From contig NZ_JASJOC010000013.1 in NCBI RefSeq assembly GCF_030068615.1, positions 1-64,000 of the forward strand: a DNA stretch of 64,000 bases, in the 5' to 3' direction. The position numbers were made by a program, and so were the translations under genes. Positions 1-64,000 of the stretch are shown piece by piece. Under the pieces are notes generated by a model. It saw nothing but the letters and a program-made list of their open reading frames with translations, did not search any database and was not told where the DNA came from. How positions within the stretch are numbered: the first letter of the stretch is position 1; each line of letters begins with the position of its first letter. This stretch comes from Halostagnicola sp. A-GB9-2. GTDB lineage: Archaea; Halobacteriota; Halobacteria; Halobacteriales; Natrialbaceae.

Positions 1-571
1 CTGCCTGTACTACGTATACACCCAATTCCAAATCCCATTCTGGGGACTCCCACACAGTCGCCTCGAGTGTCGTGAACACCTCATCGACAGCTCGGTTTGC
101 AACTCTATCTGCAAGGAAGTCAAACTCCTGATCCCAATGAGAAGGATCCTCGGGGCCACGGAATGCGTTGTTTTCCTTATAGTAGTTCGTCTGCAATCGC
201 TCGGCTTCGCGGAGGCTCTCTTCCTCAAGTGGTGACTCGTCATTCGCCTGGATATGCAGCCCACGCTCATCGACTGTATCTGCATGCACACGCTCGCCCT
301 GGTTATCGTATTGCTCGCCGTCATCGAGTTCTGATCTAAGTAGTGTTGCTTGGTAGGAGTCCTCAGTGACGACGCTCAAAACAGTTTCCTCGAGTGTTGG
401 AATATCAACTCCCTCCTCGGTGAGGCCAGCTGGCAGTTCGTCTGGCTCTGGGATCTCCCCACTGTCGGTTGGTTCTTCGCCATCTTCATCAAGACACCCA
501 CTGACAGCAGCTCCCATACTCACCGTAATCACGCCACCGAGAAACTCTCGGCGGCCATTTGTGAAACCCAT
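1..571 (-). CDS. Tat-exported lipoprotein, partial (C-terminus beyond window)
   Basis: An open frame of about 190 codons runs off the left edge, so only the N-terminal part is present. From the ATG at 571 the protein begins with a twin-arginine signal (GRREFLGG, residues 6-13), a short hydrophobic stretch and a lipobox ending in Cys26 (AAVSGC), followed by an acidic tail. This is the haloarchaeal lipoprotein pattern: export through Tat, then lipid anchoring on the outer face of the membrane. The mature part (acidic, with an ELPAGLTEEGVD stretch) resembles no family I can name. It may be a hypothetical surface or solute-binding protein. The export assignment is well supported; the function is unknown. 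Confidence 0.75.
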   Translation of the reverse strand, partial: MGFTNGRREFLGGVITVSMGAAVSGCLDEDGEEPTDSGEIPEPDELPAGLTEEGVDIPTLEETVLSVVTEDSYQATLLRSELDDGEQYDNQGERVHADTVDERGLHIQANDESPLEEESLREAERLQTNYYKENNAFRGPEDPSHWDQEFDFLADRVANRAVDEVFTTLEATVWESPEWDLELGVYVVQA

Positions 572-1424
572 GAATATGCTATGTGAGTGCCCACCATTCA
601 TATGTTTATTCAAAGTGGGATCTATCGTCTTCCAGACTCTAGAGTTACACACAGCTACACTCGGTTGGGAAGAATCCTGCCACTGGACGATCCTCTGTCG
701 GTTGCACCATATAGATTCGGTATAAGTGCCACTTGAATGATGGTGAGGTTCCATTCAAATATCGACATGGTATTGAATTACCTCGGTAGTAGTCGGTGGA
801 GGAGAGACTGTCTACCACGAGCCAAATGTCTTATTTGGGCATATTTGGTCAACCATTGGCCCGACCAGCCCACATATTACACTCGTACAGCTGTATAATC
901 AAATCATCCATTTGGAACGCTAGGCAACACAAGGCCTCAATAAGAAGCGGTCGTTCAACTTGAAATGCAGTGTCTTTCAAAACCCGTGCCAACGGCGTGG
1001 TGCGACGGGTACTGTCAGATCGTGGTAGACCGACTGACTCTCACGGATGCACTGCGGACATTCGAGTGTTAATTCCAGACGACCCACTTCGTGGGAAGAT
1101 CGAGGGGGTTAAGCTCGGCTGCCCACACGTTCGGATTTCGGACAGGCGGCCTAAGCGGTGAAGCCTCGGGGCTTGTCCCGAGGTAGTTCACTCTCGGAGA
1201 CACCCCACAACAACCAACATTGGCCTTAAGGGAGTAAGTGCGGTCTAAGGCTTCGTTGGGGGCGTTCTTAATCGCGTTACGGGGAATCAAGGAGAAAGGC
1301 TCGCCCCTTCAGGGCGGGGATGAATCCGACAACCCACTACACGGTCCACCGCTCGATGGCACGGCAGGATATTCCACGCGGCACAATCCATACCATCAAG
1401 TAGGTTTGTCCACATAGGTTACGT
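572..1424. other. Intergenic region with dispersed repeat and TnpB-associated hairpins
   Basis: No convincing gene is present. Positions 822-938 hold a repeat related to 30371-30465 (see findings). Positions 1158-1191 form a hairpin: GTGAA/TTCAC outer arms and an inner CCTCGGG/CCCGAGG stem. Positions 1303-1330 hold a CGCCCC-TTCAG-GGGCG hairpin followed by GATGAATC. Both resemble the structured ends of IS200/IS605-type elements. The motif GGATATTCCACG at 1367-1378 also lies upstream of the second TnpB gene. The region is probably the left end of the TnpB element plus older element debris. Short open frames here are not supported. Confidence 0.5.
1158..1191 (+). repeat. Hairpin (IS200/IS605-type end)
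   Basis: Inverted repeat with inner arms CCTCGGG and CCCGAGG around a short loop, and outer arms GTGAA and TTCAC. Such imperfect hairpins are recognition structures at the ends of IS200/IS605 elements. Assignment to this class is by resemblance and by its position upstream of tnpB. Confidence 0.5.
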
Positions 1425-2705
1425 ATGGCGAAACAGGTCGTCACCCGCACCTACACTGCTTCTATCAGGAATCAGCAACAGGTGTCTGATGACCTCGATT
1501 CGCTCGGGTTCTCAGCCTCGAAACTCTGGAACGTCGGGCGGTGGACAATCAGTCGTGTCTGGGACGAAATCGACTACATTCCAGAACATGACGAACTCAC
1601 CGCGTACCTCAAGAGTCACGAACGCTACGATGACCTGCATTCTCAGTCAAGTCAGCGAGTCCTTCAAGAACTCGCTGAGGCGTTCACCGGCTGGTACGGC
1701 AAACGACGCAACGGAGACACGCGAGCGAACCCGCCCGGCTACCGCAAACACGGTGACGAACACCCGCGTTCCACAGTCACGTTCAAAGCCGCTGGCTTCA
1801 AGCTCGACACAAAGTACAACCGGGTTCGACTCTCAAAAGGCTCGAATCTGAAAGAATACTGGTCGGACTTCATCCTCTGTGAGTACCAGACCCGGCCCGA
1901 CGTTGACCTCTCAACCGTGGAGAACATCCAACAGGTGCGGGCTGTCTGGACTGGCGAGGAATGGGAACTCCACTTCGTCTGCAAAGTCGAGATCGACGTG
2001 TCCGAAGCACCCGGTAAGAAGACAGTGGGTGTTGATCTCGGTATCAACAACTTCGCGGCGCTCGCCTACGAAGACGGCCAGGCCGACCTGTACCCACTCA
2101 ACTGTCTGAAGCAGGACGACTACTACTTCAGCAAGCGCATCGCTCGGTGTGACGACTCTACGTCCAAGCAAGCAAATCGGTTGAACCAGAAGAAGTCGGC
2201 TCGCCGCACCCACTACTTCCACGCCCTCTCGAAACACATTGTTGAACGATGTGTGGATGAAGGAGTTGGAACCATCATGGTAGGCGACCTCTCCGGTATC
2301 CGCGAAGACGAGGAGAACGGTGAGTCAAAGAACTGGGGGAAGCATGGCAACCTCGACTTGCACTCGTGGCCGTTCGACCGATTCACCGACCTCCTCGAAT
2401 ATAAGGCCGAGATGGAGGGTATCGCGGTCGAAGAAGTGTCCGAGCGGGATACGTCGAAGTCGTGTTCGTGCTGTGGTCGCACGCGGGACGCGAACCGTGT
2501 TGAACGCGGGTTGTACGTGTGCGACGTATGCAAGATGGTAGCGAACGCTGATGTGAATGGTGCTGAGAATATTCGACAGAAAGTATCTCCGAGTCCCGCC
2601 ACGGATGGCGGTGATAGGAGTAACGGCTGGTTGGCACAGCCATCGACGTTCCTGTTTGACAAGGAAACTGGCGCGTTCGCGCCTCAAGAGCGGGTCACGT
2701 CGTAA
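1425..2705 (+). CDS. tnpB: TnpB, RNA-guided nuclease of an IS1341-type element
   Basis: A 426-residue TnpB, full length for the haloarchaeal family. The RuvC-I motif VGVDLGINN carries Asp204. The C-terminal zinc finger has CSCC at 347-350 and CDVC at 366-369. RuvC-III is NADVNGAEN with Asp376. The RuvC-II strand reads TIMVGDLSGIREDEE, so glycine (G287) stands where the canonical catalytic Glu would be; a Glu further along (IREDEE) could substitute. No tnpA is present, as in IS1341-type elements. In this family the enzyme uses a right-end-derived guide RNA to cut DNA and favour element retention. The downstream 2706-2762 region carries the structured right end. It closely resembles the TnpB at 5198-6454. 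Confidence 0.93.
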   Translation: MAKQVVTRTYTASIRNQQQVSDDLDSLGFSASKLWNVGRWTISRVWDEIDYIPEHDELTAYLKSHERYDDLHSQSSQRVLQELAEAFTGWYGKRRNGDTRANPPGYRKHGDEHPRSTVTFKAAGFKLDTKYNRVRLSKGSNLKEYWSDFILCEYQTRPDVDLSTVENIQQVRAVWTGEEWELHFVCKVEIDVSEAPGKKTVGVDLGINNFAALAYEDGQADLYPLNCLKQDDYYFSKRIARCDDSTSKQANRLNQKKSARRTHYFHALSKHIVERCVDEGVGTIMVGDLSGIREDEENGESKNWGKHGNLDLHSWPFDRFTDLLEYKAEMEGIAVEEVSERDTSKSCSCCGRTRDANRVERGLYVCDVCKMVANADVNGAENIRQKVSPSPATDGGDRSNGWLAQPSTFLFDKETGAFAPQERVTS

Positions 2706-2762
2706 ACCACAATATCCCAACGCGGTCGGGAATCCTCGCGCTTTCAGCGCGGGGAGGATGTC
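2706..2762 (+). ncRNA. TnpB element right end; predicted 3' part of reRNA scaffold
   Basis: Just after the tnpB stop, the motif AATATCCCAACG is followed by a GCGCTTTCAGCGC hairpin and the terminal GGAGGATGTCAA. The same order occurs after the second tnpB, where the hairpin bases differ but pair (compensatory change), which supports a selected RNA or DNA structure. In IS200/IS605 elements this region forms the guide RNA scaffold, and sequence just beyond the end acts as guide. The exact 5' end of the RNA cannot be seen; it probably overlaps the tnpB coding region. Confidence 0.6.
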
Positions 2763-3247
2763 AATACTCGTAGCGTATTCGACGACCCGTTCGTGAGCAG
2801 AGGTGAGTCACTCATATAGGAGGGTCGAAAAATAAATTGCAAAGTGATAATCAGCCGTACAACGGGCCCCTCATATTTCCCAGCATCAACCGTAGCGTTG
2901 GGTTTGGCGTGTTTGTGGACATCTACAACTGAAAAAACCTCGCGATTCCCCTCCAAGAAGTATCCAAATAGGCCTGAATCAGCTTGTTGACGGTCCTCAA
3001 AAATGCGTTGGGGAAGGCCTGTTGGCGATGATCGATCTGTCGGCAACAACAGATGTCCCTAGCTTCCCGTTCGCAGTTGATTGTTTCGAGCCCCCTCCAT
3101 ATCAACCTTATTGCTGGCTTGATATTTTCTTGTGCGAATGAACATTACCAGTTCACCAAGACGGTTCATCACCGTTCTGAGGCGTCAAAAATTTATGCTC
3201 CGGACAAGGTTGTGCGAACAATCGTTTTAACATAGGTTGAATAGTAA
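2763..3247. other. Intergenic stretch, nothing recognised
   Basis: Between the TnpB right end and the short fragment at 3248. Overlapping short frames occur on both strands, but none has family resemblance. An AT-rich tract lies around 3100-3240. I see no RNA gene. Confidence 0.4.
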
Positions 3248-3382
3248 CATCCTCTCCTCATTAAAAACGCGTTCACCGACTTCAGTGAACTCATCCGCCT
3301 CGTGAACGACGGTGACGTCCGCTACGACGAGCTTCGGTTCGAGTTCGACATCGCGGTTGAGGACGCGCTCGGAATCGTCTAA
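3248..3382 (+). pseudogene. C-terminal fragment of an unidentified protein
   Basis: A 44-codon frame after an upstream stop ends in a coherent acidic peptide (FTDFSELIRLVNDGD ... VEDALGIV). It has haloarchaeal composition and no start codon of its own near the homologous-looking part. It looks like the tail of a gene whose body was deleted. I cannot assign a family. Confidence 0.35.
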
Positions 3383-3411
3383 AAGGTGAAAGGTGACCCA
3401 GTCGACGACCG

Positions 3412-4716
3412 CTACCCGTCACACGTGCTTTCGGGCGTGACGCTGCCGCCGATCGACGAGCAGTCAGAGATTTCCACCTCGTCAGTTGTCTCGACGGTCA
3501 CGTTGCCCTCGATCGAGGAGTTCCCCTTGAGTTCGATCGACACCTCGTCAGTTGTCTCGACGGTCACGTTGCCCTCAATGACCGAACTTCCGGACAGATC
3601 GATATTGACCTCGTCGTCGGTCGTAACCGTCACGTCGTCGCGGATCCGCTCGTTGCCGCTCATCGTCAACATCACTTCGTCGCTCGTGTCGACATCGACG
3701 CTTCCGTCGATTTCCGAGCCGCCACTGACATCGATGTGGACCTCGTCGGTCGTCTCGACAGAGAGGGGGCCGACCGACGCGTCGCCGCTCAGATCGACTG
3801 TTACCTCGTCGGTCGATCCAAGCGACATCGCGCCGTCGACGGTCCCACCGCTACCGACGATCACGTCGAGTTCGCCCGCCTCGTCGGCACAGAACCCCCC
3901 GCCGACAGTGCCGCTGATATTGGCGATCACCTCGTCGCTTGTCGACAGCTGGAGGGGGCCGCCGATCGTTGCCCCGCCACCCATCGAGAGCTCTATTTTG
4001 GCACCCGTGTCGATGCTGAAGTAGTCGGCGACGCTGCCGTGATGCGTGACATCGACCTCGTCGTCTGTTCGGATGTCGACGGCTCCGCCGACATCGATCC
4101 CACCGCCGATCTGCTCAGAGACTTCACCGGAGGTGTGTATCACGACGCTGCAGTCGGTGCCGCCCCACGCCGGAAAATTCTCGTCCGTACAGCCGGGCGG
4201 GTCGCGCGGCGCACACACGTCCTGACCCGGTCGCGTACAGCTTACCTGCACCGATCGGGTGAGATCGACAGACTGCTCGGGGCTCGACGCCGAGACCGAC
4301 ACCTCCATGGTTCCGACGCCACCGCTACAGGAGAGGTCGCCTTCGATCGCATCGGAGGCTCCCGGCGGCAGTCCAGCAGGGGTTCGGAGTGAGTTCGGGT
4401 CAACAGGGGCGTCGACGCCGTCGACGATTTCTGCCTCGATCGAAGTGAGTTCCGACCCAAATCGGTTCGTCACCTCAAACAGTGTCACGGTGTCGCCGTC
4501 GCCGCCCGAGGGCTCCTCGATGTCGATCTCGAGCAACGCGTTCTCGTCGACTGCGGTACCGATGTCGAACGCGCGGTCCGCAGAGAGCAAGTCGAACGCG
4601 CCGGTCGTGTACGCACCCGCCGTGCCAACTGCTCCAGTGCCGACGAGCAACAGGAGAGAGCGACGGCTGATCCCGCCCCCCGATCGGCTTCGATTACGCT
4701 TGCGTTTTCGTGCCAT
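3412..4716 (-). CDS. Tat-exported DUF1102-like protein with a repeat solenoid
   Basis: A 434-residue protein from the ATG at 4716, just before the basic Tat signal (SRRSLLLLVG, residues 17-26). After the signal comes the TGAFD...ADRAFDI segment seen in DUF1102-like surface proteins; the protein at 11526-12113 has a matching segment. From about residue 230 to the end the chain is a repeat of roughly 22-24 residues. Each unit carries a T(T/S/D)DEV core then alternating hydrophobics and a Ser-Gly turn; eight clear cores (RTDDEV, STSDEV, GSTDEV, ETTDEV and variants) and two degenerate ones are visible. The pattern predicts a beta-solenoid, possibly a right-handed beta-helix. Cysteines flank the repeat region. 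Function unknown; probably a cell-surface structural or adhesive protein. Confidence 0.8.
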   Translation of the reverse strand: MARKRKRNRSRSGGGISRRSLLLLVGTGAVGTAGAYTTGAFDLLSADRAFDIGTAVDENALLEIDIEEPSGGDGDTVTLFEVTNRFGSELTSIEAEIVDGVDAPVDPNSLRTPAGLPPGASDAIEGDLSCSGGVGTMEVSVSASSPEQSVDLTRSVQVSCTRPGQDVCAPRDPPGCTDENFPAWGGTDCSVVIHTSGEVSEQIGGGIDVGGAVDIRTDDEVDVTHHGSVADYFSIDTGAKIELSMGGGATIGGPLQLSTSDEVIANISGTVGGGFCADEAGELDVIVGSGGTVDGAMSLGSTDEVTVDLSGDASVGPLSVETTDEVHIDVSGGSEIDGSVDVDTSDEVMLTMSGNERIRDDVTVTTDDEVNIDLSGSSVIEGNVTVETTDEVSIELKGNSSIEGNVTVETTDEVEISDCSSIGGSVTPESTCDG

Positions 4717-5134
4717 GAGTTGGGCCCCACAATGCGGAAAAGGCACCGCTGGCGTGGGCGCCTGCAAGACCGACGCCCTCACTTGTCTCTGCAGCGAGAA
4801 TCAGACTCCGGCGGGTAATCGACCCCCTGGATCCCCGCTTGCGCCCCCTTTTGAGCCCCATATCTGGAGAGTTAATAACTTGAGAGAGTATAGCGACGGG
4901 AACCTATTCAATCTTATTGAATTGTCTCGAAACGTTAGGTTCACAACACCAACGGTCGCTGTCGCCCGACGACTATCGATTATAGAGTGTGTCGCGGCCG
5001 ACCAACCGTCTCGCGATCGGAGTTCGTTCACTCGCTCGATTGCGGTGTCTCTCTTTGAACAGCGAGAGAATTTTACCGTTTACGGTGGGCGTGAATCGCG
5101 TCACTGGACGACACAATCCACTGTTGGTGGCTGG
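4717..5134. other. Intergenic region with a degenerate element end
   Basis: No gene is supported. AT-rich sequence around 4865-4960 could hold a promoter for the gene on the minus strand. At 5081-5107, ACCGTTTACGGT forms a short hairpin followed by GGGCGTGAATCGCGTCA. This resembles the GATGAATC-type end at 1303-1330 and the sequence at 62638-62665. It may be the remnant of another TnpB-type element. Confidence 0.4.
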
Positions 5135-5149
5135 CTGGATATTCCACGT

Positions 5150-5197
5150 TGACATCCTCCTCCGCCTGAAGGCGGAGGAATCCCAAGCGTTGGGATA
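5150..5197 (-). ncRNA. TnpB element right end; predicted 3' part of reRNA scaffold
   Basis: Read on the minus strand, the tnpB stop is followed by AATATCCCAACG, then a CCTCCGCC-TTCA-GGCGGAGG hairpin and the terminal GGATGTCAA. The architecture matches the right end after the first tnpB, with a different but paired stem. By analogy with characterised TnpB elements this is the guide RNA scaffold end. The adjacent guide would begin with the CGTGGAATATCCAG bracket sequence. Confidence 0.6.
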
Positions 5198-6454
5198 TTA
5201 CGGTTTGCAGACTCCCTGTTCTCTCGGTGTGAACCGGCCGCTCCCGCGATTGAACAGGAAGACTCCGGGCTGTGCCAACCAGCCGTTACTCATATCTCCC
5301 GTCGGTGGACTCTGAGTTATCTTTCGTCGGATGTTCACCGCACCGTTCACATCTGCGTTCATCGTCGTCTCGCACGACGAACAGACGTACAATCCACGCT
5401 CCACGCGGTTGCTGTCTCGAATCTTCCCACAACACGAACACGTTTTGCTGGTATTTTCCTCATCGACACGATCAACGAGGATCCCGTGTTCCTCGGCCTT
5501 GTATTCAAGGAGACGGGCGAATCGGTCGAACTCCCATCCGTGGAGTTTCTTGTTCCCCGACTGGCCCCAGTTCCGCGAGGCACCGTTCTCGTCTTCGCGG
5601 ATGTCGCTGAGGTCGCCAACCGCGATCTTCTCCACGCCTTCTTCGACGCATCTCTCAACGATGTGTTTCGAGAGCGTGTGAAGGAAGTGGTCTTTGCGTC
5701 GCGAGAGCTTCCGGCGAGCCTTCAGCGCACGCTTCGACGGCCCGTTCTCGCCTTCGGTTTGGTATTCCTCGCGGGTGAAGTAGTGCTTGTCCTCTTTCAG
5801 AACGTTCCCCGGATACAACTCACTCGCCCCATCTTCGTAGTCGATCGCGAGGTAGTTGCTGATACCGAGGTCGATACCAGCCGTGTTGTCGCCGGGTGCA
5901 TCCTCAACAGGAATCTCTTTCTTGCAGACAAGGTGTAGTTCCCACTCGTCTCCGTTCCAGACGGCACGCACTTGCTGGATGTTCTCGACTTCTACGTCGG
6001 GGCGGGTTTCGTACTCCGCGAGTATGAAGTCTGACCGTGTTTCTTTCAGGTTGAAGCCTTTCGAGAGGCGGAGTTGGTCGTGCTTGTCGTCGTGTTTGAT
6101 GCCTTTCTGTTTCCACGTCACAGTGGAGCGTGGGTGTCGATCGCCACGTTTCCGATAGCCTGGTGGGTTGTTGCCGTCATCAGAGTTGTACCAGCCGTTG
6201 AACGCCTCAGCAAGTTCTTCGAGAACTCGCTGACTTGACTGAGAATGAAGGTCACTGTAGCGTTCGTGGTTTTTCAACTCCGACTTTAGCTCGGCTTCGT
6301 CGGGTATCTCACCGTCTTCATCCCACCGTTCTTCGATGTAGTAGCGGCCGACGTTCCACAGTTTCGACGCGGAGAACCCGCACTGGTCGAGATCGGCACG
6401 AACCTGACTGTGGTTCGTGATCCGGGCGACGTAGGTTCGGGTCGTCTCCAGCAT
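5198..6454 (-). CDS. tnpB: TnpB, RNA-guided nuclease of an IS1341-type element
   Basis: A 418-residue TnpB from the ATG at 6454, whose N-terminus (MLETTRTYVARI) aligns with the other copy; the in-frame upstream extension has no family likeness. RuvC-I AGIDLGISN carries Asp195, the zinc finger has CSCC near 339-342 and CSSC near 358-361, and RuvC-III NADVNGAVN carries Asp368. RuvC-II reads IAVGDLSDIREDEN, again with Gly (G280) in place of the canonical Glu. N-terminal and central segments (FSASKLWNVGR, LHSQSSQRVL, VENIQQVRAVW) are shared with the first TnpB, so the two elements are close relatives. The gene looks intact. Confidence 0.93.
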   Translation of the reverse strand: MLETTRTYVARITNHSQVRADLDQCGFSASKLWNVGRYYIEERWDEDGEIPDEAELKSELKNHERYSDLHSQSSQRVLEELAEAFNGWYNSDDGNNPPGYRKRGDRHPRSTVTWKQKGIKHDDKHDQLRLSKGFNLKETRSDFILAEYETRPDVEVENIQQVRAVWNGDEWELHLVCKKEIPVEDAPGDNTAGIDLGISNYLAIDYEDGASELYPGNVLKEDKHYFTREEYQTEGENGPSKRALKARRKLSRRKDHFLHTLSKHIVERCVEEGVEKIAVGDLSDIREDENGASRNWGQSGNKKLHGWEFDRFARLLEYKAEEHGILVDRVDEENTSKTCSCCGKIRDSNRVERGLYVCSSCETTMNADVNGAVNIRRKITQSPPTGDMSNGWLAQPGVFLFNRGSGRFTPREQGVCKP

Positions 6455-6464
6455 CGTACTGTGT

Positions 6465-6496
6465 GCATAACGAGTTATGCAACAGAGTATATTAAA
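6465..6496 (-). promoter_or_regulatory. Promoter of the second tnpB with dyad element
   Basis: TTTAATATAC on the minus strand (6487-6496) is a good archaeal TATA box about 37 bp upstream of the ATG at 6454. GCATAAC-GA-GTTATGC at 6465-6480 is a 7-bp inverted repeat between the TATA box and the expected transcript start. That position is typical of a repressor operator; a 5' RNA hairpin is the alternative. Confidence 0.5.
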
Positions 6497-6664
6497 GACT
6501 GTGTTTGACGTGGAATATCCAGGCGTACCGGAGTCGGTGGAATGAGTCACTGAGTGACGGCGCGTATCCACGCCGTAAACGACGTGGTATTGCGCCTGCT
6601 CAGCGTATAACTGTAAGCAATTGATGAAAGCACTACCATACCCGTCCAATAACTGTGAGACACG

Positions 6665-6671
6665 ATTAAAC
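6665..6671 (+). promoter_or_regulatory. TATA-like box for the pseudokinase fusion gene
   Basis: ATTAAAC about 30 bp upstream of the ATG at 6700 fits a leaderless transcript starting close to that ATG. It favours 6700 over the in-frame GTG at 6676. Confidence 0.4.
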
Positions 6672-6699
6672 TATTGTGCTGCACTCAAAACGGCATGAT

Positions 6700-9138
6700 A
6701 TGGGGTTGCAGAACGAGGAGGTTACTGGTCAGGAAACGACGTGTGCTATCTCTGATCAGATCGGAGCAAGCACACACTGGAAGACGTACAGTGGACGGAC
6801 TGATGATGGAGAGCCAACTCTTATCAGAGTGTTACAAGGGGAGGTTCCCGATTCAAGTCACGACCGATTCAACGGGCTCGTGAGACAATGGGCAAGCATC
6901 AGTGATCGAGAGTCAGTCCGTGGCGTTATCGACTGGGGGACAGAGATCGAACCGTGGGTCGCTGTCGAGTACGCCTCCTCCGATGGAAAACAGTTCGCAA
7001 GCGGTGGGATGGTCGACACCGCGATAGCGTGTGACGACCGGACGAAAGTCGAGCTCGTTAGCGAGGTCTGTGAAACTATCCAGACTTATAGCCGGTATGG
7101 ATCGACATCGCATCACCTTGCTATCCATCCGGATTGTCTTTTTTTCGGAAACGGACAAGATGGTCCTGTAGCCATCGTCGACGACTGGGGAGTGAGTCGC
7201 CTTGTGAACGAGCCACCGATAACACCATACACGGCTCCCGAACAACTCGAGGACGGCGGACACGCGAAAAAACGCACCGACATCTATCAAGTTGGTGTGC
7301 TTGCCACACACCTTCTAACGGGGACAACCCCGTTTGCCGACGATGCCGACAGCGATGACCCGGAAGCATTAGCGAGTACAATCGAGAACGGAATCGACGA
7401 AACAGTACTTCCGGAGGGGACTGTAGAGCCGATCAGTAAAGCGATGGCCGTTGATCCGGAAGACCGGTACTCTGCCCTGTCACAGTTCCAACGCGACCTG
7501 CTCAATGCTGTTCCAGCATCCACCGATCGGGCAACTGGTTCGCTCATCGCAGTAACGACACCGACCTTGGCAGCCACGAACACCGGCGAAAGACAGGCAG
7601 ATACCACTGGTTCACCAAGCAGCGAGTCAACAACGGCAGTCAATTCACCGACAGAGACAGCCACCACATCGTCACAAACAGACACCGCATCGACACGGAC
7701 GGACACGACAAACGCACGGCCTGATCGAACGGGAACCGGAAACGGTAATTCCAGACGCTCTTTCCTCAAATACGGAGTCGTCGCCGTAGGGGGTGCTGGA
7801 GCCATGTATCTCGGGTTGCCGATACTCACTGGTGACGAGTCACTCCGGAGTGCGTTACCCGGTGGGACAACTGGCTCGGATCCAGCCGCTGGTTCCGGTG
7901 GGGACGTCCGCGTCAACACCGGGTTTCGGTCGTGGCTCGAGCCCCTAGAGAACAACGCAGAGAACGTTGGCATCCCGAGAGAAGCCGATGTACAGATACA
8001 GGAGGGACCTGCAGACCCAGCACACCGAGTCGACGAACTTATCAATCAAGTCGAATCAGACCAGCCACAGCCCGATCTCTTCGTCGTTAATGAGACAGAA
8101 TTAGGGATGCTCATGGAGGCTACGGTGACCGACTCCATGGGCGAGCATTCGATCGACGAGACACTCAGAAATACGCCGCCATTGTACGAGGCCCTGAGTC
8201 AGCATCCAAGTGATGGAGTTCATCATGCGATTCCCTACGGATTCATGCCACTGGTCGTTGCGTATCACAAGCCCCTACTCCGTGAAATGGGGTATGATAA
8301 TGGGGTATTTGAGGCGTGGATGACGGATCCGCCGAGCTGGGAACAGTGGTCCGAAATTTCCGCATTCGCCCGCGAAATGATCGGGACCCCGTTCGGATTC
8401 ATCTGGCCAGGTCAGCCGACCCAGCTTCCAGGGTTCTTTACGTCGGTTCTGGAGGCATTCGGTGGCACATACTATGGAAGCCCCGACGCAGCCACAGGAC
8501 CCATTACCGATCGGCCTGTGACGATCGCCAATCCGCAGGCCGTTGAGGCAACGAACGTCATTCACGACCTCGTCACCGGGGATAACCGCTCGTCACACGC
8601 TATCGAACAATGTACTTCCGACGATATCTTTTCGATGGGGTTCAACCAGGTTTACGAACTATTAATGGGCCAAGAAGCAGTCGCCGCACAGATCCCACTG
8701 AGTCTCGCCCGCATACTGGTCGAAGAATATGGGCCGGATGAGGTCGGCATCATGCCCATGCCGACAGGTACAGCCAGGTCAGCAACAACAGCCTTCGGAT
8801 CGTACGTTGCTATGAATCCGAATACAGAGAATACGGGCGGAGCACTCGAGGTGGCAAGCGCGTTCCGATCACCAGAATTCGCACAGATGATCCTCTCTCA
8901 GGGATATGAGATACCGTTTGGTGAGGATATACAAGCCGACGGTCTCTTTGACTCCTCACTGTACGAACCATATGCAGACACGTTCCAGTTTATTGCCGGA
9001 TCACCAGCGGTTGAACCGGCTGGAAACGCCTGGATCGACGAACGTGACGTAATCGGTGAACAGATGGTCGAAGCAGTCATGGGATTCAGTCCAGAGCCAA
9101 TACTCGAACAGCTCGCCGAGTTCATCGATCATAATTGA
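6700..9138 (+). CDS. Pseudokinase - internal Tat anchor - solute-binding fusion protein
   Basis: An 812-residue protein with three parts. Residues about 25-270 have the Ser/Thr-kinase fold pattern: the activation segment ends YTAPEQL, followed by TDIYQVGVLATHLLTG as in active kinases. The catalytic loop reads HLAIHPDCLFF where HRDLKPxN is expected, so the catalytic Asp is Ala and the Asn is Cys. DFG is DWG, and the VAIK lysine looks like Arg (TLIRVL). This is a predicted pseudokinase. A Thr/Ser-rich linker (about 270-350) leads to SRRSFLK plus a hydrophobic segment (about 351-376), an internal Tat-type signal/anchor. The rest (about 400-812) resembles family 1 ABC sugar-binding proteins. The expected topology is kinase-like domain inside, binding domain outside. 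An in-frame GTG at 6676 is an alternative start. No transporter genes are adjacent, which suggests sensing rather than uptake. Confidence 0.85.
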   Translation: MGLQNEEVTGQETTCAISDQIGASTHWKTYSGRTDDGEPTLIRVLQGEVPDSSHDRFNGLVRQWASISDRESVRGVIDWGTEIEPWVAVEYASSDGKQFASGGMVDTAIACDDRTKVELVSEVCETIQTYSRYGSTSHHLAIHPDCLFFGNGQDGPVAIVDDWGVSRLVNEPPITPYTAPEQLEDGGHAKKRTDIYQVGVLATHLLTGTTPFADDADSDDPEALASTIENGIDETVLPEGTVEPISKAMAVDPEDRYSALSQFQRDLLNAVPASTDRATGSLIAVTTPTLAATNTGERQADTTGSPSSESTTAVNSPTETATTSSQTDTASTRTDTTNARPDRTGTGNGNSRRSFLKYGVVAVGGAGAMYLGLPILTGDESLRSALPGGTTGSDPAAGSGGDVRVNTGFRSWLEPLENNAENVGIPREADVQIQEGPADPAHRVDELINQVESDQPQPDLFVVNETELGMLMEATVTDSMGEHSIDETLRNTPPLYEALSQHPSDGVHHAIPYGFMPLVVAYHKPLLREMGYDNGVFEAWMTDPPSWEQWSEISAFAREMIGTPFGFIWPGQPTQLPGFFTSVLEAFGGTYYGSPDAATGPITDRPVTIANPQAVEATNVIHDLVTGDNRSSHAIEQCTSDDIFSMGFNQVYELLMGQEAVAAQIPLSLARILVEEYGPDEVGIMPMPTGTARSATTAFGSYVAMNPNTENTGGALEVASAFRSPEFAQMILSQGYEIPFGEDIQADGLFDSSLYEPYADTFQFIAGSPAVEPAGNAWIDERDVIGEQMVEAVMGFSPEPILEQLAEFIDHN

Positions 9139-9294
9139 TCTAGCCATCCGACGAAGCAGAACGGTATCTCGTCGAGATTCTGGTCTGATTCTAGTCGGTC
9201 CTAATACGCTATCAGAATTCCACCGAAAGTGACATTCGAGATTCCTGTGAATCGAAAACGGTATAACATACATGCAAAATTATATTACTGTTCA

Positions 9295-10383
9295 ATGGAG
9301 AGACGGAAGTTTATAGCGACGACGATGATGGCGGGGGTAAGTACAAGTTTTGCAGGTTGCTCTGAAAACGACTCTGTACCAGAAGAAACTGATGGGACTG
9401 ACGATCCGGAGGAGTCGGGAACATCAGACAACGGCTCAGAAGATACTGACGGTGAGGAACCTGAGATTGAGGTAACTCTCTCCGTCGAAACGAACGATGT
9501 AATAGAGATCGCCGAAACGAAAGCGACACTAACGGGAGAAGTAGTAGAAGTAGACGGTGCCGATTCAGCTGAGGGATACTTCGAATGGCGTCAGAATGAT
9601 GGAGAGTGGAGTGACACTGACCCAGAATCGGTCGAAGCTGGAAGCGAGTTCAGTACTGAGTTAATGGATATTGATGACGCAACAGAATACGAATTTCGGG
9701 CAGTTGTCCAAGAGGCTGATGAAACCGACAAAGGGGAATCCAAGCAGTTTGAAACGGACGAGCTGATCGACATATCGTTCTCCGATGACTGGGAAAATGG
9801 CAACTTCACCGACCCACTATGGGAAGGAACCGAGCACTACGATACGGGCTACATCGAAGTTGTCGATGAATCAACTCCGGATGGCGGGAGTCACGCTTTG
9901 TCTTCCTACTCCGATGGAGGGTTAAGCATCGCTTCTGAGAAGGAGTTCCGGTGGGATGCAGCGTGGGCATTCGAGACTCTGTTTAAAGTCCCCGATGAAC
10001 TGGGTGACCGGATGTATTGGAGATATAACTTGTGTGGCGATGACCAGCTTACTGTTAATCTGGGATTCCATGATCGTGGACTGGGCGCGACTGAAGGACA
10101 ACTTTCCCCAAATCTTTCCGGAGAACTCTTGGACAATAGCGGTGGGAACATCGACGTAGACTGGGAAGAAGGTGAATGGTACCATGCAAAATGCCATCAC
10201 GATGGAGAGGGCGTGTACTCGCTCAAAGTTTGGCAAAGCGATGAAGCGGAACCGTCATCGTATCAAATCACCGGTACAGGAGCAACACCATCCAGTGAGG
10301 AAAGTCCAATCAACATGGATCCCCACGTTGCCTGGACTGATATGAGAGTGAACGTCGCATACATTTCCTACGAGACAAAATGA
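9295..10383 (+). CDS. Tat-type lipoprotein with a concanavalin-like beta-sandwich domain
   Basis: A 362-residue protein. I chose the ATG at 9295 because it starts MERRKFIATT, a Tat-type signal, and reaches a lipobox (SFAGC, Cys near residue 21); the upstream in-frame ATG at 9229 would bury this signal. An acidic Asp/Glu/Gly/Ser linker follows. Residues about 60-150 look like a fibronectin/Ig-like beta domain (VSVETNDV ... YEFRAVVQ). Residues about 165-362 resemble the LamG/polysaccharide-lyase-like jelly roll (FSDDWENGNFTDPLW ... WYHAKCHHDGEGVYSLKVW). A surface-anchored glycan-binding or glycan-cleaving role is plausible. It lies 156 bp after the pseudokinase fusion on the same strand; co-function is only an inference. 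Confidence 0.75.
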   Translation: MERRKFIATTMMAGVSTSFAGCSENDSVPEETDGTDDPEESGTSDNGSEDTDGEEPEIEVTLSVETNDVIEIAETKATLTGEVVEVDGADSAEGYFEWRQNDGEWSDTDPESVEAGSEFSTELMDIDDATEYEFRAVVQEADETDKGESKQFETDELIDISFSDDWENGNFTDPLWEGTEHYDTGYIEVVDESTPDGGSHALSSYSDGGLSIASEKEFRWDAAWAFETLFKVPDELGDRMYWRYNLCGDDQLTVNLGFHDRGLGATEGQLSPNLSGELLDNSGGNIDVDWEEGEWYHAKCHHDGEGVYSLKVWQSDEAEPSSYQITGTGATPSSEESPINMDPHVAWTDMRVNVAYISYETK

Positions 10384-10833
10384 ACTAGCTTCCTCATTGT
10401 CCTCGAAATCGCGTTACAGAGCCCTGATAGAGTCATTCGATTCGATATTTAATGACATCATCAGTTGGGGTGTATTCGCCTCGGATTCAGCTAATGGAAC
10501 TCCGTCGGAGAGCCACAATCGTGCCGGAGCAACGTGGCGGCTACTCGAGTACAAGTGCGAGCGCGAAAGCACGCACTTCGTCGCCATTGACCTATCAGAA
10601 CGATTAAAGAGTGCCATCGTGTGGCGTCGAAAGTGACCGACCCCACCCCGCTTCGCTCACCCTGACGTGTTCGCTTGTTGAGGAGGGGTTTTAGTATGGG
10701 ACTCGGGTTCGAAGCCGGATCCTCGAGGGTGCTCACTCACTCGAGCACGCAAAAGATATGCAGATTACTCTCAGTCTCACGCTACCCTCAAGGAGCAAAC
10801 GACGTCAGCTGTGAGCGAGTAGGGGAGAGGAAG
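10384..10833. other. Intergenic region, nothing firm recognised
   Basis: Short frames on both strands lack family resemblance. A segment around 10480-10740 is GC-richer and contains CCTCGAGGG and CTCACTCACTCGAG words, perhaps debris of a former mobile gene. GGGTTCGAAGCC near 10698 superficially recalls a tRNA T-arm, but no tRNA can be folded around it. Confidence 0.35.
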
Positions 10834-11493
10834 TCACTGCGCCTCTTCTGGATTCCGTACTGACATACCAAAAGATTCTATTTCGTCGATATTTCTGGTC
10901 CGAGTCGAATCAATTCTGATACCGACACAAAGCACCTCCTCTGGGTCGAGGCGAACGATTTCTTGTAGCAAATCGTCTCCACTCTGGCTCTGCCCAGCAA
11001 CCGAGTAGGGGAACTGGAAGCCATCGCTGAAGGAGACACGATTTTGTTCGGTTGGGTCAGTTTGATCATACGCCCGAACCCGAATTTCGACCGGAACACC
11101 GCTTAAGTTTTCCTGCCCGACACCCCCGACGTTCGCGATCAAAAACACCGCTTCCTCTTGCTTAGTTTGTGCGAACGTCGTTACTGCCTCGCGGTTTATC
11201 GACTCGAGAGCAATACTATGCAGTAACCCATTTTCATCCCCCTCGATGGCAGTCGAAGCAACGATTTCAACCCCCTCCAGATGAAGGTCCTCAAGGCGAC
11301 CACCGGTGAGGTCAGTGACAGCCTCAACTGCAACTTCGCTCGAGTCATCCGTTGCCTCAATATCGGATACTTGTGTCCAGTTTCCCTCACTGTCATTGGT
11401 CGGATCGCTTCCGAATGCACCGCTTGCAATAAAACCGCTACTTCCAACCGTTAACAGTCCCAGACCAAGCATTATACTTCGACGACGCATCAA
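10834..11493 (-). CDS. Tat-exported DUF1102-like surface protein
   Basis: A 219-residue protein. The start MMRRRSIMLGLGLL gives a Tat-like signal (RRRSIML) and a hydrophobic segment, then SGAFGSDPTND. The mature part is acidic and beta-rich, with no catalytic motif. The layout (Tat signal, S/T-GAF, about 200 residues) matches small haloarchaeal DUF1102-type or camelysin-like surface proteins. It is co-directional with the related gene at 11526-12113 (32 bp apart), so the two probably form an operon. Function unknown. Confidence 0.7.
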   Translation of the reverse strand: MMRRRSIMLGLGLLTVGSSGFIASGAFGSDPTNDSEGNWTQVSDIEATDDSSEVAVEAVTDLTGGRLEDLHLEGVEIVASTAIEGDENGLLHSIALESINREAVTTFAQTKQEEAVFLIANVGGVGQENLSGVPVEIRVRAYDQTDPTEQNRVSFSDGFQFPYSVAGQSQSGDDLLQEIVRLDPEEVLCVGIRIDSTRTRNIDEIESFGMSVRNPEEAQ

Positions 11494-11525
11494 ATTTATT
11501 TGTCCATCAAAACCGGTCTCGTTCG

Positions 11526-12113
11526 TTACTCGTCACCGCCGTCGGTACTCGCGTGAATACTGATGACTGGAACATCCTCTGGGCTCCCCTCATATTCGTA
11601 TGGACCGCCGTACTCGTTATCGGCTTCCTCGCGCGTATCAACTTCAAGTGTTATATTGACAGGATCGTCACCTACTTCAATCAATGTGGTATCCGGGTCG
11701 GTCTCGGTTGAGTCCCTATCGGTAATATCGTCATCACCAACGATGAACCCAATCCCATCCTTTTCACCCGTATCGAACCAAATCTCAGCGTCCTGTGAGC
11801 CATTATTACCGACTTTGAGCAGATCGTGAAATCCAGTTAATGCATCATCGTTAAGCCCAGCATCATTATCCTCCCCCTCGTCTTCCGTACCGATATTGAT
11901 CGCGATCAGTCCATCCTCGTCATCTACATATTCGTTAGCACTGTCACCGTCACCAGGCTGTAACTCGAGGAGGGCAGCGGCGTCGTCAGCGACTTCGACA
12001 TCAAAATTGCGGTCGGCTTGAACAGTATCGAATGCACCGGACGCTCCAACAACTCCAATTCCTCCTGCGATTGCTCCGAATCCAATTAGGGTGTTCCGTC
12101 GTGTTAGTTTCAT
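11526..12113 (-). CDS. Tat-exported DUF1102 domain protein
   Basis: A 195-residue protein starting at the ATG at 12113 (MKLTRRNTLIGFG), which places a TRRNTL Tat signal at the N-terminus. SGAFDTVQADRNFDVEVADD is the conserved DUF1102 opening and matches the segment TGAFDLLSADRAFDI of the solenoid protein at 3412-4716. The remainder is very acidic, with short Asp/Glu-rich loops, as expected for a secreted halophilic protein. A two-gene unit with the downstream DUF1102-like gene is likely. Its role is unknown; related proteins are presumed surface or fibre-forming. Confidence 0.8.
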   Translation of the reverse strand: MKLTRRNTLIGFGAIAGGIGVVGASGAFDTVQADRNFDVEVADDAAALLELQPGDGDSANEYVDDEDGLIAINIGTEDEGEDNDAGLNDDALTGFHDLLKVGNNGSQDAEIWFDTGEKDGIGFIVGDDDITDRDSTETDPDTTLIEVGDDPVNITLEVDTREEADNEYGGPYEYEGSPEDVPVISIHASTDGGDE

Positions 12114-13009
12114 CTCAATCATCAGTAGATACGACGACCCCTTTATATTGTAGGATTATTTATCGGTATGGAAGCACCTGAATCATCGTATTGAGGCGCC
12201 AGAGCAGCGTATTGGAACGCCTGAAATACCAAGTTGCCACCTTGTTTTAATCAAATCCAGCATTTTATCGCTCATATACAGATTTGAGACCCTCCTAACA
12301 CGAATTAGGACATCAAGCTAGCAACAAGTTTGATATAGTTGTCTTTGCAAGGACAACGTGCGGCGGGGGAGATGGTATCTGAGTTTCACTCACTGGAACT
12401 AGTCCGCTCCACCGCCGTTCCCAACACTGTGAGCTGAAGGGAACCTCTCCCCCGAGGGTCCCTGATGGGCTTCCCGTGACGACTCACCGTTCGATGCCGA
12501 CCGGTGGTTGGCATAGGCAGCCCTGAAACACCATCGTGTACCAGGTACCACTGGACGTGTTCCCCCGAACATCGTCCACATCCCACCTGGCGATTCCTGC
12601 ACTGAAGGCCATACTCTGGCCTTTTCACTCGAAATACCTGTTCGTGAGATACCAGTCTGTCCGGAGCACCCACGCTCGAGACGGCAGGGAACCGCGAGCC
12701 AGCGCAATCGCTATCCAGTTCACAAACAGTCTCCTCGAGGGAAACAGAATTGTGAAAGGGGAGTGAGACAACTCGCTTGTCGAGGCGGCGATCGCCGGAC
12801 CGCTGTCCTTGATCGGCGAACACGGAGAAACCACACGAGGTACTCGAGATCCCCCCAATGCTTCCGAGGATGTCGTCAAAGCTGTTGCGAGGGGGAAGTC
12901 AGCGGACGTCCACCCCGAAGGGAGTGATCCTGACATTGAGAAGGTCAAGAGGATTCAGAAGGCGAAACGAGCGATGCTCGAAAGTCAGTAGAGACCGATA
13001 CTGACGATC
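12114..13009. other. Intergenic region, probable element debris
   Basis: AT-rich promoter-like sequence lies at 12130-12340. From 12386 to about 12830 the sequence is GC-rich, with open frames on both strands that show no recognisable domain. A plus-strand frame at 12809-12991 encodes 60 residues ending in a charged amphipathic tail (DIEKVKRIQKAKRAMLESQ). That could be a relic of a plasmid or helical protein, but I would not call it a gene. Confidence 0.35.
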
Positions 13010-13882
13010 TCACTTCGATTGGAGTGTGAAGAAAAAAGTCGCCCCCTCTCCAGGTTCGGATTCGACCCAAATGTCTCCGCCGTGGCGCTCGATGATTCGT
13101 TGACAGATGGCAAGACCGATCCCGGTTCCAGCGTGTTCTTCCTGCGTGTGGAGTCGCTGGAATACATCGAAGATATCCGCTTGGTTCTTACGCGGGATTC
13201 CAATCCCCTCATCTCGAACTGAGACGATCCACTTCATGCCATCTCGATCGGCCGAGATGTGAACCTGTGGCGGCTCATCCTCACTATATTCGATTGCGTT
13301 GCTCACGGTATTTTGGAAGACTTGGCGCAACTGTCGCTCGTCGGCGATGACCTCGGGTAACGAATCGACATCGATGGTAGCACCCGTTTCAGAAATTTGC
13401 ACTTCTAGGTTCTTCTGTACATCACGGACAATCTCCTCGAGATCGACCTGTTCGAATGGCTCGCCCTGTGTCTCGATGCGCGAATACTCGAGTAATGCAT
13501 CGATCATCTCTTTCATCCGTTCAGCGCCGTCGACGGCGAACTCGATAAACTCCTCAGCATCATCGTCGAGATCGTCCGTATACCGACGGTCAAGGAGATT
13601 GAGATAACTCGTGATCATTCGTAGCGGCTCCTGTAAGTCGTGCGAGGCTGCGTAGGCGAACTGCTCGAGTCGCTCGTTGGACTCCTCGAGTTGCGCTCGG
13701 AGTTCCTGTAGCTCCTGATTCCGTTGGTTGAGTTCGAGCGCTCGTGTTTTGGCTCGTGCATCACGCGTACCGACTCCAAAACCGGCAACGCTGCTGAGCG
13801 CTGATAGAATGAGAATACTTCTGTCTGGGTTATTGAGAGTGTCCGCGGGTTGTAGGTGGTAGAACGTAAGGATGCCAAACAT
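13010..13882 (-). pseudogene. Sensor histidine kinase, N-terminally truncated
   Basis: The remaining 290 codons encode the end of a membrane region (about residues 23-38), a coiled coil (RALELNQRNQELQELRAQLE, about 48-70), a HisKA domain with phospho-acceptor His81 in FAYAASHDLQEPLRM, and a full HATPase: N-box QNTVSNAIEY, G1 DEGIGIP and G2 GTGIGLAIC, ending with the usual GATFFFTLQ. Further upstream the frame meets a stop and then the ISH3 inverted repeat at about 13910, so the sensor part is gone. The cytoplasmic kinase core could still be made from the ATG at 13882, but the protein is probably non-functional as a sensor. Confidence 0.85.
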
Positions 13883-13909
13883 CAGTCCAATTCCACCAAG
13901 ACACCAGCC

Positions 13910-15300
13910 TCAGTACTTCACAAAGTCGCTTAGTTAGAACGTCTGCTTGCTGTAAATGTGTCTAGCAAACAGCAGCAAGCAGACAGTGAAATCCACGAGG
14001 ACCAACTCCTTAACTTTCTCGTCAACGTTCTTACCGGCGCATTTACGCTTGACCTCGGTGAGAACGCTGAAATCGACCCAGAGGACATTTTCGAGGTCCT
14101 CGTCGGCGCGACCGCCGACGAGACCTCGATCTCTTCACTCTGCGAGAAGAGTGAAGACGCACCCTCTGGCAACGACATTCTCTATCACCTGCGCACCAAG
14201 TTCAACCTCGAAACTGTCGAATCAACCGGCAATACGCTTCTCCAGCAGGATGTCCTCGAAACGCTCCCTCAGCAGGTGGAGGTCGTTGCGGACCTCCACC
14301 TGCGGCCCTACTACGGTGACGAAGACGAGACTGACGGCCTCTACTACAGCGAGGCCAAAGCAGGAACAACTGCGTTCCATGCTTACGCCACACTCTACGC
14401 CCGCGTGAACAACAAACGATACACCTTGGCGGTGCGCCGTCTCACCGACGGCGACGTCCTCGCTGAGTTCCTTGGACTGCTCAACAACTTCGATTTCGAC
14501 GTCAAAGCGGTCTATCTCGACAGCGGCTTCTACGACGGCAAGTGTCTCACGTTGCTCCAGGCACACAATTTCGCGTACATCGTTCCGGTGATCAAGTGGG
14601 GCAGCAAGATCAAGAACGAACTCAGCACCGGTTGGAGTCGTGAGATCACTCACGATCTCACGACGTCCTACGGCGAGAACGAGTGGACCGTCGAGTTTCC
14701 AGTGATGATCGACTGTACCTACAAGAACGGTCGATACGGTGAGCACGGGGTGGCGCGTCACGGCTACGCCGTCGGCGCGCCGTTCGTCAATGAACCTCGA
14801 CAGGCCCGATCCCACTACAGCAAACGCTTCGGGATCGAAGCGAGCTACCGCCTCTCCGAGTCAACAATCATCTCGACCACGACGCAAGATCCCGCGAGAC
14901 GGCTGTTGTTCGTCGTACTCAGCCTGCTACTTCAGAACGTCTGGCGGTACTTGCACTGGGAATACGTGGCGACACCCCGCCGTGGCGGGCGTCGCCTCTG
15001 GTGGTGGCCCTTCGAAGAGTTCGTCGACATGGTGACTCGTGCAGCGTGGACGGCCCGACGCACCGCGAGGGCCGTCCCCTCGAATCGGCCACCGGATGAT
15101 CGCTTCCACCGGTAGCCGGTGACCGAGGACGCCCTACCGACCAGTGGCAACGCTGTCGAGTCGGCGGCGATCAGCCGCCGACTGCGACAGTCTCTCGTCT
15201 CTTGTCGTCGGGTAGATCTACGAAGGACAGATTCAGCTCTGATTCATCGGCAAATCACGCTTCAGCGCCAGTTAGCTGAGGGTGATTTGTGAGGTACTGA
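13910..15300 (+). mobile_element. ISH3-family insertion sequence
   Basis: Terminal inverted repeats TCAGTAC(T/C)TCACAAA at 13910-13924 and, reversed, at 15286-15300 enclose one transposase gene. The 5 bp outside each end (CAGCC and TACTA) do not match, so no target duplication is visible. Because the two sides belong to different broken genes (histidine kinase and IS6 transposase), a deletion or recombination at the element is likely. Confidence 0.85.
13958..15115 (+). CDS. ISH3-family transposase
   Basis: A 385-residue DDE transposase that I recognise as ISH3-type from LRPYYGDEDETDGLYYSEAK, AVYLDSGFYDGKCLTLLQAH, GIEASYRLSEST and the near-terminal WRYLHWEYVATPRRGGRR. Length agrees with the family. 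The first catalytic Asp lies in VVADLHLRPYYGDE, the second in VYLDSGFYD, and the Glu in FGIEASYR. The frame is open and the ends are present, so the element may be active. Confidence 0.93.
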   Translation: MSSKQQQADSEIHEDQLLNFLVNVLTGAFTLDLGENAEIDPEDIFEVLVGATADETSISSLCEKSEDAPSGNDILYHLRTKFNLETVESTGNTLLQQDVLETLPQQVEVVADLHLRPYYGDEDETDGLYYSEAKAGTTAFHAYATLYARVNNKRYTLAVRRLTDGDVLAEFLGLLNNFDFDVKAVYLDSGFYDGKCLTLLQAHNFAYIVPVIKWGSKIKNELSTGWSREITHDLTTSYGENEWTVEFPVMIDCTYKNGRYGEHGVARHGYAVGAPFVNEPRQARSHYSKRFGIEASYRLSESTIISTTTQDPARRLLFVVLSLLLQNVWRYLHWEYVATPRRGGRRLWWWPFEEFVDMVTRAAWTARRTARAVPSNRPPDDRFHR

Positions 15301-15305
15301 TACTA

Positions 15306-15663
15306 AGTTAATTCTCGACGTCCAGTTATTCGGACGCCACGGCACCGATCCGGCAGCTGCGTTCCTGCATGGACTCCGCGAAAAACACGATCTCTCCGAG
15401 GCGATATTTCTCGTCGATCAGTTTAGCTACCGGACTGCCCTTGCTCGATTAGGTTTGGACGATCGGGTTGACTATACCGACCGAAACCTCATCGAAAATG
15501 GTTTCACACGCTCAAAATGCGAGTTGACCGTTTCCATAACTCGTGGGTGGACAGTCGGGCGAGCACACGCAGATGGATTGAACAGTTTGTACATTACTAC
15601 AACCATCAGAGACCGCATTAATCGCTCGATGGACGAACGCCAGCTGACAAGGTACTAAACTAG
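15306..15663 (+). pseudogene. IS6-family transposase, 3' half
   Basis: The frame resembles the C-terminal half of the IS6 catalytic domain: ILDVQLFGRHGTDPAAAFLH, LREKHDLSEAIFLVDQFSY, then TDRNLIE. A one-base deletion near 15494 shifts the frame, after which HTLKMRVDRFHNSW, EQFVHYYNHQRPH and the terminal LDGRTPADKVLN can be read with one TAA in place of Gln. The 5' half is absent; ISH3 sits where it should be. A 5' half of what looks like the same family is at 63596-64000. Confidence 0.8.
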
Positions 15664-15783
15664 ACAGTGCCGTTGAGAGGATCTTGACAAAGCAAAACAC
15701 CATACCAAGGCTATTGAGAGGATATCGATCCCACTCTACCGGCTAACAGTGGCATATGTTGGCAATTATCTGAAATAATATAG

Positions 15784-16905
15784 CTAATTACAGGAAGATG
15801 TTATTTTTCTAAATAGTTTGTTCATATTTGGCAACACCATACTATCACTTTTGCTACTCGTACTCGCATCATCAAACCATCTTAAAACAGTGACAATATT
15901 ATGTTCTGGGTCTACCCAAATGACATTCTTACCAAAGCCGAGGGCAGCAAAGCTCGTCTCAGGAACATCTGGCCATAGGAGCTGATCTGTGTTAAGCCAC
16001 CATAGATAGCCGTATTCCGGTTTGATGTCGCAAGGTGATATGGCTTTGTCGATCCATTCTTCAGAAATCAATTGTTTGTTTCTCCATATTCCCCTAGTTA
16101 AATATAATTGGCCGACTCTTGCTAGGTCTAAAGTGTTAATCCATAGACCACCTCCCCAGTGCCCCCCTCCTGAGACAGACTTGACCTTCTGATTAGAAGT
16201 TAAACTATCTATTAAAACATCAGAATTATCATATCCATGCCATTGCCACGAGTTACTAGCCCCAATAGGATCCATAATCTCCTCCTTTAGTACGAGAGGG
16301 AGGGGTTTTTGTAAAAGACGTAGCAATGATAACGACAGCCTATTCACGCGCACATCATTGTATTCCCAGAAAGTCCCTGGAGATTGTAGCTCGCGGTCCC
16401 TTCCTTCTCGTCTATCAACACGATCAGGTCTGCCAAATAAAGCACCTTCCCATTCACTAGTTTGCTGGAATAAATTTTCCCACTCAATTTCGTGATTATG
16501 AGAATAGTCGAAACCTCCATCGCGGACATATTCTTTGACTTTATCATCTACACTCCCTAGTAGATCCTGATCATATGCCACACCACCTACCGTTGAAAGA
16601 AAGCTTTTCGTAACACTAAATGTTAGGTCAACACGTTCCAAATCCCCCCATTCAGCCACAATATGGCCGTTTCGAATGATAACGCCTGATGGACCCCCTC
16701 GTTCTCGAGGAAGGGGACCGGACATTGCTTTATAATCACCTTCATCTTCACGTTGTTTTCCGTAATCAGAGAAATCTCGGTTGAGGGAATCAGTCTCATT
16801 GTTTTTCGCAAAGTCTACTGCATCATGAATTAACTCTGGATCCATATCTTCCTCAATTGGTTCTCTTCGTTCCCACTTCTGTTGTGGTGGGTAGTATTCT
16901 GCCAT
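15784..16905 (-). CDS. Serine hydrolase, beta-lactamase/6-aminohexanoate-dimer hydrolase-like
   Basis: A 373-residue protein with the penicillin-recognising serine hydrolase signatures: SVTKS (SxxK nucleophile motif, about residue 97) and YND (YxN, about 182), plus GGGHWGGGLW, which fits the third motif region. No signal peptide is seen, so it should act in the cytoplasm. The family hydrolyses amide or ester bonds of small compounds. The AT content is higher than that of the neighbours, which suggests recent acquisition. A TATA-like AATATATAC lies about 40 bp upstream. It precedes the peptide-uptake island on the same strand but has its own upstream region. Confidence 0.85.
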   Translation of the reverse strand: MAEYYPPQQKWERREPIEEDMDPELIHDAVDFAKNNETDSLNRDFSDYGKQREDEGDYKAMSGPLPRERGGPSGVIIRNGHIVAEWGDLERVDLTFSVTKSFLSTVGGVAYDQDLLGSVDDKVKEYVRDGGFDYSHNHEIEWENLFQQTSEWEGALFGRPDRVDRREGRDRELQSPGTFWEYNDVRVNRLSLSLLRLLQKPLPLVLKEEIMDPIGASNSWQWHGYDNSDVLIDSLTSNQKVKSVSGGGHWGGGLWINTLDLARVGQLYLTRGIWRNKQLISEEWIDKAISPCDIKPEYGYLWWLNTDQLLWPDVPETSFAALGFGKNVIWVDPEHNIVTVLRWFDDASTSSKSDSMVLPNMNKLFRKITSSCN

Positions 16906-17136
16906 AGCAAATTATTCGCCTCCTTGTAAATATGTCTGTGGTATATATTCGCATAATTCTCGATAATAAATACTCTACGGCTATATGAGTTCTGTACGAG
17001 CAAAACTGGGGTGAAATCCTACTATACGCAGGTTTCTGTTACTACTGGTGAGTCACCCTTATTGAACATACTGACTGGAAACGCTAACGAAAACATGGTT
17101 CCACTGGACATCTACGTCTTGCGGTCGTACGCACGC

Positions 17137-17301
17137 TTATCCGACGGATACCAGGACAAGAAAGAAAACGAGGAAGAGCACAATCACGACAAGTGCCGGT
17201 AACAGAATTGTCTGCATGAGTGCAGCAACTATGGCAATCCTGTCGTGCCAATCAAGTTCACGGACGCCGTCTTCCTCTGCAGTCGAGTTGTCAAGGTTCA
17301 T
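17137..17301 (-). CDS. Small single-pass membrane protein at the end of the Opp operon
   Basis: A 54-residue protein. The ATG at 17301 overlaps the end of the upstream ATPase gene by 11 nt (GATGAACCTTGA), which suggests translational coupling and argues that the ORF is real. The N-terminal half is acidic (MNLDNSTAEEDGVRELDW). Residues about 28-54 form a long hydrophobic helix (MQTILLPALVVIVLFLVFFL). No family is known to me. It could be a small subunit or regulator of the transporter. Upstream in-frame ATGs at 17322 and 17337 would lengthen the overlap. Confidence 0.6.
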   Translation of the reverse strand: MNLDNSTAEEDGVRELDWHDRIAIVAALMQTILLPALVVIVLFLVFFLVLVSVG

Positions 17302-18259
17302 CGTAAAGGTGGCATTTGGCATGCTGACCGTTGACATCGAACTGGGCAGGGTCTTGCTGTTCACAGATGTCTCCGATCTTCTCAGGACATCTTGTGTGGA
17401 ACGAGCACCCTTGGGGCGGATCTTCCGGATCCGGCACCGCGCCGTCAAGTAAAATCCGGTCGCCGCTCTCTTTTCCGGGGGTCGGAATCGCCGACAATAG
17501 GGCCTTCGTGTACGGATGTTTCGGATCCCGGAACACTTCTTCTGTAGGCCCCCTCTCGACAATCTCTCCCAAATACATGACGACGACCCGATCGGTCATG
17601 TATCGGACGACATTCATATCGTGTGTGATGATTAGGTACGTAAGGTTGTACTCGTCTTGCAGTTCGTTGAATAGTTTGATTAACTGAGCCTGTACTGAAA
17701 CATCGACACCGCTCATCGGTTCATCGGCGATAAGCAGACGGGGATTCAATGTCAGCGCTCGGGCGATCCCAATCCGCTGACGCTGACCCCCGCTGAATTC
17801 GTGTGGGTATCGTTCGGAGTGTTCGGGTTTTAGTCCGATCTCTTCGAGGAGTTCACTAACCTTGTGTCGGCGCTCCTCCCGGGACATTGTGCTGTGCTCC
17901 CGTAATGGTTCATCAATGATCCGTGAGACTTTGAGACGAGGGTTAAGCGATAGTGCGGAATCTTGAAAGATCATTTGCATATCCTTCCGGACGTCTCGGA
18001 GGCCCTTCGGATCGAGATTCGTGATGTCTTTCGAGTCGAAAGTAACTCGTCCAGATGACGGTTCATGCAGACGAAGGATGGACTTTCCGAGGGTGCTTTT
18101 GCCACAGCCGCTCTCGCCTACGACGCCGACGACTTCTCCCTCTTGAACGTCCAGGGAGACATCATTCACTGCATGTGTCTTAGTCGAACCCCGAAGAAAG
18201 CCGCCGCCACTTTCGAAGTGCTTCGACAGGTTTTCGACCTCTAGTAGTGTTGATGACAT
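17291..18259 (-). CDS. Oligopeptide/dipeptide ABC transporter ATPase (OppF/DppF type)
   Basis: A 322-residue ABC ATPase. Visible motifs are Walker A GESGCGKST, Q-loop MIFQDS, signature FSGGQRQR, Walker B LLIADEPMSGVD and switch His in THDM. The C-terminal region with the cysteine-containing CSFHTRC segment is typical of the oligo_HPY extension. It powers import of a peptide-like substrate together with the companion ATPase 6 bp upstream and the two permeases. The D-loop reads SGVDV where SALDV is usual, which is a minor oddity. Confidence 0.92.
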   Translation of the reverse strand: MSSTLLEVENLSKHFESGGGFLRGSTKTHAVNDVSLDVQEGEVVGVVGESGCGKSTLGKSILRLHEPSSGRVTFDSKDITNLDPKGLRDVRKDMQMIFQDSALSLNPRLKVSRIIDEPLREHSTMSREERRHKVSELLEEIGLKPEHSERYPHEFSGGQRQRIGIARALTLNPRLLIADEPMSGVDVSVQAQLIKLFNELQDEYNLTYLIITHDMNVVRYMTDRVVVMYLGEIVERGPTEEVFRDPKHPYTKALLSAIPTPGKESGDRILLDGAVPDPEDPPQGCSFHTRCPEKIGDICEQQDPAQFDVNGQHAKCHLYDEP

Positions 18260-18265
18260 ATGTGC

Positions 18266-19282
18266 TTAGTAGTTGATTGGTTTCTCGTTCTGATTCTGTG
18301 GAAGTTTCCCAGAGGGGGCCTCCCCGCTCTCATCGTGGTCTGTATAGAGGTAACAGGAGGCTCTATGATTCTCTCCTACCCTAGCCGACTCCGGGAACCC
18401 CTCAACACAAGCGTCAGTCGCGTACTCACAGCGAGGATGGAAAGTACACCCTCCCGGTAAGGTGGCACCAGAGGGGACAGTTCCTTTGATCGGTTCAAGC
18501 TGTTCGCTGACCTGAGGTAGGCACTGCAACAGCCCACGAGTATAGGGATGCTTAGGATCTTTGAATATTTGTTCCGTTTCTGCGATTTCGACAATCTTCC
18601 CTTTGTACATAACCGCGACGCGATCACACACCTCCCAAATAATTCCCATATCGTGTGAGATGAAGATCATACTCATGTTCATCTCCTCCTGGATATCGTT
18701 GAACAGTTCCAGAATCTGGGCCTGAATGGTTACATCGAGAGCAGTCGTCGGCTCGTCCGCGATTAGGAGTTGTGGTTCGCGGGAGATGGCGATCGCGATC
18801 ATCGCTCGCTGGGCCATGCCGCCAGAGTACTGATGCGGGTATTTATCTAGATTTTCCTCTGGTGATGGGATCCCAACCTGCTCAAGTAAGTCGACCGCCC
18901 GTTCGCGTGGATCTCCCTTGTAGTCGTTGACCTCAAGAGTTTCTTCGATCTGATGGCCAATAGTGTACGCTGGGTTAAGTGCAGACGACGCCTCTTGGAA
19001 GACCATGGAGATATCTCGTCCGAGCAGCTTTCGCAGCTCACGGTCACTGAGCGAGTGGAGATCCTTATCTCTGAAACGGACCGATCCGTTTTTCACCTGC
19101 CCAGGGTTCCTAATCAACCCCATGATCGAAAGTGCAGTAACACTTTTTCCGCTCCCGCTTTCCCCTACGATTCCTAGCGTCTCGCCTTCTTCCAGCTCAA
19201 ACGAGATTCCGTCGGTAGCGACGATTTCTCCCGCCTGAGTATCGAAGGTTGTCTCAAGGTCGGTGATTTCCAATAGACTCAT
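18266..19282 (-). CDS. Oligopeptide/dipeptide ABC transporter ATPase (OppD/DppD type)
   Basis: A 338-residue ABC ATPase with Walker [10 protein letters not shown], signature [10 protein letters not shown], Walker [13 protein letters not shown], switch SHDMG, and the C-terminal oligo_HPY segment with CTFHPRC. The start ATG overlaps the stop of the upstream permease gene by 4 nt (ATGA), so translation is probably coupled. It is the second nucleotide-binding subunit of the transporter. Confidence 0.92.
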
Positions 19283-20190
19283 TGTAGTTTGTCCCCTGTC
19301 TGTAATTCTGGATCCAATGCATCATTAAGTGCGTCGCCGAGTAAATTAAACCCTAGGACGACAAGGACAATCGCAAGTCCCGGTGCAATCGTAATCCATG
19401 GGGCTAGGGCGATGAAGTCCCGACCGTCGGCGAGAATGAGCCCGAGACTCGGTGTTGGTGGTTGAACACCCAATCCAAGAAACGAGAGCGCCGCGGAGAT
19501 GATAATGGCTCGCCCCATGTACAGTGTCGCCATCACGACAACAGAAGTGAAGATATTGGGGATAATATGTTCAACTATGATACTGAAATGGGAACGGCCA
19601 ATGCTGTCGGCGGCCGTCACGAACTCCTTTTCGCTCGCCGTGAGCGCGTCACCCCTAGCTAGTCGGGCAAACTGGGGCGCCGCAGAAATACCGACTGCAA
19701 TCATCATATTGGTGATCGATGGCCCGAGCACTGCCACGATGATCAGAGCCAACAGAAGGAACGGGAACGCCAGCATGATATCGATTAGTCTTCCAATGAT
19801 TTCGTCGACCCAGCCACCGTAATATCCGCTGACTGTCCCCATAATCGTCCCGATTGCGACGCCGACGCCCACAGAGACGACGCCGATGAGCAGGGAAATT
19901 CGGAACCCATAGATGATCCTCGAGAGGATGTCTCGGCCGTAACTGTCCGTCCCGAGGAGATACGTCGTGTTGGGCGATGTGAGTCTAGCGGTGAGGTTCT
20001 GACTTGCCGGATCGTATGGTGCTAACACTGGTGCAAGAATCGCAATTGCAGTCACGAGGACGATCGTCACCAATCCGAACCGTCCCTTCCGTGTCCGCAT
20101 AACATCCTTGACAACGCTGTTGATGCGACGGTACAATCCAAGCAGGAATCGCTTGTCTACGACATCGTAAAACGTGTTACGTGTCTTCAT
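19279..20190 (-). CDS. ABC transporter permease (OppC/DppC type)
   Basis: A 303-residue integral membrane protein with the N-terminal OppC-like segment, YDPASQNLTARLTSPN and LLGTDSYGRDILSRIIYG, and a permease domain with about six helices. The EAA-type cytoplasmic loop is in the region of RGDALTASEKEFVTAADSIG. It overlaps the upstream permease gene by 14 nt and the downstream ATPase gene by 4 nt, so the operon is compact. Confidence 0.92.
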   Translation of the reverse strand: MKTRNTFYDVVDKRFLLGLYRRINSVVKDVMRTRKGRFGLVTIVLVTAIAILAPVLAPYDPASQNLTARLTSPNTTYLLGTDSYGRDILSRIIYGFRISLLIGVVSVGVGVAIGTIMGTVSGYYGGWVDEIIGRLIDIMLAFPFLLLALIIVAVLGPSITNMMIAVGISAAPQFARLARGDALTASEKEFVTAADSIGRSHFSIIVEHIIPNIFTSVVVMATLYMGRAIIISAALSFLGLGVQPPTPSLGLILADGRDFIALAPWITIAPGLAIVLVVLGFNLLGDALNDALDPELQTGDKLQ

Positions 20191-21130
20191 AAGTGATCTT
20201 GGGGTCGGCCTTCGTATAAACGAGGTCCGTGATGAGGTTGACAGTGATGTACATCACCGCAATGACGACAACAGTTCCTTGGACGACCGGGTAATCCCTC
20301 CCAAAGATAGAGTCGAGTAAGAGGCGACCGACTCCAGGTCTGGCGAACACCTCCTCAATCACGATCGTTCCGGCGATCGCGTTCCCGAAATACAGGCCGA
20401 CGACAGTGATGACGGGAACCGAAGCGTTCCTGAACGCGTGTTTGTAAATAACTGTTCGCTCGCCGATTCCGCGTGCTCGCGCCGCCTGGACATAGTCTTT
20501 CTCAAGGACACCAATCATGCTCGATCGCGTCAACCTTGCGATGAGGGAAGCCGTGAACGTGCCCAGAGTTATGGCCGGCAATACGAGGTGGTGTAACAAC
20601 TCGACCGGATCATTGAGACTCCCAGCACCGGTGGCCGGAAAAATCCCCAAGCTGCCCGCAAAGACAAGGATGAGGATGAGTCCAATCCAGAAATCCGGCG
20701 TCGAAACGCCCAGAAGCGCACCGACCATGACACCGTCGTCGGTCATCTCGTCGCGGTTCACTGCAGCGATGATTCCTGCCGGAATACCGATCAAGAGGGC
20801 GATGATCATACCACCAGTCGCAAGGAGAATCGTGTGTGGCAGGCGGGCCATGATCATGCTCTCAACGGCCCTTCCAGTTCGGACCGACGTCCCGAAATCG
20901 AACGTCAGATAGCCGTACATGAACTCTAAGTATTGACGCCACAGTGGCTGATCCAGACCATATCTCTGTTGGAGGCTCTCGATTACCTGTTGATCCGACG
21001 TGTATCCCATCATGATCTCGACTGGGTCGCCTGGAATGAACCGAATCATGAAAAACGCGATCGTAACGACCGCGATAATCGTCGGAATGGCCTGCAGAAC
21101 ACGTTTGAGAACGTATCTTCGAAATCCCAT
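20177..21130 (-). CDS. ABC transporter permease (OppB/DppB type)
   Basis: A 317-residue permease. I chose the ATG at 21130 (MGFRRYVLKRVLQAIPTI) because OppB proteins start with this short basic segment and a helix; the extra 29 upstream codons overlap the preceding gene. FIPGDPVEIMMG, RYGLDQPLWRQY and the EAA-type loop YVQAARARGIGE are classic. It begins 25 bp after the stop of the binding-protein gene. Confidence 0.92.
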   Translation of the reverse strand: MGFRRYVLKRVLQAIPTIIAVVTIAFFMIRFIPGDPVEIMMGYTSDQQVIESLQQRYGLDQPLWRQYLEFMYGYLTFDFGTSVRTGRAVESMIMARLPHTILLATGGMIIALLIGIPAGIIAAVNRDEMTDDGVMVGALLGVSTPDFWIGLILILVFAGSLGIFPATGAGSLNDPVELLHHLVLPAITLGTFTASLIARLTRSSMIGVLEKDYVQAARARGIGERTVIYKHAFRNASVPVITVVGLYFGNAIAGTIVIEEVFARPGVGRLLLDSIFGRDYPVVQGTVVVIAVMYITVNLITDLVYTKADPKITYEDT

Positions 21131-21155
21131 TAGTATGATTTGTATGTGATTGTGT

Positions 21156-22730
21156 CTACTCTTCGAATGCCGACCTTTCGAACTCCATCCGTCGTTGCGG
21201 ATCAGCTTCGAATCCACTCACGTGGTCCTGCATGGCGAACACGAATTGCTCGTGATCAATCCAGATCCCGGGTGGGTCTTCATTGACCGCGTGCTGGATA
21301 TTGCCGAAGAGCTCCGCCCGTTCTTCCTCGTCAACCGTCGTAGTCGCTTCCTCAAGCCAGGTGTCAACGTCCTCGTTGTCATAGTACCAATAGTTCCCAC
21401 CGTCTGGTGGTACGTTCTCCGAGTGGAACGCGTTAGCCAGAAAGATGTCCGGAGCAGGAGTCTGCGAGAGACTATGAATAAACATCGGGACATCGTGGTC
21501 CGTGCCGGTGATGATCGTCTCCGTATACGTCCCCGAGTCCCGGATCTCGAGGTTCGCCTCGACACCAATCTCGAGGAAGTTCGACTGGAGAACCTCCGCA
21601 GGTTCTGAGAACCGACCGACCCTAGGAACCATCCACGTGAACTCGAATCCGTCGCCGTATCCTGCTTCCTCAAGTAACTCTATCGCCCGATCCGGATTGT
21701 ATTCGTAGGTAGGCACGTCATCCGTGTTGTAGTCGACATCCGGCGCGGTGAAGCTGGCTGGGGCTTCCGCCATTCCTGGATACAGTTCTTCTCGAATGGC
21801 CTGGGTGTTTGCGGCATAGTTAAGCGCCTGACGGACCCGCACGTCGTCGAACGGCTCGATTTGGCAGTTGAACCCCGCAAAGCGAGTGATGAGTCCCGCC
21901 GTTCGGGTGATTTTGACATCGTCTCGATCTTCGAGGGCTGCTAACCTGTCAGAACTGTTGACCTGAAATACCGCAATCTCGCCGGCGTCGAATGACGACG
22001 CGGCAGTCGCGTCTTCTGGAATCGGCCTGAAAGTCAACTCGTCTGCTTCGGGGAGCCCCTCAACATGGTAGTCGTCGTAGGCTTCTAGTTCCGTCCGCTC
22101 ATCCGGGACATGCTCGACGAACTCAAACGCTCCCGCGCCGACAGGATTGCTCGCGAATTCGTTCTCACCGATATCGTCGACCGCATCCGCTGGCGGAATC
22201 ATCCCGAGCGGGGTCCCCAGCTGATGTTCTACAGCTAAAGCAGGTTCCTCAAACACCATTGTACAAGTGTAGTCGTCCTCCACCTCGAGTGTTTCATAAT
22301 TGAGCTGGTTTAGTTCGACTGCGCGCGGTGATCCCTCGAGGATTCGATCGAAGTGATACTCGACGTCAGTCGTTGTCAACTCCCCATACCCGTCGTGGAA
22401 CTGAATACCCTCCTTGAGCGTGAGCGTCAACTCGGTCCCGTCTTCGTTGAATTCCCAGTCGTCTGCCAGCGATCGCTCGGAACTCGGCTCGGTTGTGCCA
22501 ATCTCGTACCCAACGAGCGGGGCGAAGATATTGGCACAGATTTGCCGGTCCGTGACGTTCTCCTGGTGAACTGGATCGAGGTTCACAAAGTCATACGTCT
22601 GACGGACGGTCAGTGAACCTTCACCGACAGCCCCGCCTTCGTCGCCAAGACATCCAGCGAGTAATGCACCGCTGCCCACGGCAACTGCTCCGCTCTTTAT
22701 TAACTCTCGACGCTTGAGTGGGGATAACAT
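21156..22730 (-). CDS. Peptide-type solute-binding lipoprotein (family 5)
   Basis: A 524-residue extracytoplasmic binding protein. From the ATG at 22730 it begins LSPLKRRELIKSGAVAVGSG, a Tat-type KRREL signal, and reaches a lipobox (LLAGC). Family 5 features include LTLTLKEGIQFHDGYGELTT, FNCQIEPFDDVRVRQALNYA and YEYNPDRAIELLEEAGYGDG. It captures a peptide-like or opine-like substrate on the cell surface and delivers it to the permeases encoded directly downstream. A TATA box about 28 bp upstream suggests a nearly leaderless transcript. Substrate cannot be told from sequence alone. Confidence 0.92.
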   Translation of the reverse strand: MLSPLKRRELIKSGAVAVGSGALLAGCLGDEGGAVGEGSLTVRQTYDFVNLDPVHQENVTDRQICANIFAPLVGYEIGTTEPSSERSLADDWEFNEDGTELTLTLKEGIQFHDGYGELTTTDVEYHFDRILEGSPRAVELNQLNYETLEVEDDYTCTMVFEEPALAVEHQLGTPLGMIPPADAVDDIGENEFASNPVGAGAFEFVEHVPDERTELEAYDDYHVEGLPEADELTFRPIPEDATAASSFDAGEIAVFQVNSSDRLAALEDRDDVKITRTAGLITRFAGFNCQIEPFDDVRVRQALNYAANTQAIREELYPGMAEAPASFTAPDVDYNTDDVPTYEYNPDRAIELLEEAGYGDGFEFTWMVPRVGRFSEPAEVLQSNFLEIGVEANLEIRDSGTYTETIITGTDHDVPMFIHSLSQTPAPDIFLANAFHSENVPPDGGNYWYYDNEDVDTWLEEATTTVDEEERAELFGNIQHAVNEDPPGIWIDHEQFVFAMQDHVSGFEADPQRRMEFERSAFEE

Positions 22731-22752
22731 GATTTCTACAATCAACCAAGAG

Positions 22753-22762
22753 TGTATAAATT
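22753..22762 (-). promoter_or_regulatory. TATA box of the Opp/Dpp operon
   Basis: AATTTATACA on the minus strand, centred about 28 bp upstream of the ATG at 22730, fits an archaeal TATA box with transcription starting at or next to the start codon. Confidence 0.55.
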
Positions 22763-22953
22763 TTTTGGCTATTGAATGTCATTCTATATAGATGAATTTG
22801 AGGTGAGCAGCATTTGCTTACCGGGTTCGTACTTAAGGACTGCAAGCAAGAGTTCGATAGTAGTTGACCGAAACCTCGTTTCATCGGAAAATTTGGCGAT
22901 GTCTATTTCTCAAAATTTCTAACTCCTGGTTTTGTATTTATGATATCTCTTAA

Positions 22954-23712
22954 CTATTGCATCTGATCTGGCCTACGAGATTCGTACTCTGCACTGATCC
23001 TGCTGGCTCCATCGATAAGGTCAGCAATGTATGCCGACAAATCCTCGCCAGCAATAGGATTCCCATGGACTGGCGCTACCCAGTCAACCTTGTACTCGGA
23101 GAAGATTGTGTTAATCGCCGCCTCGAGTCTCTTTGGATCGACGTAACGGAGCCACACAAGACTGTCCCGATGGTACTCGTATACCGATTCCGCTGTTATT
23201 CCCCTCGGGAAGTCACGGGAGGTGTACTTACACTCGCCAGGACCATGGTAGTTCCCGAACCCATCAGCGGTGTAAAGTACGTTGTCACCGTGGTCGTAGA
23301 TCCATGTCGTATGGGACCGGTCCGCCAGCGGCGGGTCGATGAAACTGAACTCACGGCCAATAATCTCCATCGACTTCCCAATCTGGCATCGAATTGCATT
23401 CGAAATCCCCTGTAAGCGCGGTGACCCACATGATGCGATGAGGGTCACATCATCCCACTCCGACCGGAACTCAGAGACGTTCCCGGAGTGCGGGTAGTCA
23501 GAATGTGACAGGATGATCGCATCGAGACCCTGACCATCGGTTTCGCTCTCAATCTTGCGCTTGATCGTTTCCCGGTCGTGAAAGGATCCCGAATCAATGA
23601 GGAGATAGTCGTCGTCCTCTTCGATCAAATATACATTGACATGTTCGTGGGCCCCATCCGTTTTGTGACATTCGCTAATCCAGTGTGTATCGTTAGTGAG
23701 TTGTGTCCTCAT
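22954..23712 (-). CDS. Metallo-beta-lactamase-fold hydrolase, atypical metal motif
   Basis: A 252-residue MBL-fold protein. The ATG at 23712 is preceded by GGAGGATCAC, a good Shine-Dalgarno sequence, and lies 16 nt after the upstream MBL gene. The fold is shown by VNVYLIEEDDDYLLIDSGS, then ILSHSDYPHSGNVSEF, and the terminal VDWVAPVHGNPI. The canonical HxHxDH reads HSDYPH: the second His is Asp and the usual Asp is Pro. The same change is in the neighbouring paralogue, so it defines a subgroup. A hydrolase or oxidoreductase acting in catabolism of the imported substrate is plausible; the reaction is unknown. Confidence 0.82.
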   Translation of the reverse strand: MRTQLTNDTHWISECHKTDGAHEHVNVYLIEEDDDYLLIDSGSFHDRETIKRKIESETDGQGLDAIILSHSDYPHSGNVSEFRSEWDDVTLIASCGSPRLQGISNAIRCQIGKSMEIIGREFSFIDPPLADRSHTTWIYDHGDNVLYTADGFGNYHGPGECKYTSRDFPRGITAESVYEYHRDSLVWLRYVDPKRLEAAINTIFSEYKVDWVAPVHGNPIAGEDLSAYIADLIDGASRISAEYESRRPDQMQ

Positions 23713-23728
23713 TGTAGTGATCCTCCGG

Positions 23729-24532
23729 TCATCCAAGCGTACCGATGCGTCCTTCGGCGTGGATTCGCTCGACGACTCGTTTCATCCGGTCCATATAGAC
23801 GTCCGTGTCCTCGGTGATGACGAGACCGTGCGCCGGAGCGATCACGTCGGGATCGTGTATCTCAATTAGTCGATCAATATCAGCTTTGACCTTTGGCACA
23901 TCGACATACGCGTACCAGAACATAACCCGACCGTGAAACTCGATCAACCGATCAACCGTCATAGGTGTGTCAACCTCCTCGAAGAGACTGAGGCATTCGC
24001 TGTCGAGGTGTGGGAACCCAAGCCAGTCGACGGGAAAGAGAGTATTCGTCGTTCGTTCGGACATCCATAGTGAGACCGGGGCATCAAGGAACGTTGCTTC
24101 GTGGAAGTCCACAACGAAACCACCGAGGTCAATACTGTCTCCATCCCCCACGAGTTCGCCCTCGTCGAGGCGGTAGAGATGATGACCGTTGCCGTACTTC
24201 GGCGCGACGAGTGTTGCATTGGGGTACGCTTCGAGGATTCGCGGTGTGTTCCCCGCATGCGGAACGTCGGGATGCGAGACGACAAGGTAATTCAGGTCGC
24301 GGTCGCCGAGGACGGAGTTGAGACGCTCGAGTATCTCGTCTCCGCTCGCCGGCGAGAGGGTGTCGAACAGCAACGTCTTATCGCCAACGAGGAGGTACGC
24401 GCAGTTCGGAATGCGAACGGTTTCCCCCTCCTTGTACCATGTTGGGGAATCTGGCTCCGTTTCTATCATTCCAGTTCTGTCCGGACCGTTCTCCTTGATC
24501 CAGTAGAACCCGTCTAGTATCTCTCGTGGCAT
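23729..24532 (-). CDS. Metallo-beta-lactamase-fold hydrolase, atypical metal motif
   Basis: A 267-residue MBL-fold protein with NCAYLLVGDKTLLFDTLSPA, the metal site VVSHPDVPHAGN, the later LFPVDWLGFPH segment and PDVIAPAHGLVI near the end. It shares with the downstream paralogue an H-x-D-x-P-H metal motif in place of HxHxDH. The two genes are 16 nt apart and probably co-transcribed. The pair is divergent from the M20 peptidase gene, with a 110-bp shared upstream region. No export signal is seen, so both are cytoplasmic. Confidence 0.82.
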   Translation of the reverse strand: MPREILDGFYWIKENGPDRTGMIETEPDSPTWYKEGETVRIPNCAYLLVGDKTLLFDTLSPASGDEILERLNSVLGDRDLNYLVVSHPDVPHAGNTPRILEAYPNATLVAPKYGNGHHLYRLDEGELVGDGDSIDLGGFVVDFHEATFLDAPVSLWMSERTTNTLFPVDWLGFPHLDSECLSLFEEVDTPMTVDRLIEFHGRVMFWYAYVDVPKVKADIDRLIEIHDPDVIAPAHGLVITEDTDVYMDRMKRVVERIHAEGRIGTLG

Positions 24533-24607
24533 TCTATACCATAACAGTGCGCGAGGCCTTCTTAGTTGTTTTCAATTTGGCCACCACTTGAAGGCGTGTA
24601 CAAATAG

Positions 24608-24616
24608 ATTTAATAC
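24608..24616 (+). promoter_or_regulatory. TATA box of the M20 peptidase gene
   Basis: ATTTAATAC centred about 31 bp upstream of the ATG at 24643 suits a nearly leaderless transcript. It lies within the short divergent promoter region shared with the MBL genes. Confidence 0.5.
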
Positions 24617-24642
24617 GTAACGACAAAGTGTTATCCAGTATC

Positions 24643-25929
24643 ATGGCACCCGAAGAGGTTATTCCAGATGCCGTCTCGACGAAACAGTCCGAATACGTCT
24701 CTCTGCTTCAGGAATTGATCCAGTGTGAACCGGTCAATCCTCCGGGGAACGAACACCGCGCTGCGGATGTGATTCGACCGATCCTTGACGATCTCGGGTT
24801 CGAGGTCGAAGAATACACTGAGGTCGAAGGCCGTCCGAATCTCGTCGCACGGCTAGAAGGCGATGGCGACGGTCCGACACTACTGATGAACGCACACATG
24901 GACGTTGTGCCAGTCGATTCTCCAAAAGAGTGGCCTTGCGATCCATTCTCCGGAGCAATTATTGACGAGAGAGTGTACGGACGCGGCGCCGTCGATCACA
25001 AATCGCCCATCGTCGGGATGCTTGGAGCTGTCGAAACCCTGCAGGAAACAGGTATTGACCTCGTCGGCGACCTAGTGTTCGTGTTCGACTCGAACGAGGA
25101 GCGCGGTGGCGAACACGGCATGAGGTTTGTCGCCGAAAATGCCGACATCGACGCCGACATGGGGATCTATGCGGTGACATCGAGTCTTAGCGAAGAATCC
25201 GCGGAGTACTTCGAGACCCAGGGTCGCGACAACGTACACCGGGCGAACTTCGGAAATCAAGTATTCTCGGTCACCGTGGAAGGTGACCTGAAACACCCCA
25301 TGACGCCGGCAGAAACCGAAAGTGCAGGTGAACGACTCGGGCGGCTGTATCCCTCCTTGTTCGAGTACTGTAACCTTATCTCCACAAAAGAAGATGATTT
25401 GACGGGGTCACCGAACGCAGAGATCACAACAATCGAAAGCGAAGGAAGGCCTGAACGGGCATCGCCTGAAATGACTCTTCACGTTCGGCGGTACTATGCA
25501 CCATCAGAGGAGAGTGACACCGTGTTCCGTGAGTTCGAGTCCCATATGACAGAGGCGGCCCGCAAGGAAGGGATCGCCGACTCGGTAACCGTGGAACAGG
25601 AATCTAACATGCCCCACGTTACCGTTCCGTTTGATCACCCACTCGTTGAGTCGGCGACGTACGCGGCCTCACAGGTCCGGGACAATGAACCGAACGTCGC
25701 TGGAGTTCCCGCCCAAACAGGAATCACTTGGCTGGTCCGGGAACTAGACCTCCCGATGATCCTTTTCGGGTTCGGTCAGGTGAACCTCCACCATGCCGAT
25801 CCCGAGTGGATCCACGTCGACGATCTCGTCGACATGGTATCAGCGTACGCACTCGTATACGCGAAACTACTCGGGGAAGAAGCACCACTGCTCGAGGGGG
25901 CGGCTGATGTCGGCGAAACCGAAGGATAG
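24643..25929 (+). CDS. M20-family metallopeptidase/deacylase
   Basis: A 428-residue protein from the ATG at 24643. M20 signatures are clear: MNAHMDVVPV (metal His and Asp), GRGAVDHKSPIVGMLGAV (bridging Asp), FDSNEERGGEHGM (Glu-Glu: general base and metal ligand), and GFGQVNLHHADPEWI near the end (last metal His). Length fits ArgE/DapE/carboxypeptidase relatives. It probably cleaves an N-acyl or peptide bond in the cytoplasm. With the adjacent transporter and hydrolases it suggests uptake and breakdown of a peptide-like compound. The usual central dimerisation domain is present. Confidence 0.9.
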   Translation: MAPEEVIPDAVSTKQSEYVSLLQELIQCEPVNPPGNEHRAADVIRPILDDLGFEVEEYTEVEGRPNLVARLEGDGDGPTLLMNAHMDVVPVDSPKEWPCDPFSGAIIDERVYGRGAVDHKSPIVGMLGAVETLQETGIDLVGDLVFVFDSNEERGGEHGMRFVAENADIDADMGIYAVTSSLSEESAEYFETQGRDNVHRANFGNQVFSVTVEGDLKHPMTPAETESAGERLGRLYPSLFEYCNLISTKEDDLTGSPNAEITTIESEGRPERASPEMTLHVRRYYAPSEESDTVFREFESHMTEAARKEGIADSVTVEQESNMPHVTVPFDHPLVESATYAASQVRDNEPNVAGVPAQTGITWLVRELDLPMILFGFGQVNLHHADPEWIHVDDLVDMVSAYALVYAKLLGEEAPLLEGAADVGETEG

Positions 25930-26009
25930 GGATAACACCTGCTTCCAGATAGTCGTTTTCCGCCGACGATCCGCAGTCGATACCGGACTGACGCCATCTC
26001 GACCTCCTC

Positions 26010-26595
26010 CTCCAGCGGGAAGACCTCCCTGGATTGAGTATCCCATCGAGACTGAACGCGGCTTTCACCCGGCATATCAGGTCGACGGCCCCTTCGTTGT
26101 AGCCCAATAAGAGGTATTTCTGTTTACCCATCTCGACGCCGTGTTCGCCTATCACCTTCCATCGAGTTCGATGGCGTGATAGACAATCCGGGCATCGGCA
26201 CGCTCCCTAAACGCCCAGTGCTCCTCGTCTTCCGGGCCATGACCATTAGTGGGTGTTTCCGTCGCCCGTGTGGCCGAAACACGGTGTCTCAAAGGTGTGT
26301 TTCCACCGAAGTGATGAAGTCGATTAGGTCTGCGTACTTGCAGATCAGTACAGTGACGTCGCCCGAGGTGAGTATAGTGGGAACCGAATCGTAGTGTGCA
26401 GAGCGAACGACATCTTCTCATGAACCTGCCACAACAACTCCATCTCTTCACCTGACTCGCCGATCAAGATCCCCCGTCGTGGCCTGTACTTCTCGAGATC
26501 ATCTGGCAGAATCCGACCTCGGTTTCGAAACTGCGGATTCGATGAAACTCGATAAAGGCCATCAGCGAGGTGGGAAGGCCCTCGTCGAGCTAGGT
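26010..26595 (-). pseudogene. FAD-linked oxidase (GlcD-type), C-terminal remnant
   Basis: Reading across minus-strand frames recovers the order of a GlcD-like FAD-linked oxidase C-terminal domain: LMAFIEFH, KYADLIDFITSVETHL, FGHTGDGNTH in degenerate form, EDEEHWAFRERAD, YHAIELDG, then IGEHGVEMGKQKYLLLGYNE and FSLDGILNPGR. Several frameshifts and stops separate these pieces, and the FAD-binding N-terminus is missing. The family oxidises 2-hydroxy acids. The remnant suggests that the peptide island once included an oxidation step, or that this site is a deletion hotspot. Confidence 0.8.
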
Positions 26596-27564
26596 TTCAC
26601 CTTCGGGGATCAATCAGTTCCCAACTTGCAAGAGTTATCTTGAGTACTATGAGACGGCGCACCGCCACATGTATTGTTAACCCCCACTGCCCAACAGGAG
26701 CTGCAGGGATCGACGACGCCAGAGGACACCCAGAAAGGGACTCAGTCGATCTACCCGAACGATGTGGGCATCTGGAACATGAACAAATCTATACTGATGA
26801 ATCTACAGATAAAAGACGATATTTTACCAAGTTGTATTGAGATGTTCTCTGGCAATTCCGAGAGGCATTCCGTTACCGGTATCCGAGAATGAACCCGTGC
26901 AAATCTTCCGTGTCTCACCGTGGAACAAGGAAGTTGTGAATAGATCCCATAGAAAAACAACCTTCGCAAAACGGTTAGTCGACAGTAGAAAATAGATAGT
27001 AACTGTCCTTCTAAAATATGGGATATTATTATTACTGAATGTGGAAGAACATTGCATCACGCCCGCTACGAACAGATTTCAACGAATGAGAAAATATAAT
27101 GAGATTATTACATACATACGGTCGTAATACTCGGATGTTCTGATGGCTAACGCATGAAAAAGAGAGCCTTCAATGACGGACTGTTTGAGACAGCAAACCA
27201 TTCGTTTTGGAGAAGAATATAACTCTGCTTCAGTCTATTGCTCCGAAGAGTTCTTTGAACGGCGAAAGCAATTACGAGGAGATTCCAATAAGAATAGTCA
27301 ATTTAGACGTTCAAGCTGCTATTCACGCGAATTTGATTTTAGAAGGCAGTGATGTTCTCAGAGGTTACAATTAGTTTCTAATAATATTAGCAACTCAAAG
27401 ATGATAGAATAGAGAGCCAGAAAACACCAATCACGACCAGGTGTTCAGTTGTGTCAACTAGCTATTCGGATAAGCCGAACAGCATTCCTGTTATTGTCTA
27501 CAAATATAACTTATCCGGAAAATGATCAGAGTGGTTAGGAAGTCTATGATTTGAGCCCTTTCAA
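26596..27564. other. AT-rich intergenic region
   Basis: Nearly 1 kb without a supportable gene, markedly AT-richer than the surroundings from about 26880 to 27560. No family-like peptide, tRNA or repeat array was found. The composition suggests decayed or foreign DNA. Confidence 0.4.
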
Positions 27565-27835
27565 TTACGAAAAGACGAATCGCAATTCGATGACGTTTGC
27601 GATCTCTTCGACCGACTCGCTTAGTTCCGTCCGCCGATCCTCGTTGGTGAACCGGTTTACGGGACCCGAAACGCTAATCGCACCGATTACGTCGTCATCG
27701 ATGATGACGGGCGCTGAGATGCAATAGAGGCCGTGGATCGTCTCCTGTCGGTCGAACGCCAGTCCGCGTTCCTCAATCCAATCGAGTTCCTCGAAAAGTT
27801 CCCCCCGGGAGGTAATCGTGTGTTCCGTTAGTCCT
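27565..27835 (-). pseudogene. IclR-family regulator, C-terminal remnant
   Basis: A 90-codon open stretch matches the effector-binding end of IclR regulators: RGLTEHTITSRGELFEELDW, ERGLAFDRQETIHGLYCIS, APVIIDDDVIGAISVSGPVN and RTELSESVEEIANVIE before the stop. The DNA-binding HTH and most of the sensor domain are missing. Its upstream end overlaps by 8 bp the stop region of the CARDB surface protein gene. IclR proteins often control catabolic genes; it may have regulated the lost part of the neighbouring island. Confidence 0.8.
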
Positions 27836-30119
27836 CTGCTTCACCGGAGGCATCCGCACGACGTTTCAATAGATAGGTTACACCGCCAAGACTGGCAACA
27901 GTACCGATAATTCCAGGCCCAGGAACCTCGTCAGTCTCGAGTTCAATGACAACATCGCTATCATCGTCATCGCTGTCACCAGAGTCCGGTACTTCGTCAT
28001 CGCCACCTTCCTCGTTGCCCCCAGAATCGTCTCCCGATGTCCCATCATCAGTTCCGTCTCCGTTATTCGTTCCACCACTGGACTCATCGTCGTCATCATC
28101 ATCACCGACTTCCTCATCAACGACAGTCACCTCCCCAGTGTAGCTATCGTCGCCAGTTTCAAGGCTAAACTCATGCTCACCAGGAGAATCAGCCGTCACG
28201 ACGTATTCATGTTCCCAGTAATTGCCGGGATCCAGGTCAATCTCAGTGGACTCGACATCGTCCCCTGCAAAGGTGAAATCGATCGTCGCAGACGTTGCAA
28301 CATCGCCTTGATTCTCGATAACATACGGAATAACGATCGAATCACCGAGAGTTACCGCGTGACTCGGATCATCGATTCCAATGAGAGCGATCTCCGCTGA
28401 GTCGCCCTCAACAGAGATAACTCCACTTTCCGCATCATTCGCAGATTCGATAGTGAACTCATGCTCTCCGCGTGCTTCTACCGGTCCGACTGGAATGGAA
28501 TACATGGCTAGATCGCCGCCATCAAGACCAACATTGAGGGTCTCAATGGTATCCCCCTCGAGTTCCACTGTAACCGTCTGGGAGACACTCACATCTCCCG
28601 CATTTCGCACGTCAAAATCAATGTCAACAGTGTCGTGGGGCTGAATTGTTGGCTCTTCTGGAGTCACGGATTCGATACGAAGTTCGGGCTCCTCTTCACC
28701 GTCATCTCCCCCCTCTTCTTCACCGTCATCCTCCTCTTCCTCTTCTTCCGTTTCGTTATATGGTTCCTCAAGGAGTTCTTCACTCGGGTCTGTAATCGCT
28801 TGCACCTCATCAACCAGAAGTTCCCGATCGTGATCATTACCGCCAACACCAGCCCGAAATTCGAAGTCAAATTCGCTAATCGAATCCGATAGCTGCCATT
28901 CGCTGGGTTCGCTGGTCCCAAACTCCCATACTTTGGCGGATACTGTCCCCCCATCTAAGTACAATCGAAAGACAGCCCAAGTATTCGCAAAGGCGTTGTC
29001 AATCGTTTCGGCGCCTGGAGAATCAAGGGACCCGGACGCGAAGTAAATCGCGTCTCGAGACGTATTGATCAATAAGTGTCGCTCATCGTCATCCCCGTTT
29101 AATCGAAACCGCTGCTGAAATGCAGATTCAGTTACCCTGTAGATACCACGGAATTCGACGGTGTCATGCGTGTTGAAGACACCTGCACACTCCCAGTCCG
29201 CTCCGGAACGTGTCGCATCATCAAGGCGCATCGAGCGATCACCAACGACACCATCCGAAACGACTTCAACATTTCCGCTTGTATCCCAGCAGTCTAACCC
29301 GTCCTCGAAATCATCGAACGAGTCACTTCCGTCGTCTCCCTCATCGTCGTCATCGTCGTCATCGTGGTCATCAGAGATGTCCGTCGTTGCCCGAAACTCA
29401 TCCCATGTGAAATAAATCGAATCATCGTAGGCAGATGGACCGACACCACCCCAGTTCCGGGAGCGCATCTCAACAGTGTGAATACTCGTCTCCTGCCCAT
29501 CATCGGGCAGGAGCTCTGTATACTCGTCCCCATCGATAGTCACCGTGAACGTTTCATCATCAGCCCTGATCGCCACTTCATAGATGGTTCCCGATTCAAA
29601 TGAGGTAAGCACCTTGTCCTCAGCTCCAACCCACTTGATGTCTCGATCCTCATGGTCAAACCGAACATACCCGTTTGACTCCCCATCTTCATCATTTACT
29701 CTGAATCGGTTGTTGTTCCAATCCGACGCATCAAGGTCGCCAGTTAAGCGAAATCGCGCCGAGACTTCCTGTGCGAGTTCTCCATCGAGTTTATCGGAGA
29801 GATCTGGGCTCTGGACGTAAATGCCATCGTTCAAGCACTCAATCTGTGGTGAATACTCACCAGTGATTGGCACATCATCAATAATAGCGAACTCGTATTC
29901 GTTACTATCGAGCCCGTATCTGTACGTGTTTCCATTATCAACGACGACCTTCTCCCAGCCCTGTTTTGTTCCATCGTCCCAGTTATACTCGACTGCCACT
30001 CCCGTCGTAGTCAACGTTGGATTCGAACGAGTTGCACCCACAGACGATGTTGCCACGGTACCAACAAGTCCGCCACCAAGGGTTTGTAACAGGTGGCGTC
30101 GCTCAAGTGTCCCGGTCAT
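27828..30119 (-). CDS. Large secreted CARDB/LamG-like surface protein with C-terminal anchor
   Basis: A 763-residue protein from the ATG at 30119 (MTGTLERRHLLQTLGGGLVG), which gives a Tat-like ERRHLLQ signal. Two jelly-roll domains of the LamG or DUF1080 type follow (about 40-240, starting YNWDDGTKQGWEKV, and about 260-465), separated by a poly-Asp linker. Two CARDB-like domains then occupy about 490-675 (IDFDVRNAGDVSVSQTVTV; IPYVIENQGDVATSATIDF). An Asp/Gly/Ser linker leads to PGPGIIGTVASLGGVTYLL plus KRR, a tripartite C-terminal tail like the PGF-CTERM signals processed by archaeosortase. A surface-attached glycan-binding or structural protein is likely. Confidence 0.82.
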   Translation of the reverse strand: MTGTLERRHLLQTLGGGLVGTVATSSVGATRSNPTLTTTGVAVEYNWDDGTKQGWEKVVVDNGNTYRYGLDSNEYEFAIIDDVPITGEYSPQIECLNDGIYVQSPDLSDKLDGELAQEVSARFRLTGDLDASDWNNNRFRVNDEDGESNGYVRFDHEDRDIKWVGAEDKVLTSFESGTIYEVAIRADDETFTVTIDGDEYTELLPDDGQETSIHTVEMRSRNWGGVGPSAYDDSIYFTWDEFRATTDISDDHDDDDDDDEGDDGSDSFDDFEDGLDCWDTSGNVEVVSDGVVGDRSMRLDDATRSGADWECAGVFNTHDTVEFRGIYRVTESAFQQRFRLNGDDDERHLLINTSRDAIYFASGSLDSPGAETIDNAFANTWAVFRLYLDGGTVSAKVWEFGTSEPSEWQLSDSISEFDFEFRAGVGGNDHDRELLVDEVQAITDPSEELLEEPYNETEEEEEEDDGEEEGGDDGEEEPELRIESVTPEEPTIQPHDTVDIDFDVRNAGDVSVSQTVTVELEGDTIETLNVGLDGGDLAMYSIPVGPVEARGEHEFTIESANDAESGVISVEGDSAEIALIGIDDPSHAVTLGDSIVIPYVIENQGDVATSATIDFTFAGDDVESTEIDLDPGNYWEHEYVVTADSPGEHEFSLETGDDSYTGEVTVVDEEVGDDDDDDESSGGTNNGDGTDDGTSGDDSGGNEEGGDDEVPDSGDSDDDDSDVVIELETDEVPGPGIIGTVASLGGVTYLLKRRADASGEAED

Positions 30120-30566
30120 ACGCAATACAGAGCATAGAGCAAAATATTGGTTCTGGTTCGGGCAGATATTTGGTCTTCTGAGAGTGACTACCAAACAGTC
30201 CCCCTTTCGGTTCTTGTACGCTCATCTGAACAAAGATGATCGGCTGTTGAGTGGCTATAGAGGCGGCCACCAAACAGACTTGCAACCAACAATCCGAGCA
30301 CGGAGCCACACATGTCCGTACGTGGAGAGACGAACCCACACGATTTGTACCGGTCGGGACAAGAACGCATAATGCCAAACGCTAAATTTGGATTATTTAT
30401 GACTAGGGCCGACCCAGGCATTACGCTCGTACACATGTAAGCGATTCAAATGCGACATTTGGCGTCTGGTTCTGAGAAAGAGGCCCCCAAAAGTACAATG
30501 AGAGGCTGATAACTCGCAGAGAGTGTTGAATTACCGGGTGAAACGCAGGCAACACTGACACAAAAT
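30120..30566. other. Intergenic region with a copy of the dispersed repeat
   Basis: No gene is supported. Positions 30371-30465 contain a repeat similar in order and sequence to 822-938, with a TACA-NN-TGTA dyad at 30430-30439 and flanking ATTTGG words. The remainder shows nothing recognisable. Confidence 0.45.
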
Positions 30567-30782
30567 TCACAAGGAGATCCGATAGACAGTGGGATTCCCT
30601 GAAGTTTCCCGCCAGACACTAAGCGTTCCTTCTTGGACGAGTGCCTGAACGACTGGACTGATTCGTTGCGGTGGTTCGTTCACTATATCGGCGATATGCT
30701 TGACCTTGATATGATTATTACCCCGACTGTGATGGTGGCGAATGCATGCTCGAACCTCCATTTCTAGCTCGGACTGTCGCAT
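30567..30782 (-). CDS. Small winged-helix DNA-binding protein
   Basis: A 71-residue protein from the ATG at 30782 (MRQSELEMEVRACIRHHHSR). The segment KVKHIADIVNEPPQRISPVV then LVQEGTLSVWRE has the helix-turn-helix-wing pattern of haloarchaeal winged-helix proteins, including the short wing ending in a Tyr-rich strand. It is probably a transcriptional regulator. The ATG at 30803 would add seven residues (MSYNIVC) with no clear benefit. No co-transcribed gene is visible. Confidence 0.65.
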   Translation of the reverse strand: MRQSELEMEVRACIRHHHSRGNNHIKVKHIADIVNEPPQRISPVVQALVQEGTLSVWRETSGNPTVYRISL

Positions 30783-31619
30783 ACATACTATATTATAAGA
30801 CATCTATTAAAATAGTAACTGTTGTCTATAGGTTAAATCGATTCGCCAGTGATATCTCATTCGGATACCTACGGCTAAAACCAGTAAAATTCAGCGTGGG
30901 CACCCGTTCTGGTCGAATCGTCGGCAGATGAATAGCTACCATTCACGTTCATCATCCCGCTGTCCGCTCACGGGCGCGCAGCGGGTCCGCGGGACCGCTG
31001 CGCTATTCAAGCGCACGCCCAAGGTCGATCTCTGTCGACTCCTGTTTGGCTGCGGCAGAGATACCGCAAACCGAGATACTCCGCGATTGCCAGACTACGT
31101 CTGGCGGGCAGCCAGAACGCAAGCGTTCTGGCGACGGCGTTGTAAGCAGCCGAGTTTGTATAGCAAGTTCAGAAATACTCGAGGAAGTGAGAGGTCATCT
31201 GGAGAGAAGGCCGTATTGTATCCAAAGCTGATTTGTTGTGGTGATATCTTAGTTTCGAGAAGGTATGATAATTTTTAAATTACTCAGGGCCAACCTCCGA
31301 GTGCAGGCCGTGTCACACGGCACCTCTTCCCTCTGGAAATTCAATTTACACGATATCCGAACGGATAGAACTTCGATCAGTTGTCATCACAACTGAAACT
31401 GTCAGTCGATGACATCCCACGAGATAGTGGGGCCTCTGACAGCGCCAGAACTCCCACCGAGCAGAGTCCACCATGGCAGATGGCGCTCGGAGAGTCGGGT
31501 TAGAACCCACTTCCGGGGCATAGCCGGTATTCCTCATGCAAGGAAGCCGCACCATTGTCGGGCGTTGCCCGACTGCTTGCGGGAGCTTTGCTCCCTCTCC
31601 GTTTACGGTGTGGAGGATG
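30783..31619. other. Intergenic region with hairpin arrays and a TnpB-type right end
   Basis: No supported gene. A cluster of hairpins lies at 30976-31132 and a second at 31557-31595, the latter followed by the right-end-like GGAGGATGTCAC at 31612-31623. The sequence between is AT-rich and unremarkable. Confidence 0.5.
30976..31132 (+). repeat. Array of short-loop hairpins
   Basis: Four inverted repeats occur in 157 bp. GCGCAGCGGGTCC/GGACCGCTGCGC at 30976-31003 has one bulge. TGCGG/CCGCA lies near 31052-31069. GCCAGAC-TAC-GTCTGGC is at 31089-31105. GCCAGAACGC-AA-GCGTTCTGGC is at 31111-31132. Loops of 2-8 nt make them strong DNA or RNA hairpins. They do not end in oligo-T, so they are not simple terminators. 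Confidence 0.65.
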
Positions 31620-31623
31620 TCAC
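31557..31623 (+). repeat. Solitary TnpB-type element right end
   Basis: GTCGGGC-GTT-GCCCGAC (31557-31573) and GGGAGC-TTT-GCTCCC (31581-31595) hairpins precede GGAGGATGTCAC (31612-31623), the terminal motif seen after both tnpB genes. No tnpB frame remains upstream. The minus-strand stop codon of the neighbouring gene (31620-31622) lies inside the terminal motif. Confidence 0.55.
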
Positions 31624-32828
31624 GTCTCCTCGACACCCTCAATCGTGATGGAGATTTCCTCTTCGATTGCAGGATCGTCAGCTGATACCGGGTCATCACC
31701 CACAGCGATTAGCAGTTCGGCATCACCATCCGTTAGCGGACCAACCTCAACCGAGTCGAGTCCGCCATCGATATCAGTTTCAGTCTCCGCAATGACTTCG
31801 CCGTCTCTGGTTACAGCAACATATGCGCGTTCCTGCCCATCAGCGTCTCCAGAAATCGAGAATCCGTCGGCATCATTGACAGTGATCGTTGCGTGGTCGA
31901 CGAATTCACCGCCGTCTGTCAGCAGTTGCGTCGATTCTCCAGTGACAGCAACACTCTCGAGTTCGGGGTCTGGCTCCTCACCATCTACAATCACGATCGG
32001 ATCCAACGAGTCCGTCTCGCTCACCCCATACAAAGCAGCAGCATTGACAAGGGCCACTGCAAGCACCCCGAGAACGAGTACGCCGGCGATTCCGACGGTG
32101 GCCATGAAAACTACTGACCTCGACTGAGACCGCGTCGAACCACTGTTCGAGTCCGTCGTTGCTCGCGGACGAGATGATCGGTCCGTTCCCTCTTGACTCC
32201 CTCCACCAGCCGATCGCTGTTCACGATAGTCATCGAACAGCGATTCTGTCTCTCCGATCGGAGACAACGGTGCATCACCACCGAGTTCGATCGTCAGATC
32301 ACAGTCGGAAAGCTCAGTGATCCGTGCATTTTCTGCAATCGCCAGCGTATCAGCATCGCCGTGAGTATACTCATACAATAACGCAAGCCCTGCACTGGCA
32401 TCTCGAGTTCGGATCTGAAGCGACTCCCCCCGTCCGACTAACGAGCTTATCATTCGATGATCCTCACGCGATCCTGGAAGGTCTCCCTTCCCGCCATCGA
32501 GCTTCGAGAATACCTCGACGTCGTCGCTCGTCGTCTGCAGTGTCATCTCGAACTCGTCCTCGATACGCTCGCGAAGGTCGTCCTTGAAGCGGGTGAAGAT
32601 TTGATTGAGCGAATCCGTTTCGTAGACGGCGTAATACTGCTCGGCTCGCCCTCCTTTCGTCTCACGCGCACGGAAGAAGACAACAAGTTCGTTTTGTGAA
32701 CCAGTGTCTAAAAAGACACGGACACCCCCGAAGAAGAACTTCTCTATTCGATCGCTCACTTCGGTCGGATCTCTCCCGCTGCTTCGGTATCTGTTCCCCT
32801 GGGAGTCGTAAATTGTGAGTTTTGCCAT
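31620..32828 (-). CDS. Single-pass membrane protein paired with the membrane GTPase
   Basis: A 402-residue protein. Residues 1-225 form a cytoplasmic-looking mixed domain (MAKLTIYDSQGNRYRSSGRD; a GRAEQYYAVYETDSL strand region), followed by a Ser/Arg-rich linker, a transmembrane helix at about 241-266 (VVFMATVGIAGVLVLGVLAV) and an acidic extracellular beta domain to the end. No signal peptide is present. Its stop lies in a TnpB-type right-end motif, so the original C-terminus may have been altered. It sits 3 nt after the GTPase gene, so the two are very probably co-translated and work together. I do not recognise the family. Confidence 0.75.
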   Translation of the reverse strand: MAKLTIYDSQGNRYRSSGRDPTEVSDRIEKFFFGGVRVFLDTGSQNELVVFFRARETKGGRAEQYYAVYETDSLNQIFTRFKDDLRERIEDEFEMTLQTTSDDVEVFSKLDGGKGDLPGSREDHRMISSLVGRGESLQIRTRDASAGLALLYEYTHGDADTLAIAENARITELSDCDLTIELGGDAPLSPIGETESLFDDYREQRSAGGGSQEGTDRSSRPRATTDSNSGSTRSQSRSVVFMATVGIAGVLVLGVLAVALVNAAALYGVSETDSLDPIVIVDGEEPDPELESVAVTGESTQLLTDGGEFVDHATITVNDADGFSISGDADGQERAYVAVTRDGEVIAETETDIDGGLDSVEVGPLTDGDAELLIAVGDDPVSADDPAIEEEISITIEGVEET

Positions 32829-32831
32829 CTG

Positions 32832-34277
32832 TTATCCTCCAAGTCGTTGTAGGAGACGACCGAATCCGACCGTGATAACCGAGCCGCGGTCGTCACGAGC
32901 TGGCACTCGCTCGTCTTCCTCGTTGAGTGTCGTTTCGTAGTAGACCGGGTGAACCTCCAATTCGGGTGTCTGCCGAAGGAGGCTACTGAACTGCTGGCTC
33001 TGACTGAGTTCGTCCTCGACAAACTGCTTGAAGTCGTCAAACGAATCTTGAGGGTCTTGTTCGGTTGCTTCCCAGTACTGGTCGGCGAGGATATCAGCTT
33101 TCGTGGGGACGAGGACAACCCCCGTATCCTCGGCCACCTCGAGAATCGAGAAGTACTCGGCGAGGCCGAGCCCCTCGTTGTTCACGAACCGCTCGAGGTC
33201 GATCAGCAGGATCAACTTGTTCGCGTCGCGAATACCCTCTGTTAGTGCCTCGAGTTCCGCATCCGGATTGGAGATGTTTCCCTCCAACGCGTCGGGAATG
33301 CGGCTCAAGTGCTCGCCCGCGTAATCCACACTCGAGACGGTCACGTTCTTCGGGAACAACGTTCCCTTCACGAACTTGAACTCGAGATGCTGGAGTTCGC
33401 TTCGACCCGTTGCCTCGACGATCCAGTCCGTCGCGTCTCGGTCGAGGTTTTCGACCAGTTCCATCAAATCCTGACTCGGGTTCAACGCCTCTCGTTGACT
33501 CTGGCGTTTGTCTTCGTCACGCTCGAGAGCTTTGAGATAGGCACCAATCAGGAGCAGGCTCTTTCCCGAAGCTGGCGGTCCGAGGACGAAGAAGCTATCG
33601 TTGGATTCGTACTGAGTGAAACGTCGTGCCGTGCCAACGGCAACGCCGCTCGCGAGGACGTTCACCGCTAGTCCGTCAGCCCGAAGCGAGAGTCCCGAGG
33701 ACTCCGGTGAAAGGATTGTGACACCCTGTTCAGAGACTTCGATGAACTCAGGATAGACGATATGTGCCTCGATCAGTGAGACGAACACGACGCCGACCAA
33801 GAGCGCATAAATGCTCCAGGTCGCCCTTCGGTACTCGATTGGACCCATTTGCTTGAGCTCGAGTGCTTTCCGCCCACCGCCGAGTAGCAATCCGAGCACG
33901 AGTCCCGGAAGGATTGCGATCGCATCCTCGGGCTGGCTTACGTCCGGGACGAACGTTCCACTCGAGGCCAGGAAAAAGAGCGTGACGCCGAGCCCGATCC
34001 AGATCAACAACGCCTGCCAGCGTTTTTTTGGATCGAGCGTCATCAGAGCGAGCAAGCCGATTACGAACCCGAGGAACAGGAAGTTGATCACTCCCTGTCC
34101 AATCCCAACGAACTCTCGGAGTTCCATGACCGACCGAAGGATGTGGCTTTCTGTCCACGCGGTCGCGTACAGTTGGGCCAGTACCGGCGTCACCGCAACG
34201 ACAATACCGAGGTACACGAGTAGCGCTATCTTCTCTCCGTGCTCTCGAAGCCCCGTTAGCACCGCTTGCCTCACCAT
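32832..34277 (-). CDS. Membrane-anchored P-loop GTPase
   Basis: A 481-residue protein. The N-terminal 180 residues contain about five membrane helices (about 17-40, 63-81, 88-105, 120-134, 153-170). The C-terminal half is a GTPase-type P-loop domain: G1 GPPASGKS (233-240), G3 DYAG (VSSVDYAGEHLSRI, about 318-321), and G4 TKAD in VVLVPTKADIL. A hydrophobic LILLIDLERF strand precedes G4. The G1-G3-G4 order identifies a TRAFAC-like GTPase rather than an ABC or AAA enzyme. It could be related to double-GTPase or SRPRB-like proteins, but I cannot tell which. A signalling, membrane-remodelling or conflict role with its partner is possible. Confidence 0.75.
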   Translation of the reverse strand: MVRQAVLTGLREHGEKIALLVYLGIVVAVTPVLAQLYATAWTESHILRSVMELREFVGIGQGVINFLFLGFVIGLLALMTLDPKKRWQALLIWIGLGVTLFFLASSGTFVPDVSQPEDAIAILPGLVLGLLLGGGRKALELKQMGPIEYRRATWSIYALLVGVVFVSLIEAHIVYPEFIEVSEQGVTILSPESSGLSLRADGLAVNVLASGVAVGTARRFTQYESNDSFFVLGPPASGKSLLLIGAYLKALERDEDKRQSQREALNPSQDLMELVENLDRDATDWIVEATGRSELQHLEFKFVKGTLFPKNVTVSSVDYAGEHLSRIPDALEGNISNPDAELEALTEGIRDANKLILLIDLERFVNNEGLGLAEYFSILEVAEDTGVVLVPTKADILADQYWEATEQDPQDSFDDFKQFVEDELSQSQQFSSLLRQTPELEVHPVYYETTLNEEDERVPARDDRGSVITVGFGRLLQRLGG

Positions 34278-34960
34278 CGTTCTCTCAACTCCGGTAGTCG
34301 GCTCGTCGACCGCCGTCGCAAACAGTTATTCGTCCGTTTCATCTTCAGGCGTTCCTGATTACAGTGGTGCTCCGGGTCTCCCCCTACGGATTTCACCAGA
34401 GCTGTCTCACACAATGAGAAACTCATACGTTGTTCTGTATCACGACAAGATAGTTAGTTGGGTATCTTAATTCTTTGGTCCCCACAGTCGTCCAACTGTC
34501 AACATTTGCGTCTTCTGGGACGGGAGTTCGGTGTTTGTGGGCGATCCATTTTTGCTCTCGAGAGACGCATCTCGAGATAGCCACAGTTCAGAGTGGAAAA
34601 CGTCAGCGTGCTATCGGAGACTATTTGCTACCGACTGTGTTCAGCCGGATTGGCTGGACGAGAGCAGATCTAATCCGACAGTCTGCCATGCCCCATCATT
34701 CAACATAAGCGATATATTTTGAGAATGTCACGGATTCCCTTCTCACTGGTCGATCGGCAAGAAGAGTTAAATACCGGCAGACAGCGCCACGCTCACCACT
34801 TATCACAGGAGGGGCTCACGGCAAGTAGAATTAAATAGTATCAGATCGGCGAACAGATTTAATACAGGGTAGTTAGAAGTTGAGGTACGTTCCGGCAGGT
34901 ACCCAGCGGAGGCACAGGTGTCCTCGAGGGGTGGGTGCTGGACGCTAAACACAGATACAC
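34278..34960. other. Intergenic region with tandem TATA-like boxes upstream of the archaellins
   Basis: No gene is supported. Three similar A/T boxes in their final 200 bp (GTTAAATACC near 34767, AATTAAATA at 34829-34837, ATTTAATAC at 34857-34865) precede the archaellin gene, suggesting several promoters or phased regulatory sites. The remainder shows nothing recognisable. Confidence 0.45.
34857..34865 (+). promoter_or_regulatory. TATA box of the archaellin genes
   Basis: ATTTAATAC lies 96 bp upstream of the archaellin ATG. The predicted transcript has a leader of about 70 nt, unlike the leaderless genes elsewhere in the window, leaving room for translational control. Confidence 0.45.
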
Positions 34961-36235
34961 ATGTTCGAACGAATCACAGACGAAGAAGAACGCGGTCAGG
35001 TGGGTATCGGTACGCTCATCGTGTTCATCGCGATGGTACTTGTTGCAGCGATTGCAGCAGGGGTACTGATCAACACCGCCGGACTGCTTCAGTCACAGGC
35101 CGAAGCAACGGGTCAAGAAAGTACAGCACAGGTGTCGAATGTTGTCGAAATTGAGTCCGCAACTGGGCAAGTAGTTGATGACGGCAATCCACTCGAGGAT
35201 GTTGACCTCGTGCTTGAAGATGAAATCGAGGGTACTGCTGCCGACCACACTAGCATTGAATACATCTCCGTAGAAACTGACAACGTATTTGTAGAAAGTC
35301 AAAGCGGAGATGTTGGTGAGCTTGAAGAAGAGCTAGAGGGCGTTGACCTATCCAGTGATGCTGATGTGGAATTTGAAGTTGAAACCGATGAATCGGGTAC
35401 CGAAGATCCTCTTGGTACTGGTGACGACTACACCATTGAAGTTGATGAGAGCTACATCCAAGAGGATGGAACGGTAAAACTATTTGTCCTCGAAGATCCT
35501 GATACAGCCGATAATCTCTTAGTTGAGAGTGTTCTCGACGAGGGCTACATCAATGGTGTTCAGTTCTACGACATGACTGGCGAAATCGATGAGTTAGAAA
35601 TTACCGATCCTATTGGTGTAGGCAACGTGGAGCCACACGCGGAGGCTGACTTTAGTGGCGAAGATCTCTCTGGTGGTGACAACGAAATCGAAGTGGCGGT
35701 AGAGACCACGGATAATGAGGAACTTGGCGACGCAACAGGATCACTTGAATTAACTGCACTCGCCTCTGCAGAAGGTGACGGAGCTGCCATTCAAGTCTTT
35801 GATGATGGAAGTGGAGACCTCGTTCTTGACATCGATGCAGACGAACCCACCGGTCCAGGTACCGGTGACTACATCGACGAAGTCTCGATGATGGTCTCAC
35901 TCGGACCAGGTGCAGATGCAGTTGACCTTGGGGCAGCAACCTTCGAATACGTCGGTGAAGATACTGAGCGAGGTCAAGCAGAGGATCTCATCAACCTTGA
36001 TGTCGAAAGCCTCGAGGGAGAAGATCTGATCAACAGTGACGATGCTGATGCAATCCTCACATCCGATGATCGCTACAACATTGAGTTAGATCTCAACGGA
36101 CCTGGTAATGAAGACTTCTCGCCAATCGAAGCAGGTGGCTCCGCTGAGTTCACTATCGTTACCGCCGACAGCTCCCAAACTGTTGAAGTGCTGATGGCAC
36201 CGTCGACGCTTACTGAAGACGCAATTAGTCTCTAA
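34961..36235 (+). CDS. Archaellin (flagellin), long form
   Basis: A 424-residue archaellin. The N-terminus [20 protein letters not shown] has a class III signal peptide cut by prepilin peptidase PibD before QVGIGT, then the conserved hydrophobic assembly helix ([20 protein letters not shown]). It continues with [14 protein letters not shown] as in all haloarchaeal archaellins. The variable middle is enlarged and very acidic (about residues 70-290). The C-terminal [21 protein letters not shown] and the final VEVLMAP strand are conserved archaellin features. Most archaellins are near 200 residues, so this protein carries a large surface-exposed insertion. It builds the archaellum filament with the following gene. 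Confidence 0.93.
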
Positions 36236-36270
36236 TTCGGTTTAGAGACCTATAATAACTTCATATTTTG

Positions 36271-36825
36271 ATGATCGCATCGGCCCCTGACGAAGAGAGA
36301 CGTGCACAAGTAGGCATTGGGACACTCATCCTGTTCGTAGCGATGGTGCTCATCGCCGTCCTCGCAGCGGGTGTCCTGATGAACACTGCTGGCGTCCTTC
36401 AGTCACAGGCCGAAGCAACCGGGCAAGAAAGCACTGCAGAGATTTCGAACACCGTCGACGTCTACACCGCAGTCGGCGACGTGAACGAAGATACCGAGAT
36501 CGAGGCGATCGATATCACAGTTGGGCTGGGTGCTGGCTCGAATCCGATTGACCTCGACAATATCGTGATCGACTATCTCGGGCCAGGTGGACATACATTC
36601 ATCACTGACGTTCCCGTCAACGTCGACGGGACCGACAGCTCGGTCCTCGAGACAGGGGGCGACCGAGCGACGATCACGGCAGAACTCGAAGGAGAAGAAG
36701 AAGTCGAACCGCTCGAGCAAGGCGATGCTGCAGTCATAACCATCATTACAAACGACGGCGCACAGATTACCGTGCAGTTGACCACCCCGACGATTCTCGA
36801 AGCCGAACAACCAGTCCGGCTGTAA
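36271..36825 (+). CDS. Archaellin (flagellin), short form
   Basis: A 184-residue archaellin, 35 bp after the first. I prefer the ATG at 36271 over the TTG at 36268. The signal [20 protein letters not shown] is cut before QVGIGT. The assembly helix and [13 protein letters not shown] segment almost repeat the first archaellin. The middle is short, then [20 protein letters not shown] and a C-terminal ITVQLTTP strand follow. The gene pair probably arose by duplication, with different middle domains. No other archaellum genes lie nearby. Confidence 0.93.
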
Positions 36826-37407
36826 CGTCGCCAGTGGTTCATCGAGCGATCCATTGCAGGAGATCCTTCACTCAACGTGAGACTGCTCAAGCTATGAACT
36901 CGATCGAAGCCACCCAAACAACAGCCACAGCACTAGAAGCAGTCGAACCGCTACGAATCCACGAGTCGCAATCGCCACACGTGCTCGAGAAGTATATCGA
37001 CTACACGCCCAAAGGCCGTGGTATCCTTACGACAATCGTCCCAGGTAGGTGATCGGTGGGAATGAGTTCGTGCGATGATCGGATGTAACAACGCTACTCA
37101 TCTCCACCTCCGCAGTTGGTGTGGGTTCGAACGATTCACAGCAAGGGTAGCAGTGGGCTGCTAACTACCGCTGTGATGACTACTTCAGAGTCGAACTCGA
37201 GCCACGAACCGTGACTCGAGCTGACTTGGACTCGCGTCGGGTGGGTCCGGGGAAGACCGAGTAACTACCGACGCATTCGAACGATAGGAAACCACCACTG
37301 TAAATATACCTCATTGTCACAAGCCCACGTATTTTGAAATATACTCGAGAGAGTACGCACCTGCAGGACAAAAACCCCTCAACGGTACGCCAGTCGCTGA
37401 TCCCGAG
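36826..37407. other. Intergenic region with one doubtful small ORF
   Basis: A plus-strand frame at 36894-37052 could encode 52 residues (MNSIEATQTTATALEAVEPL...). It is co-directional with the archaellins and has haloarchaeal composition, but has no family support. The remaining sequence to 37407 shows no gene or RNA. Confidence 0.3.
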
Positions 37408-38565
37408 TCATCGAACCGACGCCGAATATTCCCGCGGTGGCACCAACGAGTCGATAAAGTTCCGATCGATAGGCATCCCCTTGAGAGTCGTAAACTGCAC
37501 CGGATCCAAGTCGTTTGTAACGAGCTCTCGAGACGTGTGCTCTCGAAGCTGAAGGCAGGCCTCGACATCGAGTATCCGAGGCTTTAGCGAAAATGGGAGT
37601 TCCGAAATTGCTTCCTCGAGGGCTGGATACGCTCGCACGATGCTTCGTGATGAGACGCGACATGCATCGGCGACCGTCTGCTGGTTAAGCGATTTCGTCG
37701 CGAGCGAATCAGCAATGTAAATGCTGGCACCCGCAACGCTGAGTGTGTTTTTCGTTCGGCAGACGCCATCGCTAAAGAAGTAGCCCGCAATGAACGTCGC
37801 GGTCGGGAGAAGTTGCTCTTTCTGCTCAGCCGGCGATGAATCGAACGGCTCGTCCGGAAGCCGTTCGATAATACGCCTAATCAGCGTTGCAGGATTGATC
37901 GGCGGGATAGCGCAATCGAGGTCGGCTTTGAGTTGATTCATCGCATTGCGGGTTTTCTCCTCGGACGGAAACACAGTCCACGAGTCACACACCCACGAGA
38001 TCGGGATCGGGTCATTTTCCATTCGACTTGCCATATAGAAACAGGCGAGCAGGTCGCTGATTGTCTTTGGCTCGATACTATCACTCGCGCGCCCGTCCGC
38101 CTCGAGCATTTCAGCTGTGTCGATCACGGCCGGGTCGACGTTGAATCTCTTGTAGAGCGTGCCAAAGATAAGATCCCGAAATGCTGTGTGACTGGTCCCA
38201 ACATCGTGGTACTCGTCTTTGATCGTCTGTGGGCTGTCTGCAACAGGTAAATCGACGCGGTCTGCGGAAGGAACAGGCTGTTCACCACCGGCTGGTGAGG
38301 ATTGTGACTCACTCGAGGACTGCTTCAGGACAATATCCCATTCAGCAGTTTCGATCGCGGTCTCTCGCGATTGAGGGACCTCAGCGTCTGCCGATTCGTC
38401 ACTGATTGATGGCTCACTATTCAGGGCCGATTGAAGCCGTTCGAGTGAGTCCACTCCATCGACCTGAACGATTAGCCTCCCGACCTCCTCATCTAGTTGC
38501 TCGAGTCTGACATCACCTGCTGAGACGACAGCAGCTTCGTCAGTCTCCGATATCTCTGAATACAT
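37408..38565 (-). CDS. Divergent TFIIB-like cyclin-fold protein
   Basis: A 385-residue protein from the ATG at 38565. The C-terminal half resembles the second cyclin repeat of archaeal TFIIB: NTLSVAGASIYIADSLATKS, then LNQQTVADACRVSSRSIVRA, an HTH-like segment. An earlier segment (TISDLLACFYMASRMENDPI) may match the first repeat. No N-terminal zinc ribbon (CxxC pairs) is present; instead there is an acidic region and a polar linker. It therefore could bind TBP or DNA but not recruit polymerase as a normal TFB does. The location beside the archaellins, convergent with them, is suggestive. Moderate confidence in the family, low in the role. Confidence 0.65.
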   Translation of the reverse strand: MYSEISETDEAAVVSAGDVRLEQLDEEVGRLIVQVDGVDSLERLQSALNSEPSISDESADAEVPQSRETAIETAEWDIVLKQSSSESQSSPAGGEQPVPSADRVDLPVADSPQTIKDEYHDVGTSHTAFRDLIFGTLYKRFNVDPAVIDTAEMLEADGRASDSIEPKTISDLLACFYMASRMENDPIPISWVCDSWTVFPSEEKTRNAMNQLKADLDCAIPPINPATLIRRIIERLPDEPFDSSPAEQKEQLLPTATFIAGYFFSDGVCRTKNTLSVAGASIYIADSLATKSLNQQTVADACRVSSRSIVRAYPALEEAISELPFSLKPRILDVEACLQLREHTSRELVTNDLDPVQFTTLKGMPIDRNFIDSLVPPREYSASVR

Positions 38566-39693
38566 ACTCAATCGACCCACAGGCTCCTACAGTGGCGAGC
38601 CGGTACTTGATTCTCTTTTGAGCCCTGTGATCAAATAACTTCCTGTGTGAGAATCCTCCGGTAAATCGCCTCGGGGTCAAGTGGTTCGAGAATCGAAGAT
38701 GCTCGTGATGACGGGAGACCGCTGGTCTCTCGAACCACGGCCCGTCGCCCACGTAACGAGGGAGTATCCGAACGAGCAGGCAGTGAACGCCACATCCTCG
38801 AGGGGTATGCCAACGTGCTAACTGCTCAACGGACGCGAGACGATCCTCGAGTCTGTCGACACCTGCCGAAGTCCTTGTGGCAAAAGCAACACTAGGACTC
38901 CCTATATTGTCGATGATAGGTACAACGACGGTTTAGACTGCCAGCAGTCCACAAGATATTGTGTGACTACCCGTGCCCGAAAGGTCTGCTAGTTCGTGAC
39001 TAGACTGAAAGCCTGAAATCCCCACTGTTGAGCGACCCGCAGGGTCGCAAGGCTCGAAGATCTGTGATTCCCGTCCGTTCGAGATTCCTTTGCGTTTACG
39101 CCGAGGAGGATGTCAATGGCCAAACTGACAACCACATGAATTGAAGGCCGAGTGTCCTTACCACAGCAGTCTCAAACAGCACATTTGATTTGGATTACAA
39201 CTGTACCACCGTAAATACAGAACAAACATTTGACTCGCTCTTTCAATCAAATGCCAAATTTGGGCCGGTAAGTCAAAGGGTTGACACAGACATCGACCTG
39301 GATACAACTAGTCTCGAGGATACTTCACCAGCGAAAATAACACTGGATAATCAACATGTTATTAATTGAATCACATTAGTTGTGGATAGCCCCCGATCCT
39401 GACAAGTGAAGATAATACTACTGGGCTAGCTCCGACTTTGGCGCAGACAATGTGCATAAAATACAATTACTACAACCCATTTGCGCTCATTCGGCTTTGG
39501 TGAATCGCCATACGGCATTAGGTTGGGAGATCTTGGGACCTAACCCTCGTCCATAGAGGTCAACGCCGTCTAGTAATTCACTAGAGCCGTTCATTCTACT
39601 TGAAGCACGCAATTACAGTCAAGAAAAGACATCAAGGTCTGAGAGAAATATCAAATAAACAGACAAAACTAGTATCGAGGTTTGATGATTCTC
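38566..39693. other. Intergenic region with repeats and a solitary element end
   Basis: No supported gene. Positions 38668-38691 carry a 24-bp sequence also found at 63111-63134. Positions 38681-38737 form an 11-bp inverted repeat (GTGGTTCGAGA). Positions 39032-39115 hold a TnpB-type right end. Positions about 39180-39270 carry words of the dispersed repeat (GTACAGTTGTAA on the minus strand). From 39120 the sequence is AT-rich. Confidence 0.45.
39032..39115 (+). repeat. Solitary TnpB-type element right end
   Basis: GCGACCC-GCA-GGGTCGC hairpin at 39032-39048, then GCGTTTACGCCGAGGAGGATGTCAA ending near 39115. The last 12 bases equal the right-end terminus after both tnpB genes. No tnpB frame is adjacent. 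The spacing and CGTTTACG word match the solitary end at 31557-31623. Confidence 0.55.
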
Positions 39694-40176
39694 TTAAAAG
39701 AAAAAGTAGAGTGCCACGGCCACGAGAAAGAAAAGAAGGGCGGCGACCACTAGTGATCGGGAATAAGAACGACCTCCTTTGTCGTCTGCTGAGGATTCAA
39801 ACGTGAAAGTTTGAGGAGGTTCAGCGGATGCACCAAATTCCGGGTCCGAACTCTCCCGGTCAAACGAGTCTAACGTTGAGTTGATCTTGTAGAACTCAGT
39901 CCCTCGTTTGATGATGTCTGCATCTGGATCATACTCGACGAAGTCGTACTTCTCGAGCGTTTCGATATGGTTTTGTCGTAACGATACTCGGACACTATTT
40001 CTATATTTACTGGCGTCGTCCCACTCACTGTCTTCTATCCGCATTACCTCATCAACTAACGAGTTTAATGAGCAAGACTCCCCATTGGATGCAAGCGCTT
40101 TCAGAAATATCCGACGTCTTGGATTAGCCAGCATTTTGATGATTATAGTTTCGTCATACTCCGCTGCTTTAGCCAT
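39694..40176 (-). CDS. HTH protein with C-terminal membrane anchor
   Basis: A 160-residue protein from the ATG at 40176 (MAKAAEYDETIIIKMLANPR). Residues about 10-85 follow the haloarchaeal winged-helix pattern of the DUF7344 type: MLANPRRRIFLKALASNG, a helix-turn-helix around SVRVSLRQNHIETLEKYDFV, and a wing ending VEYDPDADIIKRG. An acidic linker leads to a C-terminal helix (VVAALLFFLVAVALYFFF) ending the protein, so the DNA-binding part is tethered to the inner membrane face. Upstream in-frame ATGs at 40236 and 40248 are possible but add non-conserved residues. It probably acts as a membrane-linked regulator. Confidence 0.75.
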   Translation of the reverse strand: MAKAAEYDETIIIKMLANPRRRIFLKALASNGESCSLNSLVDEVMRIEDSEWDDASKYRNSVRVSLRQNHIETLEKYDFVEYDPDADIIKRGTEFYKINSTLDSFDRESSDPEFGASAEPPQTFTFESSADDKGGRSYSRSLVVAALLFFLVAVALYFFF

Positions 40177-40349
40177 TCGATTGGGTCCCCCAAATGTATT
40201 AATTGATGCTGGCAACAAATGTTTTATGGCCGACATAGAAATACCCAAAGGTTATTTTTCTTCCATGGCTCCACCAGATTGGCGAATATTCCAAACATCA
40301 TGTTGCGAATATAATCAATAGGCTACACCCAAGAGAGTTAGTTACAAAT

Positions 40350-42146
40350 TCACTCGACAGTAACACTCTTCGCGAGATGACGTGGCTTGTCGATCGATCG
40401 GCCGAGTTCGTTCGCCACCCAATACGAAACAAGTTGCAGTTGGACATTCGCCGTAATTGCAGACGTAATTCCCGTCGACGGAGGCACCTCAAGAACATGG
40501 TCAGCATACCGGCCGACATCAGAGACCCCATCGGTAACAGCAATAACTGGCGTGTCACGCGCTTCGACTTCTTTGACATTCCCAATTGTCTTTTCGGCAA
40601 TCGGTCCATCGCCTGTGACTACAGCGAACACAGGCGTCTTCTCTGAAACAAGTGCTAACGGTCCATGTTTCAACTCACCAGCCGCAAAGCCTTCTGCGTG
40701 CTTGTAGGTAATCTCCTTCATCTTGAGTGCGCCTTCGAGCGCGACAGGACGGTGGTGCTTCCGTCCGATAAAGAAGTAGGCGTCCGCGTTTCGGTACTCG
40801 GTTGCAATCTCCTTTGCACGAGAATTATCGAGCACCGCCTGTACCTGATCTGGAACCGTTCGTAGTTCACGGATGAGTTCTCGGGATCGATGATTGCTCA
40901 GTTCCGCGGCGAGCAACATAAGTGCAACCTGCTGGCTCGCAAAGGTTTTCGTCGCCGCAACGCCGATCTCAGGCCCTGCTCTAATATAGAGTACCTCATC
41001 ACACGTCCTCGCCGCAGAGCTTCCGACAACGTTAGTAACTGCAAGCGTCGTCGAACCAGCCCGGTTTGCCTCCCGAAGTGCTCGCATCGTATCTGCGGTT
41101 TCCCCACTTTGTGTTACACCAACGACGAGGCTGTCTGCGCTAAGGGGAATCTCAGTTGCGGTGAACTCACTCGCTAAAAACGCTTGTGCGGGGACACCCC
41201 AGTCACGGAACAATCGAGCAGCGAAGGCAGCTGCATGATATGACGTTCCACAGGCAACCAGTCGAATCGGCGGATTCCAGTCCATTTCATCAATGTTCTC
41301 GAGAGAGACGCCACCAGATAATTCCTCGAGACGACCGCGGAGACATTGTCGAAGTGCAGTTGGTTGCTCATGGATCTCTTTGAGCATGTAGTGGTCATAG
41401 CCACTCTTGCCCGTCTCCTCGGAATCCCAAGCGATAGTTTCGATCGTCGTGTCGACGACGTCCCCAGTATCATCAGTCACGACGACTCGATCGGGAGTTA
41501 ACCGAGCGAACTCACCGTCATCAAGATAGATTACACGGTCAGTATACTCGATGAACGCGGGAACATCGCTGGCAAGGTAGTATCCGTTCTCCCCGAGACC
41601 CAATACGAGTGGAGACTCATTTCTGGCAGCATACACTGTCTCATCTCCCTCAAACACAGCTGCGATTGCGTAACTCCCTTCGACACGATCAATCGCGCTC
41701 CGAAATGCTTCAGCATTGGTTTGCCCCTGCTCGAGGAACGATCCGATCAGATGCGGAATCACTTCCGTATCAGTCTCGCTATCGAATTCGATACCGGCTG
41801 TGGTAAGTTCATCCCGGAGCTCCTGGTAGTTTCCAATTATCCCATTGTGGACAACGGCAACACGTTCTAATTCATCGGTATGGGGATGTGCGTTCGCATC
41901 AGACGGTGCCCCGTGAGTACTCCAGCGTGTGTGTCCGATGCCAGCTGGCTCATCGCCGAGCTGTGATTCTGGCAGTGCCGACTCGAGTGAAGAGAGTTCA
42001 CCGGCTTTCTTGTGCACCTCAATCGACGGATCTGCAAGTGCAACACCTGCCGAATCATATCCCCGATACTCGAGCTGGGAAAGCCCCTCAAGAAGGACAT
42101 CGGTTGCACCCTGATCAGTTCCGACATACCCGACGATGCCACACAT
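40350..42146 (-). CDS. glmS: Glutamine--fructose-6-phosphate aminotransferase
   Basis: A 598-residue GlmS that makes glucosamine-6-phosphate from fructose-6-phosphate and glutamine, the entry to UDP-GlcNAc. The N-terminal Cys2 (MCGIVGYVG) is the glutaminase nucleophile; GHTRWSTHG and NGIIGNYQELR follow. Two SIS sugar domains carry CGTSYHAA, GVTQSGETADT and the C-terminal RHLAKSVTVE. Length matches the family. The start overlaps the stop of the upstream nucleotidyltransferase gene by one base (TAATG), so the two are translationally coupled and catalyse linked steps. Confidence 0.97.
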   Translation of the reverse strand: MCGIVGYVGTDQGATDVLLEGLSQLEYRGYDSAGVALADPSIEVHKKAGELSSLESALPESQLGDEPAGIGHTRWSTHGAPSDANAHPHTDELERVAVVHNGIIGNYQELRDELTTAGIEFDSETDTEVIPHLIGSFLEQGQTNAEAFRSAIDRVEGSYAIAAVFEGDETVYAARNESPLVLGLGENGYYLASDVPAFIEYTDRVIYLDDGEFARLTPDRVVVTDDTGDVVDTTIETIAWDSEETGKSGYDHYMLKEIHEQPTALRQCLRGRLEELSGGVSLENIDEMDWNPPIRLVACGTSYHAAAFAARLFRDWGVPAQAFLASEFTATEIPLSADSLVVGVTQSGETADTMRALREANRAGSTTLAVTNVVGSSAARTCDEVLYIRAGPEIGVAATKTFASQQVALMLLAAELSNHRSRELIRELRTVPDQVQAVLDNSRAKEIATEYRNADAYFFIGRKHHRPVALEGALKMKEITYKHAEGFAAGELKHGPLALVSEKTPVFAVVTGDGPIAEKTIGNVKEVEARDTPVIAVTDGVSDVGRYADHVLEVPPSTGITSAITANVQLQLVSYWVANELGRSIDKPRHLAKSVTVE

Positions 42147-43327
42147 TAGCCGTACACCTCCGAATCGTCCTCGACTGTTCCACCGACTGTAGAGCCAGCG
42201 TGGATTACTACATCGGTGCCAACAATCGTTCCTGGTCTGTAAGTCACACCACCTTTGTCGTGGACGCGATCAGCGAGTACTGCACCAAGGCGTTCGTTGT
42301 GATGGATTTGGCCGTCAATTTCGACATCTCCTGGGCCGCCGACGACAGTCGTTCCCGGTCCAATGTATGTACCGTGGCCAGTAACACAATCGAGTACCGT
42401 GCAGCCAGATTCAATACGAGTGTCGGTATCAATGACCGACTGTTCGACGGTCGTGTTCGAACCGATGGTCACATTCTCGCCTAAACTAACGTTCGGACCG
42501 ACGACAGCACCAGGCCCGATAACACAGTCCTGACTTACAAGAACGGGTTCGTTGATCGTTGCCGACTCGTGGATAGTCGATTCAGGCGAAATATCCGGCT
42601 GAGTACTTGACGCATCCGCAAGGAGATCCGTTGCGATTTCCAGAAGATCCCACGGATACGTGGCGTCGATCCAAGTTCCGTTCGAGGCAACGCCACGAAT
42701 GGAGGCCTCTTCCTCGAGGAGGTTCGACAGCGCATCAACAAGCGACAGTTCGCCAGATCGCCGGTCTGTCGTTCGAACAGTATCGAACATAGCAGGTTCA
42801 AACGCGTACACGCCCGCGTTGAGGGCATAATTTCGATCGTCGGCTGGATTCTCGACAATATCACGGACAGCATGGTCTTCAGCCAGTAACACTCCACCGT
42901 AGTCCCTGACATCAGCCTCTCGAACGACACCGAGCGTTGCTGTCGCTGTTCCCGCCTGGTGTTCGTGCAAGACATCGAAAACAAGTTTCTGGTCGATGAG
43001 CTGATCGCCATACACGACAAGGACTGGTTCAGGATTGGCAGGTTCAGCACACTCGAGGGCATGACCACTGCCTAACTGCTTGTCTTGAACCACGTAGGTG
43101 ATCGGAACGTTTCGATACGTTGGGCCAAAATGTGACTGAACACGATTCCGTTGGTATCCAACGACAACCGAGAGATCAGTTACACCCGCATCAATCAATG
43201 CATCAAAGACGTGCTCGAGAATCGGTTTTCGAGCAGCAGGTAGCATGGGCTTTGGCCGATTTTTCGTTAGCGGGCGGAGTCGGCGTCCTTCCCCTGCCGC
43301 GAGAACGATAGCAGAATCTATAGTCAC
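42146..43327 (-). CDS. Bifunctional sugar-1-phosphate nucleotidylyltransferase/acetyltransferase, GlmU-like
   Basis: A 393-residue protein. The N-terminal nucleotidyltransferase begins with AIVLAAGEGRRLRPLTKNRP (nucleotide-binding signature), with VVYGDQL for the metal site. From about residue 245 the hexapeptide left-handed beta-helix (VIGPGAVVGPNVSLGENVTI) provides an acyltransferase-like domain. In archaea such enzymes activate glucosamine- or other sugar-1-phosphates and acetylate them. Coupled to glmS, it most likely makes UDP-GlcNAc or a related donor for surface glycosylation. The fold is certain; substrate specificity is inferred. Confidence 0.9.
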   Translation of the reverse strand: MTIDSAIVLAAGEGRRLRPLTKNRPKPMLPAARKPILEHVFDALIDAGVTDLSVVVGYQRNRVQSHFGPTYRNVPITYVVQDKQLGSGHALECAEPANPEPVLVVYGDQLIDQKLVFDVLHEHQAGTATATLGVVREADVRDYGGVLLAEDHAVRDIVENPADDRNYALNAGVYAFEPAMFDTVRTTDRRSGELSLVDALSNLLEEEASIRGVASNGTWIDATYPWDLLEIATDLLADASSTQPDISPESTIHESATINEPVLVSQDCVIGPGAVVGPNVSLGENVTIGSNTTVEQSVIDTDTRIESGCTVLDCVTGHGTYIGPGTTVVGGPGDVEIDGQIHHNERLGAVLADRVHDKGGVTYRPGTIVGTDVVIHAGSTVGGTVEDDSEVYG

Positions 43328-43442
43328 GGTTCTTACCTACACAAAACGGGACAGTCAGTCACATTAATGTTTTCGGGATGAGAGCTTTGTATGCCAGTGA
43401 ACACGATGGTTGTGAGTAGGCAGACGACGAGGTGAACCGCTA

Positions 43443-44585
43443 TTACTGGGACTCGGACAGTCTAGCGACCAGTGTAATGAGAAGTGCAGTGATAGCAACC
43501 ACTGGAACGATTAACAACGGCGACGAATCCTCAGCATCGTTTTCCCCACCAGCATCGTCATCGCTTTCATTGGGGTGTATCGTGCCGCTTTGTGAGTCAT
43601 CGTCTCCGTTATCAGTGTCATCACTCGAGTTAGAATCTGTTCCAGAAGAGTCGCCGCTATCATCCCCAGACTCGTTCCCGTTATCGTTCGTTTCGTCACC
43701 CGAACCGTTCTCAGAGTCGTCTACTGAGGAGTTCGAATCACCGTTTTCTCCGTTCTGTTCACCGGTGTCGTCATTGTCATCATCCTGACCGTCACCGTTT
43801 CCAGCTCCGCCATTCATCCCATTGTCCTCCTCCTCACTAGGGGCGACAACGTCAAACTCCCCACCTTCGCTCACAGCGAGCAGTTCGGATTCATCCTCAC
43901 CATCGATCTCATCATCTCCTTGCGCGACCGCATACACGTTATATGATTCTCCTTCTTCGAAAGTACTTCCAGAGATAGTCGCCTCGTATGTGTCGCCCTC
44001 AACGTGTGAGGCATCTTCTCTGAGTGCTGTCTCGTCGTTCCATACTGCTACCTCAACATTATCCGGGGACTCCTCGAGTTCCGTTTCTGTCACTGTAGTC
44101 TTGATCATAATAGAATCTTCGTCCGCTTCAATTGTAGTTGGTGATTCAACTGAGATATCATACCCACTAATAACGACCGGTTGAAAATCAACATAGCCTT
44201 GGTCAATATATAATCCTAACATGTATGAACCAGGTTCAAGAGTTTCAGTATCAAAAACTACTTCACTTGATCCAGTGCCTGGTTCAGTCGCTTCAGACAT
44301 TTCATCAGTATTCAGGAGGAAAACATCAAAACCAGCTCCATCATTAACCATGACATTAGCAGATAAGCTTTGGCCGCGTTTGATTTCAGTCAGGGATGAG
44401 ATTCTATATTCTGTATCTTCAATAGTTACGTACTGTGTTGGTGTTTCAGTTACAGATGTGGTAGATATTCCAGGGTCTTTGTCAGCACTACTCAGCGTAA
44501 CGCCACACAAAAGCGCGCATAGTACTATCCCGATTAATAGACTTACTTTGATCTTTGATCGATAATTTTGAAGGATCCCAATCAT
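43443..44585 (-). CDS. Secreted membrane-anchored acidic surface protein
   Basis: A 380-residue protein. An N-terminal hydrophobic signal (VSLLIGIVLCALLCGVTL, about 14-31) suggests Sec export. Two beta-rich extracellular regions follow (about 50-135 and 140-245; YVTIEDTEYRISSLTEIKRG, then TIEADEDSIMIKTTVTETEL). A Glu/Asp/Asn/Gly/Ser linker of nearly 100 residues then precedes a C-terminal helix (LLIVPVVAITALLITLVARL). The stalk-plus-anchor layout is common in haloarchaeal surface proteins. It is divergent from the PKD surface protein at 44801. Function unknown. Confidence 0.75.
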   Translation of the reverse strand: MIGILQNYRSKIKVSLLIGIVLCALLCGVTLSSADKDPGISTTSVTETPTQYVTIEDTEYRISSLTEIKRGQSLSANVMVNDGAGFDVFLLNTDEMSEATEPGTGSSEVVFDTETLEPGSYMLGLYIDQGYVDFQPVVISGYDISVESPTTIEADEDSIMIKTTVTETELEESPDNVEVAVWNDETALREDASHVEGDTYEATISGSTFEEGESYNVYAVAQGDDEIDGEDESELLAVSEGGEFDVVAPSEEEDNGMNGGAGNGDGQDDDNDDTGEQNGENGDSNSSVDDSENGSGDETNDNGNESGDDSGDSSGTDSNSSDDTDNGDDDSQSGTIHPNESDDDAGGENDAEDSSPLLIVPVVAITALLITLVARLSESQ

Positions 44586-44800
44586 GGGTCAAGCCACTGA
44601 ATGTCACTTTGGTTTTGAAAGTAAGGGTCCATGCTAAATGTGATGATAATACGGATACGTTAACGTACCGGATTTGAAGCGATGAAGACCATATTGTATA
44701 GTGAATATTGCCACTAAAGGGGTATAGAAGGTTGAGCGAGTTAGAGATGTCTTTTCAATAAAGAGAAAGAAATAACTGTGTTGAAGATAGTCAAGCTATC

Positions 44801-46726
44801 ATGGCTAAAACAGCAGCTATAGTGGGTATTGCCGCTCTTATGATACTCGCACCAATGGCGGGTGTGGTTGGTGCAGCATCCCCATCAGGGCAAACAGAGG
44901 AAATTAAATTGCAGAACGTAGACGCACAATCAAATAGTGAGGGTGATGAATTCAAAATCTCTGAAGATGTTTCTCTGTGGGCAGCCTCCCCACTTTCACT
45001 TCGTGCAGATCTCGATAATGCCGAAAATACTATTGAACTTCATGATATCTATCTGACAGATCAGACCTATGGAACAGGACCTGCAGAACGTGACGCAGTT
45101 GGCGTATTTGACAAAGGAGAGGTGAAGCTTAATCTTGCAGATTCATATGGTCCTGGGATTGATGAATATAGTGGGGAAGAAGTGAATATTATTATTGGAA
45201 AACTCGACTCAGATGCTTCTATCAATAATCTTGATGCAATGATGGCATTAGATAGTGACAGTCTTTCTGAGTTGAATAAGAATATTGAATTCGACATGGT
45301 CGAGGAAGAAACTGAGCTTCCTGAAGATGGAGAGCTCACTGACATCGATCCAGAGGCAGATGATTCTGGCCAGTATGTTGCCATGGTTTCGACCGAAGAC
45401 AACGGTGAAGGAGTCAAAGTCAAGGATGATAATCTTGTCATTGAGGGAGAGTCAACAATTATTGGTTTCGAAAGCTTCATCGTACAAGATGAATCTTCAG
45501 AAGTTGAAACTCCGTCCTCGATAGAGCCAGGTGAAACCATCGAATTCGAGGCAGACAATATTAATGCTAATTCAGAAAACGTTGGGCATGGAATCGCACT
45601 CTATCATGAGGATACGTTCCTCGAACAAGAAACTGAAATCAAACTAACCGAAGAACTAGATAGTGACTTTTCCAATGAGGATATCATAGTGGAGACATCA
45701 CTCGGTGCAGTTGATGGAGAAGCAAATCTTGAAGAGGATGTTGACCTCTTTGGGTTCTCACAAGATACAGGAGATGTTAGTGGGCTAACGGATATAGAGT
45801 CAGTACTTGGCCTTACCGCAGACAGGGTTGATTTCGACGATGACCAAATCGAGTCAGGAGAGAACATTCTGAACGCCTCTGCAACGGTACAGGAAAACGA
45901 TTCTGATGATGGCACAGTGTCTATCGAAGTTGAAACACTCGAGGACTGGGACGAAGGCGAATACCAGTGGATTCACCTCGCTGCTGATGAGGACAACGAA
46001 GAACTCATAACCAATGAAGGAACAATCACAATCGAAGAAGAAGACGATTCAAGTAGCGGTGGAGGTGGAGGCGGTGGATGGGCACCGTCAGATCCAGCAG
46101 AGCCTGAAGCCTCGATAGACATCACGCCAAAGACAGCAGAAGTCAGTGAGGAGGTTACGTTCTCGGCTTCAGGATCTTCGATTTCTGAGGGCGAGATCAC
46201 TGACTACGAGTGGGAAATTAACGGCGAAACCCACAGCGGAGAAGAGGTCATCTCGAGCTTCAAGGAAGCCGGTGACTACTCTGTTGAACTCACCGTCACG
46301 AGTGACGAGGGTGAAACAGATTCAGCGTCGACGACGTTTACTGTTGAAGCAGAAGAAGAACCTGAGCCACCGGTTCCAACGGCAGCAATCGATGTTGACC
46401 CAGATCCAGCCGAAGTCGGTGAAGATGTCACCCTCTCTGCGGCTGACTCATCCACACCAGAAGGAGAGATTACGGACTACGAATGGGATGTTCAGGGAGA
46501 AACCCATGACGGTGAAGAAATGACGACCAGCTTTGACGAAGCTGTCGAATACACTGTCAGCCTAACAGTGACCAACGATGCTGGAGAAACGGACTCCACA
46601 ACGGCGACAGTCACCGTTGAAGAAGCTGAGGACGACGACGATGATGGCACGCCTGGATTCGGTGCAGTTTCGGCACTCGCCGCACTCCTCTCGATTGCGT
46701 TGATTGGGGCTCGCTACAAAGAATGA
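44801..46726 (+). CDS. PKD-domain surface glycoprotein with PGF-CTERM tail
   Basis: A 641-residue protein. MAKTAAIVGIAALMILAPMA is a Sec-type signal. Residues about 35-415 are a beta-rich acidic ectodomain resembling haloarchaeal BGTF or S-layer-like proteins. A Gly-rich hinge (SSSGGGGGGG) is followed by two PKD domains (each with ITDYEW, about 430-510 and 525-605). The tail GTPGFGAVSALAALLSIALI plus ARYKE is a PGF-CTERM signal, processed by archaeosortase for lipid anchoring. The stop codon lies in TGACATC, resembling the terminus of a TnpB element, whose remnant follows. The PKD pair suggests a role in adhesion or substrate binding. Confidence 0.88.
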   Translation: MAKTAAIVGIAALMILAPMAGVVGAASPSGQTEEIKLQNVDAQSNSEGDEFKISEDVSLWAASPLSLRADLDNAENTIELHDIYLTDQTYGTGPAERDAVGVFDKGEVKLNLADSYGPGIDEYSGEEVNIIIGKLDSDASINNLDAMMALDSDSLSELNKNIEFDMVEEETELPEDGELTDIDPEADDSGQYVAMVSTEDNGEGVKVKDDNLVIEGESTIIGFESFIVQDESSEVETPSSIEPGETIEFEADNINANSENVGHGIALYHEDTFLEQETEIKLTEELDSDFSNEDIIVETSLGAVDGEANLEEDVDLFGFSQDTGDVSGLTDIESVLGLTADRVDFDDDQIESGENILNASATVQENDSDDGTVSIEVETLEDWDEGEYQWIHLAADEDNEELITNEGTITIEEEDDSSSGGGGGGGWAPSDPAEPEASIDITPKTAEVSEEVTFSASGSSISEGEITDYEWEINGETHSGEEVISSFKEAGDYSVELTVTSDEGETDSASTTFTVEAEEEPEPPVPTAAIDVDPDPAEVGEDVTLSAADSSTPEGEITDYEWDVQGETHDGEEMTTSFDEAVEYTVSLTVTNDAGETDSTTATVTVEEAEDDDDDGTPGFGAVSALAALLSIALIGARYKE

Positions 46727-46775
46727 CATCATCCATACTCTGAAGGCGTAGTTTTCTCCGTGGAGGTCGTAGGTC
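46724..46775 (-). repeat. Degenerate TnpB-type element right end
   Basis: TGACATCATCCATACTCTGA then AGGCGTAGTTT, read on the plus strand, resembles the reverse complement of the TnpB right end (TGACATCC ... CTGAAGGCG). It flanks the downstream minus-strand TnpB remnant at the expected side. The PKD protein's stop codon is its first three bases. Confidence 0.45.
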
Positions 46776-46866
46776 TCTCCGGACGCGACATTCTTCTCAC
46801 GGTCGACGATACTCGAGTCTATATGCTCCTCGGTCAACTGCCATGGGCACGATGGCCCGTGGCTTG

Positions 46867-47274
46867 TCAAGTGGACTCACTGCGTCGTACCGAGGGACTC
46901 TCGGCGTTCACAGATCGGCATCCCTGACTTCGGGGCCGGTTGACTGCGGCCCGTAGCCGACGACAACTGTTGGCCACCGACCACTGCCATGCTGTTGGGA
47001 TGCCAACTAGTGAACTACCCCTGCTACTCGCCGCCGTTGGCGGCTCCTTAAGGCAGGGGCTTCCTGCTTCCAAGACGCGTTTTGCAGGAACAACCACAGT
47101 TCCCGCAGGGAGCGCAGTCTCCACAGGCGTAACTTCGGAGTGACCCACTCCTAGTTTGGTGAGTCCGCGAGAAAGGACGTTCCACGCCGCATTTGCGTCT
47201 CTGTTCCAACAGACCTCAGAGCAGTTGCTCTCCATCGAAGATCGCCACATGGTGACTATGTTGGTACGCTTCAC
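46867..47274 (-). pseudogene. TnpB, C-terminal remnant of another IS1341-type element
   Basis: The frame contains CWNRDANAAWNVLSRGLTKL and the characteristic haloarchaeal TnpB tail PVETALPAGT ... RVLEAGSPCLKEPP. The conserved D in RDANAAWN corresponds to RuvC-III. The rest of the nuclease is missing. It belongs to a different subgroup from the two intact TnpBs, whose tail is NGWLAQP. After the tail the frame continues into non-homologous sequence. Confidence 0.75.
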
Positions 47275-47460
47275 CAGTACACTGAAGATAATTCATTTAC
47301 AAACCAGCGGTAACTATCACTATGCCAGAATGTTCAAAATGTGGGGGGCACGTTGCTACGGCGTTCATTCGCGTTTTTGCCACAGAAAATAAACAAAACC
47401 TCCCCGAAGAGTCCCTGAGGTACTCGATATACACAAACCAACTGTTTTCGTGAGACCGGT

Positions 47461-48699
47461 TCAAAGGTGCTCGAGTGGCGGTGTTCGACCGACACGCCAG
47501 CCAGCCACTGCTGCAGCGATGGTGCCAATACAGACTGCGATCGTAATTCCCCAGAAGTAGATTTGGGGTGATGTCTGTACGAGCCCTTCAAAGCCGACGA
47601 CAAACGCCGCAAGTTCGTTCAGGAATGTTACCCCTAGCGGGGTTAGGGCAAGCCCCAATAGCCCACCGAGAATTCCAATCATCAATCCCTGTCCAACGAC
47701 TGTCGCGACAAGAATCACTGAAGAGATTCCCTGTGCCTTGAGTGCAGCAAACTCCCGCCGTTGTTGATACACGACAAGCGCAAGTAAATTCAGCGTCAGT
47801 GCGCCACCAGAAACGGCAGCAAGCACGACAAGTGCGCCACCAGCCGCAAGCACAAGAACCTGCTCTTGGAGCACCGCCTCGAGTTGTTCATCATCCGATC
47901 GGATGTCGTATTCAGGGAACGAGTCTTGAAGATCCGATTGGACAGCCTCCTGTGAGGCACCATCTTCAAGAGTGATCGTGATGAACGTTGCAGGTTCATT
48001 TTCGGTGGTCGAAGTAACCTGATGAAGCTCACTTAACGGCATCGTCACCGTCGGCGTTCCCAACATTTGTTCGAACGTCGGGGAGATTCCGACGACGGTG
48101 AACTCGTTGTCTCGCGCCATACTCAATGACCCGCCAACATGAACAGTATCTCCAATATCAATATCAAGTGCTCGAGCGGTCTCTTCATCAATGAGAATCT
48201 CGTGGCTCATCTCGCCCTCGTACGTCCCGTTTGCATAATGCGGATCGCCACCGAATTGCTCACCCTCTGTCACACTTACTGCTGGACCGCCCCCACGAAC
48301 GCCACTCCCGATAAATGTCTCAAAATCGCCAGTTTCGTCAGCAGCCACATACACAGTTTCAAAGGCAAGGGGGATCGCATGTCGGACTTCCTCATGGGTT
48401 TCCATTTCCTCAGAGACTGATCGTGAATCGTATAGCGAGTTTTCGAATCCACCACCGCCCCGTGTCGTTATTTGGGTCTCGCCACCCGTTACCCAGAGAT
48501 CCCGATCTGCAGAATCAAACTGTTGTTCGCCGATGTCGATAACGCCGATACCAGCTCCAGCAAGTAACGTTGTAGCGAGCACAGCGAGTGCAACACCAAT
48601 GATTGCCAGCGACAGTCGGAGCTTATGATGACGTAACTGAGAGAAGGCCAGTCCACCTGAAACTCGCAATCGCGTCACCAACCCACCAATTAGACTCAT
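47461..48699 (-). CDS. FtsX/MacB-type ABC transporter permease
   Basis: A 412-residue permease from the ATG at 48699, overlapping the upstream permease by 4 nt. One N-terminal helix (LSLAIIGVALAVLATTLLAG, about 30-50), a large extracellular MacB-like domain (about 55-275), then three helices, ending RVGRTPPLEHL, a typical FtsX-family end. The pattern (1+3 helices) is that of MacB/LolCE transporters, which use ATP for mechanotransmission rather than transport across the membrane. It forms a heterodimer with the neighbouring permease, driven by the LolD-like ATPase. Confidence 0.9.
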   Translation of the reverse strand: MSLIGGLVTRLRVSGGLAFSQLRHHKLRLSLAIIGVALAVLATTLLAGAGIGVIDIGEQQFDSADRDLWVTGGETQITTRGGGGFENSLYDSRSVSEEMETHEEVRHAIPLAFETVYVAADETGDFETFIGSGVRGGGPAVSVTEGEQFGGDPHYANGTYEGEMSHEILIDEETARALDIDIGDTVHVGGSLSMARDNEFTVVGISPTFEQMLGTPTVTMPLSELHQVTSTTENEPATFITITLEDGASQEAVQSDLQDSFPEYDIRSDDEQLEAVLQEQVLVLAAGGALVVLAAVSGGALTLNLLALVVYQQRREFAALKAQGISSVILVATVVGQGLMIGILGGLLGLALTPLGVTFLNELAAFVVGFEGLVQTSPQIYFWGITIAVCIGTIAAAVAGWRVGRTPPLEHL

Positions 48700-49916
48700 G
48701 TTGGAACACCTCCAGTAATCCGACGAGCAATGAACAGAAGAGCTGGCAATGACAGCACCCCAATAATCAGCGCAACGACGACTCCATACACGATGAACAA
48801 CGGGTGGGCAAAGGCGATTGGTTCCGTTGTGAGTACCCTGACTGCAATAGTGTTTACAAGCCAAATGCTGGCAAGTCCACTAAGACCACCAATAATGCCT
48901 CCCAGAACAGTCGTGACAATGGTCTGAACACCCACTAATTGGATTTGACTTCGAGACGAGATTCCGATTGCAGACATCGTCGCTAGCTGGCGTCGATCCG
49001 CGACAATTTCGAGGCCAGTCGTTGTGACAACAAATAGCGTCCCGATAGAAATTGCGACGATAAATGCGGTCCCTGACAGCGCTAGTGGAAGATCTGCATC
49101 AACCGTTTCACTCGCTGTCATCTCCCCACGAGATAATACTTCGGACTGTGGATAAATAGCCTCGAGATCGTCTTGAACAGCTGGCGAATCGGTTTTGACG
49201 ACAAACTGATCAGCCTGATCATCCGTGTCTGCGCCGGTTAGGGTCTGCAGTTCGCTCAGTTGAACAACGGCTGTTGGAACGTTTCCAATCGAATCACCCG
49301 ATGTCTCGGCTGTTTCTGTGACAGCGAAGGACTCATTTCCCGCAACCGATACTGAGTCATCAACTGAGACCTCGAGTAAATTAGCTGCACCTTCAGATAG
49401 TACGACTTCGCCGGTCCAGTCGCCGTCGTATGTGCCAGCATCGTAGTACGGGTCCCCAGGAGTTAACTGACTTCCATTGACACCGGCGACATCATCAATC
49501 CCCGGATTGTTAATAACGCCGACTACCAAGACGTACTCATCTTCACCATCCGCTTCAATGCGGAGAACGTCAGATAATACCGGTGTGGTGGCGTCGACGC
49601 CGTCTGTTTGTTCAATTTGGGTTGCCCCGTCGTGGACAGAACCAAATCGAGGACCATCTGTCGCGATCATCGGCGACCGATCACCTCCTTGCTCGGGCGT
49701 GATCCAGTAATCGATATCGTCATCGTAGACTGTGGTTCCAGTCGCTAATCCAATCCCAATCCCGGTGACGACGACCAACAATGTAATCGCGACAGCAACC
49801 CCAAGGATGCTAAATAGCACTCGTTGACGTGAGGTTCGTGTCGCTCGTGATAACGTACGTCGAATACCGATTGACGCTATTCCACCCCACTTAACGAAGA
49901 GACTCCGAAGAGTCAT
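48696..49916 (-). CDS. FtsX/MacB-type ABC transporter permease
   Basis: A 406-residue permease. The N-terminal helix (VLFSILGVAVAITLLVVVTG, about 33-55) is followed by a MacB-like extracellular domain and three C-terminal helices (TAFIVAISIGTLFVVTTTGL; TIVTTVLGGIIGGLSGLASI; LFIVYGVVVALIIGVLSLPA). Both ends overlap their neighbours by 4 nt (ATGA), so the three genes form one tightly coupled operon. It pairs with the second permease. Confidence 0.9.
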   Translation of the reverse strand: MTLRSLFVKWGGIASIGIRRTLSRATRTSRQRVLFSILGVAVAITLLVVVTGIGIGLATGTTVYDDDIDYWITPEQGGDRSPMIATDGPRFGSVHDGATQIEQTDGVDATTPVLSDVLRIEADGEDEYVLVVGVINNPGIDDVAGVNGSQLTPGDPYYDAGTYDGDWTGEVVLSEGAANLLEVSVDDSVSVAGNESFAVTETAETSGDSIGNVPTAVVQLSELQTLTGADTDDQADQFVVKTDSPAVQDDLEAIYPQSEVLSRGEMTASETVDADLPLALSGTAFIVAISIGTLFVVTTTGLEIVADRRQLATMSAIGISSRSQIQLVGVQTIVTTVLGGIIGGLSGLASIWLVNTIAVRVLTTEPIAFAHPLFIVYGVVVALIIGVLSLPALLFIARRITGGVPT

Positions 49917-50716
49917 TCTCCTTGAGTGTGTATCGAAGTTGATTCGAATTCTGTCTCTTGATCGGAGATTGTCCCGTCTTGAAGCCGAACAACTCGATCT
50001 GCGATACGAAGCGTCGGGCGATCATGTGAAGCGAGGATAACAGCCCGGTCCTCAGCGACTCGTCTGAACTCGTTCAGGACTCGTTTTCCGGTTTCTGAAT
50101 CAAGTTCGCCTGTTGGTTCATCAGCAACGACAAGTTTCGGATCTGTGACGAGTGCACGTGCGATAGCGACTCGCTGTTGTTCGCCCCCACTCAATTCACC
50201 TGGTCGATGGGTAATTCGGTCTTCAAGTCCAACACGCTCAAGCAACGCTGTAGCACGCTGTCGGCGTTCAGATTTTGAAACACCAAGCTCAACGAGTGGC
50301 AACGCGACATTTGCTCGCGCTGACAGTGACTTTAGCAAATGGAAGTGCTGAAAGATAACACCAACATGCTCCAATCTGTGACGTGTTCGCTCTCGTCGCG
50401 AAAGCGAATTCAGAGCTGTCTCTTGGAACGTCACTGTTCCTTCCGTCGGAAGTTCAAGACCAGCTAAGATATGAAGCAACGTCGATTTTCCACTCCCACT
50501 GGGGCCAGCAAGACCAACAATCTCACCGTTTGCTACTGAAATCGAGACCTCATCGAGGGCACGAACTGCCGGTGGATCAGAGCGGCCGAGAAGTCGCCCA
50601 ATCCGTCCCGGTTCAGAACCGCGTTTGTATTCCTTTTGCAGGTTTCTCCCGACGATCATCGGAGTTGTATCCGTTGACTCACCAGTAGAAGAAGCGGGAG
50701 AGGGCTGTACGGTCAT
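49913..50716 (-). CDS. LolD/MacB-type ABC transporter ATPase
   Basis: A 267-residue ATPase with Walker A GPSGSGKST, Q-loop VIFQHFHLL, signature LSGGEQQRVAIARAL and Walker B LVVADEPTGELD; the ELDSETG wording is typical of MacB/LolD. An extra N-terminal segment (about 30 residues, Ser/Thr-rich) and a polar C-terminal tail are present. It powers the two FtsX-like permeases encoded downstream. The complex may export lipoproteins, peptides or antimicrobials; substrate unknown. Confidence 0.93.
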   Translation of the reverse strand: MTVQPSPASSTGESTDTTPMIVGRNLQKEYKRGSEPGRIGRLLGRSDPPAVRALDEVSISVANGEIVGLAGPSGSGKSTLLHILAGLELPTEGTVTFQETALNSLSRRERTRHRLEHVGVIFQHFHLLKSLSARANVALPLVELGVSKSERRQRATALLERVGLEDRITHRPGELSGGEQQRVAIARALVTDPKLVVADEPTGELDSETGKRVLNEFRRVAEDRAVILASHDRPTLRIADRVVRLQDGTISDQETEFESTSIHTQGE

Positions 50717-51390
50717 TATAGACAGACTGGGCTACATCTAAATAATAGTCTCGATTTTATGACTTTTGGGTTGAGTAGAGCGTGTCATAGAAAGGGCCAC
50801 ATACCCGCTATCCTGTGGTTCTTTGCCGTTCATTTCACGCTTAGGTTCATGAACAGCCCTGTTTCCATTTTTATTCTCTCAAAGTCCTCGAACAGTTTGG
50901 TTGCGCGCTTCCGTAGGAGATTGTTGATACAGCCTCCAGTTGCAGACCTCACTGAGTAGCTGGCCGTCAGAACCGCTGAAGTGCAAGTTCTCGAACTGTT
51001 CCGTTCACCACAGAATCACAAGAGAGCTCACGATCAACAATGTGCTACACAAGAGCGTTTTACTTTTGGTCGATTTGAAGCTACGGTTACTGGCAACTGG
51101 GAACCCATTGCCACGTCCGGAGTTGGTTAAACTCATTAAGAATACGACGAAATGATCGAAGTCACAGAGCAACCTAACGACTACCAGCTGACGCTCACCA
51201 TCGGAGTCAATCGTCGATCGACCTCGACGAACACCTATTGATAGATTAGCTCTTGTCTCGAGTGCGGTAGAACAGACGACAGTGGACCGATTATCGCTAT
51301 CCAGCCCCATAGATAGTGATAAGTTCACAGTAGACAGTCATCTTTTCCGTATCTCGTCCGTCTCGAAAGGGGATGGCTTTTTCGAGACCC
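50717..51390. other. Intergenic region with an IS1595-type end
   Basis: No gene is supported. The AT-rich start (50717-50760) can serve the divergent side of the ABC operon. GATCAACAATGTGCTACACAAG at 51032-51053 matches the end of the IS1595 remnant (52875-52896, reverse complement) with one mismatch. Sequence before it may be decayed IS1595 coding DNA. Confidence 0.45.
51032..51053 (+). repeat. IS1595-type terminal sequence
   Basis: GATCAACAATGTGCTACACA plus AG: 21 of 22 bases agree with the reverse complement of 52875-52896, which follows the IS1595 transposase stop. Orientation shows that the element body lay to the left, so the two ends point towards each other across the DUF59/amidohydrolase pair. 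Confidence 0.6.
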
Positions 51391-51762
51391 CTAGTCGTCA
51401 CCCCCCGCTGTAAGGCGTTCTTCGCGATATCGGGCTTCCTGTTCGTCCAACACCGTCTGTCGCTTCTGTTTTGCCGTGTCGGAGAGCATCTCCTCGGACC
51501 ACTCGAACCCGCCATCGGTCTCGAGTTCGACCGACTCGACTCCTGCAAGCGCACCGACTCGTCCTTCGACTTCCTCAAAAAAATACGGGACCATATGACA
51601 CGCTGGTGTCGTCAGCCGCATCGAAACGTGCACGTGGTTCTCAGAGACATCGATGGATTTCACTAGCCCCATCTCGACGATATCGAGGTTCGAGCCGGTC
51701 GCAGCGCTACACGGATCGACGATCTCTCGAAGCGACTCCCGGACGGCCTCAACCGTTGTCAT
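51391..51762 (-). CDS. MIP18/DUF59-family metal-sulfur cluster assembly protein
   Basis: A 123-residue protein from the ATG at 51762 (MTTVEAVRESLREIVDPCSA). It shows the DUF59 pattern: IVDP..., NLDIVEMGLVKSIDVSENHV, MRLTTPACHMVPYF with the conserved Cys, and VESVELETDGGFEW. Such proteins help deliver Fe-S or other metal centres to client enzymes. Its ATG overlaps the stop of the amidohydrolase gene (51759-51762, ATGA), so both are coupled. The ATG at 51795 would add an unconserved 11-residue leader. Confidence 0.88.
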   Translation of the reverse strand: MTTVEAVRESLREIVDPCSAATGSNLDIVEMGLVKSIDVSENHVHVSMRLTTPACHMVPYFFEEVEGRVGALAGVESVELETDGGFEWSEEMLSDTAKQKRQTVLDEQEARYREERLTAGGDD

Positions 51763-52835
51763 GAGGAAACCACCTCGAACCCGGTCGTCGACCACGGCTC
51801 CTCGACGAGCTCGGCGTCGCTGTACTCGTCGTCAACTGTTTGGGCCTCGAGTTCGTCGAGATCGAATCCGTGTGCGTCCGCGAAGTTCTCGCCGAGGATC
51901 TTTCGTTTGTCTGCCTGGGTGATGGTGAAGCTTCCGCTCAGGCTTTCCATTTCAGGGAAGTCAAATTCCCAGAACCGTTTGAGCAACAACTGTGGGTGGA
52001 AGTGCGGCGCACCGGTTCCCCAAATGATCTTGTCGATCGCACGTTTGCCGCCGGCATACAGGAGATCCTGCATCGTCTCTGCGAACGTCTTCGGTGTCGT
52101 CACCGCCTCCGCGAGCGTCAACTCCAGATTGACGTAGACGTTCGGGAACCGTGCAATCTGCCAGCCGGTTTCTCGAGCGAACGTCAGGCCGCCGTGGACG
52201 ATCTCGAAGGTCAGATCGGGGAAGCTCGCCGCGGCCTCCTCGACGTCGCCGACTTCATAGGAGTCCATCGGAACCGCGCCGAACGGCATCGCCTTGTGGA
52301 CGGCGACGACATCAAGCCCGAGGTCGGCGACGTGTTCCCACAGCGGAAACGCCACTTCAGGGTCGTCCATCTTGAACCCGTGATGTGTCCCGCTTTCCTC
52401 CCAGTAGGAGGGGTAGACTTTCACGCCGTGGGGATCGAACGCCTCGACCTGTCGGGTCAGTTCACCTTGCGGGTCCTCGAGTCCGACCGCGTCGATGCTT
52501 CCCAGCGCAGCACTCCGTGTCGGGTTGCGCTCGAGGAACGCCTGTGCTTTCTCGAGGGACGTCAACCCGTCGTGAAAGACCGTAATCGACTGCGGATGAA
52601 ACACCGAAAAGTCGGTCTGGCTCTCCCGGAAGAGCACGTCTTCGGTGTATTCGACGGGCCAGTCGCTCAAAAACGTCTCCGGCGTCCGTTTGTATCTGTC
52701 GGGCATCGCATCCTCAAGTCCGACCCCGATGTCTGCGACCTGTTCGGCGTACCTTGGAACACGGAAGTTCGATTCAGCCTGGTTGTACGCGTGGGAAACG
52801 GCGTCGACGACAAACACATCGTCAAGAGTTACCAT
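51759..52835 (-). CDS. Amidohydrolase_2-family metal-dependent hydrolase
   Basis: A 358-residue protein from the ATG at 52835 (MVTLDDVFVVDAVSHAYN); upstream in-frame codons belong to the IS1595 remnant, although an ATG at 52841 is equally possible. The amidohydrolase barrel is shown by DAVSH for the first metal-binding strand, GVKVYP, VAVHKAM, EIVHGG and IIWGTGAPHFHPQ, with VNLELT near the active site. Compared with the usual DxHxH, the first motif reads DAVSH. The family decarboxylates or hydrolyses aromatic or carboxylic compounds. Coupling to the DUF59 gene resembles accessory genes of diiron propane/phenol monooxygenase clusters, but no monooxygenase gene is present here. Confidence 0.85.
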   Translation of the reverse strand: MVTLDDVFVVDAVSHAYNQAESNFRVPRYAEQVADIGVGLEDAMPDRYKRTPETFLSDWPVEYTEDVLFRESQTDFSVFHPQSITVFHDGLTSLEKAQAFLERNPTRSAALGSIDAVGLEDPQGELTRQVEAFDPHGVKVYPSYWEESGTHHGFKMDDPEVAFPLWEHVADLGLDVVAVHKAMPFGAVPMDSYEVGDVEEAAASFPDLTFEIVHGGLTFARETGWQIARFPNVYVNLELTLAEAVTTPKTFAETMQDLLYAGGKRAIDKIIWGTGAPHFHPQLLLKRFWEFDFPEMESLSGSFTITQADKRKILGENFADAHGFDLDELEAQTVDDEYSDAELVEEPWSTTGFEVVSS

Positions 52836-52874
52836 GCACATAGGGGACCGATCGACCAATGTAAACCTTATGGC

Positions 52875-53531
52875 CTTGTGTAGCACTTTGTTGATCTCAC
52901 AGCGTAGTTTTGATGGCGTGTTTGAGCGTTTCTTTCCCCGGTTTCCGCAGTAATTCTCGTCGAAGCTCGAGGGGTTGGAGTTACTGTGTGAATGAATCCT
53001 TCGAGATGTCTCGATGTGGTGAGAGCCACGGTCGTAGCAGCGGTCCGTGGCTCTCGTAGGTGTTGATGTGGACATCCTCGTCCGCGTATTCGCTGTCACC
53101 GTGGACGACGTATTCATGGTCGAATGCGTTGTCCTCGTTGAGTGGATCGCAAACACGAAATTCGTCAGTTTAGCCGGTCAGTGACACCATCTCGCGGTTT
53201 GCGAGAAGGATCCGAATCGTCGATTCATCCGCAGATTGCGCAGGGATCACACACCGATTGCCGGCGCCACGATTGACGATCGTGAACACCGGCGGTTTGT
53301 CCTGGTTGTACGATCCTCGTCTGCGCGTAGAGAAGCCACGCGAGCGCGACAGCCGGTCGCGCTCGCGGCCTTTCATCTCCGCAGAGACGTAGATTCCGTC
53401 GATCTCGACCGGGCCAACGAGGGTGAGCGAAGGCGCGTCGAGCGCTTCACGAAGACGCTCGACGCGCTGGTAGTGTACTGCAATCGATTTCAAGTTGAAG
53501 TTGACGGAGACTCGTGTTAAACAAGCGAAAT
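52875..53531 (-). pseudogene. IS1595-family transposase remnant with terminal repeat
   Basis: The coding part (52897-53531) begins in VERLREALDAPSLTLVGPVE, continues IDGIYVSAEMKGRERDRLSR, RGSYNQDKPPVFTIVNRGAG and IPAQSADESTIRILLANREM, then a stop and frame change near 53176. In the new frame follow DPLNEDNAFDHEYVVHGDSE, ADEDVHINTYESHGPLLRPW and LRRELLRKPGKETLKHAIKT, with a further in-frame stop. These are the IS1595 catalytic core (DDE/N type). Bases 52875-52896 are the terminal repeat. The N-terminal zinc-ribbon part is missing, cut off by a TnpB element right end at 53532. Confidence 0.85.
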
Positions 53532-53705
53532 GCTTGACATCCTCCCCGCGCTGAAGCGCGAGGATTCCCACGACACCGCGCCGCTGGGTTGGGATGGTTA
53601 CGGTTTGTAGTCGCCCTCGGTGAACAACTACTGGCTGTGCCAATCAGCTGTTACTCCTATCCTCGGTGTGAGGATTCGGAGATACCTGTGTTGTCGCACC
53701 CTACT
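53532..53705 (-). pseudogene. TnpB 3' end remnant with element right end
   Basis: On the minus strand the peptide ATTQVSPNPHTEDRSNS, a stop, then LAQPVVVHRGRLQT corresponds to the C-termini of the two intact TnpBs (VSPSPAT...RSNGWLAQP). It is followed by a CGCGCTTCAGCGCG hairpin and the GGAGGATGTCAAG terminus at about 53532-53543. The fragment lies directly against the IS1595 remnant, so a TnpB element probably inserted into IS1595 and then lost most of its sequence. Confidence 0.8.
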
Positions 53706-53971
53706 TTTGACACGGGAGAGAGTGTCTTCCGTGTAGACATAGGGAATCCGATACTATCCGATTGCGTAGGCGGGTAGACCGCCTCGGTTACTATTATTAC
53801 AGCAATAGACTACTTAAAACATCCGTTTAGGAAAATCAATGTGGTTTGGGGCATCATCCGGCGGCTCGTATCCCCGTCCTCAGAAATCAACGATTTCTGA
53901 TGGGCTGCACGAGAGCTTGCTCTCAGTGAACGCTGTGAACGGCGAGGCTTTACGCCTGCTCTACACGTAAC
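53706..53971. other. Intergenic region with small hairpins
   Basis: No gene is seen. CAGAAATC-AAC-GATTTCTG at 53881-53899 is a perfect hairpin, and GAGAGC-TT-GCTCTC lies at about 53912-53925. Both look like the short-loop hairpins near the other element ends and may belong to the decayed TnpB element. Neither is followed by a T-run. Confidence 0.4.
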
Positions 53972-55093
53972 TCAAGATTCCGCTTCTTCCTCAACCGTGA
54001 CCCACAGATGGGCATGATACTCTGTATCATCAGTTGACGGATCCGATGGAACATCGTCCTCGGGAAACATCAGCCAGAGAATCCGAACATCGTCACCCGT
54101 TATCGTCGGCTCGAGATCATACTCATGGTGATAGGATTCATTATGATCGATCGTGGTTTCAATTCGATCCAGTTCACGTTCTTCTGTAATAACGGTCTCA
54201 TTGCCTTCGATTTCAGCCGTTTGCTCGAGGGCAACGATTGTGTAGTCCATCGTTTCGTGTTCATCATTATCAATACCTACAACGAGTTCCTGACTTTCTC
54301 CGTGAACGAACTCCGTTGGATAGTCTGAAGCCACGAGGTCACCGTCATCATCTTCGGTCAGGATATAGACTGCAGAAAACTGCTCACCCTGTGGCGGGAC
54401 CACGATAGCGAATGTAACCGTACCAAGTGCCAGGACGACCGAGAGAGCCAGCAGAACGTTCAGAACGCCATCGAATCGTGTTTCTGGTTCGAATACTTCT
54501 GATTTCGCCGTTCGATACCACTCACGGTATGGGACATTGAATCGCTCTTTTTCAGGGAGTCTCCAGCGGCGAACTGCCGCAATTGCAGTCACGAGGACTG
54601 TGAACCCAGTCACTGTGATCATAATTGGGACCAATCGAATCCCCCATGGGGTGAAATTCAACACAAGTCCAAGCAACGGAACGATCGCGATGCTCAATCC
54701 AAATGAGAGAGCAACGCGCTCAATACCATCGATTCCAGAGCGATCCGATGGTGTGAGTGCCGAGTTCCCCGCAGAAGAATCCGACGACGTTGTATCGGAT
54801 TCTCCCTCCGATTCCATCCAGCCAGTTTCTAGCTCGGCATCATCATCCTGGGTGATAGTCTCAGCGTGAGGGGATTCACCAGCTTCGGGAAACAGCGCTG
54901 CAATGAATGCATATCCTGGAATAAACAACACAAAAGCAAGCCCAAGTGGAATCCGAAGCGGCGTATCACGCAATACTGGAGCAAAGACGGCTATATTTAC
55001 GAATACAGATCCAAGAACGAGTGCTGCTAGATCCGCTGGGAGTTCTCGAAGCGGTTGTGGAAAGTACAACCACAACGATTGTCGGTCGGCCAT
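53972..55093 (-). CDS. DUF1616-family membrane protein
   Basis: A 373-residue membrane protein with four helices: ALVLGSVFVNIAVFAPVL, PLGLAFVLFIPGYAFIAALF, a pair around VALSFGLSIAIVPLLGLVLN and MITVTGFTVLVTAIAAV, and a further one near VLLALSVVLALGTVTFAIVV. The LRIPLGLAFVLFIPGYAFIA segment is characteristic of DUF1616. A cytosolic acidic loop lies between the helix pairs and an acidic beta domain follows the last helix. It is the last gene of a minus-strand pair with the DUF4129 protein gene, within the MoxR/DUF58 neighbourhood. Molecular role unknown; the locus is common in haloarchaea. Confidence 0.85.
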   Translation of the reverse strand: MADRQSLWLYFPQPLRELPADLAALVLGSVFVNIAVFAPVLRDTPLRIPLGLAFVLFIPGYAFIAALFPEAGESPHAETITQDDDAELETGWMESEGESDTTSSDSSAGNSALTPSDRSGIDGIERVALSFGLSIAIVPLLGLVLNFTPWGIRLVPIMITVTGFTVLVTAIAAVRRWRLPEKERFNVPYREWYRTAKSEVFEPETRFDGVLNVLLALSVVLALGTVTFAIVVPPQGEQFSAVYILTEDDDGDLVASDYPTEFVHGESQELVVGIDNDEHETMDYTIVALEQTAEIEGNETVITEERELDRIETTIDHNESYHHEYDLEPTITGDDVRILWLMFPEDDVPSDPSTDDTEYHAHLWVTVEEEAES

Positions 55094-55158
55094 TCACTTC
55101 TAATTCTACATGAGGGCAACAAAAGTCGGTCGATTAAGCATTGGCAAGCTGTTCTCCG

Positions 55159-57279
55159 TTAGCCGGCACTCGCAGACGGCAGGCGAGCCACCTGACCTGG
55201 TTCCTCGACGCCACAGAGCGCACTAGCCGCCTCGAAGGCGTCTTCCGCTTCAGACGGTGAAACATGCTGTGGCGTAAACGCTGCCTGTTCATATGTTTCG
55301 GTTAGTGTTCGGAGTTGGGTGCCAGTTCGTGATTCACCCGTAAAATGAGTCTCATACCAGTTGTAGAATTCCCAATGTGTGAATGAACGACCTTGTTCTG
55401 GCTGGTCCATTGAATACGTGTTTCGAACAGCCGTGTATGCATTTCTGACTGCGGTATCTTGGCGGCCATTCGAGAGTTGGCTTCCAGCCGTTTCGAGAAG
55501 AGGCGCTACAGGTAATTCGGCTTCCGTCGGTGGCTCCTTGTCAACACTTCCGTCCGACATATCAGAGCCCGGTTGCTCAGTCCCTGCCTGACGCTTCCGA
55601 TACCACAATCCAAGGCCAATTACAGCAAGAAGAGCGATACCACCGCCAATTCCGATCCATAGAACGGTATTCGATCCAAAAAAGGCGGATCCATCTGAAA
55701 TCACAAGTGTCTGTTCTGCTGTTGCAGGAGCGAAGTTTGAGCCAGCCCCATCATAGCGTGCACTGATCTCGAGTTCGTCAGCTGAATCTGATGGGAGATC
55801 TATCAACGTGGAAAAGGACCCATCTTCGTCGGTTGGGACCGTTTTAGCAGTCATTCCTTTGACTTCGATCATAATCGATTCGGTAGCGATCCCATCACCA
55901 TCGGTCGTCTCAAATGTCCCGCTAACTGCTAGTTGTTCTGTTCCGTCGTTGGCTTCCTCGAGCGTTGGCTCAACGGAAAGTTCAGTATCTGTCTCCACAA
56001 TCGTCACAGAGGTATTTGCTTCAGTCGCCCCAATTGCGCGGTCCTCATACGGAAACACAGCACTAATCGATTGCTCACCGGCTTCAATATCTGCTGGAAT
56101 ACGTACTGAAGACGAGAACGACCCGTTGTCTACGATCGCTTCCGCACGCTGCTCCTCACCAAGAGTGATTCCAATCGGAACATCGTTGATGGGATGCCCG
56201 CCAGCACTGAACTCGCCCTCGACAGTTCTCTCATCCCCGTATTCTAATGCTTCAGGCGGTCCCTCTAAAGTTATCCAAGGGTCAGTCTGTTCAAATGTTA
56301 CGTTGAGATCAGTTTCACTACCGAGGTACGTTGATTGGTTATCAGGAACGTACTCAATTAGTATTGAATCCGATGAAAGAGGTATCATCGTTGGACGATA
56401 GCTAAACTCAACAAAACCGTTATCGTCCGTTTCCGTTGAGATCGTTTTACCTTCTACTTCGAACTGGACGTCTTCGTTCTCGAGTGCGGTCCCATCAGCC
56501 GTTTCGATCTCGCCAGAGACTGGTAACGGATCAGTGAAAGATGCTGACTGTGAATCAGGCTCGAGATGGAGGGTGGTCTGGATAAACTCTGTTTGCCGGA
56601 TGCGTGATTGAGTTTCCTGTGTGGCAGTATTCTCTTCAGTAATAGAATTCCGCGTTTCGGTGAAATCTCGCTCAGTGGACACAGAGATGTGTTCATAAAA
56701 CCGATCGAGTTCATCACTCGAGGAATTGATTTCATCAGCAAGTTCGTTCAACTCTCGAGCAAGATCGCGCGCTCGATCCTCTTCACCCGCTTGAACGGCC
56801 TGTTCGTACTCCTCGAGCGTTTCGTTGTATTCCTCAAGGAGGTCAGCGTAACGCTGTTGCTCTTGGCCCGTTTCCTCGAGGAGTTCCGCAGTCGTGTTCG
56901 TTTCGTCCTCATCCGAATCAGGTTGTCCGGTATCGCCAGAGACTTCGACATACTGATCGAATCGTTCAGAATACTCTTCCCCAAGAAGATCTCGGGCCAG
57001 ATCATACTGTCCCTCGGAAAGTGCGACGCTACTGTCCTCAAGGCGGTCACCAAGTTGATCCTCGAGCCAGGATTCGGTGGTATCTGAATCAGCATCAGCA
57101 TCGTACTCATCAGGGTTTTGGTGAGGAACGGTTTCATTGGTTTCTGCCCCACTATTAGCAATCGAAAAGCTTCCGTCTGGCTCGGTTGCAGAAACTCCAG
57201 TCACGCTAACAGCGACGCAAAGAGAGAGACTGAGCAATAACAGTGCGCAGATAACGGCTCTGCGGGAAACAGTACTCAC
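55159..57279 (-). CDS. Membrane-anchored DUF4129 protein with coiled-coil and Ig-like repeats
   Basis: A 706-residue protein. Residues 1-31 are a Sec signal (CALLLLSLSLCVAVSVTGVS). A long Glu-rich coiled-coil region (about 60-215; LLEETGQEQQRYADLLEEYN) is followed by about three Ig-like or carboxypeptidase-regulatory-like beta domains (240-540). A helix at about 548-575 (VLWIGIGGGIALLAVIGLGL) crosses the membrane, and the cytoplasmic tail carries DUF4129: NAYTAVRNTYSMDQPEQGRS, FTHWEFYNWYE, LTETYEQAAF. DUF4129 is usually encoded with MoxR and DUF58 genes, as here. It may serve as a membrane sensor or scaffold for the MoxR system. Confidence 0.85.
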   Translation of the reverse strand: MSTVSRRAVICALLLLSLSLCVAVSVTGVSATEPDGSFSIANSGAETNETVPHQNPDEYDADADSDTTESWLEDQLGDRLEDSSVALSEGQYDLARDLLGEEYSERFDQYVEVSGDTGQPDSDEDETNTTAELLEETGQEQQRYADLLEEYNETLEEYEQAVQAGEEDRARDLARELNELADEINSSSDELDRFYEHISVSTERDFTETRNSITEENTATQETQSRIRQTEFIQTTLHLEPDSQSASFTDPLPVSGEIETADGTALENEDVQFEVEGKTISTETDDNGFVEFSYRPTMIPLSSDSILIEYVPDNQSTYLGSETDLNVTFEQTDPWITLEGPPEALEYGDERTVEGEFSAGGHPINDVPIGITLGEEQRAEAIVDNGSFSSSVRIPADIEAGEQSISAVFPYEDRAIGATEANTSVTIVETDTELSVEPTLEEANDGTEQLAVSGTFETTDGDGIATESIMIEVKGMTAKTVPTDEDGSFSTLIDLPSDSADELEISARYDGAGSNFAPATAEQTLVISDGSAFFGSNTVLWIGIGGGIALLAVIGLGLWYRKRQAGTEQPGSDMSDGSVDKEPPTEAELPVAPLLETAGSQLSNGRQDTAVRNAYTAVRNTYSMDQPEQGRSFTHWEFYNWYETHFTGESRTGTQLRTLTETYEQAAFTPQHVSPSEAEDAFEAASALCGVEEPGQVARLPSASAG

Positions 57280-57491
57280 AAGTTCAGGTTTGTGGCACTA
57301 ACCAAAAAAGTATCTTCTCAAGAGTTTCGTTTCACAGGCGATCGAGGCGGATGTGCCGACTCTTGAGGCCAGAGGAAGCCGACACTCGAGATTTAGACTA
57401 TACACATGACACCCTCCCAACTGTAACAAAGAGAGAAGGCACACAAACCGGTACCAATAGCTTCAACATGTGACCGAAGAGTCTGTTGTAT

Positions 57492-58979
57492 ATGCGTTTG
57501 ACGCATCGGCTATGGATGATTTGTGTTCTTGCAGTCGGTCTTGCCGTCCTCGCTCTCATTTTTGCCAGACCCGTGTTACTCGCCGGGGCGGTAATGATCA
57601 GCGTCTGGATACTCACCAGGCAGTACCTATTCGTACGGGAACTCTCCAAAGTGGTTGACTCACTATCAGTCAGCCAAACACCATCACTAACAAATCTTCG
57701 AACGGAGGACTCGTCGATTGTTACGTTCAGGGCAACACTCGAAGAACCAAGCCCGTTACAGCTCCATTTGGAAGCAGGTATTCCACCTGCTGCGTCGATA
57801 ACCCAGTTACTCGAGTTGGCAATCGGACCAGGCACAACAGAGCAGACACAGACCGCATCAGCTGAATGGGCGGTTGCTGGAACCCACCAATTCCGAGAGC
57901 CACAGTTGACCGCCTCGGATGGCCTCTTTGAAGAAACCGTATCGATGGGAACAACACCTGCTGTGACGGTCGAACCACGAAGTCCACGGAACATGCATGT
58001 CGGTGTCGGTGGAACGCGTGTTCCACTGGTCCAGGGTGAACACGAAACAGGACGAACAGGGTCTGGTCTGGAACCCGCAGAACTTCGTGAATACGTTCCA
58101 GGTGACACCGCAGAGAAGATTGACTGGAAGGCGACTGCTCGATTGGCAACACCACATGTGAGAACGTACGAGACAGAGACGGATCGGCCGACAGTCCTTG
58201 TTTTGGATCAACGAAGCCACCTGGCAATGGGACCAGCAGGCGAAACAAAACTCGATTATCTCAGAGAAGCAGCGATGTCGATTGCAGCAAGTACTCGCCA
58301 ACTCGGAGATCCGCTGGGACAACTCACAATCGGTGATGAAGGTATTACGAGCCGAATTCGACCGACCAGTGGGTCCGGGACGTATACTACAATCCGTCGT
58401 CAACTCCTTGAGCTTGAACCCACGCTCTCTCCTACCAACGCTCAAACGGGCCAAACCCAATACGGGCCACAAGCGGCTACACCAAAGGAATCAAGCGATA
58501 CACAAAGAGACGTACATCGACAACACAGTCATAGTAGAACGAACCCAACGAATGCACTCGAGAAGCTCGGTACTGATAACAGCCGATTCACGGACCAGCT
58601 CAAGCCGTTTTACGAAAATCAAACAGTCTATAGTACCCGAATACGGAATGATCCTTTCTCGAGCGCTGTCGAATCGATCTTGAACGACCGATGGGGGAAC
58701 GCCCTCACAGTACTCTGTACAGATGATTCGAATCCAACAGAATTGAAGACAATTGTTCGACTACTTCGGGCGAATGGGAACACTGTACTAGTCCTGTTGG
58801 CACCAACGATACTCTTCGAATCTGGAGCGCTCGTCGATGCAGAGAGCGCATACGACACCTACCTATCGTTTGAGACGCTTCGGCGCAATATCGATCAACT
58901 TGACGGCGTTTCTGCCTTCGAAATTGGCCCCGGAGACCGATTGACATCTGTGCTTACTGCTGGAGGTGCCGATAAATGA
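57492..58979 (+). CDS. DUF58 domain protein
   Basis: A 495-residue protein from ATG 57492 (MRLTHRLWMICVLAVGLAVL); ATG 57486 adds two residues. Two N-terminal helices (about 6-22 and 26-45) are followed by an ectodomain or cytosolic domain and the DUF58 core: GLEPAELREYVPGDTAEKID then WKATARL, with the vWA-like VLVLDQRSHLAMGP. DUF58 proteins work with MoxR AAA ATPases, probably as chaperone-activated metal-binding complexes. The gene starts a plus-strand operon, divergent from the DUF4129 gene, and overlaps the next gene by 4 nt. Confidence 0.88.
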   Translation: MRLTHRLWMICVLAVGLAVLALIFARPVLLAGAVMISVWILTRQYLFVRELSKVVDSLSVSQTPSLTNLRTEDSSIVTFRATLEEPSPLQLHLEAGIPPAASITQLLELAIGPGTTEQTQTASAEWAVAGTHQFREPQLTASDGLFEETVSMGTTPAVTVEPRSPRNMHVGVGGTRVPLVQGEHETGRTGSGLEPAELREYVPGDTAEKIDWKATARLATPHVRTYETETDRPTVLVLDQRSHLAMGPAGETKLDYLREAAMSIAASTRQLGDPLGQLTIGDEGITSRIRPTSGSGTYTTIRRQLLELEPTLSPTNAQTGQTQYGPQAATPKESSDTQRDVHRQHSHSRTNPTNALEKLGTDNSRFTDQLKPFYENQTVYSTRIRNDPFSSAVESILNDRWGNALTVLCTDDSNPTELKTIVRLLRANGNTVLVLLAPTILFESGALVDAESAYDTYLSFETLRRNIDQLDGVSAFEIGPGDRLTSVLTAGGADK

Positions 58980-59533
58980 CAACAGTAGGGATCCCGGAGA
59001 CACCACGTCTCGAGTCTACGCTCCTAACCGCAGAAACAAAACGAGAATACTTGCCAGAGTTGCTTGCGTATTTATTACTTATTCTCGCTTTCGGAATGAC
59101 TGGCGGGGTTGTCGGAGGTCTCGCTGGACTCGTAACAGCTCTTGTCTGGTACAAGGTTGGCAACCCGTTTGCATTTGCTGTCGGCCATCTCCTCCTTATC
59201 GTTATATTCCCTCACGGAATCGCACTCAGTACCTTTGTCTTAGTCGAGCTTGCCTTTCTTGCAGTACTTATTGGACCATTGGTACGGGCTCGATTCCGTG
59301 TCCTACCCATACTAAATAGTATTCTTTGTACACTCCTTTTACTAGGACTGAGTTGGTTCATTATTCATCGCTATTCGCTCTGGCTCGCAACGGTGCTATG
59401 TACGGGTATAATTTCTCTCTGTCTCTACACTATCCACCGACACGGGCTCATCACTCTTGGACTCGTCTCAGTAGAGAGCGATGATAAACGAGTAGAAACA
59501 ACCGAAACAGCAACCCAATCGACTCATGAGTAA
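58976..59533 (+). CDS. Polytopic membrane protein of the DUF58 operon
   Basis: A 185-residue protein with about five helices (LLAYLLLILAFGMTGGVVGG, PFAFAVGHLLLIVIFPHGIA, FVLVELAFLAVLIGPLV, ILNSILCTLLLLGLSWFII, WLATVLCTGIISLCLYTI) and polar ends. It resembles the DUF7519 type found beside haloarchaeal DUF58 genes. It overlaps the upstream DUF58 gene by 4 nt and the next gene by 8 nt, so coupling is clear. It may anchor or regulate the DUF58/MoxR complex. Confidence 0.8.
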   Translation: MTTVGIPETPRLESTLLTAETKREYLPELLAYLLLILAFGMTGGVVGGLAGLVTALVWYKVGNPFAFAVGHLLLIVIFPHGIALSTFVLVELAFLAVLIGPLVRARFRVLPILNSILCTLLLLGLSWFIIHRYSLWLATVLCTGIISLCLYTIHRHGLITLGLVSVESDDKRVETTETATQSTHE

Positions 59534-60404
59534 TCAGAATACCACACTGTCCGAACAGACGCCTGACCATCAGACAGCGGAAACAACCCAAGAAACCACC
59601 GATCAACTCGAGCTCGAAGCCCAGCTTGAAGTTCTCCAAGCAGAAAACAAGCGACTTCGAAACGAATATGCGCGTTCTCACCAATCGCAGTATCGAAAGA
59701 CTTCAATTGGACTGATCGGAGTAGGGGTGCTCGCGTTCATCGGTGGGGGACTATTTCCCGACGTCAGGGAGGTTTTCATTGCTATTGGGGCAACTGGCAT
59801 CTTCGCAGGAATCCTAACCCACTTTCTCACTCCAGGTCAATTTGTTGCCGCGAGTGTTGGCGAACATGTATATACTGCTTGTGCCCGTCGCGAGTCGGCT
59901 ATTGCTGAAGAACTCGGACTGCAAGGAGAGTCAGTCTATGTGCCGAATGAACGTGGCAAATCAGCACAGTTGTTTGTCCCCCTCGATGCAGCCTATACAA
60001 CTCCCAGTGAGGGTTCTGGTCCATTTATCCTCGAATCGGGTAAACGAGGTCTCCTCGTCGAAACAACTGGAGCAGGACTGTTTGAGGAGTTTGAACGATC
60101 CCTATCAGGGAATTTTGACGAGACCCCCGCTGTTCTCTGTTCCCAATTGTGTGACGGACTTGTGGAAGTATTCGAACTAGCTGGACATGCAGAGCAGGAC
60201 ATCGATACTGCGGACGGCCGGATCACAGTCGCGATCTCGGACAGCGCATACGGTGCCGTTGATCGCTTCGACCATCCGATTAGCTCATTTCTTGCAGTCG
60301 GGCTTGCTATTGGACTCGAACAACCGGTAACAGTTACTGTGGATACCGGTGACCAACGATCGGATTGGTTGGTGACGTGTCGATTCGATAACAATCAAGA
60401 GTGA
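59526..60404 (+). CDS. Coiled-coil membrane protein of the DUF58 operon (DUF7982-like)
   Basis: A 292-residue protein. An N-terminal coiled coil (LELEAQLEVLQAENKRLRNE, about 27-50) is followed by two helices (about 60-100; GLIGVGVLAFIGGGLF and FIAIGATGIFAGILTHFL) and a cytosolic alpha/beta domain (about 110-290) with FVPLDAAYTTPSEGSGPFIL and GLAIGLEQPVTVTVDTGD. No signal peptide. It matches the layout of DUF7982-type proteins, which accompany DUF58 operons. It is the last gene of the plus-strand operon, convergent with moxR; only 29 bp separate the two stops. Confidence 0.78.
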   Translation: MSNQNTTLSEQTPDHQTAETTQETTDQLELEAQLEVLQAENKRLRNEYARSHQSQYRKTSIGLIGVGVLAFIGGGLFPDVREVFIAIGATGIFAGILTHFLTPGQFVAASVGEHVYTACARRESAIAEELGLQGESVYVPNERGKSAQLFVPLDAAYTTPSEGSGPFILESGKRGLLVETTGAGLFEEFERSLSGNFDETPAVLCSQLCDGLVEVFELAGHAEQDIDTADGRITVAISDSAYGAVDRFDHPISSFLAVGLAIGLEQPVTVTVDTGDQRSDWLVTCRFDNNQE

Positions 60405-60433
60405 TCAGGGTTCGTTCTAGTATATAGACAAGG

Positions 60434-61447
60434 TCAGATTGTTTGTGAGTCGATTGGCCCACCCTCAGTACTATCGACATCTGGAACCTCAACATCTGAA
60501 ACAATATTCCCAACCACAGTTTCCGGCTTGATATCGTTGAGTTCGGCATCAGTACCCAGTACAAGACGGTGAGCGAGGATTGATTCTGAAAGTACCTTCA
60601 CGTCATCGGGAATCGCATAATTGCGTCCGTGTATCGCTGCTCGTGCTTTCGCTCCGTCGAGAAACGCAAGGCTTGCTCGAGGAGATGCACCATGGACGAC
60701 CTGTGAATGCTCACGCGTTGCTTCGACGAGATCAAGAACATACCCTTTGACAGAGTCAGCAACATAGACATCCATCGCCTGAGACCGAGCCTCGAGGATC
60801 TCGCTTGTTGTGACTGCCTGTGTGATGTTCTGCGGTCCGAGTTCCGGGTTCTCATCAAAGCGCTCCAGTAATTCTTCTTCACTAGTGCGATCAGGGAGAT
60901 CAATAGTGATCTTCAACTGGAAGCGATCTCGCTGAGCTTCTGGAAGTTCGAACACACCTTCCATCTCGACTGGGTTCTGCGTTGCAACAACCATGAACGG
61001 CTCTGGAAGTGAAAGAGTGTCACCTTCAATTGTAACCTGCCGTTCTTGCATTGACTCGAGAAGCGCACTCTGGGTTTTCGGTGTAGCACGATTAATCTCG
61101 TCTGCGACAACGAGATTTGCAAAGATCGGACCACGTTGGAGTTCGAACTCCCCAAGATTTTCCCGGTAGACATGTGTTCCTGTAATGTCAGCGGGGAGAA
61201 CGTCGGGCGTCATCTGGATTCGTTTGTACTCAAGATTAGTTGCGTGTGCAAAGAGATTCGCAATGGTTGTCTTCCCAACTCCTGGGACTCCTTCAAGGAG
61301 GAGATGTCCTCGAGTCAACAGTGCAATTGTAAGTTGTTCGATTGCTGTATCATTTCCAACGAGGACCTGCTCAGTTTCAGCACGTACTTTGTCGTAGATC
61401 GCTTCAGGATTGCTATCGCTTCGATTTGTCCCATCCGTCTCGCTCAT
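60434..61447 (-). CDS. MoxR-family AAA ATPase
   Basis: A 337-residue MoxR with Walker A GVPGVGKTT (about 57-65), the family's EYKRIQMTPDVLPADITGTH, Walker B LVVADEINRATPK, sensor 1 VVATQNPVEMEGVFELPEAQ and the C-terminal lid with SPRASLAFLDGAKARA. MoxR ATPases act as chaperones that insert metals or assemble complexes with DUF58/vWA partners. Its start lies 35 nt inside the upstream DUF4350 gene, so translation is probably coupled. Confidence 0.94.
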   Translation of the reverse strand: MSETDGTNRSDSNPEAIYDKVRAETEQVLVGNDTAIEQLTIALLTRGHLLLEGVPGVGKTTIANLFAHATNLEYKRIQMTPDVLPADITGTHVYRENLGEFELQRGPIFANLVVADEINRATPKTQSALLESMQERQVTIEGDTLSLPEPFMVVATQNPVEMEGVFELPEAQRDRFQLKITIDLPDRTSEEELLERFDENPELGPQNITQAVTTSEILEARSQAMDVYVADSVKGYVLDLVEATREHSQVVHGASPRASLAFLDGAKARAAIHGRNYAIPDDVKVLSESILAHRLVLGTDAELNDIKPETVVGNIVSDVEVPDVDSTEGGPIDSQTI

Positions 61448-62546
61448 TGATTCTCTCTTTCGAGTCGTTCTTGTTAAGGGCTCGTATCACACGTTGTATT
61501 CGATCTTCATCCCATTCGGGATGTTCACGTCGAAGATAAGCAACACGAGACTCAGAAGAGAGAGTCTCCGAGCGATCGATCTCGTCTGGTCCCGACAATT
61601 GCGACAATCGACCCACCGTAAACAGGGGAGTGCCCTCTCGACGCAAAACGAGTGCAATGGCAGCTATCATACTCCCTCCGATCAGTCCCTGAAGAACTGG
61701 CATCGATCGAATCGTAAGTAGTGCATTAGTGAGGGGAGGGAGTTCGTTAGTATGGGAGATATCCATGAGCACGTGTTCTCGGTCTGTATATTGTTGAGCG
61801 AGAAATGCACTGTTATCAGACTCCTCATACATCGAGTTGATCGTGATGCTGGGATCGCCGACTAGTATTACTTCACCCTCTTCAACGGATTCAACTGTCG
61901 CAACTGGATAACTTCGAAGGTCGGAATCAGCTTCGAGTTCATCGTCAGGACTCGTCCCTAAGTATGCGAAATTGCTCGTCTCGATAAGCACAGTTGCGTT
62001 TCCTGGTTCGACCGCCGTCGCATGATTGAGGGCTAACTCGTCAACACCGTCCGTCCGAGAATGGGTCTCGACACCTGTTGCTACGGGCATTGCTGGACCG
62101 TTGTTATACGATTCTACATCAAGCACCAACTGCCCATTCGTTCGCGCTTCAGCACCAACCGATTCCAGCAACTCATTCCCGCTCGAGCCGAAATTGTCGA
62201 GAATTACTACTGAGCCGCCCCGCTCAAGAAATTGACGGACCCGTTCTGCATCCCCGTCATCATACTCCTCATCAGGAGAAACGATGAACGCAACAGTGTT
62301 ATCGGGTTCAATATCGTCGTATTGGGTCGTGTCACGGACGAGCTCCCGTTCGATTTCCGGGTTGTTTTCAATATCATCATCAAATTCCCCCGTTCCATCC
62401 CATGATGGATTGGTCGGGTCAAACGCCGCAGTAGACGTACTGCCAGCAATTCCAAAGCCGGCGACGACCGTTACCAGAAGAACGGTAAGGAGGACAATCG
62501 GCCATTTGATTCCAGTTGGAGACTGGAACAGCCCGAATAGGTTCAC
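61413..62546 (-). CDS. DUF4350 membrane protein
   Basis: A 377-residue protein. An N-terminal helix (PIVLLTVLLVTVVAGFGIAG, about 16-35) is followed by a GATase1-like alpha/beta domain: TVAFIVSPDEEYDDGDAERV, RQFLERGGSVVILDNFG, EEGEVILVGDPSITINSMYE. Two more C-terminal features, a helix (LQGLIGGSMIAAIALVL) and a charged tail (RREHPEWDEDRIQRVIRALN), complete the DUF4350 pattern. It overlaps moxR by 35 nt. DUF4350, MoxR and DUF58 genes commonly co-occur in archaea and bacteria, supporting a shared function. Confidence 0.87.
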   Translation of the reverse strand: MNLFGLFQSPTGIKWPIVLLTVLLVTVVAGFGIAGSTSTAAFDPTNPSWDGTGEFDDDIENNPEIERELVRDTTQYDDIEPDNTVAFIVSPDEEYDDGDAERVRQFLERGGSVVILDNFGSSGNELLESVGAEARTNGQLVLDVESYNNGPAMPVATGVETHSRTDGVDELALNHATAVEPGNATVLIETSNFAYLGTSPDDELEADSDLRSYPVATVESVEEGEVILVGDPSITINSMYEESDNSAFLAQQYTDREHVLMDISHTNELPPLTNALLTIRSMPVLQGLIGGSMIAAIALVLRREGTPLFTVGRLSQLSGPDEIDRSETLSSESRVAYLRREHPEWDEDRIQRVIRALNKNDSKERINERDGWDKSKR

Positions 62547-62745
62547 GGATCCCCTCCCGAAAGCGAGAAAATCGTACTAGATTGGCATATTTGATTATGG
62601 CTCCCCTCCAAAGAAAGAACAGTGCGAGTTTCTCGCCCCACCGTGGGCGGAAGTGAATCGCGTGCGCTCGTCTGCGTCCGCGTATAGTCGATTGTCACAG
62701 AACGATCGAGTCTACTGCCTGAAGTCACGGGTAGGGCGGGGTAGT

Positions 62746-63027
62746 TTACCATGCAAACACCTCCGGAGGTAAAATCTCGAGTATTCGACGAACAACGATG
62801 ATTCCAAATCCGATTAGTCCGATAACGATTACCCACATCAGACGACGTCGCCATTTTGGAGTGACAGTGACCGGTGCCGTTAGCTCTGTCAAGATGAGAA
62901 ACCCGATTAGTGTGAGAACAAAGAACAACTCATAGGATAGCGATCCGAGCAGTGTAAGGACAAGAATCGTCGCAACCATCCAAGCGATTTGTCCATATAC
63001 GAATCGCATACGTCGGCGTGTCGCCAT
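62746..63027 (-). CDS. Small membrane protein of the MoxR operon
   Basis: A 93-residue protein with three helices (IAWMVATILVLTLLGSL, ELFFVLTLIGFLILTELTA, LMWVIVIGLIGFGIIVV) and basic termini (MATRRRMRF; PKWRRR). It ends 199 bp before the DUF4350 gene on the same strand. Such small membrane ORFs are common at these loci. The interval 62547-62745 contains GTGAATCGCGT (62652-62662), which resembles element-end sequence, so an insertion scar may separate it from the operon. Confidence 0.65.
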   Translation of the reverse strand: MATRRRMRFVYGQIAWMVATILVLTLLGSLSYELFFVLTLIGFLILTELTAPVTVTPKWRRRLMWVIVIGLIGFGIIVVRRILEILPPEVFAW

Positions 63028-63110
63028 CTACTCGAGTAAACAGTTGGCAAGCACCGTAAATGATACGACTCACAGCCGAACACACAAAGATTGAGCAGTG
63101 TCAGTTAACT

Positions 63111-63134
63111 GCCTCGGGGTCAAGTGGTTCGAGA
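63111..63134 (+). repeat. 24-bp repeat, second copy
   Basis: GCCTCGGGGTCAAGTGGTTC plus GAGA is identical to 38668-38691. It lies at the broken 3' end of the acyl-CoA synthetase fragment, so it marks a junction. Confidence 0.6.
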
Positions 63135-63137
63135 GAC

Positions 63138-63540
63138 TTGAGAGGTCTGTACCCCCTGTTGAATACAGCCGGAAACGGCCGCATGTCTAAACAATGTCAT
63201 TACAGCGACTTCTTTAATATCTGAGTGTTTGTCAAGGACTTCCTCAACTTCGGTCGAATAGACGTTCATGCCACCAGTGATGATCACGTTGCTTTTCCGG
63301 CCAAGCAAATATACGTATCCGTCCTCATCTATTCGCCCGATGTCCCCGACATGGATCCACCCGTCCGAGAGACTTGCTTCCGTCACCTCGGGACGGTCGT
63401 GATACCGCTGCATCGCGTATGGTGCAGTGGCGGGGATTTCTCCTTCTTCGACGGGCTGGATATCATCACCGGTCTGGATGTCGATAACTCGAACCGCAGA
63501 CATCAGTGTCGGGTGGCCGGCAGAACTCAGTCGAGGGCTC
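63138..63540 (-). pseudogene. Acyl-CoA synthetase, C-terminal-region remnant
   Basis: The peptide VRVIDIQTGDDIQPVEEGEI, ATAPYAMQRYHDRPEVTEAS, DGWIHVGDIGRIDEDGYVYL, GRKSNVIITGGMNVYSTEVE and VLDKHSDIKEVAVM follows the AMP-forming acyl-CoA synthetase motifs (GW.HTGD, GR..D.I..GG.N..P.E.E). Here T in HTGD is V. Both the AMP-binding N-terminal part and the last 80-100 residues are missing. It is truncated at the 24-bp repeat on one side and at the IS6 remnant on the other. Confidence 0.85.
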
Positions 63541-63595
63541 TGTCTAGTTGAGCCAGTTTGAGGAACGAGCAAGTCGTTGAGTTAATTTGGACTCA

Positions 63596-64000
63596 TGCTC
63601 GCAAACCTGCTCAGCGAGAGGTACGACGCGGATTTAGAAGAAACTTGTGAGAACGATCGGACAGCGATTGCGTCAGGGCGTTCGCCGTCCGGCTCCACGC
63701 AACTGGATGTTTGCTTCGGGAGACAACAACGATTCTCACCGAATTAGGCGTTGAACGCTCTCATGGAGCAGTTTGAAACTGGGTACATCGGCTGGCTGAC
63801 AGCGTTTCTGACGCTCCGTCGTCCACGAAAACAAAGTTCTCGTGCGGCCTCTTGGAGAGCAAAGCTCTCCAACGGTCGGCGAATCTTCGATTCGCCTCGA
63901 CATCAGAACGCATCGCGTCCTGAGGACGGCGAAGCCGACGCGGGTCGCGGTTGACGAGACTGCTGTCAAAATTAACGGTGAGTGGTCTTGGTTATTCGAT
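63596..64000 (+). pseudogene. IS6-family transposase, 5' half, decayed
   Basis: MLANLLSERYDADLEETCEN starts the frame; after a frameshift near 63684 follow FAVRLHATGCLLRETTTILT and ELGVERSHGAV, a TGA, then NWVHRLADS. After a hairpin-rich stretch, VAVDETAVKINGEWSWLF appears at the window edge in yet another frame; this is the first catalytic DDE motif. At least two frameshifts and two stops show it is dead. The linker region holds TTGGAGAGC-AAA-GCTCTCCAA and GGCGAATC-TTC-GATTCGCC hairpins. It continues past the window. Confidence 0.78.

Follow-up and report, generated by a model that had tools for sequence, protein, structure and literature searches.

Receptor pseudokinases are familiar mainly from eukaryotes. 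Receptors in which a Ser/Thr kinase and a solute-binding protein (SBP) are joined in a single polypeptide have been described in Mycobacterium and Streptomyces (MSMEG_1200 and StpK7 type), and 260 such "SBP kinases" are recorded in InterPro (PMC6069109). A similar logic is found in GlnH-GlnX-PknG, for which readout of an extracellular SBP by an intracellular kinase-fold protein has been proposed, although this system comprises three proteins with an active kinase and an amino-acid SBP (PMC6069109). YukC/EssB of type VIIb secretion has an N-terminal cytosolic pseudokinase, one transmembrane (TM) segment, and an extracellular domain (PMC9600267). Furthermore, Rieske and related proteins of actinobacteria have internal Tat anchors, which lie behind Sec-inserted segments, and Sco2149 carries an internal twin-arginine (RR) motif before its weakly hydrophobic last TM segment (PMC5449189). 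The passage on the FtsZl1 system of Halorhabdus utahensis (Huta_2050-2056) in Makarova and Koonin (2010, PMC2875224) describes three protein-kinase genes and three hypothetical genes.

The gene considered here lies in a stretch of 64,000 nucleotides from Halostagnicola sp. A-GB9-2 (contig NZ_JASJOC010000013.1, positions 1 to 64,000), hereafter the window, and its product combines elements of these systems (Table 1). Like the MSMEG_1200 and StpK7 type, the window protein unites a kinase fold and an SBP in one polypeptide, whereas it is archaeal, is a pseudokinase, and carries an internal RR anchor; the architecture matches but the catalytic residues do not, and with the NCBIfam model of the MSMEG_1200 type (NF052427) the score is 19.5, the cut-off being 900. 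The arrangement of YukC/EssB is likewise similar, whereas the ectodomain of the latter is helical and unrelated to SBPs, and the protein is part of a secretion machine (PMC9600267). In Sco2149, two Sec-inserted TM segments precede the RR motif, whereas in the window protein a folded soluble domain does so (PMC5449189). The statement in a first-pass annotation of this DNA that no system of this design had been described was therefore too broad, since kinase-SBP receptors, single-pass pseudokinases, and internal Tat anchors have all been reported (PMC6069109, PMC9600267, PMC5449189). The design is novel as a variant, and no description of a haloarchaeal receptor-pseudokinase family was found in the open-access literature searched.

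Table 1. Features of the receptor gene and of two candidate partner genes in the window.
Feature	Residues	Position	Strand	Basis
Entire gene (812 aa), encoding pseudokinase, linker, RR membrane segment, and solute-binding-like domain	1-812	6700..9138	+	translation, orthologues
Pseudokinase domain	1-272	6700..7515	+	Pfam Pkinase, AlphaFold2, Foldseek, tree
Arg at the VAIK lysine position of active relatives; invariant in orthologues	43	6826..6828	+	alignment
Pseudo-catalytic loop HHLAIHPDCLF (active relatives HLDLKPxN)	138-148	7111..7143	+	alignment, dN/dS
DWG (DFG-equivalent), invariant	162-164	7183..7191	+	alignment
TAPEQL (APE-equivalent), invariant	178-183	7231..7248	+	alignment
Hypervariable Thr/Ser-rich linker	273-350	7516..7749	+	3% invariant columns, dN/dS 0.66
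Twin-arginine motif SRRSFLK; SRRxxLK invariant in 9/9	351-357	7750..7770	+	alignment
Weakly hydrophobic membrane segment, no lipobox Cys after it	359-377	7774..7830	+	hydropathy, alignment
Solute-binding-protein fold (SBP_bac_1 / trehalose-maltose-binding-protein type)	401-812	7900..9135	+	Pfam, profile search, model matches
Candidate partner, 23.7 kb from receptor: membrane GTPase-like protein of FtsZl1-locus type (481 aa)		32832..34277	-	locus comparison
Partner membrane protein (402 aa) with one TM segment and a novel N-terminal domain that begins MxxLTIYDS		31620..32828	-	locus comparison

The gene translates as one open frame, in which all motifs quoted in the first-pass annotation are present. 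An in-frame GTG occurs upstream at 6676; the ATG at 6700 is the preferred start because an orthologue likewise begins with MGL. In genome searches with the 278-aa kinase part as query, a close pseudokinase match was obtained in only one other genome of the 125 in the host's family, that of Natrarchaeobius chitinivorans. A pattern scan of GTDB contigs returned no loci with the single protein as query and 12 loci with a two-sequence alignment. These yielded eight full-length orthologues with the same domain order, in Natrarchaeobius, Halobellus captivus, and six Halorubrum, so that the three-part order is kept in nine genes, the window gene included, across four or more genera. The anatomy of the gene product is well supported.

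The N-terminal part has a predicted bilobal protein kinase fold. Pkinase (PF00069) is matched at 2.8e-6 over residues 162-262, slightly under the curated Pfam cut-off, and a sequence search of the PDB retrieves PknB with the window protein (5e-6) and PknB-type kinases with an orthologue profile (3e-8). The AlphaFold2 model of residues 1-280 (pLDDT 83.4, pTM 0.85) is matched by Foldseek to PknS (5e-12), BRAF (1e-10), and also TTK, with TM-scores of about 0.6-0.7; the full-length model is poor (pLDDT 43), and only its SBP matches were used, which agree with the profile search. The kinase fold and altered catalytic loop noticed in the first-pass annotation are both borne out. Active haloarchaeal relatives carry K, HLDLKPxN, and DWG, whereas the window protein and its orthologues carry R, HLA(or G)-x-HPDC, and DWG. 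The K-D-K-N-D set of active Hanks-type Ser/Thr kinases is hence replaced by R-A-H-C-D, with only the DWG aspartate kept: the lysine, catalytic aspartate, second lysine, and asparagine are substituted in all nine proteins, and DWG and APEQ are retained. On these residues, an active kinase was rejected as a candidate. Across six Haloferacaceae orthologues, dN/dS is 0.029 for the pseudo-active site, 0.157 across the entire kinase domain, 0.66 in the linker, and 0.50 in the SBP. The almost frozen pseudo-active site indicates that it is maintained by selection for inactivity rather than decaying. In a 65-sequence tree, the domain falls within a 30-member clade of degenerate sequences only (support 100/97), and all 23 canonical kinases lie outside; for the most diverged members, the position of the beta-3 lysine column is uncertain. 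A role in anti-phage defence was also considered and rejected, the PADLOC and NCBIfam matches being generic kinase matches. A second, separate pseudokinase branch (HGSLRPG or HGALRPG) is represented by L019, L021, and L022, and in L019 and L022 it lies near genes for ABC transporters or SBPs. On some haloarchaeal plasmids or contigs (L018, L032, L017), several active-looking kinases cluster together with further genes, HEAT-repeat and PP2C-like ones among them.

The Thr/Ser linker, SRRSFLK motif, and hydrophobic segment reported in the first-pass annotation are all present in the translation. SRRxxLK is the sole conserved element of an otherwise hypervariable stretch in the nine proteins, and no Cys occurs within 45 residues after it in any of them; the transport SBPs of the host genome carry RR plus a lipobox. 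As in Tat substrates, an S/T-R-R-x-F-L-K motif stands ahead of a weakly hydrophobic segment, the hydropathy of which is about 1.3-1.7, compared with 2.4 in Sec-type paralogues. Tat signals are expected at the N-terminus, whereas the motif lies at residue 343-404 in the nine proteins, and the Pfam TAT_signal match is weak (0.025 at residues 350-367). The segment is consistent with an uncleaved signal anchor of the Tat type that leaves the SBP outside, and its insertion may depend on Tat. A folded domain of ~280 aa ahead of a Tat signal is unusual, and the protein may be inserted independently of Tat. A C-terminus outside the cell is fairly supported by the invariant SRRxxLK in a hypervariable linker, the absence of a lipobox, and blue-copper insertions in three orthologues.

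The C-terminal half belongs to extracellular solute-binding protein family 1 (SBP_bac_1/SBP_bac_8). SBP_bac_1 is matched at 2.7e-5 over residues 431-726 (24.7 against a Pfam cut-off of 26), SBP_bac_8 exceeds its cut-off of 27 in the orthologue at L045 (47.2 bits), and in the PDB the SBP half of the orthologue profile matches the Thermococcus trehalose/maltose-binding protein 1eu8 (9.8e-10). The "sugar-binding-like" domain of the first-pass annotation is upheld in its fold but not in its sugar site: the signatures RNWP/S and GGWH/N are present in 11/11 transport SBPs and in 0/9 fused SBPs, and the acidic pocket positions of the transport relatives are also lost. The designation "sugar receptor" is therefore unproven. 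The fused SBPs have an invariant set of their own, many of them aromatic (PY.F.P, W540, W550, W569, FGG.YY, Y702, and W778), and their ligand has probably changed; with the sugar-site signatures lost, the domain may also be unable to bind sugar, or any ligand. The sugar-importer SBPs of the host genome sit in SBP-permease-permease-ATPase operons; no CUT1-type operon (two permeases and an ATPase) was recognised beside the window gene or common to the orthologue neighbourhoods.

The ectodomain varies among relatives. In three Halorubrum orthologues (L045, L046, and L048), a blue-copper (halocyanin-like) domain is located between the membrane segment and the SBP (Copper-bind 8.7e-12 in L045), possibly as a redox or copper input. 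The proteins at L047 and L049 contain a related pseudokinase followed by a strongly hydrophobic TM segment that lacks SRRxxLK and by beta-sandwich repeats, identified in L047 as CarboxypepD_reg (Pfam). Since in paralogues the same pseudokinase is joined to a Sec-type TM segment and CarboxypepD_reg-type repeats, ectodomains are exchanged as in receptors, and the export-signal type changes alongside, which is receptor-like behaviour. Mirror-image proteins with a PQQ propeller, one TM segment, and a C-terminal pseudokinase that carries HYYLSPETV are encoded at L051 (7937-10627), L047 (12973-15624), L109, and L111.

The most interesting part is the link of this pseudokinase-only receptor clade to FtsZl1 membrane-remodelling loci. 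The first-pass annotation did not note this link, and part of such a locus is present in the window itself. The clade contains the sampled FtsZl1-locus kinases, and a trio of FtsZl1, GTPase, and TIYDS genes recurs across haloarchaea and matches the system described from H. utahensis (PMC2875224). The Natrarchaeobius orthologue adjoins such a trio, the products of which are a Tubulin_2 protein (3.9e-11), an MxxLTIYDS TM protein, and a GTPase-like membrane protein. The kinase-fold genes beside FtsZl1 operons (L100, L102, L109, L111, L047, and L051) nearly all encode pseudokinases (HGxLSPETV or HYYLSPETV), with a partial exception at L101 (HLDLKPDN). By its gene content, L102 is probably the H. 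utahensis FtsZl1 locus itself, and its three kinase-fold genes (the third being L062) all lack catalytic residues. In the FtsZl1 passage of PMC2875224 such neighbours are termed protein kinases, whereas those tested here look like pseudokinases; that passage makes no mention of an SBP ectodomain. Of the 83 kinase hits in 194 genomes, 18 have an FtsZl1-type GTPase gene no more than 10 kb away, compared with 0.27 expected. Such a GTPase is encoded in 10/10 tested genomes with this receptor subfamily, against 26/194 sampled haloarchaea (about one in eight), the ten being those of the window, Natrarchaeobius, and eight Halorubrum or Halobellus that are not independent of one another. The GTPase and TIYDS genes of the window are situated 22.5-23.7 kb from the receptor, FtsZl1 itself was not found in this genome, and the same pair without a tubulin-like gene also occurs in another genome (G046, L103); in Halorubrum and Halobellus, the SBP-type gene and the FtsZl1 locus stand apart. 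The choice of partner therefore derives from co-occurrence, mostly within one genus; FtsZl1-type machinery is a possible partner that falls slightly short of probable. A lone archaellin/pilin-like gene (34961-36235, +) adjoins the GTPase gene in the window.

We propose that the protein would act as a single-pass membrane receptor or adaptor, in which a cytoplasmic pseudokinase, a flexible linker, and an uncleaved Tat-like signal anchor are followed by an extracellular SBP-type clamshell, preceded in some species by a blue-copper domain. Binding of a small molecule or partner outside would close or reorient the ectodomain, and the pseudokinase would relay this change inward allosterically, as a docking switch without phosphorylation. 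The change would be received by a partner in the cytoplasm or membrane, for which the FtsZl1-type GTPase/MxxLTIYDS-protein machinery is the likeliest candidate. This explanation as a whole, including the allosteric relay to a partner, is somewhat favoured, and for a ligand-driven signal the balance is even. A wider proposal is doubtful at present: a new archaeal class of receptors, built on pseudokinases whose ectodomains are interchangeable (SBP, blue-copper plus SBP, CarboxypepD_reg, or PQQ propeller). Such receptors would pass signals from the cell surface, with no phosphorylation involved, to a membrane-remodelling machine of the tubulin-superfamily/GTPase kind, and the SBP type would enter the membrane by means of a Tat anchor located after a folded cytoplasmic domain. 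If this proposal is true, a family of dead kinases with exchangeable outer domains lets haloarchaea signal to a tubulin-like membrane system, the function of which has been a question since 2010, and the range of proteins to which a Tat anchor can attach is widened. The apparently dead kinases at FtsZl1 loci, the probable type locus included, alter how that system would work and make it testable.

Other explanations differ mainly in what they make of the two ends of the protein. The loss of the sugar signatures and acidic pocket, together with the fast evolution of the fused SBPs, would suit a membrane scaffold that transmits no ligand-driven signal, in which a relic SBP fold docks to proteins of the surface or S-layer and the pseudokinase does no more than hold cytoplasmic partners; the invariant, largely aromatic set suggests instead a cleft that has changed but been retained, and this explanation is considered unlikely. 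The same loss of sugar-site residues counts against an orphan ABC importer for which the protein would serve as solute-binding subunit and its kinase-like part as regulator of transport, as does the lack of a recognised permease or ATPase gene adjoining the window gene or common to the neighbourhoods of its orthologues; this is quite improbable despite a fold related to the sugar-importer SBPs in importer operons of the host genome.

At the N-terminal end, the near-frozen altered loop (dN/dS 0.029) and the DWG found in 9/9 would also be expected if H143, D145, and C146, all invariant, formed with the DWG aspartate a repurposed active site, for example for nucleotidyl transfer. A docking surface would be expected to freeze equally, however, the lysine, catalytic aspartate, and asparagine are all lost, and the Gly-rich loop is degenerate, so that an atypical active enzyme is improbable. 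For a two-gene fusion artefact or a decaying pseudogene, it could be argued that both domain scores are slightly under Pfam cut-offs and that insertion-sequence genes are close by. In relatives, however, the two parts are not separate genes: the eight orthologues, which belong to other genera, are fused at full length, and the kinase domain is under strong purifying selection. Orthologues and dN/dS together led to rejection of a frameshift or pseudogene, and conservation across genera excludes chance as well as a frameshift; the probability left to this explanation is negligible. The receptor or adaptor remains the preferred reading, and the intact fusion assumed in the first-pass annotation stands.

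Two TnpB-like transposon genes are present in the window (1425-2705 and 5198-6649), one of which ends 50 bases 5' of the receptor start, and this region may be mobile. Between them, a gene on the minus strand (3412-4782) encodes a protein that has a signal of the RR type and numerous TTDEVxIxxSGxSxIEGxVTVET-type repeats and is probably a secreted beta-helix.

Follow-up and report, generated by a model that had tools for sequence, protein, structure and literature searches.

Results

A membrane GTPase gene and its partner gene

The window, a stretch of 64,000 nucleotides from a Halostagnicola contig, carries on its minus strand a gene pair spanning positions 31620-34277 (Table 1). The first-pass annotation had placed there a motif-bearing GTPase ORF fused to "about five" helices, followed 3 nt later by a single-pass membrane ORF, and the ORF list and the sequence bear out the exact span and the motifs; the gap consists of nucleotides 32829-32831. 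Both frames are real genes, because homologues occur in many genera and dN lies well below dS.

Table 1. Features of the gene pair (positions in the window, residues in the respective protein).
Feature	Position	Strand	Basis
Membrane GTPase, 481 aa	32832..34277	-	ORF; profile, alignment, model; relatives in 35/293 genomes of the order
GTPase membrane part, ~6 predicted TM helices, helices 5 and 6 joined by a short outer beta hairpin	33612..34277	-	hydropathy (25 rows), AlphaFold2 model, conservation
G1 / P-loop GPPASGKS, residues 233-240	33558..33581	-	sequence; G233 and SGKS invariant in 25 rows
G3 DYAG, residues 318-321, then invariant Glu322	33315..33326	-	sequence; DYAGE invariant in 25 rows
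G4 TKAD, residues 392-395	33093..33104	-	sequence; T392, K393 and D395 invariant in 25 rows
Partner, single-pass membrane protein, 402 aa	31620..32828	-	ORF; conserved 3' of the GTPase
Partner inner (predicted cytoplasmic) domain, residues 1-208, conserved part of the family	32205..32828	-	alignment A5; pLDDT mostly > 90
Partner TM helix, residues 243-261	32046..32102	-	hydropathy; model puts the helix at 248-266
Partner outer domain (predicted), residues 262-402, acidic, fast-evolving	31623..32045	-	model, fold comparison; divergence

The GTPase contains the TRAFAC/Ras-like motifs G1 (GxxxxGK[S/T]), G3 (DxxG) and G4 ([NT]KxD) in that order. Across the 25 members of alignment A6 there is no variation at G233, S237, G238, K239, S240, D318 to E322, T392, K393 and D395, and the motifs are therefore not chance occurrences; a protein with this set would be expected to hydrolyze GTP. 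The chain divides into an N-terminal membrane part (residues ~1-222) and a GTPase domain (~223-481). Hydropathy of the 25 members and an AlphaFold2 model place six helices at ~17-35, 63-81, 89-107, 113-131, 156-174 and 203-221, so that the earlier figure of about five was slightly low; strict hydropathy applied to the window protein alone gave four. The same two sources point to a C-terminal G domain on the cytoplasmic side, and a conserved DPKKR-type loop between helices 2 and 3 (residues 82-86), itself predicted to be cytoplasmic, fits this placement.

The AlphaFold2 model of the GTPase is of low confidence, with a mean pLDDT of 67.9 and values below 50 for residues 250-320. All 50 fold-comparison rows shown for this low-confidence model cover the G domain (residues ~211-481), and their titles, which are mostly Rag, Ras-like, Arf, YcjX and translation GTPases or complexes that hold one, point to a P-loop GTPase fold. 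The best alignment of the G domain, subject to the quality of the model, was to a Rag-type (Asgard Rag-like) GTPase (Z 11.8, rmsd 3.1, 158 residues), while YcjX aligned over a longer stretch (Z 10.1, 211 residues); the aligned sequences share 13-18% identity. Foldseek searches with the model gave no match at E <= 0.001. A search of solved structures with the GTPase sequence profile returned weak P-loop proteins only, and an NCBIfam match to Hda, at 16.9 bits against a cut-off of 194.8, was discarded as a P-loop match.

A single TM segment was found by hydropathy in 23/23 rows of the partner alignment (A7). The window partner has 30 Lys and Arg residues before this segment and 2 after it, and a topology with the N-terminus inside and the C-terminus outside is therefore likely. 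The putative inner domain is conserved across the family, whereas the outer domain is variable in both length and sequence; the model suggests, with low confidence, an Ig/FN3-like beta sandwich for the latter. Fold-comparison rows for the partner cover the outer domain (303-400) and barely touch the inner domain, so no fold was assigned to the inner domain, and Foldseek with the partner model gave no match at E <= 0.001. Predicted secondary-structure elements of the inner domain follow the order strand, short strand, helix, three strands, helix, which we take to be that of longin domains. The eighth Foldseek match of this domain was a chain of the lysosomal folliculin complex, a match that is not significant (E 0.055, probability 0.28); the folliculin complex regulates Rag GTPases. 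Comparison of the partner profile with solved structures yielded ABC-transporter matches (best E 1.6e-4 over 53 positions), which were judged to be due to chance.

Pfam and NCBIfam gave no family above cut-off for either protein, and searches of PADLOC and PHROGs were likewise without a convincing match (in PADLOC, one weak match for the partner, E 0.032, and none for the GTPase).

Relatives of the pair

A one-sequence search detected the GTPase in 35/293 genomes of the order; three of these (G148, G210, G239), with weak partial matches at E > 1e-4, were dropped from later counts. The GTPase profile matched 41/392 genomes of the phylum, many of the matches outside the order being short and weak, and the initial description of such proteins as rare in archaea was thus a fair one. 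A scan of a genome collection yielded 28 named loci. A search of viral contigs found no relatives, and there is thus no sign of a viral origin.

Forty-one loci were compared: the window, L031, L052-L062 and L069-L096. Earlier fetches (L032-L051) were left out of this count because many duplicate the named loci. The partner lies 3' of the GTPase in 39/41 loci (HMM E <= 1e-4) and is marginal in one more (L057, HMM E 0.04). In L055 it was undetected by the HMM; an unmatched 411-aa ORF occupies the same position, and its start resembles the family by eye. The first-pass reading as a TRAFAC/Ras-like membrane GTPase with a dedicated partner is supported, and the two are conserved together. Within the order the partner profile matched 28/293 genomes, among them one (G252) with a partner-like protein and no GTPase found on the 20-kb stretch. 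At L129 8725-11568 (-) a partner-like protein of 947 aa that lacks a P-loop is encoded as an orphan, no GTPase having been found on its 20-kb stretch.

Relatives were also compared at ten loci from outside the order (L117-L126), where the GTPases are clearly homologous to those of haloarchaea (hhalign E 4.8e-18). The partner was recognized by HMM in three of these loci (L117-L119), and in L120, L121 and L123-L125 it was accepted as a homologue on its position and a profile comparison; methanogen-like and haloarchaeal partners align with an hhalign E-value of 4.6e-5 at a probability of only 68.6%. In L126 the partner is not recognizable. In the methanogen-like L122 the partner is broken into short ORFs (11279-11941, +), while FtsZl1 and the GTPase are open. 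The partner, at first assigned to no family, belongs to an archaea-wide partner family. Four loci (L056, L060, L061, L128) carry two GTPase paralogues flanking or beside one FtsZl1 gene, which suggests that GTPases are paired in part of the family.

FtsZl1 is the usual third gene and is missing here

FtsZl1 lies on the same stretch in 32/41 loci, normally directly upstream of the GTPase, and it abuts the GTPase in 10/10 of the loci from outside the order. The two-gene module of the first-pass annotation is accordingly not the natural unit, since most relatives add FtsZl1 as a third gene. FtsZl1 proteins are ~1,050-1,180 aa long. A representative upstream neighbour matched Tubulin_2 (PF13809) at E 7.2e-12, above the Pfam cut-off, and carries a GGGTGSG loop; Tubulin_2 proteins are described in PMC9871819 as a sparse outgroup. 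FtsZl1 is arranged differently, beside a second GTPase paralogue, in L056 and L060, and is split or cut by a contig end in L082, L089 and L094.

Across the order, FtsZl1 was found in 26/293 genomes, 25 of which are on the one-sequence GTPase list. The 26th (G203) has GTPase-family genes on both sides of FtsZl1, as detected by profile, and FtsZl1 was thus never seen without the GTPase. The GTPase occurs without FtsZl1 in 7/293 genomes (G000, G180, G225, G029, G266, G264, G211). A Fisher test on the resulting table (26/0/7/260) gave p 4e-31, a value that is only indicative because the genomes are related.

The window genome, which is 99.97% complete, contains no FtsZl1; its three sub-cut-off matches fall in ORFs about as long as ordinary FtsZ/CetZ (382, 394 and 432 aa). 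Nine GTPase-positive genomes with no nearby FtsZl1 were searched in full with a 14-member FtsZl1 profile, and no full-length match was obtained; eight had short matches (ORFs of 361-477 aa), and one (G029, 89% complete) had none. The four FtsZl1-less loci described below were not seen to share any other third gene in its place, the L031 stretch ending ~336 bases after the partner.

The FtsZl1 gene set has been described by Makarova and Koonin (2010; Biol Direct 5:33; PMC2875224), who report FtsZl1 beside kinases in Halorhabdus utahensis, the type locus being Huta_2050-2056. According to the same paper, FtsZl1 is in other cases accompanied by vWA proteins and by a diverged GTPase, which is membrane-associated in archaea, unlike in bacteria, and a role in membrane remodelling and vesicle biogenesis was predicted. 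The window encodes a diverged, membrane-bound GTPase of this description, and an FtsZl1 gene is lacking from its operon, from the stretch and from the genome. The window copy is an FtsZl1-less variant of the predicted FtsZl1-associated system. Within the literature searched, which excludes most subscription journals, no experimental study of the FtsZl1-GTPase-partner system was recognized from titles and the opening lines of abstracts.

Probable loss of FtsZl1 and selection on the remaining pair

In a maximum-likelihood tree of the 41 GTPases, whose root serves for drawing only, the window sequence groups with those of Halovivax sp. KZCA124 (L069), Natronoglomus mannanivorans (L070) and genome G180 (L031) with 100/100 support. 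All four members lack FtsZl1. Their sister group consists of three Natrialbaceae with FtsZl1, the seven rows grouping together at 100/97, and the stem branch of the four-member clade is long (0.53). FtsZl1 presence changes four times on the tree, at least three of the changes falling on well-supported branches. The simplest reading is that FtsZl1 was lost at the base of the four-member clade, with other losses elsewhere; alternatively, the pair may have been acquired by this clade without FtsZl1.

Both genes are under purifying selection in the FtsZl1-less clade. By a simple Nei-Gojobori count between L069 and L070, the GTPase has a dN/dS of ~0.09 and the partner one of ~0.35 (inner domain ~0.29, outer domain ~0.42); in most of the other pairs the synonymous sites are close to saturated. 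At 118 GTPase sites a residue is conserved in >= 90% of 26 FtsZl1-bearing relatives, and 94 of these sites are unchanged in all four FtsZl1-less members. Six positions (138, 213, 264, 327, 442 and 460) are changed in all four, and these are possible FtsZl1-related sites.

Genes around the pair

Two archaellin genes (34961-36235 and 36268-36825, +; Arch_flagellin E 1.6e-27 and 7.6e-28) lie divergently from the GTPase gene in the window, and an archaellin-like ORF was seen by eye upstream of FtsZl1 in L117 (14304-15146). When 74 stretches were scanned with a strict archaellin motif, the window alone gave a match, and the scan missed both the second archaellin of the window and the L117 ORF; because of these two missed cases, a link between archaellins and the pair may still exist. 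Downstream of the pair, a large acidic surface-type protein with weak carbohydrate-binding matches is encoded at 27828-30194 (-), and its C-terminal tail resembles a sorting signal. An 820-aa ORF 22 kb from the pair (6676-9138, +) matches a profile built from FtsZl1-adjacent kinases (E 7.8e-78). Two related ORFs at 1425-2705 and 5198-6649 resemble TnpB-type transposon proteins.

Window genes at 13010-13882, 47461-50716 and 60434-62546, which lie 13-28 kb from the pair, have 41-79% identity to neighbours of the pair in Natronoglomus L070; these are presumably a MoxR-type ATPase and ABC transporter parts. Because several distant neighbour genes are common to the window and L070, the region looks stable more than recently imported. 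Promoter and terminator scans were of the sigma-70 type and are not informative for an archaeon.

At a further locus (L127, 3129-19850), FtsZl1 and the GTPase share one stretch with HSP70 (E 6.9e-118), a partner-like ORF and an ORF that resembles DnaJ by eye, a gene set that recalls bacterial tubulin/HSP70 DO-GTPase systems.

Discussion

The pair at this locus is real and conserved, and it is part of a predicted but uncharacterised archaeal system. Our starting points are the two adjacent genes and their motifs, their co-conservation, their linkage to FtsZl1 in relatives, the absence of FtsZl1 here and purifying selection on what is left. On balance we lean towards the view that the pair makes up the switch half of an archaeal membrane system that includes FtsZl1 (Tubulin_2), functioning here without a dedicated FtsZl1. 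The first protein would be a Ras/Rag-like GTPase held in the membrane by ~6 helices with its G domain in the cytoplasm, where the conserved inner domain of the partner, of ~210 residues, would bind the G domain directly and regulate it; the variable, Ig-like outer domain would detect something at the cell surface or keep it in place there. In most relatives an FtsZl1 polymer would shape or organise the membrane under the direction of the GTP cycle, FtsZl1 being a usual but optional effector. In the lineage of the window FtsZl1 would have been lost, or would never have come along, and the pair kept. A pair kept in this way would need a function that does not depend on an FtsZl1 of its own, the simplest being that of a membrane switch with other partners as its targets. 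Membrane remodelling, which was among the roles first imagined for the pair, coincides with what has been predicted in print for the FtsZl1 gene set, and it has the standing of that prediction.

FtsZl1 may instead be only one of several outputs. The two proteins could form a receptor-type signalling pair, in which a signal at the surface is picked up by the outer domain of the partner and passed on by the GTPase to soluble effectors, with remodelling not central. We regard this as somewhat unlikely, even though it would suit the greater constancy of the GTPase-partner pair relative to FtsZl1, the contrast between a conserved inner and a variable outer domain, and the presence of kinase-like ORFs in 21/73 fetched stretches (duplicates included), nearly all of them FtsZl1-bearing; what it lacks is a conserved alternative effector gene near the four FtsZl1-less loci, of which L031 is seen only to ~336 bases past the partner. 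A related proposal, which we rate as unlikely, is a receptor-GTPase switch native to archaea and more general than its tubulin, in which a membrane-bound Rag-like GTPase is gated directly by the inner domain of the partner, a single-pass receptor whose Ig-like outer domain varies, and FtsZl1 is an interchangeable output, discarded several times. If true, prokaryotes would have a counterpart to the Rag switches that longin domains regulate.

A conflict or immunity system resembling the bacterial DO-GTPase systems, with the GTPase and a sensor partner triggering effectors on infection, would account for the patchy distribution of the GTPase, for the weak resemblance to DO-GTPase2 in 18/28 members (best 3.1e-5), for the long alignment with YcjX (Z 10.1, 211 residues) and for the HSP70 beside one relative (L127). 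Yet the window GTPase scores 11.8 bits against the 27 required for DO-GTPase2, neither GAP1-M nor GAP1-N2 turned up at the partner in G000 or G596, and the neighbours in common with L070 speak for a stably resident region more than for a mobile island. No clear defence family emerged either, PADLOC matches being weak, scattered and present in <= 3/25 relatives (with a 2023 library, in which absence excludes little). We consider such a system quite improbable, and the anti-phage role imagined at first finds no support here: PADLOC gave no usable match, viral contigs contained no relative, and no phage family was clearly matched. It is very improbable that the pair is a decaying remnant, on its way out after the loss of FtsZl1 and doing little. 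The absence of FtsZl1 and the long stem branch (0.53) of the four-member clade would agree with decay, but the frames are open in four genomes, all G motifs are intact and the GTPase evolves at a dN/dS of ~0.09.

On the reading that we favor, that of a membrane switch retained without FtsZl1, the locus is a natural dissection that reveals which two parts would be the core and that the presumed filament-forming part is dispensable. Halophilic archaea with and without FtsZl1 exist, several of them cultured, which makes the roles of the pair and of the filament separately testable.

The predicted G-domain fold of the GTPase resembles that of Rag/Gtr and YcjX proteins, a shared fold that shows no shared role, and to our knowledge a six-helix membrane part belongs to neither. 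YcjX has been cited in print beside the DO-GTPase family. In the DO-GTPase systems outlined by Kaur et al. (2020; eLife 9:e52696), DO-GTPases occur with a downstream GAP1 partner and FN3 proteins, and some systems include tubulin and HSP70, which are lost in others. The parallels in organisation are a TRAFAC GTPase with Glu after DxxG, a dedicated downstream partner, an FN3/Ig-like component (here a tentative prediction) and the occurrence of tubulin and HSP70 in some systems, the tubulin being lost in others. By our own reading, the invariant Glu322 after DYAG may correspond to the Walker B Glu of DO-GTPases. Unlike the DO-GTPase systems as outlined there, the GTPase carries a six-helix membrane part and no effector genes were seen at the locus. 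The window GTPase misses the Pfam cut-off for DO-GTPase2 (PF19993, 11.8 bits vs 27), with matches in 18/28 members at E up to 10; GAP1-M (PF20014) and GAP1-N2 (PF20013) gave no match at the partner in G000 or G596, and no GAP1 family was found among 17 partners. Despite the parallel organisation, we therefore do not file the pair under DO-GTPase systems.

Unlike the FtsZl1 system as published, the window copy consists of the GTPase and partner only, with no adjacent or genomic FtsZl1. In common with it, as far as its published description goes (Makarova and Koonin, 2010), the pair has a diverged, membrane-associated GTPase with Walker motifs and TxKD, and in its relatives there is a coupling to FtsZl1 and to protein kinases. 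Since 2010 such systems have been known as predicted machines for membrane remodelling, and the window adds a pair that persists without FtsZl1.
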